Source of the DNA: a virus
Direction: 5' to 3' (one strand)
Length of the DNA stretch: 30,018 nucleotides
IMG/VR virus record: IMGVR_UViG_3300001589_000098
Span: 1-30,018 of that record
The first letter of the stretch is position 1; every line of letters starts with the position of its first letter. Both the position numbers and the translations under genes were made by a program. Of this stretch, positions 1 through 30,018 are shown piece by piece. Under the pieces are notes generated by a model, which worked only from the letters and a program-made list of their open reading frames with translations, was not told the DNA's origin and did not search any database.

Positions 1-1359
1 ACTCCAGATGGAAAAACAATTCATATTATGCATGCTAATGGGCAATCTTGGATTGAACTTGGTGAAGAAGGTACCATTGACATGTATGCGTCAAACAGTG
101 TAAACATAAGAAGTGCCGGCGAACTAAATTTACATGCTGACAGAAATGTTAACATCAATAGCGAAAATGGAAGTATTAATATGCATGCCAAAGGCTCAAT
201 GAGTTTAGAAAGTTCTAGTCTAAATCTCACCGGAACCAACAGTCTGCTTGCCTACAGTAAAAGTATGATAGGTTTGAAAAGTGATAGCACGCTCATGCTA
301 AAGAGTAATACAGGTAGTTGGGGAGCTGGAAGCGGACTTATCTTAGAAGCAGGATGTATCAAATTAAATTCAGGTGCAGCCAGTGACGTTCCTAAAGCAC
401 AAGAAATTCCAAAAAAACGTTTACCTGATACCAAGTTTGAAACAGATGTTGGATGGGTTCCAGAACCAGCAGCAATTGAGACAATTGTTACCAGAGCACC
501 AACACACGAACCTTTTGCTGAACGAGGAAAAGGTATTAATGTATCAACCAGTTTGGTTAGTACTAGTGCAGAAGTTCCACTGGACGAGAAGACTGAAGAA
601 GCAGTTAAAAAAGCAGAAACAACAGAAATTAGCAAAATTGACAAAGGCGATTACGAAGCACAATCTAGTGCAACTACTGGTGTTGGTAAAATTGCACCAG
701 AAAAAGTTACTGGAATGGTAGCACAGTCAAGTAAGTTAGTAGAGCAAAAAGCAGATGAAATATCAAACAAGAATGGAGTTGGTAAGTTTGGCTTTGGTGC
801 AGTTGAATTAGAGACTGCTGGATTTCTGAAACCTGGAACTGCAGACTTCTTCCTTAAAGATAGCACTGCTGATATTAGCACAGTGCTAGGAAGTGCAAGT
901 GTGTGGAGTGGTAACCAAGGTATAAACGGAGTTAGCGATTTTTTAAACAATGAAGCAATACAAGATGTAACAAAAACTGATTTGTTTAACAAAGGATTAA
1001 CCTCTCTGCAAAATGCAGGCATTGTTACCGGACTAGAAAATGAAGCCTCCCTTGCAGGATTAGTTAGTGGCGCAAGTAAATTTGGAGTTGATGCAGTTAA
1101 AAAATGGACAGAAGGCAGTGCTATACTTGGCGAAACCTTAGCAGGTTCATTTAGTGCAAAAATCACAAGCGGTGATATGGATGCACTAGTTAGAGGCGGG
1201 CAGTATGCAGTTAGTTTGACACAGGAAAAGATTAGTGATGCAGTGCAAGGGTTTTCGACAGGTACAGTTGGCGTTACTAGTACAAATATTAGAACCACAA
1301 TTGATAGTGCAGTACAATCTGGTATATCAAATAAAAAAGTTAATGGAATTAGTACCTAG
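1..1359 (+). CDS. gp5-like baseplate hub / tail needle protein, C-terminal part (5' end outside window)
   Basis: The frame is open from base 1, so the gene starts upstream; the ATG at 28 lies inside the conserved fold and is not the start. The visible part is 452 residues. The first 130 or so residues have short repeating beta strands with the pattern of gp5/VgrG needle beta-helices: a 'G.TIHIMHANG..IELGEEGTI' opening, then repeats such as 'NSVNIRS', 'RNVNINS', 'GSINMHA', 'GSMSLES'. In T4, gp5 carries an OB fold, a lysozyme domain and this triple-stranded needle that punctures the outer membrane. No lysozyme domain is visible here, but it would lie upstream. After the helix comes a segment with 'PEPA' and 'TRAPTHEP', then a long Ala/Ser/Lys-rich tail (about residues 170-452) with no recognised domain. 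It is followed by gp25, matching a baseplate operon. I am confident of the needle fold and less sure of the name gp5. Confidence 0.75.
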   Translation, partial: TPDGKTIHIMHANGQSWIELGEEGTIDMYASNSVNIRSAGELNLHADRNVNINSENGSINMHAKGSMSLESSSLNLTGTNSLLAYSKSMIGLKSDSTLMLKSNTGSWGAGSGLILEAGCIKLNSGAASDVPKAQEIPKKRLPDTKFETDVGWVPEPAAIETIVTRAPTHEPFAERGKGINVSTSLVSTSAEVPLDEKTEEAVKKAETTEISKIDKGDYEAQSSATTGVGKIAPEKVTGMVAQSSKLVEQKADEISNKNGVGKFGFGAVELETAGFLKPGTADFFLKDSTADISTVLGSASVWSGNQGINGVSDFLNNEAIQDVTKTDLFNKGLTSLQNAGIVTGLENEASLAGLVSGASKFGVDAVKKWTEGSAILGETLAGSFSAKITSGDMDALVRGGQYAVSLTQEKISDAVQGFSTGTVGVTSTNIRTTIDSAVQSGISNKKVNGIST

Positions 1360-1367
1360 ACTAGGAC

Positions 1368-1375
1368 TATAAATA
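1368..1375 (+). promoter_or_regulatory. T4-type late promoter motif (TATAAATA) abutting gp25
   Basis: This is an exact match to the T4 late consensus TATAAATA, which is read by the phage sigma factor gp55. It lies between the stop of the gp5-like gene and the ATG of gp25 at 1380. Only four bases separate the motif from the start codon, so a transcript started here would be leaderless or nearly so. Upstream transcripts could also cross it. Confidence 0.6.
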
Positions 1376-1379
1376 CAGT

Positions 1380-1760
1380 ATGGCAGAGATAATCGGATAT
1401 AGCACAATAGACAGGTATAAAACATACACTGTTACAGATTTTGAAATAATAAAACAAGATCTATCCAACGCTTTAAACATACGTCAAGGTGAAGTGCCAG
1501 GGAGACCTGATGTTGGTACTATCATGTGGAGTTTTATATACGAACCACAAAATGCACAAACCTCGCAAGCAGTTATAAACGAAATACAGAGAGTTGTTGC
1601 ACAAGATCCGAGAATTCAAGTAGCAGATATAAATGTGTTTTCGCAAGAAAATGGAATACTAGTTGAATTAGAGGTACAAACCATACAAGGACAAGATGCC
1701 CGGTTGCTAACAGTATTCTTTGATAATCAAACACAACGAGCCTCTCTGTCAGACGTGTAG
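1380..1760 (+). CDS. 25: gp25-like baseplate wedge protein
   Basis: The protein is 126 residues, close to the 132 of T4 gp25. gp25 is a small wedge subunit with a lysozyme-like GPW/gp25 fold but no lytic activity; it links the inner baseplate to the first sheath ring. The family pattern is visible: an N-terminal helix region, then 'GEVPGRPDVGT' followed by 'FIYEPQN' (residues about 37-60; compare the 'R.F.P.FG...LFE' region in T4), a helix ending 'DPRIQV', and a C-terminal two-strand unit 'GILVELEVQTI'. The upstream AGGA at 1363-1366 is 13 bases from the ATG, so the ribosome site is weak. The neighbour gp6 binds gp25 in T4 baseplates, which supports the call. Confidence 0.88.
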   Translation: MAEIIGYSTIDRYKTYTVTDFEIIKQDLSNALNIRQGEVPGRPDVGTIMWSFIYEPQNAQTSQAVINEIQRVVAQDPRIQVADINVFSQENGILVELEVQTIQGQDARLLTVFFDNQTQRASLSDV

Positions 1761-1780
1761 TATAAACTACCCAGTTTATA
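1761..1780 (+). other. Perfect AT-rich hairpin after gp25
   Basis: An 8-bp perfect inverted repeat (TATAAACT / AGTTTATA, 1761-1768 with 1773-1780) closes a 4-base ACCC loop directly after the gp25 stop codon. It is not followed by a T run, so it is not a typical intrinsic terminator. It may be a weak attenuator, an RNA-processing or end-protecting stem, or part of the late-promoter context just downstream. Confidence 0.4.
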
Positions 1781-1785
1781 ATGTT

Positions 1786-1793
1786 CATAAATA
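1786..1793 (+). promoter_or_regulatory. Late-promoter-like motif (CATAAATA) before gp6
   Basis: The motif matches TATAAATA at 7 of 8 bases and lies 20 bases before the gp6 ATG. A transcript starting a few bases downstream would keep the Shine-Dalgarno site AAGGA at 1800-1804 (9 bases before the ATG at 1814). This is a normal layout for a late structural gene. Confidence 0.55.
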
Positions 1794-1813
1794 CTAGGTA
1801 AGGATAGATACAC

Positions 1814-4800
1814 ATGGCTAAAACTACAAGACAGACCAGTATATTTGGTGTTGAAGATTGGAAGAGAATCTACCAAACTTATCGTGAAGCAGACTTTCAG
1901 AGCTATGACTTTGAAACACTTCGCAAGAGCTTTATAGATTACATTCGCTTGTATTATCCAGAAAGTTTTAATGACTATATCGAGTCAAGTGAGTTTATTG
2001 CTCTGCTCGATGTTATGGCGTTTATGGGACAAGCAGGTAGTTTTAGAAATGACCTGAACACCAGAGAAAACTTCATTGATACTGCTGAACGAAGAGATAG
2101 CGTAGTACGTCTTGCTGAACTAGTAAGTTACACTCCAAAACGTAACACCGCAGCATCTGGTTTTTTAAAAGTACAAAGTATTAGCACCACAGAAGGTGTA
2201 ATTGATTTTACCGGTGTAAACCTTTCAAATATCACAGTTAACTGGAACGATACCACTAATGCAAACTGGTTAGAACAATTTACAGTTATTGTTAATTCCT
2301 GTTTAGATAACACACAAAGATTTGGACGTCCAGGAAACTCACAGACAATACTTGGTGTGCAAACAGAAGAGTATGGTATTAATCTTATACAAGGATTTCT
2401 TCCTGTCATACCATTTACCAATACAGTTAATGGTACTACTATGTCATTTGAAGCAGTATGTGCTACAACGCAAGATCAAAAATATTTGTACGAACCGGCA
2501 CCTGCTCCGAACGGTGCGTTTAATATACTTTACAGAAACGACAAACAAGGGTATGCCAGTGCCAACACAGGTTTCTTTTTCTTATTCAAGCAAGGCAGTT
2601 TACAAGACCTAGATTTTAATCTTGGGGAACGTATTTCAAATAGAGTTGTGAATGTTAATATCGAAGGTATCAATAACGAAGATACATGGTTATATCAGCT
2701 AGACTCAACTGGTAATATTCAAAACCAATGGACTCTTGTAGAAAACATTTATAGCGGAGCAGTTGAAGAATTAACCCCAGAACAACGTAGGTATTTTACT
2801 ACTACATCAAGAACTAACGACCAAATTAATTTAAACTTTGGCGATGGTGTGTTCAGCAGTATACCAGTTGGATCCTTTAGAACTTATGTAAGATCATCAA
2901 ATGGTTTAAGTTATATTATTAATCAAGATGAAATGCAAAATGTTACTCTTAGCATTGGCTATGTGTCAAGGACTGGACGTAACGAAACACTTACATTGAC
3001 TTGTGCATTAACTCAACCAGTTAGCAATGCTGCCAATAGGGAAAACATTGACGACATTAAACAAAGAGCTCCTGCAAGATTTTATACACAAAACAGAATG
3101 GTTAACGGAGAAGACTACAACAATTTTCCATATACACTTTATTCAACTATAATCAAGTCTAAGGCAGTTAATCGTAGCTCAATTGGTACTAGTAGGTACT
3201 TGGATTTAGTTGATATCACTGGAAAGTACTCAAGTACTAATATTTTTGCCAGTGATGGTATGATATACGAAAACACTGCGGTTCCAAGTTTTACATTTAC
3301 GTTCGTTGATCAAAACGATATTACAGATGTAATTGTAAATCAAGTTGAACCTGTACTAGCAAGCCGCGGTATGCAAGAGTTTTATTATGAAAACTTTATT
3401 CGACCAAGTCTTACAAGTTTAAACTTAAACTGGAGTCAAAGTACAACTGCAAACAATGAAACAACAGGTTATTTTAAATTTGTTTCAAGCGGTGCACCAG
3501 CACCAGTTGGACCACAAGCAAGTGACAACAAACAATATATTGCATTAGGCGGTTTAATTAAGTTTGTACCGCCTGCAGGATTCTACTTCAATAAGTTTAA
3601 CAGGTTAATTGCAGGATCTCCTACTCTTCCAGGAGATAAAATGGTATTATGGGCAACAGTATCAGCCTTAGAACTTGATGGAACTAATCAAGGAGTTGGT
3701 AACAATGCTGATGGAACAGGACCTGTAACGCTTAATAATTTTATTCCAACATTGGCAGTACCAACAGAAGTTATACCAAACTTTATAACAGATTTGCCAA
3801 CAGCAATCGAAACTACTATGCGTGAGCAAATTGAGCTTTATAGGAACTTTGGACTCGGGTACAATAACTTAACCGGAACATGGTATATTATTACAACAAC
3901 TAATTTAAATTCGGCAATAACATTTAGTCTTGCAAATGCACAAAGTACAACAGGAACTGGACAAGACAATTCCTGGTTAGTAGCATTTGAAACGGATGGA
4001 GTAACATATACTGTCAGTTCAAGAAGTTTACAACGTTTTTGGGCCAGTGTGCTTGAAACAAGATTCTTTTATGATGGCACACAAAAAGTTTACGATCCTA
4101 AAACAGGAACAGTTATCAATGACTTTATCAACGTATTAAAAACCAATAGCTTACCAGATTCAAGTGCAACACTTAACAGTGATGAAGTACTTGATATTAT
4201 TGATCAACCTGTGGAAACAGATGGGTTTATTGATGACTTTCGTGTTAGGATATCATACAAAGATTCTGATAATGACGGTGTACCAGACAATCCAGATTAT
4301 TTTCAAACTCTAGTTGATCCAACTGTGAATCCAAATAATAAAAGAATTTACCTACAACAAACAATTGATTTTGATAATCTTGAACGATATCTTCCACTTG
4401 CAGAAGGTGTTGTAAATGGCACACTGGCAACTGAAGCAGCCATTGAATTAGTTAAAAGTGAATACCCAGATGCACAAATATTTTATGCTTATACTGATGA
4501 AAAATTTTACAAGTTAACAGTTGCTTATGATGGTCTTAGAACTATTGCACAGGTTACTGGTTATATAACATATGTTGGTCGACAAGGATTGTACTTTCAA
4601 TATAGACACAATGCACCATTGAGTAGACGAATTGACCCAGGTACCACTAATATTATTGACATCTATCTTGTAACACAAGCATACTATATTGCATATCAAA
4701 ACTATGTTACTGATTCAACAGGAACTGTATCCGAACCTGCACAACCAACAATTGATGAACTTACCACAAGTTATTCAACACTTGATCAATACAAAATGAT

Positions 4801-5221
4801 CTCAGATAATATTATTTTAAACAGTGCAACCTTTAAACCATTATTTGGAACCAAAGCCTCAGTTGAACTAAGAGCAACACTCAAGTGTGTTAAGAATCCG
4901 TCGAGTACTGCAAGCGTTAGTGAAATTAAAAGTCAGGTTGTAGCAAGTATGAATACATACTTTACTATTGACAATTGGGATTTTGGAGACACATTCTTCT
5001 TCTCAGAACTAAGTGCTTACTTGCACGACCAATTAGGAAGTATTATTTCAACAGTAGTTCTTGTTCCAGTAGATCCATTGAAGTCATTTGGTGATTTATA
5101 TGAAATTCGCAGCCAAGCAAATGAAATATTTGTAAATTCTGCCACAGTTAACGACGTTGAAGTAATTGACGCACTAACCAGTAGCCAATTGCGTACTGCA
5201 TCAAACAGCGGAGTAGTATAG
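1814..5221 (+). CDS. 6: gp6-like baseplate wedge protein, enlarged
   Basis: gp6 forms the ring of dimers that joins baseplate wedges around the hub. At 1135 residues this protein is far longer than T4 gp6 (660). The N-terminal 120 residues look typical of gp6: 'YREADFQSYDFETLRKSFIDY', 'YPE.FNDYIESSEFIALLD', 'NLRENF'-like 'DLNTRENF', then 'SYTPKRNTAASGFLKV'. A baseplate J-like core follows, with 'INLNFGDGVFSSIPVGS' near residue 340 and 'NIDDIKQRAPARFYTQNRMVNGEDY' near 410-435. The C-terminal end ('NWDFGDTFFFSELSAYLHDQLGSI' and the following strand, about residues 1050-1090) resembles the gp6 end that makes inter-wedge contacts. The extra length lies between these ends, about residues 520-1000, and includes an acidic 'DSDNDGVPDNPD' loop (residues 817-828). 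The start is set by AAGGA nine bases upstream. The next gene begins three bases after the stop. Confidence 0.88.
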   Translation: MAKTTRQTSIFGVEDWKRIYQTYREADFQSYDFETLRKSFIDYIRLYYPESFNDYIESSEFIALLDVMAFMGQAGSFRNDLNTRENFIDTAERRDSVVRLAELVSYTPKRNTAASGFLKVQSISTTEGVIDFTGVNLSNITVNWNDTTNANWLEQFTVIVNSCLDNTQRFGRPGNSQTILGVQTEEYGINLIQGFLPVIPFTNTVNGTTMSFEAVCATTQDQKYLYEPAPAPNGAFNILYRNDKQGYASANTGFFFLFKQGSLQDLDFNLGERISNRVVNVNIEGINNEDTWLYQLDSTGNIQNQWTLVENIYSGAVEELTPEQRRYFTTTSRTNDQINLNFGDGVFSSIPVGSFRTYVRSSNGLSYIINQDEMQNVTLSIGYVSRTGRNETLTLTCALTQPVSNAANRENIDDIKQRAPARFYTQNRMVNGEDYNNFPYTLYSTIIKSKAVNRSSIGTSRYLDLVDITGKYSSTNIFASDGMIYENTAVPSFTFTFVDQNDITDVIVNQVEPVLASRGMQEFYYENFIRPSLTSLNLNWSQSTTANNETTGYFKFVSSGAPAPVGPQASDNKQYIALGGLIKFVPPAGFYFNKFNRLIAGSPTLPGDKMVLWATVSALELDGTNQGVGNNADGTGPVTLNNFIPTLAVPTEVIPNFITDLPTAIETTMREQIELYRNFGLGYNNLTGTWYIITTTNLNSAITFSLANAQSTTGTGQDNSWLVAFETDGVTYTVSSRSLQRFWASVLETRFFYDGTQKVYDPKTGTVINDFINVLKTNSLPDSSATLNSDEVLDIIDQPVETDGFIDDFRVRISYKDSDNDGVPDNPDYFQTLVDPTVNPNNKRIYLQQTIDFDNLERYLPLAEGVVNGTLATEAAIELVKSEYPDAQIFYAYTDEKFYKLTVAYDGLRTIAQVTGYITYVGRQGLYFQYRHNAPLSRRIDPGTTNIIDIYLVTQAYYIAYQNYVTDSTGTVSEPAQPTIDELTTSYSTLDQYKMISDNIILNSATFKPLFGTKASVELRATLKCVKNPSSTASVSEIKSQVVASMNTYFTIDNWDFGDTFFFSELSAYLHDQLGSIISTVVLVPVDPLKSFGDLYEIRSQANEIFVNSATVNDVEVIDALTSSQLRTASNSGVV
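4262..4297 (+). other. Calcium-binding-type acidic loop in the gp6 insertion
   Basis: Residues 817-828 of the gp6-like protein read DSDNDGVPDNPD. This matches the Ca-binding loop of thrombospondin type 3-like repeats (DxDxDGxxDxxD). Only one clear copy is seen. Metal binding is inferred from the spacing of the acidic residues. Confidence 0.5.
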
Positions 5222-5224
5222 GTT

Positions 5225-8200
5225 ATGGCTAAAAGAATTCGCTCAGAAGACTTTCTACCAGAAATATTTCAAACTCCTGCTAACAAGCAATTACTTCGTA
5301 GTACTCTTGACCAACTTACACAAAACCCAAAGTTAAAGCCAACTGAAGGTTATATTGGACGTAAGATCGGTCCTGGTGTTACTGCATCTGATAGTTATGT
5401 ATTAGAACCAACTGCTAGTAGAACCGATTACCAACTTGAACCTGGAGTGGTACAACTCACACCAAATACCAACACTGTTGCAAATGCAATAACCTATCCA
5501 GGAATAATCGATAGTCTTGAGTTACAAGGTGCAAACGTGACACGCGATGATAGACTTTTTGATAGTGAGCATTATAGTTTTGATCCTTTTGTTGACTATG
5601 ACAAATATGTAAATTTTAGTCAGTATTACTGGGTGCCAGAAGGCCCGAATAGCGTTGATGTATTTGGAAATGCAATTCCGATTCGAGATACATTTGATGT
5701 AGCATATACCCAAGATGGTTATACTTTTTCAGGAGAAGCAGGAGCATTACCTACATTAACATTTGTTCGTCAAGGCGAATATACGTTTGACGTTAACGCC
5801 AGTGGCCGTCCATTTTGGATTCAAAGTGTCCCAGGAACATCAGGGGTACTTCCGCAACAACCAAACCAAAGCTCAAGACAAGTATTGGGTGTTGCCAACA
5901 ACGGCGACGACGTTGGAACAGTTGTATTCACAGTTCCTGCAAAAACAGATCAGAACTTTTTCTTTACCCTTGCTGACATTGGAAGCACGGATTTATTAGA
6001 AGACACATTACAGTTTAACCAAATAAACAATCAGTATGTTGACGTATTCAACGAAGCAAACGGCGGCATTGATGGAATAACAGACCTTGACGGTAGAACA
6101 CTTATCATCACAACAAATACTGATACTGGGTGGGAAGTACTTACACCGTTTGATGACACATTGTTTGACCAAGACAATCCAGGAATTCCTAATCCAGGCT
6201 TTGATAACAGTGTACCGTTAGCAACAGATCCTGAGCGTTATGTGCAATGGAGAATAACTTACAATTACGCAAATCCTCTTCGTCCATTTATGGAACTTAC
6301 AAAAGTTAGGAACATTGCTAACCTAAGCAAGTCTATCATCAACTACGGTACAGACTATGCAGGTGTTACCTTCTACAAAAATGCAGAAGGTACATTTACA
6401 CGTCAACCTCTTATAACTGCAAACCTCGATATACTCTACTATCAAGATCAAAGTGATGAAACAAACTTTGGTGTAATTCGTCTTGTTGATCAAGCCAATG
6501 CATCAGATCTCAGAGTTGATGATATCATTGGTAAAACAAGTTATACATCTCCAAACGGTGTTGTCTTTACAAACGGACTTAAGATACAATTTATTGGAAG
6601 TGTTGTTCCAACAAGTTATGAGAATAAAGAATACTATATTGAAGGAGTTGGTACTTCTATCGAACTTCTTCCAGTACCAAATTTTATTACTCCAGAAACA
6701 TATACAATTTCAACCACTGTCCCTTTTGATAGTACTGCGTTTGACGAAGGAAACTTCGACGCAACAAATAATGCTCCAACTGCACAAGATTATATGGTAA
6801 TAAACAGAGCCAGTATAGATCAAAATGCTTGGAGCAGAGGTAACAGATGGTTTCATATAGGTGTTCTCGAAGCAACTGCTACCTATAATAATATTGCTCT
6901 AGTAATTAACAATGATAATCGGGCTAAACGTCCAATACTTGAATTCAGAAAAAGTCTGAAACTTTTTAATTATGGAACATTTGCAACACCTGCAGTGGAT
7001 ATCATTGACTTCAAAGAAACAGATGCATTTTCAAACATCAACGGCACAATTGGTTACAGTGTAGATGGTTATGATTTGGTCGCAGGATCAAGAGTTATAT
7101 TTGCGGCAGATATTGATTTAGAAGTACGTAACAAGATTTATACTGTAAGTTTTGTAGATTTTGAAGATAGTAGTGTAGATGTTATTGACTTGCAACCTGC
7201 AAGTTTAACCACTCCTGATGTTCCAACAAATACAAATGTTATAGTCACGTCAGGTGTCATTGAACAAGGAAAGTCCTATTGGTTCAATGGAACAACTTGG
7301 ATATCAGGACAACAAAAAACTAGTGTAAATCAAGCACCATTGTTTGATATATTTGATAGCAGTGGTTATAGTTTCAGTGATACAACTGTATACCCAAGTA
7401 CAACTTTTAAAGGATCAAAGTTGTTTAGTTATGCAGTTGGCACAGGCACCACTGATACTGTAATTGATCAACCATTGAAATATCTAACCATTGCCAATGT
7501 TGGTGATATTGTTTTTGACAACAACTTATATGTCGACACATTTGTATATGTCAACGGAACAGTTAGTGTTACAAAAAACATTGACACAGGAACAGTTAGA
7601 CAGTATAATACTATAAGCACATTTGATAAGTTACTTGGATGGCAAACATCATTTGAAACAAACACACAACGACAGAGTTTCAGTTTTGATTATACTGGAG
7701 TTCCATTGGTATTGGATATTGAAGTCCTAAGTGATACATCAAAAATTCCAGTTAAGGTATTTGTTGAAGGACAGTTTGTTCTTCCAACCACATATACATA
7801 TGCAACCAATAGTGATAATGTAACAGTAATTACTTTTAATCCTAATCAGTTAGGACAACCTAACACAGTACCAGTTACTGGTGCTATTGTTGAAGCTCAA
7901 GTCCTTAGTAACAGTCCAAGCAGTATTGCATTTTATACTATTCCGTCAAATCTTGAATCAAACGCTATGAATGAAAATAGCAAGAGTTTTACGCTAGGCA
8001 CAGTACGTACACATTATGAAAGTATTTGTCAGAACTTAGAAAACTTCTCTGGTAAAATACACGGTGCCAATAACGTACGAGATTTAGGTAATGTTGTTCC
8101 TTATGGAGATCTAATACTCCAACAGAGTGCGCCAGTAACCATGATGACAAATTTCATCAATGGCAGAGACTTTGAATTTTTCCGTGCTATAGAATTTAAT

Positions 8201-11200
8201 AGTTCAGAATATAACAAGACTAAAAACAAGATTTTAGATTACGTTGCAAACAATGATTGGTCAGGAAAAACTACTGCACAAATACTTGATGCTACACTAT
8301 TGGGAATTAATGCAGGAAAGACTCAATCTAGTCCTTTTTATTGGACAGATGCAATCCCACATAGCAACACCTTTGAAACTACAACATACACAATCACACC
8401 AATAACAACCTATGTATTTGATACTCTTAACAGTTATGACTTAACCTCCGCAAACTACAAAGGCATATTAGTATATTACACCCCTAAGAGTACTGGCATA
8501 CAAACTATATTAGTCGGAGATGGCTATGAGTACACAGTAGCAACTGATGGTCCAAGAATTACAATCAACAGTACCTATATAACACTAAACATTGGTGATA
8601 TAATTACCATAAACGAATATGCCACAACTTATGGAAGTTATGTACCAGCAACACCTAGTATGATGGGATTGTATGGCATATATCGTCCGCAAGAATTTTT
8701 AGACAATACATACGTAACACCAACAAATGTAATACAAGGACACGATGGTAGTTTAACTGTAGCATTTGAAACAGGTGACTACAGAAATGCTGTTTTATTA
8801 GAATTTGAAAAGAGAATTTATAATAACATAAAGATAAATGTAGCAGAAAGATATGATCCACCACTTCAAGCAGTTAATGTTATTCCAGGACAGTTTAGAA
8901 CAACCGATTATACTCTAACCGAAGTCAACGATATATTGAATGTTAGTTTCTTATCATGGGTTGGTGAAAACCGTGTACCGTACAAAAATCAAACATACAT
9001 TGCAGACGATGGATTTACTTGGAATTATAGTCAAAGTGAAAACAGATTATCTGGTGTTCCTCTATTAGGTTTCTGGAGAGGAATATATTTCCAGCTCTAT
9101 GATACTGATTCACCTCACACTCGTCCATGGGAAATGGTTGGATTAACTGAACAACCAACTTGGTGGCAAACAACTTACGGACCAGCTCCATACACATCAG
9201 GTAATACGGTTCTATGGAATGACATGGCCCAAGGTATTGTTGCTTATCCAACTGGCAATGTGATAAGAAAACAATATATTCGCCCTGAATTATTACAATG
9301 TATCCCAACTGATTCACAAGGAAATCTAGTACCTCCAATTGATAGTATTGTTGGCAGTTACGATGTAGACAGCTTTAAAAAATCGTGGGTAGCAGGAGAT
9401 ATGGCACCTACTGAGGATGCTTGGAGACGAAGTAGTTACTATCCTTTTGCAATACAACGATTACTAGCACTAACAAAACCTGCACAGTATTTCTCAATAT
9501 TTGCTGATAGAGATCTATACAAGTACAATACAGAATTCTACCAATACTTGTATAATAATAGATTCCGCATTGATCCAAGTGTGATAAGCGTGTATGGTAA
9601 TGAAACAATCAAAAACAGTTATATTAACTTTATTGTTGATTACAATAGAGTCACAGGTTTAGATAGTACCACTGCACTAAAGGCCACTCTATCAAATATG
9701 GATATTCGATTGTGTTATCGAATGGCAGCATTTAGTGATCAAGGATACTTAAAAATATTTTCTGAAAAGTCGTCACCAAACAGTCTAAACAGTAGTTTGT
9801 TGTTACCAGATGAGAGTTATCAACTATTTCTTTATCAGAATCCAAGTTTTGCCGAGGTGCAGTATTCAAGTGTTACAGTTCAAAGAACCAGTGGCGGATG
9901 GTCAGTGTCGGGTTATTCAACAGTTAAACCTTACTTTGAAATATTACAAAGTACTATTGCTGGAACTTTCAGTACCATAACAGTAAATGGAAACACAGTT
10001 CGTATTGCAGAAACTTTTACAAAAAATGTTATTCAGGTTCCTTATGGTTATGTGTTTGCAACTGCAAATGCAGTGGTTGATTTTTTAGTTAGTTACGGCC
10101 AATTATTGACACAACAAGGACTGACCTTTGATAGTACAGAGAATCAAGTTATTCTCAACTGGACACAAATGGCAAAGGAATTTCTATACTGGGTAGGACA
10201 GGATTGGATTGTAGGAAGTATTATTAATCTTAACCCTTCTGCAAATGTTCTAAAATTAGAAAAGCCGAACAGTGTTGTTGAAAGCCTGATTAATGAAAAT
10301 ATCAACGATGTGATGTTGAACCAAAACTTTGGTCCGTTGCTTGGCAAAGATTATGCAGTTGAAAGACTTGGTAACGAACTTAAACTAATTGGAGTGAACA
10401 ACCAAACATTTAGTTTGTTGGCAGCAAGATTTACTTCATATGAACATATTATTGTATTTGATAACGTTAGTATCTTTAACGATTTGATATATCAACCCAT
10501 AACTGGTGCAAGACAAAATAGATTATTATTAAATGGCAATACAGTTTTTGATTGGAATGGTACACTTGATGCACAAGGTTTTATTCTCAATCAGGATAAC
10601 ATTAAGGAATGGGTACCAAATAATTCATATACTAAAGGACAAATTGTACTTTATAAAAATGCATATTGGAGTGCAACAAGATTACTATCACCAAGTGAAA
10701 CATTTGTTTTTGCTGATTGGATCAAGAGTGATTATGCCCAAATACAAACTGGATTACTGCCTAACCTTGCAACCAAAGCAGATAGCCTACGTGAAAATTA
10801 TGATATACACACTGCCAATCTTGAGAATGATTCAACACTGTTAGGACTAGGACTTATTGGATTTCGTCCAAGGCAGTATATGCAAAATTTAAACCTAGAT
10901 GATATTTCACAAGCTGGATTGTATTCACAGTTCTTAGAAACAAAAGGAACACTCACTGCTGCTGAAATTTTTACAAGTGCAAATCTTGGTAAAGAAGAAG
11001 CAGAGTATGAGATTTTTGAAAACTGGGCAATACAACGTGGTATCTATGGTGCTAATGCAAACAGAAGTTATTTTGAATTACGCACAGACGAAAGTAAATT
11101 ATTAAGTAATCCAAGCACTATTGCAGTTATTGATCCACAAGAGGTATCAACTGCTAATCAAACAGTATTAGTTGAAGATATTTGGAAACAAAGTTATAAA

Positions 11201-14200
11201 ATTACAAATAAAAATATTTTACCAACAGTGACAAAAATTCCAGAAGATGTAAGCCTGCCGTCTGCTGGTTATGTAAACTATGACGATGTTGATATTAAAG
11301 TTTTTGATTATAATGATTTAACAAACGTACTTGCTAATTTAGATAATATATCACTTGGTACAAATATTTGGGTAGCCAAAGCAAACTCATACGATTGGAA
11401 CATATACAGAACCAACCTAGTACCAGCTAGTGTTATATCAGTAACAGACAATCTAAATGAAACAAGTACTCTAACGTTTGATGTCAATCACGGATTATCT
11501 GTCAATGATAGAATCATAATCAAGTACTTTAGTACATCAGTGGATGGTGCTTATATTGTTGGTACTGTTCCAGGGTTAAAAACTGTAACACTTACACTTA
11601 GTCTTCCTGGAGAAACAGTGTCTATAACAGGTGATGGTCGTGCATTTATTCTTGAAAGTGTGCGTGTAAAACAAGCAAGTGATGTTGCTGATTTAAGTTT
11701 TGCAAATAATATTGTTCCAGGAAATCAGGCATGGGTAGATGACTACGGTGATGGAAACTGGGCAGTACTACAAAAAATTAATCCTTTTGGAACTCCGACA
11801 GAAATTGACGCTGATACACCTGTATTAAATGATCTTTATGGAACCACAGTAGAACAAGGATTGATAGGTCAAGGACTAGCAATTGGTGCTCCAGGTTATG
11901 CAAGTGGCAAAGGTGCCGTATACTGTTATGGAAAATCAGATACTAATACGTACAAAGAAGTAACTATAATGACACCAACTGCAACAGGTTTTGTAGGTAC
12001 TGGTACAAGTTTAAGTGTTGGAAATACCGAGTGGGTGGCTACTGGTGCTCCTGCTAGTGATAGTAATAAAGGTTACGCTATAACGATAAAACGTAATAGT
12101 TCCAATGGCGAATATACGCAGACACAACTTTTTAATACAGGAACCGCTGATGCAGATAAGTTTGGGCAAGATGTCGCATTAAGTGATGACGAGCGTTGGT
12201 TGTATATAAGTGCTCCTGAAGATAACAAAATTTATGCATACAATAAAGTTGATGTTCAAGGACAAACACTTAATTTTACAGGCGATGGCTCGACGACTGA
12301 TTACCTAATCGAAGGTAGCATTATAGTAAGTGCGACAAACGGTACCGCACAAACACAAATTGGAGTGACAAGAAACAATGTGTCACAAACTGCAGGTGTA
12401 GCATTTACAGTAGTTGATGACGCTAATAGTAAACAAGTAGTTAGATTTACAACTGCACCTAATAATAACGATAAAATAAGAGTCACAAGGTTGCAGGGTG
12501 TTACATATCTTCCAAGCGTTCCAACCACGGCTTTTAGTACTGCAACATTGTTTACAGTGAACGACATCTATAGTTTTTCAGTGTACTATAACGGAGCACT
12601 ATTACGTCCAATATTTGACTATACTTTTGCTGGTAGCACTGTAACATTGATATCAAGTATTAACTCAGGAACACTTTTGATAGATTCAAAAGACAGTTGG
12701 GATTTTGTATCGACTATCGCAGTATCAGGTGCTAGTGCAGGCGACCTAGCAGGCGAAAGTATTAGCACTACAACTGACGGAAGAAACCTAATAATTGGTG
12801 CTCCTAAGACGGATATAACTGTTGGGTCTGTTACAACTACCGACGCAGGTGCAGTTACAATATACGACAGAAGTGTAGAACGTTTTCAAGTTACTGTTGC
12901 TTCTACAACTACACAAAATTTTACAACCACAGATACACCAGTTGGAGCCGTAACCGTTACTGTAAATGGTACGTATCTAGTTCCTACTGCTAATGCAAAC
13001 AACGCACAATTCAGCGTATCAGGAACCACTATAACAATAGGTACTACAACAAATCCATTTATACTCAATATTGGCGATATAGTAGAAATTGAAACAAACA
13101 TATTCAGACTAGTACAAACAATTAATGCAACTACTTTAGGACAAAATTATCAATTTGGAAGTGTTGTTGATATGTGCTCTACAAACTGTAGCCTTTATAT
13201 TTCAGAACCAAATGACAGTTTGCTAGTACCAGAAGGCGGAAGTGTTGATAGATGGATTAATCAAAGCAGACTGTTTGGTACTATTACAGGAACTGTTGCA
13301 AATCCTGTCTTGACTGCCACAAATAGTATTAGGATTAATAATTACTATGTCACACTCACAGGTACAACTATTGCAAGTCTTGTTACTGATATCACAACTG
13401 CTGACATACCAAATATAAATGCCGCGAGTGTTAATGGCGCTCTACAAATTACGCTAGTGGATGTACAGGCAGGCGAAGAATTTATAAAATTACAGGTTGC
13501 TCCAGGTACTGGCACGGCATTTGCTGATCTTGGGCTTACACCAATTGTATATGCACAAACAATCGTTGCACCAATATTAAATGATTATGGACATTTTGGA
13601 CAAAGTTTAAAGATTGATAGCACTGCCACAACACTAGTTGTTGGATCGCCAGATGCAACTGCTAACTTACCCACAACATTTGACCTTGGTACTACCTTCT
13701 TCGACTCAAAGAGCACTAACATTGTTGATTCCTTAAATGAGTCGGGTGTTGTATACACATACAATTTTTTAAATGCGGCTAACGCTAGTGCTACTAATCC
13801 TGGCAAGTTTGCATTTGGACAACAGATATTTGATACAAGTATTACAAGTTTTGATAAATTTGGTAGTGCAGTTGACTATTATGACGGCATCTTATTAGTT
13901 GGTGCCCCAAATGACGATCTAAACGATAGCTCTGGTGATTTTGGCAGAGTAACTCAATTAACAAACGCTAATAAAGAATCAGCATGGAAAGCAATTTACA
14001 CACAACAACCAATTGTTAATGCCTCATTGCTTAACAGTGTGTTTACATATAATAAAGGAAGCAACGAAGTTACTACCTACTTAGATTTTATTGACCCTCT
14101 GCAAGGTAAGATATTAGGAGCAGCACAAGCAAATATTGATTACACAGGTGGTATTGATCCAGCAGCCTACAACACAGGAACTGTAAACAATTTTGGCTCG

Positions 14201-17200
14201 CAGTGGACTACTACTTATCTAGGTGAAATATGGTGGGACCTATCAACTGTGCGTTTTATTGATTATCACCAGGATACTATTGAATACAAGGCACGTCGTT
14301 GGGGACAGTTGTTTGACGGTTCGTCAGTAGACGTTTATCAATGGACTAAAAATACAGTAGCACCAGCAGATTACACAGGCGAAGGCGAAGTTTACACTAC
14401 TGAAAGTTATGTAATAACCAGCGAACTTGATAGTGCAGGTACATTTATTACCTATTATTACTATTGGGTTAAAGGGTTATTAGCAGTAAGTCCAAACAAA
14501 ACCTTAAGCTCAGTCGGCATTGCACAATATATTTCTAATCCACGATCAAGTGGAATATCATATACCGCTGCTATTAGTCCAAGTACAATAAGTTTGTATA
14601 ATTGTAGAAATTTATTTTCAGCAAAAGATACAATACTACATGTAGAATTTGACAAGATTGAAAACAACGATAACGTTCACAGTGAATATGATTTAATTAC
14701 CGTAGGTAATGCAAACAGTTTCTTAGGTGGTGGACTTTATAGAAAATTCTTAGATAGTTACTGTGGTGAAGACACCCTTGGTAATCTTGTACCAGATGCT
14801 ATATTAAGCGTTGCAGACAAGTATGGTGTTAGTTTTCGTCCAAGGCAAAGTTTCTTTATTAATAGATTCCTTTCACTTCAAAACTATATGACTCGGGCTA
14901 ATAAGATAATGAAATTGTATCCAATATCTGATAGCAAAAGTTTTAAGTTGCTCAACAGTGAAGAACCAGAACCAACTTCAGCAAGTAGCGAATGGGACAA
15001 ACGTTTATTAACCTACGCTGAACTTACATATCAAGATCTACGTCAAGTAGCAGTGGGTTACAAATATCTTATAGCAAGTGATAGTACACAAGAGGGATTG
15101 TGGACAATTTATACTGTGCAAGCAGAACAAAAACTATTACTGTCAAGAGTACAAAACTACGATACAAAACTATACTGGAGTTATGTAGATTGGAATGGCA
15201 TAAATGCAGATTTTACGACCTATAGTAGTGCAAATGCCAGCACTTATGATGTAAAATTGTACAGTGATTTATTAGCATTAACTAATGTAGTTGACGGTGT
15301 ATGGGCAACGGTACAAGCAAACAGTTTTGGAAAGCAAGAAGTATATCAATATAGCACAACAACCAGTGAATGGACAAGAGTTTTCTTAGAAGATGGTACT
15401 GTTGCAATTGATAGTACTATTTGGAATTATGCAGATGGTAACTTTGGGTTTGATGTTGAAGTCTTTGATGCACAACGTTTTGATCAAGCACCAAATATTG
15501 AAACAAGACAAATACTTAAAGCTCTAAACGAAGAAATATTTACTACTGATCTACAAAAATTTAGAAATGAATTGCTTATACTGACGTTTGAATTTATAAT
15601 GAGTGAGCAACCAGCTCCAGATTGGTTATTCAAAACAAGTTTAATTGATGTTAATCATAAAATACGTGACTTAATTGAATATCCAATTTACAGACGTGAT
15701 AATCAAGACTTTGTTAGTGAGTATATTAACGAAGTTAAGCCTTACCATGTTCAAGTAAGAGAATTTAACTTGCGTTACGAAGGCGAAGATACGTACAACG
15801 GTAGTATAACAGACTTTGACTTACCAGCATACTACGATAGTCTAAGAGGACAGTTTGTATCACCTATATTAGATGATAGCGAAAATCCAAAATCGCTAAG
15901 TGCATTACCAAGTACTAGTGTTGTTTGGCAAACATTTCCATGGAGTCAATGGTATAACAACTATAAATTAGTAGTTAAGAGTGTAACAGTTCTTAAACCA
16001 GGATCGGGTTATACTGTTGCACCTCAGGTTATTGTAACTGGTGATGCAATAACACAAGCAACCATGACTGCAACTGTTAATACTGCTGGCGAAGTAATAA
16101 GAATAAACTTAGTAACTGCTGGCAGTGGTTATACAACAACACCAACGCTGACAATATCAGGTGGAAATGGCACAGGTGCTACTGCAATATCAGTTTTGGA
16201 ACCACAACAAGTACGTGATTTTACAACCACTATAGCATATGACAGAATAACATACACAAGTCAAGTTGTTGATTGGACTGCAAATACTGCATATACTGCA
16301 AATCAATTAGTACGTTTTCCTGTACCAACTGTTGGAGTAATAAATGCTTCTTTACCTCAAGTATACAATGTAACAACTAACTTTACCAGCGGAACTGCAT
16401 TTGATCCAGACAACTATACTGTGGTTGATCCGGCTACATTAGATGGTGCAGATAGAACTATCGGATTGTATACACCTGAGCCAAACGAACCAGGACGTGA
16501 ATTAGCACAAGTGATGTCTGGAATTGACTATCCAGGAGTACAAGTTGAAGGTCCAGACTTTAATCAGAATACAGGCTATGACGTAGGTAACTTTGATATT
16601 AATCCATATGACAACATAGATATTGGCCCAGAAGGATTGCCAACATACGATCCAGGAATACTCGATGTGATATACGAAAGTTCATTCACAGACACATATT
16701 TAGGTACAAGAGCAACAGATATCAACGTAGACGGCGGTGGATTTATTGACACATATAGTTCACATGCTCCAGAAGAACTAATTCCTGGTAGTGAATTTGA
16801 CACACTTGATTTGAAGGTTTACACTCGTCCGGGCAGTGATTGGAATAACGATGGACACGGATTTAGTATCAATAGTATAAGTGTTGTCTATACTGGAGTT
16901 AATACAACTATTCATTTTGCAGATGTTATTTTACATCCAGTTGGTGTAGAACTTGTTAATCTTTCTGGAGGTCAAGTAATCTTTCCTACAGAAAACTACA
17001 CAGTAAATTGGATAACAAAAACTGTTACTGTTACCAATCTTGGTTCTGTAGTTGGAATTGGAGATACCTTAGACTTGCAAGTTTATGGAATTGGTGGCGG
17101 ATCACAACTATATAAAGAAAGTTTTATTGGTAATCTAATTGATTCTAAAACAGAAATTATCCCAGTTGCCTATACTGAAATAAACGAAATGGTTATATTT

Positions 17201-18826
17201 GTTAACGGTAGTGTTATTACTGGTTATACATATGCAGCTTCTGGAACTTATTCAACACTAGTGACATTTGACACACAATACACTGCAACAGATTGGGTAA
17301 CAATAGTTGCACTTGGTGCAACAACTCCTGTGCAATATTCATGGAGCACACCACAAAGACAATATTTTACATATGATGGATCAAGTACACAATATCCATT
17401 AACAAACAGTTTACAAGGTACAAATATTGCTAACATGACAGTTGAGCGTGACGGACTTCGACTTCGTCCACCAGAAGGTATTGAATATACCAGTGACGGT
17501 TCAAGTCTTGGCCCTTATTATCTAAGTACAACTGCTGGTACAAATCAAAGTCTTATTGCTGATAATGATGTGTTGGTATATGTTGATAATGTGCAAAGTA
17601 CTCTTGCAGTCAATTGGACTTTAAGTACATACGACGGCAGTAGTGACAGATTCGTAGCGTTTAATTCCAATAGTCAACCAGCGGACAAAGCAAGTATTAA
17701 GATTTTTACTACCACAGAAGCTGATTACACTGTTGTGAACGTTAGTGATTTAAATCTAAGAGTAAGTGCAGCTGAAAATGCACCATTTACAGTTTCCACT
17801 TACAATGACACTGCTCAACAAAACATACTTACAAAGGTATATGTTGGACCAACCACACAAGGTGTTACTACTGGTGTATCATTTGATGAAGATCCATATG
17901 ATTCGACTGAATTTGATAAAACAGTTGGATCAACTATTCAAACCAACAACTTTGCACTTGGTCGACTAATTGAAAATTCTGGAAGATTAACGGTAACACT
18001 AAATGGTGATCGTTTATCTGACACAATTGGTTTTACATTAAGTACCGGAACTGATGGATTTAGTATTCTAACTGTAAGTGGCAGTATCCTTGGTGCAGCA
18101 GATGTACTTGCAGTAACAATGTTTACTAATACTGTTGTTCCAAATAGTTTAAATTTCCGTATCTTCCAAGATATGCTCGGCAATCAAAAATTATTGAGAT
18201 TGAATACCAAGAATACTACGAAGTTGATACAAGATGTAACTGCTAGTGCAGATGTTATATATTTCCAAGATGTAAGCAAACTTAGTGAACCAAATTTAGG
18301 ATCAAATATATTTGGTCAGGTAATGATTGGTGCAGAAAGAATTACATATAGAACAAGAGATACAGGCAACAACACAATTAGTGGATTGCGTAGAGGAGTA
18401 GCTGGCACAAGTGCAATGTCTCACAGTACAGGCGCTATTGCAAGTGATGTTGGTCCTGGAGAACAATTGCCTACTGTATATCAAGAAAAAACAACAACAG
18501 ATAAAACAAACTTAGGTGACGGAACTAGAACAAGATTTACTACAAGCATCATAGTTCCAACACAAATTGACAGTACAGAAAACAGCGAATCAATAACTGT
18601 AACAGTCGCAGGAGCAGTGTTAGTTCCAGAAACTGATTACACAGTAACAGGCATAGATACAACTTTTACAGAAATAACATTAACAACCGCACCTGCTAAT
18701 GGAGTTGAAGTGTGGTTTAGTCAGGTAACAGCTAACGTAATGTATGCTCAAGGAAGTAGTACTGCAAGTAATGGCATTGCATTACAAGATCAGACAACTG
18801 CGGCGGCATTATTTTTAAAGAGTTAA
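5225..18826 (+). CDS. Giant (4533 aa) modular baseplate/tail structural protein in the gp7 position
   Basis: One uninterrupted frame of 4533 codons directly follows gp6 (3-base gap; GGAG at 5210-5213). T4 has gp7 (about 1030 aa) here, so it may be a greatly expanded gp7 or a fusion with later wedge or fibre parts; I cannot align it to T4 gp7. From N to C it shows: a start 'MAKRIRSEDFLPEIFQT' and 'FVDYDKYVNFSQYYWVPEGP' (about 115-137), shared in my recollection with large virion proteins of marine T4-like phages; a cupredoxin-like segment (176-256); a Trp/Tyr-rich central part (about 1250-1580); a seven-unit FG-GAP propeller (2205-2912); a GSGYT double repeat (3593-3650); 'EELIPGSEFDTLDLKVYTRPGSDW' around 3850-3875; at least nine 'VNG...DYTV' beta modules; and near the end 'GAERITYRTRD' plus 'GLRRGVAGT'. 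No signal peptide, membrane segment or protease motif was seen. Composition is Thr/Ser/Asn/Gly-rich, as for beta-rich fibre proteins. The structural role is well supported; the gp7 identity is tentative. Confidence 0.8.
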   Translation: MAKRIRSEDFLPEIFQTPANKQLLRSTLDQLTQNPKLKPTEGYIGRKIGPGVTASDSYVLEPTASRTDYQLEPGVVQLTPNTNTVANAITYPGIIDSLELQGANVTRDDRLFDSEHYSFDPFVDYDKYVNFSQYYWVPEGPNSVDVFGNAIPIRDTFDVAYTQDGYTFSGEAGALPTLTFVRQGEYTFDVNASGRPFWIQSVPGTSGVLPQQPNQSSRQVLGVANNGDDVGTVVFTVPAKTDQNFFFTLADIGSTDLLEDTLQFNQINNQYVDVFNEANGGIDGITDLDGRTLIITTNTDTGWEVLTPFDDTLFDQDNPGIPNPGFDNSVPLATDPERYVQWRITYNYANPLRPFMELTKVRNIANLSKSIINYGTDYAGVTFYKNAEGTFTRQPLITANLDILYYQDQSDETNFGVIRLVDQANASDLRVDDIIGKTSYTSPNGVVFTNGLKIQFIGSVVPTSYENKEYYIEGVGTSIELLPVPNFITPETYTISTTVPFDSTAFDEGNFDATNNAPTAQDYMVINRASIDQNAWSRGNRWFHIGVLEATATYNNIALVINNDNRAKRPILEFRKSLKLFNYGTFATPAVDIIDFKETDAFSNINGTIGYSVDGYDLVAGSRVIFAADIDLEVRNKIYTVSFVDFEDSSVDVIDLQPASLTTPDVPTNTNVIVTSGVIEQGKSYWFNGTTWISGQQKTSVNQAPLFDIFDSSGYSFSDTTVYPSTTFKGSKLFSYAVGTGTTDTVIDQPLKYLTIANVGDIVFDNNLYVDTFVYVNGTVSVTKNIDTGTVRQYNTISTFDKLLGWQTSFETNTQRQSFSFDYTGVPLVLDIEVLSDTSKIPVKVFVEGQFVLPTTYTYATNSDNVTVITFNPNQLGQPNTVPVTGAIVEAQVLSNSPSSIAFYTIPSNLESNAMNENSKSFTLGTVRTHYESICQNLENFSGKIHGANNVRDLGNVVPYGDLILQQSAPVTMMTNFINGRDFEFFRAIEFNSSEYNKTKNKILDYVANNDWSGKTTAQILDATLLGINAGKTQSSPFYWTDAIPHSNTFETTTYTITPITTYVFDTLNSYDLTSANYKGILVYYTPKSTGIQTILVGDGYEYTVATDGPRITINSTYITLNIGDIITINEYATTYGSYVPATPSMMGLYGIYRPQEFLDNTYVTPTNVIQGHDGSLTVAFETGDYRNAVLLEFEKRIYNNIKINVAERYDPPLQAVNVIPGQFRTTDYTLTEVNDILNVSFLSWVGENRVPYKNQTYIADDGFTWNYSQSENRLSGVPLLGFWRGIYFQLYDTDSPHTRPWEMVGLTEQPTWWQTTYGPAPYTSGNTVLWNDMAQGIVAYPTGNVIRKQYIRPELLQCIPTDSQGNLVPPIDSIVGSYDVDSFKKSWVAGDMAPTEDAWRRSSYYPFAIQRLLALTKPAQYFSIFADRDLYKYNTEFYQYLYNNRFRIDPSVISVYGNETIKNSYINFIVDYNRVTGLDSTTALKATLSNMDIRLCYRMAAFSDQGYLKIFSEKSSPNSLNSSLLLPDESYQLFLYQNPSFAEVQYSSVTVQRTSGGWSVSGYSTVKPYFEILQSTIAGTFSTITVNGNTVRIAETFTKNVIQVPYGYVFATANAVVDFLVSYGQLLTQQGLTFDSTENQVILNWTQMAKEFLYWVGQDWIVGSIINLNPSANVLKLEKPNSVVESLINENINDVMLNQNFGPLLGKDYAVERLGNELKLIGVNNQTFSLLAARFTSYEHIIVFDNVSIFNDLIYQPITGARQNRLLLNGNTVFDWNGTLDAQGFILNQDNIKEWVPNNSYTKGQIVLYKNAYWSATRLLSPSETFVFADWIKSDYAQIQTGLLPNLATKADSLRENYDIHTANLENDSTLLGLGLIGFRPRQYMQNLNLDDISQAGLYSQFLETKGTLTAAEIFTSANLGKEEAEYEIFENWAIQRGIYGANANRSYFELRTDESKLLSNPSTIAVIDPQEVSTANQTVLVEDIWKQSYKITNKNILPTVTKIPEDVSLPSAGYVNYDDVDIKVFDYNDLTNVLANLDNISLGTNIWVAKANSYDWNIYRTNLVPASVISVTDNLNETSTLTFDVNHGLSVNDRIIIKYFSTSVDGAYIVGTVPGLKTVTLTLSLPGETVSITGDGRAFILESVRVKQASDVADLSFANNIVPGNQAWVDDYGDGNWAVLQKINPFGTPTEIDADTPVLNDLYGTTVEQGLIGQGLAIGAPGYASGKGAVYCYGKSDTNTYKEVTIMTPTATGFVGTGTSLSVGNTEWVATGAPASDSNKGYAITIKRNSSNGEYTQTQLFNTGTADADKFGQDVALSDDERWLYISAPEDNKIYAYNKVDVQGQTLNFTGDGSTTDYLIEGSIIVSATNGTAQTQIGVTRNNVSQTAGVAFTVVDDANSKQVVRFTTAPNNNDKIRVTRLQGVTYLPSVPTTAFSTATLFTVNDIYSFSVYYNGALLRPIFDYTFAGSTVTLISSINSGTLLIDSKDSWDFVSTIAVSGASAGDLAGESISTTTDGRNLIIGAPKTDITVGSVTTTDAGAVTIYDRSVERFQVTVASTTTQNFTTTDTPVGAVTVTVNGTYLVPTANANNAQFSVSGTTITIGTTTNPFILNIGDIVEIETNIFRLVQTINATTLGQNYQFGSVVDMCSTNCSLYISEPNDSLLVPEGGSVDRWINQSRLFGTITGTVANPVLTATNSIRINNYYVTLTGTTIASLVTDITTADIPNINAASVNGALQITLVDVQAGEEFIKLQVAPGTGTAFADLGLTPIVYAQTIVAPILNDYGHFGQSLKIDSTATTLVVGSPDATANLPTTFDLGTTFFDSKSTNIVDSLNESGVVYTYNFLNAANASATNPGKFAFGQQIFDTSITSFDKFGSAVDYYDGILLVGAPNDDLNDSSGDFGRVTQLTNANKESAWKAIYTQQPIVNASLLNSVFTYNKGSNEVTTYLDFIDPLQGKILGAAQANIDYTGGIDPAAYNTGTVNNFGSQWTTTYLGEIWWDLSTVRFIDYHQDTIEYKARRWGQLFDGSSVDVYQWTKNTVAPADYTGEGEVYTTESYVITSELDSAGTFITYYYYWVKGLLAVSPNKTLSSVGIAQYISNPRSSGISYTAAISPSTISLYNCRNLFSAKDTILHVEFDKIENNDNVHSEYDLITVGNANSFLGGGLYRKFLDSYCGEDTLGNLVPDAILSVADKYGVSFRPRQSFFINRFLSLQNYMTRANKIMKLYPISDSKSFKLLNSEEPEPTSASSEWDKRLLTYAELTYQDLRQVAVGYKYLIASDSTQEGLWTIYTVQAEQKLLLSRVQNYDTKLYWSYVDWNGINADFTTYSSANASTYDVKLYSDLLALTNVVDGVWATVQANSFGKQEVYQYSTTTSEWTRVFLEDGTVAIDSTIWNYADGNFGFDVEVFDAQRFDQAPNIETRQILKALNEEIFTTDLQKFRNELLILTFEFIMSEQPAPDWLFKTSLIDVNHKIRDLIEYPIYRRDNQDFVSEYINEVKPYHVQVREFNLRYEGEDTYNGSITDFDLPAYYDSLRGQFVSPILDDSENPKSLSALPSTSVVWQTFPWSQWYNNYKLVVKSVTVLKPGSGYTVAPQVIVTGDAITQATMTATVNTAGEVIRINLVTAGSGYTTTPTLTISGGNGTGATAISVLEPQQVRDFTTTIAYDRITYTSQVVDWTANTAYTANQLVRFPVPTVGVINASLPQVYNVTTNFTSGTAFDPDNYTVVDPATLDGADRTIGLYTPEPNEPGRELAQVMSGIDYPGVQVEGPDFNQNTGYDVGNFDINPYDNIDIGPEGLPTYDPGILDVIYESSFTDTYLGTRATDINVDGGGFIDTYSSHAPEELIPGSEFDTLDLKVYTRPGSDWNNDGHGFSINSISVVYTGVNTTIHFADVILHPVGVELVNLSGGQVIFPTENYTVNWITKTVTVTNLGSVVGIGDTLDLQVYGIGGGSQLYKESFIGNLIDSKTEIIPVAYTEINEMVIFVNGSVITGYTYAASGTYSTLVTFDTQYTATDWVTIVALGATTPVQYSWSTPQRQYFTYDGSSTQYPLTNSLQGTNIANMTVERDGLRLRPPEGIEYTSDGSSLGPYYLSTTAGTNQSLIADNDVLVYVDNVQSTLAVNWTLSTYDGSSDRFVAFNSNSQPADKASIKIFTTTEADYTVVNVSDLNLRVSAAENAPFTVSTYNDTAQQNILTKVYVGPTTQGVTTGVSFDEDPYDSTEFDKTVGSTIQTNNFALGRLIENSGRLTVTLNGDRLSDTIGFTLSTGTDGFSILTVSGSILGAADVLAVTMFTNTVVPNSLNFRIFQDMLGNQKLLRLNTKNTTKLIQDVTASADVIYFQDVSKLSEPNLGSNIFGQVMIGAERITYRTRDTGNNTISGLRRGVAGTSAMSHSTGAIASDVGPGEQLPTVYQEKTTTDKTNLGDGTRTRFTTSIIVPTQIDSTENSESITVTVAGAVLVPETDYTVTGIDTTFTEITLTTAPANGVEVWFSQVTANVMYAQGSSTASNGIALQDQTTAAALFLKS
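5750..5992 (+). other. Cupredoxin-like segment, copper ligands not evident
   Basis: Residues 176-256 of the giant protein read as a cupredoxin-like beta domain: 'PTLTFVRQGEYTFDV', then 'GRPFWIQS', then 'GVANNGDDVGTVVFTVP', then 'FFFTLADIG'. Family members usually end this unit with a Y-x-C-x-x-H stretch that binds copper. Here the matching place is 'FFFTLADIGSTD', with no Cys or His, so it is probably a structural copy of the fold. Confidence 0.5.
11837..13960 (+). repeat. Seven FG-GAP-type repeats (predicted beta-propeller) in the giant protein
   Basis: Seven units with the FG-GAP/integrin-alpha pattern (G.s......d....GAP......G.vy.y) start near residues 2205 (IGQGLAIGAPGYASGKGAVYCY), 2256 (TGTSLSV..TEWVATGAP), 2309 (DKFGQDVALSDD...YISAPED), 2505 (LAGESISTTTDG..LIIGAP), 2638 (NYQFGSVV......LYISEP), 2787 (HFGQSLKIDS....LVVGSP) and 2877 (DKFGSAVDYYDGILLVGAP). 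Seven units would close one propeller, as in integrin alpha heads. Units 3-4, 4-5 and 5-6 are separated by 100-160 residues carrying other beta modules, so the ring would display inserted domains. Integrin-type acidic Ca loops (DxDxDG) are weak or absent. Confidence 0.7.
15977..16198 (+). repeat. GSGYT double repeat in the giant protein
   Basis: Two adjacent beta units about 40 residues apart share the core pattern 'V......GSGYT..P...I.G': one with GSGYT at residue 3593 and one at 3633, the second followed by 'TLTISGGNGTGATA'. Such GSGY-P-V repeats are common in large tail and surface proteins. The copies differ in sequence, so this is an old duplication. Confidence 0.6.
16946..18725 (+). repeat. 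Cluster of 'VNG...DYTV...' beta modules at the C-terminal end of the giant protein
   Basis: A module of about 40-50 residues with the pattern 'v.V.VnG..l....dYTv......itf..aP..gd.i.i' recurs near residues 3908 (PTENYTVNWITKTVTV), 3988 (MVIFVNGSVITGYTY), 4252 (LTVTLNGDRLSDTIGFTL) and 4454 (ITVTVAGAVLVPETDYTV), with a more divergent stretch at 4070-4160. Earlier copies lie near 845 and 1080, and between the propeller units near 2379, 2451 and 2576. The copies are highly diverged in DNA, so they are protein-level repeats and not recent duplications. They probably form stacked beta domains along a fibre or wedge arm. Confidence 0.6.
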
Positions 18827-18846
18827 AACCCAGGTTAAGTAACAAG

Positions 18847-18854
18847 GTAAATAC
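18847..18854 (+). promoter_or_regulatory. Late-promoter-like motif (GTAAATAC) before the 219-aa virion protein
   Basis: The block AAATACAGCATG matches AAATACAGTATG before gp25 apart from one base, so two structural starts share the same 12-base layout. Here the first two bases of the TATAAATA motif are not conserved. AAGG at 18844-18847 can serve as the ribosome site, ten bases before the ATG. Confidence 0.35.
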
Positions 18855-18857
18855 AGC

Positions 18858-19517
18858 ATGGAACAAGAAACAAACAAAGAGGCCATAGTGGATCAAGAAG
18901 ATGAAAAACGTCCAAACGAAGCTGGGCAACTTGCCATTAGCGGACATATTAAAATCTTTGACCCAAACACCGACGAAGTCATTGTTGACAAAAGAAACGC
19001 TATTCACTATGAAAATATAAGTGAGGCACTGGCTAATAGTTTAGCTAATAAAACTGTTGGACAAATTTATAGTATGGCTTTTGGAAACGGAGGCAGTAGT
19101 GTCGACCCTACAGGTGTCATAACATACTTGCCACCAAACACAACCGGGCAAAACGCTAATCTATATAATCCAACATATGCTAAAGTAGTAGATGATAATA
19201 GTTCGGCAAACACAGACACTAGTAGGAATAATCTCACTGTGACACACACAACTGGCAAGGTTTACACAGATATACTTGTAAGTTGTTTATTAGACTATGG
19301 TGAGCCATCAGGACAACAGGCTTTTGATAACTCAACAGACTTTAACGGCGACTATGTATTTGACGAGCTAGGACTAAAGACCTGGAACGGAAGTGCAACA
19401 GAACTTAGATTGATAACTCATGTTATCTTTCACCCTGTTCAAAAATCATTGAACAGACAGATACAAATTGATTATACAGTTCGTATACAAACATTAACTA
19501 ACTTGAGTGCAACATAA
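18858..19517 (+). CDS. Virion structural protein (tail/baseplate associated), 219 aa
   Basis: The first 25 residues are charged ('MEQETNKEAIVDQEDEKRP'), followed by a beta-rich body: 'GQLAISGHIKIFDPNTDEVI', 'SEALANSLANKTVGQIYSMAFGNGGS', a Thr/Asn-rich middle, 'DFNGDYVFDELGLKTWNG' and a final strand pair 'LITHVIFHPVQKSLNRQIQIDYTVRIQTL'. It recalls proteins that follow the giant baseplate gene in marine T4-like phages, but I cannot attach a T4 gp number; gp8 would be the positional candidate. It lies 31 bases after the giant gene, and its stop codon falls inside the late-promoter motif of the next gene. No signal peptide or membrane segment is visible. Confidence 0.65.
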   Translation: MEQETNKEAIVDQEDEKRPNEAGQLAISGHIKIFDPNTDEVIVDKRNAIHYENISEALANSLANKTVGQIYSMAFGNGGSSVDPTGVITYLPPNTTGQNANLYNPTYAKVVDDNSSANTDTSRNNLTVTHTTGKVYTDILVSCLLDYGEPSGQQAFDNSTDFNGDYVFDELGLKTWNGSATELRLITHVIFHPVQKSLNRQIQIDYTVRIQTLTNLSAT

Positions 19518-19520
19518 ATA
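19513..19520 (+). promoter_or_regulatory. Late-promoter-like motif (CATAAATA) before the 462-aa tail fibre gene
   Basis: It matches TATAAATA at 7 of 8 bases and is followed by C, as at 1786. The TAA stop of the upstream gene (19515-19517) lies inside it. The downstream leader keeps a strong GGAG at 19533-19536, nine bases before the ATG at 19546. Confidence 0.55.
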
Positions 19521-19545
19521 CACTTAGGAAACGGAGTAATATAAA

Positions 19546-20934
19546 ATGTCATATACCATTAACTTAACCGATGGTACAATTTTTGCAGTTGTTGCGGATG
19601 GTACTATCAATTCCGACTCAAGCCAAACGCTAGTTGGAAAAAACTACGCTGGTTACGGTGAGTTCTTAGATGAGAACTTCATACGTTTGCTTGAAAATGC
19701 GGCAAATACATCAGCACCAGGTGCACCACTTACGGGTCAACTTTGGTATGATAAAACTAACAATGTGATGAAAGTATACAACGGAACAACTTTTAAAGTT
19801 ATTTCGGCTGCGACTGCATCAACTGGTCAACCTACTTCAAATGTAGCAGGTGACTTATGGTTTGATACCACAAACGACCAACTTAAAGTATACAACGGAA
19901 CTGCTTTTATAACAATTGGTCCAAGTTTTACAAGTGGTGAAGGAACTTCAGGTGCTATAGTAACAACCATCACAGACAACGGTGCAAGTGATCACGTTGT
20001 TGTACAAATGTTTGTAAACAATACAATTGTTAGTATATTCTCAAAAGATGCAACATTTACTCCGGCATCAGCAATTTCTGGTTTTGCAACAATTGGTCCA
20101 GGCTTAAACATGAGCACTACAGTATCAAATGCAGTGTTTAACGGAACTGCAACAAACGCTGATACACTGGATACTTTGAATTCAACTTCATTTATGAGAT
20201 CAGACGCAGCCACAAGTAACAATACAAGTATTAGTATTACAAGTGATACTGGATTGTATGTTGGCGGCGACAGTGACGCAAGAATATTTGTTACTGGAAC
20301 AGATGTATACCATAATAACCAAACACAAGATGGTGATATAATTTTTCAAGTCAACGATGGTGGTGTTACAACAACAGCATTAACAATTGACGGTGCAACC
20401 GCAGCCTTGGTTGCCGCTAAAACAATAACTCTAAACTCAGGTGATGCAGTCACTGCTCTAATAAATGGTGGCACAGCCGGAGTAGGAAATATTGGTACTG
20501 CTAGTTTTCCATTTAACACATTACATGCTAAGGCAACATCAGCAGAATATGCTGATATGGCTGAGCGTTTTCATGCAGATGCAGAATATACTGCAGGAAC
20601 AATTGTGGAACTAGGCGGTGTAAACGAAGTCACACTTTGCGTTGAAGAATTAAGTGATAAAGTGTTTGGTGTTGTTTCAACAAAGGCAGCCTATTTAATG
20701 AACGGCAATGCAGGATCAAATGCTACACATCCACCAATCGCAATGGCAGGAAGAGTTCCTGTAAACGTAATAGGATTCATTACAAAAGGTGATAGACTTG
20801 TGAGTGCCGGAAATGGCGTAGCAAGGTCAGCAAACTTAGATGAAACAACAGCTTTTAATGTAATTGGAAGAGCTTTAACGGGCAAAACAGACGAAGGAAT
20901 TGGTAGTATAGAAGCTATTGTTAAGATAGTGTAA
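19546..20934 (+). CDS. Tail fibre-like protein with duplicated 'LWYD..YNG' unit and a conserved C-terminal domain
   Basis: This is a 462-residue fibre-type protein. The N-terminal 55 residues ('YTINLTDGTIFAVVADGTI', 'YGEFLDENFIRLLENAAN') look like an attachment domain seen in fibres of marine myophages. Two copies of a 23-residue unit follow: residues 64-86 (GQLWYDKTNNVMKVYNG...) and 102-124 (GDLWFDTTNDQLKVYNG...). The middle is Ser/Thr/Asn-rich beta structure. The C-terminal 135 residues start 'LHAKATSAEYADMAERFHAD' and run through 'GVVSTKAAYLMNGNAG' and 'IAMAGRVPVNVIG'. This resembles the C-terminal domain grouped with peptidase G2 / intramolecular chaperone-like domains in phage fibres; I did not locate a cleavage residue. 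It probably contacts the host or helps trimer folding. The start is supported by GGAG at 19533. Confidence 0.72.
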   Translation: MSYTINLTDGTIFAVVADGTINSDSSQTLVGKNYAGYGEFLDENFIRLLENAANTSAPGAPLTGQLWYDKTNNVMKVYNGTTFKVISAATASTGQPTSNVAGDLWFDTTNDQLKVYNGTAFITIGPSFTSGEGTSGAIVTTITDNGASDHVVVQMFVNNTIVSIFSKDATFTPASAISGFATIGPGLNMSTTVSNAVFNGTATNADTLDTLNSTSFMRSDAATSNNTSISITSDTGLYVGGDSDARIFVTGTDVYHNNQTQDGDIIFQVNDGGVTTTALTIDGATAALVAAKTITLNSGDAVTALINGGTAGVGNIGTASFPFNTLHAKATSAEYADMAERFHADAEYTAGTIVELGGVNEVTLCVEELSDKVFGVVSTKAAYLMNGNAGSNATHPPIAMAGRVPVNVIGFITKGDRLVSAGNGVARSANLDETTAFNVIGRALTGKTDEGIGSIEAIVKIV

Positions 20935-21071
20935 GTCTTATAAATATGATTAAGAAAACCAGCTATGGTAAAATCAACGACGTGGTGTAAACTAAGGTGT
21001 AATAACTGACTCGCAAGAGGGCGCCGTAAGCTGTAGCGTAGAAATACTAATACAAAGGAAAAAATAGAGAA
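20935..21071 (+). promoter_or_regulatory. 137-base gap with two late-promoter-like motifs, a 14-codon ORF and a GC-rich patch
   Basis: This is the largest gap in the window. An exact TATAAATA lies at 20939-20946, and a one-mismatch TAGAAATA(C) at 21039-21046, closer to the next ATG. An ATG overlapping the first motif (20946-20990) would give the peptide MIKKTSYGKINDVV. A short direct repeat GGTGTAA occurs at 20984-20990 and 20996-21002. Bases 21006-21038 are much richer in G and C than the flanks and contain the palindrome GGCGCC. AAGGA at 21055-21059 is 12 bases before the ATG at 21072. The gap looks regulatory; the mini-ORF may be chance or a remnant. Confidence 0.5.
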
Positions 21072-22031
21072 ATGACATATTCAGCAGGAAACGCCATTGT
21101 AGACGACGACTACAATATATTTGCGACGGGTAACGCCGCAGGAACAGGTGACCAATCAGTAGCTAATATTAACTCAATAATTGGAGTCGGAGGTAACGAA
21201 TTTGGTTACGGACAAGGAACTGAGTTATCAGCAGTAGTAGCTGGCAATAACGTGAATGCAACAGACTGGTCAAGTTTGTTGGCAAGAAATACCACACTTG
21301 CTAGTCACCAAGGAACATCAATTACAGGTATATCAGCTCCGTCAGCAGGTGATACTATAGCGGCTTATTCTGCTTTAAGTGCAAACGTCACTGCAACATA
21401 CAACGGAAAATTAAATGCCGCAGCAAGTGGCTCAGATATTACACGTACTACAACAACAACATCTGGTTGGAATACAAGTTCAGTATTGACACAAACAATT
21501 ACCTTTCCAAGTAGAAATCAACTGAGATACTTTTTCAATGCAGGCGGAATGATTCGTTGTAGTTGGTCAAGGTCAGGTGGTACAACAAGTGATCAAAACA
21601 CTTCATGGACTAACACACTTACTGCTGCTGGAACAATCGTTCTCACAAGTGATGGAGCATCAAAAACTATTGCAGGTACAAGCTACACAGGAATTACTAA
21701 ACTTGGCGGATCAGGTACAAACCAAATATTATTAACATCAAATGGAATATATGATATATCTGCTACACCAACAATACAGTTTAAACAAATTCCACCAACA
21801 GGATATGGAGATAACGAAATTGAATATTATCTTTCAATTCCAACAGGTGGCACAGTGCTGACAGTGAAAACAGACTTGTCAGATGATTATACTCCACCAG
21901 ATCCAGGATCACCAGATTTAGTTAATGGTACACTAACACAGACTTTGGTAGTACGACCACCAAGTACAACGCATTTAACCGCAAGTTGGGGAACACCAAC
22001 AATAAGTTCAAACAGTTGGGTACAATCATAA
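21072..22031 (+). CDS. Tail fibre / virion structural protein, 319 aa
   Basis: This low-complexity, Thr/Ser/Gly/Asn-rich beta protein opens 'YSAGNAIVDDDYNIFATGNA'. A following block, 'FGYGQGTELSAVVAGNNVNATDW' and 'LLARNTTLASHQGTSI' (about 52-95), resembles virion proteins of marine T4-like phages. The middle holds 'RNQLRYFFNAGGMIRCSWSRSGG', and the C-terminal part ends in 'SLSD'-like strand pairs and 'VVRPPSTTHLTASWGTP'. No catalytic motif is seen. It is the last gene before a strong terminator and closes the structural block. A role in the distal tail or fibre is inferred from composition and place. Confidence 0.6.
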   Translation: MTYSAGNAIVDDDYNIFATGNAAGTGDQSVANINSIIGVGGNEFGYGQGTELSAVVAGNNVNATDWSSLLARNTTLASHQGTSITGISAPSAGDTIAAYSALSANVTATYNGKLNAAASGSDITRTTTTTSGWNTSSVLTQTITFPSRNQLRYFFNAGGMIRCSWSRSGGTTSDQNTSWTNTLTAAGTIVLTSDGASKTIAGTSYTGITKLGGSGTNQILLTSNGIYDISATPTIQFKQIPPTGYGDNEIEYYLSIPTGGTVLTVKTDLSDDYTPPDPGSPDLVNGTLTQTLVVRPPSTTHLTASWGTPTISSNSWVQS

Positions 22032-22047
22032 TCACAAACTAATTTAC

Positions 22048-22080
22048 AAAACCCTAGTTTTTATTAACTAGGGTTTTTTT
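22048..22080 (+). terminator. Rho-independent terminator closing the structural gene block
   Basis: A perfect 12-bp stem, AAAACCCTAGTT (22048-22059) with AACTAGGGTTTT (22066-22077), closes a 6-base loop and runs into a T tract ending at 22080. It lies 17 bases after the stop of the 319-aa gene. This is the only strong intrinsic terminator I see in the window. Confidence 0.9.
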
Positions 22081-22096
22081 GTGACTAAGTAAAAAT

Positions 22097-22399
22097 ATGG
22101 ACACAGAAAAACTCAGTAAAAAAATAAGAATTAGATTTGATCACCAACAGGCAAGAATTGTACTGCGTGAAACATATCAAGCCAAAATGCTTTTTGCACA
22201 TAATGGCGGTATGTGGCGAGCTTCTCCAGAATTAATAATGTTGTGTACTGCATGCACAGGAGAAGTTGTGCTGGCAGATCACTACAACACTCCAGTAGAA
22301 GTTAATTCTGAAAAATTAAAAGAACTAGCAATGCAACTGTGGCAAGAACAGATGAATGCATGGCGAGCAGAATATAACGAAATTTCTAAAAACAGATGA
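22097..22399 (+). CDS. Conserved hypothetical phage protein, 100 aa
   Basis: It is a 100-residue protein with the blocks 'RFDHQQARIVLRETYQAKM', 'AHNGGMWRASPELI', 'DHYNTPVEVNSEKLKELAMQLWQEQMNAW' and 'EYNEI'. I recall similar small proteins of unknown function in marine T4-like phages. It looks soluble and mixed alpha/beta, with two Cys close together ('LCTACTG', about 49-55). It starts 17 bases after the terminator T tract, with no clear ribosome site; TAAAAATA at 22090-22097 is one base away from the late motif and overlaps the ATG. Its last four bases (ATGA) overlap the next gene. Confidence 0.6.
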   Translation: MDTEKLSKKIRIRFDHQQARIVLRETYQAKMLFAHNGGMWRASPELIMLCTACTGEVVLADHYNTPVEVNSEKLKELAMQLWQEQMNAWRAEYNEISKNR

Positions 22400-23148
22400 C
22401 AATTGGTGCTTTGCTTTTTGCGTTTGATAGCGAGATTAAGTATACAACGATGGCTATCGAATGTGCAAGAAGAATAAAACAATATTTAAATATTCCAGTT
22501 AGTCTAGTAACAGATGCCAAACTAGATGTTGATACCTTTGATCAACAAATCATTGTACAAAAACCTAGCAATAAAAACAGACATCGTGGCAGAACTTGGT
22601 ATAACTTTGGAAGACACAATGCACTAGATTATACACCATATGCTAGGACATTACTCTTAGATACAGACTATATGGTTAACAGTAAAAACCTAGTGACCTT
22701 ACTAGAATCAAATCAGCCTCTATTGGCACATAAAACTGTACAAAAAGTTTTTAAAGAAAAAACTTACATAGAAACATTCGGAACGAAAAATACTCAAATG
22801 TGGTGGGCCACAGTGCTTATATTTGACAAAGGTGATTTTTCTAAAGATGTTTTTGACGTATGGAAAATGGTTGAACAAAACTATTATCACTATGCAAATA
22901 TATTTGGCTTTGACCCTCGAAAATTCAGAAACGATTATGCATTGACTATTGCATTATTATTGAGTAATGGAAATACTATTCCTACACAATGTAATATACC
23001 ATGGCCACTTTTTAATGTTGATATAGATATAGATGTTAATTACGACGGCAGGTGGTGGTTAGAACATACGACCAGACGTATTTGCGTTAAGAATACTGAT
23101 CTACATATTATGAATAAAACATTTATGGAGAATATGCATGCAGTATGA
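22396..23148 (+). CDS. Glycosyltransferase-like protein (GT-A fold, DTD motif), 250 aa
   Basis: The start 'MTIGALLFAFDSEIKYTTMAIECARRIKQYLNIPVSLVTD' fits the Rossmann-like nucleotide-sugar half of GT-A enzymes, which open with a strand, a helix and 'VTD'. The DxD-type metal site is at residues 89-91 ('YARTLLLDTDYMV'). Aromatic and basic residues follow ('MWWATVLIFDKGDF', 'KFRNDYALTIALLLSNG'), then a C-terminal 'WWLEH' region. This pattern recalls GT8-like transferases and related phage proteins. The donor and acceptor sugars cannot be told. It is coupled to the upstream gene by an ATGA overlap with no obvious Shine-Dalgarno site, and overlaps the next gene by 11 bases. A non-catalytic relative is possible. 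Confidence 0.62.
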   Translation: MTIGALLFAFDSEIKYTTMAIECARRIKQYLNIPVSLVTDAKLDVDTFDQQIIVQKPSNKNRHRGRTWYNFGRHNALDYTPYARTLLLDTDYMVNSKNLVTLLESNQPLLAHKTVQKVFKEKTYIETFGTKNTQMWWATVLIFDKGDFSKDVFDVWKMVEQNYYHYANIFGFDPRKFRNDYALTIALLLSNGNTIPTQCNIPWPLFNVDIDIDVNYDGRWWLEHTTRRICVKNTDLHIMNKTFMENMHAV

Positions 23149-23902
23149 AGCCGAACGAGGATACCTAATAGTAGGAAGCGAAGACTACATTCAGTGTGCA
23201 GTTACTTTGGCAAAAAGTCTACGCTTTTGGCATCCTGATGTTAAAATATGTTTGCTGACTGACGTTGACTATAACAATCCTTTATTCGATTTTGTCAAAC
23301 AATTTCCATACGGAAACACAGGTGGATGGACCACAGACTGGCAAGTGTTTCATGCAAGCCCATTTCATGAAACAGTCAAACTCGAAGCTGATATGGTAGT
23401 AAGTGGTCCTGTCGATCATTGGTGGAGCCTATATCAAAAAAAACCTGTTTGGATATCCACTGGTTGTAGAAACTATCATGGTAATACTTCAAACAAAAGG
23501 CACTATAGAAAAATTTTAGATAAAAATAAATTGCCAGATGTATATAACGCAATAACCTACTGGCGTATGAGTAGAGAAGCAAAAACTTTTTTTACTAACG
23601 TACAAATACTATTTGAATCCTGGGATAAAATTAAAGTTGATGTACGAGGAGCACAAGACGAAGATCCAAATACAGATTTAATTTATGCTTTATGTGCAGA
23701 CGATTGCGTCACACCAGGCTTTGGCCCACAAATTGTACATATGAAACCTGCAATATTAGGAATAAGTTCAGAAGACTGGACCAAAGAACTGATATGGGAA
23801 ATATCAAACGGTGTAATACGTATTAACGGGCATAACCAACATGGCTTTGTACATTATCACCAAAAATATCTTGCGAACAAATTTGGAGATTGCTATGATT
23901 AA
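23138..23902 (+). CDS. Glycosyltransferase-like protein (GT8-like, EAD motif), 254 aa
   Basis: The N-terminal 45 residues ('GYLIVGSEDYIQCAVTLAKSLRFWHPDVKICLLTDVD') match the opening of GT8/GT-A transferases: a strand, a helix carrying 'A..LA.SLR', then 'lLTD'. The place of the DxD site has 'KLEADMVV' (E83-A84-D85), as in proteins where one Asp is replaced. Later blocks are 'PVWISTGCRNY', 'YNAITYWRMSREAKTFF' and 'DEDPNTDLIYALCADD'; the last resembles the acceptor-side region of GT8-like enzymes. GGAG at 23127-23130 places the start at 23138, inside the end of the previous gene. It is similar in layout to its upstream neighbour, so the pair may descend from one gene or act one after the other. 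Activity is inferred. Confidence 0.62.
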   Translation: MQYEAERGYLIVGSEDYIQCAVTLAKSLRFWHPDVKICLLTDVDYNNPLFDFVKQFPYGNTGGWTTDWQVFHASPFHETVKLEADMVVSGPVDHWWSLYQKKPVWISTGCRNYHGNTSNKRHYRKILDKNKLPDVYNAITYWRMSREAKTFFTNVQILFESWDKIKVDVRGAQDEDPNTDLIYALCADDCVTPGFGPQIVHMKPAILGISSEDWTKELIWEISNGVIRINGHNQHGFVHYHQKYLANKFGDCYD

Positions 23903-24242
23903 TCCTGCAGAGTTCAATCAGCTTTTTTATGATATTGTTAAACCAAAAAAGTTGGTTGACATACAGTATAGATTATACTATAATAGTAAGACAGGAGAAG
24001 CCTTACAATATACAACAGACACGCTTGATGGTACCTTTATTAATATTACCAAACAACAGTACGAAGAGAGTCGTTATGATAGTATAGTGATTAATAAAAA
24101 ACTTACAAGCATAAATGAGGCTGAACGTTGGTTAAAACTAGTACCTTCAGATCAAGGAATCGCTTGTGCAGTTGACAATGTGATGATTGTTGATAAAAAT
24201 AGTTCAGCTAAATGGAAACTTAAAACTTATTTGTCTGAGTAA
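23895..24242 (+). CDS. Hypothetical protein, 115 aa
   Basis: The frame is open from an earlier ATG at 23841, but GGAG at 23885-23888 is correctly placed for the ATG at 23895, which also gives a short 8-base overlap with the previous gene. The first residues are then MINPAEFNQLFYDIV. The protein has 'YYNSKTGEALQYTTD', 'DGTFINITKQQYEESRYDSIVING'-like strands, and a Lys-rich end. I do not recognise a domain. It has no signal peptide or membrane segment. It may be a small soluble protein made with the glycosyltransferases, as its place in the coupled run suggests. Confidence 0.55.
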   Translation: MINPAEFNQLFYDIVKPKKLVDIQYRLYYNSKTGEALQYTTDTLDGTFINITKQQYEESRYDSIVINKKLTSINEAERWLKLVPSDQGIACAVDNVMIVDKNSSAKWKLKTYLSE

Positions 24243-24261
24243 GTAAAACAAAGGAATTATT

Positions 24262-24645
24262 ATGAAGTACGTTATTATTGTAATATTAGGTTTGATAGCA
24301 TTTACTACACATGCTCAAGAAGTTCCTAATCCAGTTCCAAGACCTGAAGGGCCGCCAACGCAGTTATTGCTTAACATGACTATTCCGTGTAGCGAGGACG
24401 GTGTTGCATTCATAAGCGAAACAGTGAATCAATATCACGAACAAGAATTTGCATCTGGTGTCGCAACTATAAAGCCATTGATGAAACCGTTACTAGAAAC
24501 TGTTGATTTGTTAATGTATGTGTCGCCGGACAAAAGAACATACAGTATTTTTACACTACAAAAAGTAGGAGAGTACGAAGTTGCTTGTGTGCTTGCAGCC
24601 GGCCATAGTTTCAAACCATTTGACGGTGAGTACAGATCCAAATGA
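24262..24645 (+). CDS. Small secreted or periplasmic protein, 127 aa
   Basis: Residues 1-18 form a clear signal peptide: a Lys at position 2, then a hydrophobic run 'YVIIVILGLIAFTTHA', with a likely cut after THA (A-x-A-like site). The mature part has a Pro-rich start ('VPNPVPRPEGPP'), two Cys (in 'IPCSEDG' and 'VACVLAAG') that could form one disulfide, and a body 'YVSPDKRTYSIFTLQKVGEYEVACVL'. Export by the host Sec system is inferred. Small exported proteins like this occur in marine phage genomes, with unknown function. AAGGA at 24251-24255 supports the start. Its last four bases overlap the next gene. Confidence 0.6.
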   Translation: MKYVIIVILGLIAFTTHAQEVPNPVPRPEGPPTQLLLNMTIPCSEDGVAFISETVNQYHEQEFASGVATIKPLMKPLLETVDLLMYVSPDKRTYSIFTLQKVGEYEVACVLAAGHSFKPFDGEYRSK

Positions 24646-25565
24646 TCGATGTTGCTGACCTTGACTGCATATACCTAAGCTATGATGAACCAAAAAAAGA
24701 AGAGTTCTGGGTAAAAATACGCAATATGGTGCCATGGGCAAAACGTGTTGACGGCGTTGAAGGTTCTGATGCTGCTCACAAAGCGGCCGCAGATGCTAGT
24801 GACACAGAACGGTTTATCTTAATTGACGGTGATAACTTGCCTCAAGAATCATTCTTCAATGAAACAATAGAATACAAAGATGAAAACTATGAACAAGCAG
24901 TGTACAGATGGCGTGCTCGAAACGACATCAATGGACTGATGTACGGCAACGGGGGAATAAGCTCATGGACTAAAACGTTTGTACAAAACATGCGTACACA
25001 CGAAGCCTCAGAAGGTGCAGATGAAACTGATGTTGAATTTTGCTTTGATGATCTGTATTGGCCAATGTATAATTGCTATTCAACTACCTATCCTGGAGAA
25101 AGTGCAAAACATGCTTTTCGTGCTGGCTTTAGAGAAGGTGTAAAAATGTGTCTTAACAGAGGAGCAAAGCCAAGTGTAAGTGAATTTAGAGAAAGTGTAC
25201 ATAATAGGAATTTAGATCATTTAACAATTTGGCACAATGTTGGCAGTGATACAGAACACGGCTTGTGGGCAATAGCTGGTTCACGTCTTGGTACATATAA
25301 AACAATGTTGCAAAAGGATTGGGATTACAAAGACGTGCAGGACTTTGCAAAGTTAGATGCAATTTGGGACGATGTTAAGCATTTGCCGCCTGCTGAAATA
25401 GTTCAACTTAAAGTACCTGATTTAACAAAACAACTAGCATTGCCAATGAATATCTATGATCCGGCACAAAGCAAGTTTTTTAAACATCATTATCGTAGCA
25501 ACTGGCATAATCAATCTATTATGACACGAGAAATTGACATAATTAAAATGCAGGAGGGATGGTAA
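24642..25565 (+). CDS. Glycosyltransferase-like protein with DGD motif, 307 aa
   Basis: The N-terminal part reads 'DCIYLSYDEPKKEEFWVKI', then 'VPWAKRVDGVEGSDAAHKAAADASDTERFILIDGDN'. D62-G63-D64 sits after a hydrophobic strand, as the metal site of GT-A enzymes does. The middle has 'ISSWTKTFVQNM' and 'WPMYNCYSTTYPGESAKHAFRAGFREGVKM', and the C-terminal half is helical. I recall similar proteins in T4-like marine phages, grouped with glycosyltransferase-like families. Its ATG overlaps the previous stop by four bases. It is followed after one base by the oxygenase-like gene. The fold call is moderate; the reaction is unknown. Confidence 0.58.
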   Translation: MIDVADLDCIYLSYDEPKKEEFWVKIRNMVPWAKRVDGVEGSDAAHKAAADASDTERFILIDGDNLPQESFFNETIEYKDENYEQAVYRWRARNDINGLMYGNGGISSWTKTFVQNMRTHEASEGADETDVEFCFDDLYWPMYNCYSTTYPGESAKHAFRAGFREGVKMCLNRGAKPSVSEFRESVHNRNLDHLTIWHNVGSDTEHGLWAIAGSRLGTYKTMLQKDWDYKDVQDFAKLDAIWDDVKHLPPAEIVQLKVPDLTKQLALPMNIYDPAQSKFFKHHYRSNWHNQSIMTREIDIIKMQEGW

Positions 25566-25566
25566 A

Positions 25567-26103
25567 ATGTTAGAAGCAATCAAGTTAGATTATGATTTGC
25601 AACAATTTATTGATGCAGACTACACTGTGCATAGCGGAAGTTGTATTAGTCACCAAGTACATGAACTAACTGACATACACGAAAAGTTTGGAGGCTTTCC
25701 AGACAGTTACGACTTGGGCAATACATTAATTAGACAGCTTTGGTGGACCAGAGAACAAGTTGACTTTGAGGAACTAGGCAAGCAATTTGGTATTGAAGTT
25801 GTTACTGTAAGCAGTATACTTCAACCTCCAGGCAACATGATTCCTGTACACAGAGATACATTCTTTCAAATTAAAAAAGCATATCCTGATGATACTAGAT
25901 TAAAAGTAAGAGCAAATATGTACTTGCAAGACTGGGCCATTGGCGAGTTTCTGCAATATGAAAAAGAGAACGAATGGCATAATTCAACACACTGGAGTGC
26001 TGGTGAAGGCTGGATATGGGATAGCAGTCATCTACATCTTAGTGCCAATGCTGGTATGAGAAACAAGTACACATTACAAGTAAGCGGTTTTTACGTCGGA
26101 TGA
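25567..26103 (+). CDS. 2-oxoglutarate/Fe(II)-dependent oxygenase-like protein, 178 aa
   Basis: The jelly-roll signature of non-heme iron oxygenases is present: 'LQPPGNMIPVHRD' with H95 and D97 (HxD pair), then 'GEGWIWDSSHLHLSANAGMRNKYTL' with H155 or H157 as the second His and R165 as the likely 2-oxoglutarate ligand. Such enzymes hydroxylate proteins, sugars or small molecules. This one is short (178 aa), near the size of single-domain phage members. It has an unusually strong ribosome site, AGGAGG at 25552-25557, nine bases before the start. The next gene is coupled through ATGA. Its placement among glycosyltransferase-like genes suggests a sugar or peptide substrate, but the substrate is not known. 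Confidence 0.72.
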   Translation: MLEAIKLDYDLQQFIDADYTVHSGSCISHQVHELTDIHEKFGGFPDSYDLGNTLIRQLWWTREQVDFEELGKQFGIEVVTVSSILQPPGNMIPVHRDTFFQIKKAYPDDTRLKVRANMYLQDWAIGEFLQYEKENEWHNSTHWSAGEGWIWDSSHLHLSANAGMRNKYTLQVSGFYVG

Positions 26104-27050
26104 ATGTAAATGTAATTACCAGTGATAGTCGAGTTTGGAATTTAGGCGAAGTTGTTACTACTATTGCACAAGCAAAAAGTCAAGACCAAGATTTGGTACT
26201 GAATTTAAAAAACGAAGGGCCAGACTTTAGTACACTTGGGTTAGATAACTATTTGACCGACTGGCAAAATCGAACAACAGTAGTTACAAGAAATGCTGTG
26301 CAATCTCCGTTAGGAAAAATAAAATTTCACCAAGAATGGCCTCATTTTTTAATCACCACACGAGAAGATTTACAACATCTTACTGTTAACAAAAAAATTG
26401 AAAAACCTTTTGGTTGTTTTATTGGCCGCAGCAACGCTCCAAGATTATACTTGAGCAGTTACCTCTATAATAAAAAGTGTGCAGTACAAACGTTTCATTA
26501 TAATCCAAATCATGAATTCCACAGAAGCAATCTTGGATTAGACAACATTATGGAGCAGTATGGATTTAACGGAGTACACCAAACACTACCACTGTTATCA
26601 CAGTCACCTGTAACATTTGAAGAAATCGTAACTTATCCAATACATATGAGACAACACAATAATATACATTATGCTTATTTAAATTTTTTGGTTGAAATTG
26701 TTTGTGAATCATACTATAATGGACGTACATTCTTTCCTACTGAAAAAACATGGCGTCCTATCATTTTAGAAACCCCATTTATAATACAAGGACCACAATG
26801 GTATCTACGTCGACTGAAAGATTTAGGTTTTAAAACATTTGATCAATGGTGGGATGAAGGATACAGTGAAGATCCTGCTGACCATCAACTAGATGAGATT
26901 GTAAAAGTTATTGATTTTTTAGCAGAAAAAAGTTTAACCGAACTTGATACAATGTATCAAGAAATGCAACCAACCCTAAAGCATAATAAAAAATGTTTCA
27001 TGGAATTAACCAGCAAAGATTTTGAAATCTTTAAACATGACAGATACTAA
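26100..27050 (+). CDS. Glycosyltransferase-like protein with TEKTWRPI motif, 316 aa
   Basis: The C-terminal half holds 'NFLVEIVCESYYNGRTFFPTEKTWRPIILETPFIIQGP' (TEKTWRPI at 214-221), then 'LKDLGFKTFDQWWDEGY'. This pattern is typical of a glycosyltransferase-like family common in marine phage and bacterial surface-sugar clusters, related in layout to GT10-type fucosyltransferases. The middle segment 'CFIGRSNAPRLYLSSYLYN' (106-123) fits the donor-side strand-loop. A second member starts at 29309, where 'NHFLNVVSETE' matches the 'NFLVEIVCES' block just before TEKTW. It overlaps the preceding oxygenase-like gene by four bases and the radical SAM gene by 14. I am confident of the family resemblance, less so of the exact reaction. 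Confidence 0.65.
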   Translation: MNVNVITSDSRVWNLGEVVTTIAQAKSQDQDLVLNLKNEGPDFSTLGLDNYLTDWQNRTTVVTRNAVQSPLGKIKFHQEWPHFLITTREDLQHLTVNKKIEKPFGCFIGRSNAPRLYLSSYLYNKKCAVQTFHYNPNHEFHRSNLGLDNIMEQYGFNGVHQTLPLLSQSPVTFEEIVTYPIHMRQHNNIHYAYLNFLVEIVCESYYNGRTFFPTEKTWRPIILETPFIIQGPQWYLRRLKDLGFKTFDQWWDEGYSEDPADHQLDEIVKVIDFLAEKSLTELDTMYQEMQPTLKHNKKCFMELTSKDFEIFKHDRY

Positions 27051-28476
27051 GAAAAACAAAGGCGATGGTGTTGATGAGAACTTTAAAAGCGACTTCTTAT
27101 CTGCTGCAGAGATTGCACAACAGAAACTAGACACAGTATCTCCTAGCATGTGCTTGGCTAAATGGAAGCAACTTAGTTTGCACTTAACCACTGGCATGAA
27201 CAACAGTTGTTACCATCCGCCACTTCATAGAGCCGATGCTGGTGCGATCAAATTAAACCCTAGTGCATTGCATAACACAGACTATAAAAAGCAACAACGT
27301 AAACTTATGTTAGAAGGTACACGCCCACCCGAGTGTAGTTACTGCTGGGCAATGGAAGACAACAACAAACTTAGCGACAGACACTATCGCAGTGGCGAGC
27401 CGTGGGCAATGAAAGACTTTGAAACTATAAAAAATGCTTCTTGGGATCAAGATATTACGCCAAGTTATGTAGAAGTAGATTTCAACAGTGCTTGTAACCT
27501 AAGTTGTAGTTACTGTTCACCGCAATACAGTAGCTCATGGATGGCTGAAACAGAACGTGAAGGTGCATGGCCAACAGAGATACCACACAATGATCCTAGT
27601 CACTTTCAAGGCGAAAGACGCCCTATACCAGCAAGAGAACACAATCCTTATGTAGAAGCATTTTGGAAATGGTGGCCAACACTGTATCCAGAGCTCGAGC
27701 ATTTTAGAATGACTGGTGGTGAACCAATGATGGATAAGAATACATACCGTGTATTTGATTATGTATTAATGAATCCAAGTTCAAAACTACACCTAAGCAC
27801 AACTTCAAACTTCAGCGTTGAAGAAAAACTTTGGCAACGATACAAAGGTTATGTTACTATGCTATGTGAAGTTCCTGATCGTGTGGAACACTTCATGCAG
27901 TATGTAAGCCTGGACGGTATGTTTGAACCAGCAGAATACATACGACACGGATTGGACTTTAACCTACTATGGGATAGAGTAAACCAGTTTTTAAACGACA
28001 TACCAGAACGAAATAGTATAACATTTATTATTACAATGAACAACCTCAGTCTTACTACATTACAAAAACTTTTTACAGGCATACTTGGATTGCGACAAAT
28101 TTATAGTAATACATATCAACGTGTTTGGTTTGACACTCCTGTGTTGCGTACACCTACTTGGCAGAGTTTACAACTACTACCTGAGAGTTATGTACACGAA
28201 TTAGAAGTTATAAAGTCATGGATGAATGACAACTTGGAAACAGAAGCAACACGTTTTAAAGGATTCAAAGACTACGAAGTAGCACGTCTTGACAGAGACA
28301 TTGCCTGGATGCGTGACGGACAAAAATTAGACAGTGAATATATCAAACGTAACAAAGCAGACTTCTACAGATTCTTCAATGAACACGATAGACGTAGGAA
28401 TACAGACTTTCTAAAAACTTTTCCTGAAATGAAAACATGGTGGGAAGAGTGTAAATATTTGGCTGATTATTCCTAA
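27037..28476 (+). CDS. Radical SAM protein (CxxxCxxC) with extra N-terminal cysteines, 479 aa
   Basis: The [4Fe-4S]-SAM site is C153-x3-C157-x2-C160 in 'SACNLSCSYCSPQ', followed by the SAM-binding 'RMTGGEP' (GGE at 227-229). Before the core, 'CYHPPLH' (C58, H64) and 'PPECSYCWAME' (C100, C103) are conserved-looking Cys and His that could hold an auxiliary cluster, as in twitch- or SPASM-type radical SAM enzymes. The C-terminal part (about 330-479) is charged, with 'WHDxR'-type helices. Two starts are possible; I prefer the ATG at 27037 to the TTG at 27022, because TTG has no better ribosome site. It overlaps the end of the glycosyltransferase-like gene by 14 bases. Related enzymes modify peptides or carbon backbones; the substrate here is unknown. 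Confidence 0.8.
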   Translation: MTDTKKNKGDGVDENFKSDFLSAAEIAQQKLDTVSPSMCLAKWKQLSLHLTTGMNNSCYHPPLHRADAGAIKLNPSALHNTDYKKQQRKLMLEGTRPPECSYCWAMEDNNKLSDRHYRSGEPWAMKDFETIKNASWDQDITPSYVEVDFNSACNLSCSYCSPQYSSSWMAETEREGAWPTEIPHNDPSHFQGERRPIPAREHNPYVEAFWKWWPTLYPELEHFRMTGGEPMMDKNTYRVFDYVLMNPSSKLHLSTTSNFSVEEKLWQRYKGYVTMLCEVPDRVEHFMQYVSLDGMFEPAEYIRHGLDFNLLWDRVNQFLNDIPERNSITFIITMNNLSLTTLQKLFTGILGLRQIYSNTYQRVWFDTPVLRTPTWQSLQLLPESYVHELEVIKSWMNDNLETEATRFKGFKDYEVARLDRDIAWMRDGQKLDSEYIKRNKADFYRFFNEHDRRRNTDFLKTFPEMKTWWEECKYLADYS

Positions 28477-28490
28477 CCATAATTATTAAT

Positions 28491-29324
28491 ATGAAAGTTA
28501 TAGTTACAGGTGCTGGTGGCTTCTTAGGAAGAAATACAGTAGCACATTTACGTCAAAAAGGACATGAGGTTACTGCGTTTACACAAGATGTAAGACGTAA
28601 CTTGCCCTATGAAAGATTTGATTGCATCTACCATTTTGCAGCCTATGTTGGAGGACGTAAAGGTATTGATAACAATAAGTGGCTTATTACAGAAAACATC
28701 GAACTAGATAGAATCACTTTCAAATGGGCAGAAGAATGGTGCAAGAAAATAATCTATCCTAGTAGTTGTGCCGCTTATCCTTTGTACCTACAAGAAATGC
28801 CTGATACTCCAATGCATGAAGAACAATTTGGAAGTAGTAAGACTTTTGATTTATATGGACTTGCTAAAATTGTTGCAGAAAGCATGCTGAAAACTGTAAA
28901 TATTCCTGTACACGTAATAAGACCTTTTAGCATATATGGTCCAGGACAAGATATAGACTATCCTCTGCCAGCAATAATACAAAGAGCACGCCAAGGCGAG
29001 TGTAGTGTTTGGGGAAGTGGTACACAAACACGTGATTGGGTCTATATAGATGATGCACTTAAGGTTTTTGAATTCTTGTTAAACAAAGATGATTCAATTA
29101 CAGTCAATTTAGCAACAGGAAAAGCAATTTCATTTAAACAAGTAGCAGAGATAGTTTACAAAACAGTACATGGAGTTGTGATTCCTGTGAAGACACAAAC
29201 AGATGAGCCAGAAGGTGCAGGACATAGGGTTGGCAGTACTGAAAGAATGGAAAGTTTAGGTTTACACTGTAATACTACACTTGAATATGGAATTAGAAAG
29301 ATGGTACAATGGTCACAAGAATAG
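28491..29324 (+). CDS. Extended SDR: NAD-dependent nucleotide-sugar epimerase/dehydratase family, 277 aa
   Basis: The Rossmann NAD site is at the start (TGAGGFLG, residues 6-13). The catalytic triad region is present: Ser in 'YPSSCAAYP' (about 91-92) and Y122-x3-K126 in 'LYGLAKIVAE'. 'RPFSIYGPGQ' and 'RDWVYIDDALKVFEFLL' are hallmarks of the UDP-glucose 4-epimerase/GDP-fucose synthase branch. It is somewhat shorter than the usual 310-350 residues. Enzymes of this group make activated sugars for glycosyltransferases, which suits this cassette. The exact product cannot be told. It starts 14 bases after the radical SAM gene without a clear Shine-Dalgarno site, and its end overlaps the next gene by 16 bases. 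Confidence 0.82.
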   Translation: MKVIVTGAGGFLGRNTVAHLRQKGHEVTAFTQDVRRNLPYERFDCIYHFAAYVGGRKGIDNNKWLITENIELDRITFKWAEEWCKKIIYPSSCAAYPLYLQEMPDTPMHEEQFGSSKTFDLYGLAKIVAESMLKTVNIPVHVIRPFSIYGPGQDIDYPLPAIIQRARQGECSVWGSGTQTRDWVYIDDALKVFEFLLNKDDSITVNLATGKAISFKQVAEIVYKTVHGVVIPVKTQTDEPEGAGHRVGSTERMESLGLHCNTTLEYGIRKMVQWSQE

Positions 29325-30018
29325 GGACACACTTTCCATTAAGTTGGCCATACGGAAATGATGAATTAGAAATTTTTAATAAAACACACAGCCAAATTGA
29401 TGCAAACTTCCCTAACAAAACAAACTTGTTAATTAACACTACGTGGTTTGGTAGTCAATTTGATAACAATTGCTGGACACAAGCAATGAACTTGGAAGGT
29501 GAATTTGATAATTTATTCTTGCTATGTGTGATTGATCCTGAATATCTTTTTGCAGAAGATTTACAAAAAATAATAAACAAATATCAAATTAAAAATGTGC
29601 ATAGAATAGGCATGTACGAAGGTGAACCAAGTGAATGGAACTTCCATGCTATTATAGCAAACGATAGTATGCCTGACTATTCTGAAGAACAAGTTTTAAT
29701 GCGGAGTGCTGATTTTGCGTACATGTTATATCAAAGAAAACCAAGAGTGCATAGGATAGAAATTACTAACATACTGCGAGAACAACCTCATCTATTAGAA
29801 CATGGTATTGTTACATTAGGTGGAGTAGCAAAAGATGAAACAGATTGGCATCAAGGTTTAGAAGTAGTGCCGATGACAATAGATGATTTGCCTGCAACAT
29901 ATAACCAAAAGCAAGGAGATCACGATGATTTTGCTGGTATACCCAACGACCTTGTTACTGTTGGACGTTTAGATTTATGGCAGAATCATTTTTTAAATGT
30001 TGTAAGCGAAACAGAATT
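29309..30018 (+). CDS. Second TEKTWRP-family glycosyltransferase-like protein, N-terminal part (cut by window end)
   Basis: An ATG at 29309 opens a frame that stays open to base 30018, giving 236 visible residues. It begins 'MVTRIGTHFPLSWPYGND' and has 'LLINTTWFGSQFDNN', 'NLFLLCVIDPEYLF', 'RIGMYEGEPSEWNFHAIIAND', 'MPDYSEEQVLMRSADFAYML' and 'RKPRVHRIEIT', ending 'LWQNHFLNVVSETE'. That last stretch lines up with 'YAYLNFLVEIVCES' of the 316-aa protein at 26100, where TEKTWRP comes next, so the same motif is expected just beyond the window. It overlaps the epimerase gene by 16 bases. Glycosyltransferase-like function is inferred from that alignment and the neighbours. Confidence 0.6.
   Translation, partial: MVTRIGTHFPLSWPYGNDELEIFNKTHSQIDANFPNKTNLLINTTWFGSQFDNNCWTQAMNLEGEFDNLFLLCVIDPEYLFAEDLQKIINKYQIKNVHRIGMYEGEPSEWNFHAIIANDSMPDYSEEQVLMRSADFAYMLYQRKPRVHRIEITNILREQPHLLEHGIVTLGGVAKDETDWHQGLEVVPMTIDDLPATYNQKQGDHDDFAGIPNDLVTVGRLDLWQNHFLNVVSETE

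Follow-up and report, generated by a model that had tools for sequence, protein, structure and literature searches.

Results

A giant virion protein lies downstream of gp25- and gp6-like genes

We analyzed a 30,018-nt stretch of viral DNA (IMG/VR record IMGVR_UViG_3300001589_000098, positions 1 to 30,018), referred to here as the window. Three genes at the locus are arranged in the order gp25-like, gp6-like, giant ORF:

1380-1760, + strand: gp25-like baseplate wedge protein, 126 aa (phrog_43, E 1.7e-13)
1814-5221, + strand: gp6-like baseplate wedge protein, 1135 aa (phrog_10646, E 1.9e-277; phrog_219, E 3.1e-27)
5225-18826, + strand: giant baseplate-associated virion protein of the phrog_10938 family, 4533 aa (from the ORF, its translation and PHROG)

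The 4533-codon ORF matches the 'virion structural protein' profile phrog_10938 (PHROG) with an E-value of 6.3e-295, and both this match and its position after gp25/gp6 (neighbors phrog_43 and phrog_10646) place it in that family. In T4, gp7 directly follows gp6, and the giant ORF occupies the same place in the gene order after the gp6-like gene. The single sequence of T4 gp7 aligned with three core profiles of the giant protein at hhalign probabilities of 0.2-0.9%. A PDB profile search for solved-structure relatives of two core regions returned nothing convincing (one match at E 0.67 for one region, none for the other). Because the ORF recurs in many contigs, an assembly artefact was rejected as its source.

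Cultured jumbo phages already provide members of this protein family, those of CBB and PA5oct having been found in the virion. A tblastn search with the giant protein matched 59 named phage records, 57 of which are longer than 280 kb. The giant virion proteins of RaK2, CBB, PA5oct and Atu_ph07 (phrog_10938) occupy the same place after gp25-/gp6-like genes as the window ORF (the small gene preceding gp6 is annotated as hypothetical in RaK2 and Atu_ph07), and the homologous core of the PA5oct protein is 27.1% identical over 55% of a 2950-aa query (tblastn, E 3e-105). The homologue CBB_236, which we equated with FDG95_gp236 from its number and its neighbor CBB_237, was detected in the virion by mass spectrometry with 21 peptides (PMC5259590), and PA5oct gp355 is a virion protein by mass spectrometry according to its record note. 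In phAPEC6, the 381.9 kDa gp245 adjoins the wedge protein gp244 (PMC7247149) and is likely a homologue, judging from its size and position. The description of the locus as a phage baseplate protein in a first-pass annotation of the sequence is thus backed by gene order and by the mass-spectrometric detection of homologues in virions.

Two conserved frames within the giant protein bracket a variable site:

11255-11293, + strand: conserved frame before the variable site, LPSAGYVNYDDVD, residues 2011-2023 (by-eye similarity to propeller-less homologues)
14093-14173, + strand: conserved frame after the site, DPLQGKILG...DPAAYN, residues 2957-2983 (alignment)

A stretch resembling LPSAGYVNYDDVD was seen by eye in the RaK2, CBB, PA5oct and SCTP-2 homologues, which have no propeller, and the downstream frame retains invariant D, P, G, Y, D, P and Y residues in an alignment of the window with seven named phages.

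The variable site holds seven FG-GAP units

The first-pass annotation had placed seven FG-GAP units at 11837-13960. Pfam FG-GAP_2 (PF14312) and a blade HMM bear this out, with seven cores spanning residues 2202-2912 of the giant protein (nt 11828-13960):

11828-11944, + strand: unit 1 core, residues 2202-2240 (blade HMM 45 bits)
11981-12103, + strand: unit 2 core, residues 2253-2293 (36 bits)
12149-12259, + strand: unit 3 core, residues 2309-2345 (47 bits)
12737-12874, + strand: unit 4 core, residues 2505-2550 (36 bits)
13145-13264, + strand: unit 5 core, residues 2641-2680, with a C-x3-C pair at 2651/2655 (50 bits)
13583-13744, + strand: unit 6 core, residues 2787-2840, including a long loop (39 bits)
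13847-13960, + strand: unit 7 core, residues 2875-2912 (34 bits)

FG-GAP_2 scored above its curated cut-off in the whole protein (30.4 bits against 23, E 4.4e-7) and reached 43.7 bits (E 3.1e-11) on an 800-aa piece; its best stretch, 2875-2904, lies within unit 7. The classic FG-GAP family PF01839 stayed under its cut-off on the 800-aa piece (14.4 bits against 22.1) and went unmatched in the search of the window record. Two features stand out in an alignment of 83 rows (described below): the unit 5 cysteines, present in 70/83 rows at 2651 and 69/83 at 2655, and a TFD(x3)TxFD(x3)T motif in the long loop of unit 6, where D2820 is found in 100% and D2827 in 99% of the rows.

Chance repeats were rejected as the source of the units. 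A strict regular expression found three units, where 1000 shuffles averaged 0.04 and never exceeded 2. A loose expression found five of the seven plus a stray match at 4393, and these six matches compare with an average of 0.86 and at most 5 over 200 shuffles. Since the loose expression alone was not decisive, we turned to the blade HMM, for which the 13 rows of the window clade had served as input, and counted a unit wherever the score exceeded 0 unless stated otherwise. By this count all 13 clade rows carry seven units. Among 70 distant rows, which were picked by their likeness to a propeller HMM and so gauge retention of the units and not the prevalence of the propeller, exactly seven units were found in 49, and four (1 row), five (5), six (8) or eight (7) in the others; at more than 5 bits, 20/70 have exactly seven, 23 have six, 17 have five and 10 have fewer. 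With one shuffle per row, no unit was found in 66/70 distant and 11/13 clade rows and one in the remainder; reversed rows gave none in 64/70 distant and 12/13 clade rows and one or two otherwise.

The units are predicted to form an integrin-alpha-type propeller

11759-14011, + strand: predicted seven-bladed integrin-alpha-type beta-propeller including its inserts, residues 2179-2929 (AlphaFold2, VIA-align)

Structure prediction, proposed in the first-pass annotation as a check, yielded a seven-bladed model of high confidence: the AlphaFold2 model of residues 2118-2970 has a mean pLDDT of 90.2 and a pTM of 0.88, with the blade pattern recurring seven times at high confidence. Its 83-row alignment was derived from 176 ORFs matching the propeller HMM, 146 of them spanning the region, reduced to 86 representatives (<85% identity) plus the window, minus four rows omitted as doubtful (L096, L157, L178 and L192); 82 of the 83 rows are 25-82% identical to the window. 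This model superseded an earlier one of 1101 residues based on 20 close rows (pLDDT 41.9).

The same annotation had likened the domain to integrin alpha heads, and the structural comparison agrees. VIA-align was applied to the 1000 chains ranked highest by Foldseek, 960 of which were aligned; the best 50 of these 960 are all integrins (Z 36.2 to 32.2), the top match being integrin alpha-M (Z 36.2, 2.5 Å over 356 residues, model residues 69-808). Among the Foldseek matches listed, Elp2 ranks first by E-value, followed mostly by integrins, whose TM-scores are modest (up to 0.58 by target). The 83-row profile matched the solved sequences of 3hfq (E 4e-4), an uncharacterised protein that we take to be a seven-bladed propeller, and integrin alpha-IIb (E 0.0015). 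The window domain is therefore predicted to have the integrin-alpha seven-bladed propeller fold. Details of ring closure, read from the alignment to integrin heads, are probable, and either end strand may close the last blade.

Integrin alpha heads share with the window propeller both this fold and the number of FG-GAP units, but aligned identity is only 15-19% in the rows listed. Integrins have DxDxDG-type calcium loops, whereas the pattern D.[DN].[DN]G occurs in the giant protein only at 3832 and 3872, outside the propeller, although a degenerate calcium site would escape this pattern. Given that no integrin-type calcium loops were found, we assign the domain an integrin-alpha propeller fold and do not class it as an integrin; no integrin family matched in the whole-protein Pfam scan. 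The stretch downstream of the propeller aligns with phage baseplate-family proteins and gave no confident fold.

Blades 3 to 5 carry inserted beta modules of variable size

By our assignment from the strand list of the model, the three main inserts interrupt blades 3, 4 and 5, each entering after the third strand and ahead of the fourth:

12260-12694, + strand: insert 1, blade 3, a tandem pair of weakly related beta modules, residues 2342-2423 and 2425-2490 (strand list, module HMMs)
12881-13105, + strand: insert 2, blade 4, one beta module, residues 2553-2627 (model strands, module HMM)
13265-13558, + strand: insert 3, blade 5, residues 2681-2778 (model strands, module HMM)

The HMM of the first module of insert 1 matches the second at 7.6 bits, and a further match to each of the two HMMs lies at residues 4429-4497 of the giant protein (30.1 and 17.7 bits). 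Insert 1 alone gave no Pfam match and no convincing solved relative. The insert 2 HMM matches weakly at residues 1102-1130 as well. For insert 3, a likeness to flagellin-IN modules was considered but is not claimed, no Pfam family having matched. Some integrins also carry another domain inserted between blades; in integrins the I domain is placed between blades 2 and 3, unlike the window inserts, which interrupt blades 3-5 between strands 3 and 4.

Successive GAP-prolines in the window are 53, 55, 196, 135, 147 and 86 residues apart. Relative to a spacing of ~54 residues, the inserts add ~140, 80 and 93 residues, with ~32 more in blade 6. The three gaps had first been described as holding 100-160-residue insertions of other beta modules; the inserted modules are confirmed, but their sizes are smaller than that for inserts 2 and 3. 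Over the 83 rows the distances range from 25 to 130 between blades 1 and 2 (median 58), 32 to 187 between 2 and 3 (median 57), 49 to 409 between 3 and 4, 56 to 223 between 4 and 5, 57 to 269 between 5 and 6 and 77 to 106 between 6 and 7; the low extremes belong to compact distant rows (for example L150 and L278) in which the alignment is less sure. By this measure the units are mostly retained among relatives, and the inserts are what varies. The expectation that they would keep seven units while the inserts change holds for the sizes in blades 3-5 and for most relatives, but not for all, exactly seven units being found in the 49 of 70 distant rows given above.

Relatives called as having the propeller fall in one clade of the core tree

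A DNA pattern from the core identified at least 120 stretches in viral contigs, and all 120 listed match the core HMM. In this pattern set 85 rows extend to the end of the N core, and both flanks are present in 37 of them. Together with the window these make 38 rows, of which 27 contain FG-GAP_2 (E up to 0.01) and 28 (27/37 with the window set aside) are called as having a propeller by the blade model, a call requiring either at least two units that score over 5 bits or a summed score over 25.

No propeller was called in any of eight named homologues (PA5oct, SCTP-2, Phosso, Atu_ph07, Vibrio 2.275.O, RaK2, CBB and RAS14). At the site, no blade unit in any of them scores above 5 bits, PA5oct giving one match just above 0, and other material or little is present there. 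In a nine-member set of homologues, FG-GAP_2 was found in one member, the window. The propeller region by itself gave no tblastn match at 1e-5 in named phages, and absence from cultured phages is for this reason judged on the giant-protein homologues. Because these eight isolates have no called propeller, baseplate function as such does not depend on one.

In an upstream-core tree of 52 rows, rooted by midpoint only, all 34 propeller-called rows fall within one clade of 37 (SH-aLRT 99). The uncalled rows in this clade are L107 and L179, which are identical, and L136, which has a sub-threshold FG-GAP_2 match; all three may contain diverged propellers rather than represent losses. Propeller presence requires at least three changes on this tree.

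An alignment of the propeller plus its flanks is related to 523 places in viral contigs, 80 of which were kept. In genome contigs the same search gave 56 pattern matches and no confirmed relative, and therefore no host clue. No photosystem genes were found in three long relatives (316-364 kb records), so there is no sign of cyanophages among these three.

The propeller is exchanged as a block between close relatives

11642-13894, + strand: inter-lineage exchange tract, codons ~2140 to ~2890 (edges in DNA identity to L057, L042 and L069; conflicting trees)

We compared divergence by region between the window and four related loci (L057, L042, L069 and L041), taking codons 1-2178 and 2930-3540 as core and 2179-2929 as propeller. 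Against L057, the core is 88.6-94.4% identical in DNA (dS 0.23-0.46) but the propeller only 68.2% (dS 1.53); against L042, the corresponding values are 86.3-89.9% (dS 0.49-0.57) and 73.8% (dS 1.84). The relation is reversed for L069, with a core at 76.2-80.6% (dS 1.27-2.11) and a propeller at 85.1% (dS 0.73). The fourth pair, with L041, shows no contrast between core and propeller. The upstream edge of the tract lies at codon ~2140 against L069, at ~2170 against L057 and, less sharply, at ~2230 against L042; the downstream edge lies at codons ~2850-2890, leaving blade 7 mostly outside.

Phylogenies of the two regions conflict. The exchange set comprised 20 of 43 loci, not including L001/L036, which equal the window over 1101 residues, and the trees used 18 of its 21 rows (L056, L062 and L066 were omitted). 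The core tree groups the window with L057 and L042 (100/100). The propeller tree instead joins the window to L069 (100/100), while L057 and L042 fall into separate groups with L047 (97/97) and L055 (96/96), respectively. AU tests rejected window+L057 (p 1.3e-18) and window+L057+L042 (p 7.5e-5) for the propeller and window+L069 for the core (p 1.9e-7), with p values that are somewhat flattering because the groupings were picked after the divergence table had been viewed; the log-likelihood differences are large (304-453). The propeller has been swapped as a block between closely related lineages. It behaves as an exchangeable cassette, which is new in this analysis.

Genes around the giant ORF remain close to those of L057 (protein identity 100% for gp25, 97.6% for gp6 and 95.9% for the gene after the giant ORF). 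Within the ORF, a second tract divergent from L057 spans codons ~3880-4330, and a weaker one spans 201-400. Mean protein identity to 20 relatives, of which L056 and L062 were trimmed at the wrong start, is 67.3% in the blades, 57.2% in insert 1 and 78.4% in insert 3; outside the propeller it is 71-81% up to residue 4000 and 66.2% in 4001-4300. In the same 20 relatives, the loops after the GAP motifs are not more variable than the blades overall (68.4 vs 67.3%).

Discussion

A putative host-recognition head in the baseplate

Host-recognition parts commonly show block exchange inside a conserved baseplate, and for this reason we consider the propeller to be, somewhat more likely than not, an interchangeable host-recognition head in a baseplate protein. 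The host-binding role gains weight from the block exchange between close phages. The giant protein is encoded after gp25 and gp6 among the baseplate genes of a T4-related jumbo phage and carries the predicted seven-bladed integrin-alpha-type propeller at one site between two conserved stretches. As the recognition head of the baseplate, the propeller would most likely contact the host surface, whether protein or glycan. Lineages swap it as a block via recombination near its ends, and the modules inserted into blades 3-5 vary further, altering the surroundings of the propeller. Exposure of the propeller on the virion, its binding and host range as the reason for its exchange are presumed in this scheme.

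Several observations count against a simple receptor picture. The long loop of blade 6, a candidate functional site, is conserved, as is insert 3, and the post-GAP loops do not exceed the blades as a whole in variability. Block exchange, moreover, also marks other exposed parts or a recombination hot spot.

The propeller could instead serve as a docking hub, a platform in the virion for tail fibers or decorating proteins whose own exchange it follows. We regard this as unlikely, though a serious alternative: propellers often act as protein platforms, the conserved TFD..TxFD loop might act as a fixed point of contact, and a tail-fiber-like ORF lies nearby (19546-20934; phrog_21412, E 2.4e-9). 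This local gene, however, is 88.5% identical in L057 and 85.9% in L042 although the propellers differ, and its failure to be exchanged with the propeller is a weak argument against a hub. Less probable still is a glycan-binding or -cleaving domain acting on capsule or lipopolysaccharide together with a CBM_5_12-like stretch and the variable beta modules. Such a stretch does lie upstream (residues 1795-1816, E 5.9e-4, below the curated cut-off), and CBM_5_12 and CBM_X2 occur in 7/38 and 2/38, respectively, of the rows with both flanks, in or beside the same interval. Yet the window protein yielded no enzyme family above cut-off (on the 800-aa piece, Lactonase scored 14.1 bits where 21.7 is required), and integrin heads, to our knowledge, are not enzymes. 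We give little credence to the propeller as a mere structural spacer that fills a tolerated insertion site, its divergence reflecting a recombination hot spot of no adaptive value. The same site in relatives holds other material or little, and the insert 1 module recurs elsewhere in the giant protein, as a spacer might lead one to expect; but the units are kept over large divergence, and most of the propeller is replaced in an exchange whose edges fall near the propeller ends.

Extending the recognition-head reading, we tentatively suggest, at somewhat less than even confidence, that a large clade of uncultured aquatic jumbo phages uses as its main host-recognition head an integrin-type propeller in a wedge-position baseplate protein and not a tail fiber, with the seven-blade chassis kept, swapped nearly whole and refitted with modules in blades 3-5. 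Natural swaps of a ~700-codon propeller between otherwise similar baseplates single out one domain in which to look for host recognition, a generally little-known trait of uncultured jumbo phages, and propeller alleles supply a marker whose distribution in metagenomes might be matched to hosts. The variable site also shows a baseplate core accepting different modules at one fixed position.

Relation to known propellers

A seven-bladed propeller in a phage baseplate has a precedent in phiKZ gp131, whose C-terminal propeller (PDB 4GBF) lies at the baseplate periphery of that jumbo myophage and has been the subject of speculation, so far unconfirmed, as a receptor-binding domain or cell-degrading enzyme (PMC4901313). 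Compared by description, the gp131 propeller is C-terminal, whereas the window propeller is placed mid-protein in the gene after gp6. 4GBF is outside the best 50 rows of the Foldseek and VIA-align listings, an absence that proves nothing. The receptor-binding protein Gp45 of phi11 is a baseplate protein with five-bladed propellers, a cavity of which could hold GlcNAc (PMC4901313); it is unlike the window propeller in having five blades and in being a separate trimeric receptor-binding protein of a Staphylococcus phage. Kelch-type propeller proteins are known from the RaK2-like phage CBB (CBB_550, 552 and 554), CBB_552 having been found in the virion (PMC5259590), but these are of another type and in another gene cluster. 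Among open-access papers, searched by title and abstract opening and through passages of PMC4901313, PMC10743442, PMC9700779 and PMC9123017, we found no integrin-type propeller in a baseplate protein.

Phages and giant viruses also encode stand-alone FG-GAP proteins. Viral examples include the 393-aa 'Hemagglutinin protein' of Atu_ph07, a 407-aa protein of cyanophage S-TIM5 and 'FG-GAP repeat' proteins of uncultured Caudovirales, and the predicted structures of such proteins match the window propeller model. They are entries of ~390-475 aa, however, and not a domain of the gene after gp6 as in the window. One gene annotated with FG-GAP repeats sits among the genes after a tape-measure gene.

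A second divergent tract of the giant protein

The giant protein, the 4533-residue baseplate-associated product of the window, contains a second tract that differs strongly from its counterpart in the close relative L057, at about codons 3880–4330 (window 16862–18214). Compared with L057 in 20-codon steps, codons 3880–4339 have a DNA identity of 44–82%. Just upstream of this tract, four of five steps are 87–95% identical to L057 and the remaining one 70%; the four steps downstream are 92–100% identical. Codons 3880–4330 or so are possibly another exchanged module.

Other material at the propeller site in relatives

In the homologues from the named phages Phosso and Atu_ph07, approximately 1350 residues occupy the propeller site instead of the propeller. 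By eye, this filling consists of repeated, glycine-rich modules. A separate 11-kb ORF of Phosso weakly matches the propeller interval of another relative, L145 (E = 6e-6). Among the 38 members of the alignment of the window with environmental relatives that have both flanks, one (outside a scanned subset of ten) matched a T7 tail-fibre N-terminal domain within the propeller-site interval (E = 2e-7). The site in Salicola phage SCTP-2 holds a stretch resembling a LamG-type jelly roll, a likeness judged by eye alone.

Further features of the giant protein and of the window

Two small features lie within the giant protein:

10607–10672, + strand: CBM_5_12-like stretch upstream of the propeller (residues 1795–1816), Pfam score under the curated cut-off
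13175–13189, + strand: C-x3-C pair in propeller blade 5 (residues 2651–2655)

The CBM_5_12-like stretch is present in six members of the nine-member alignment that includes the window. The blade 5 cysteines, conserved in 70 and 69 of the 83 rows of the propeller alignment, could form a disulphide or a metal site.

Other genes of the window include:

19546–20934: 462-residue ORF, weak matches to PHROGs for virion structural and tail fibre proteins
27022–29324: two successive ORFs, the first Radical-SAM-like and the second resembling a nucleotide-sugar epimerase

The latter two ORFs are perhaps glycan-modifying genes adjoining the tail block.
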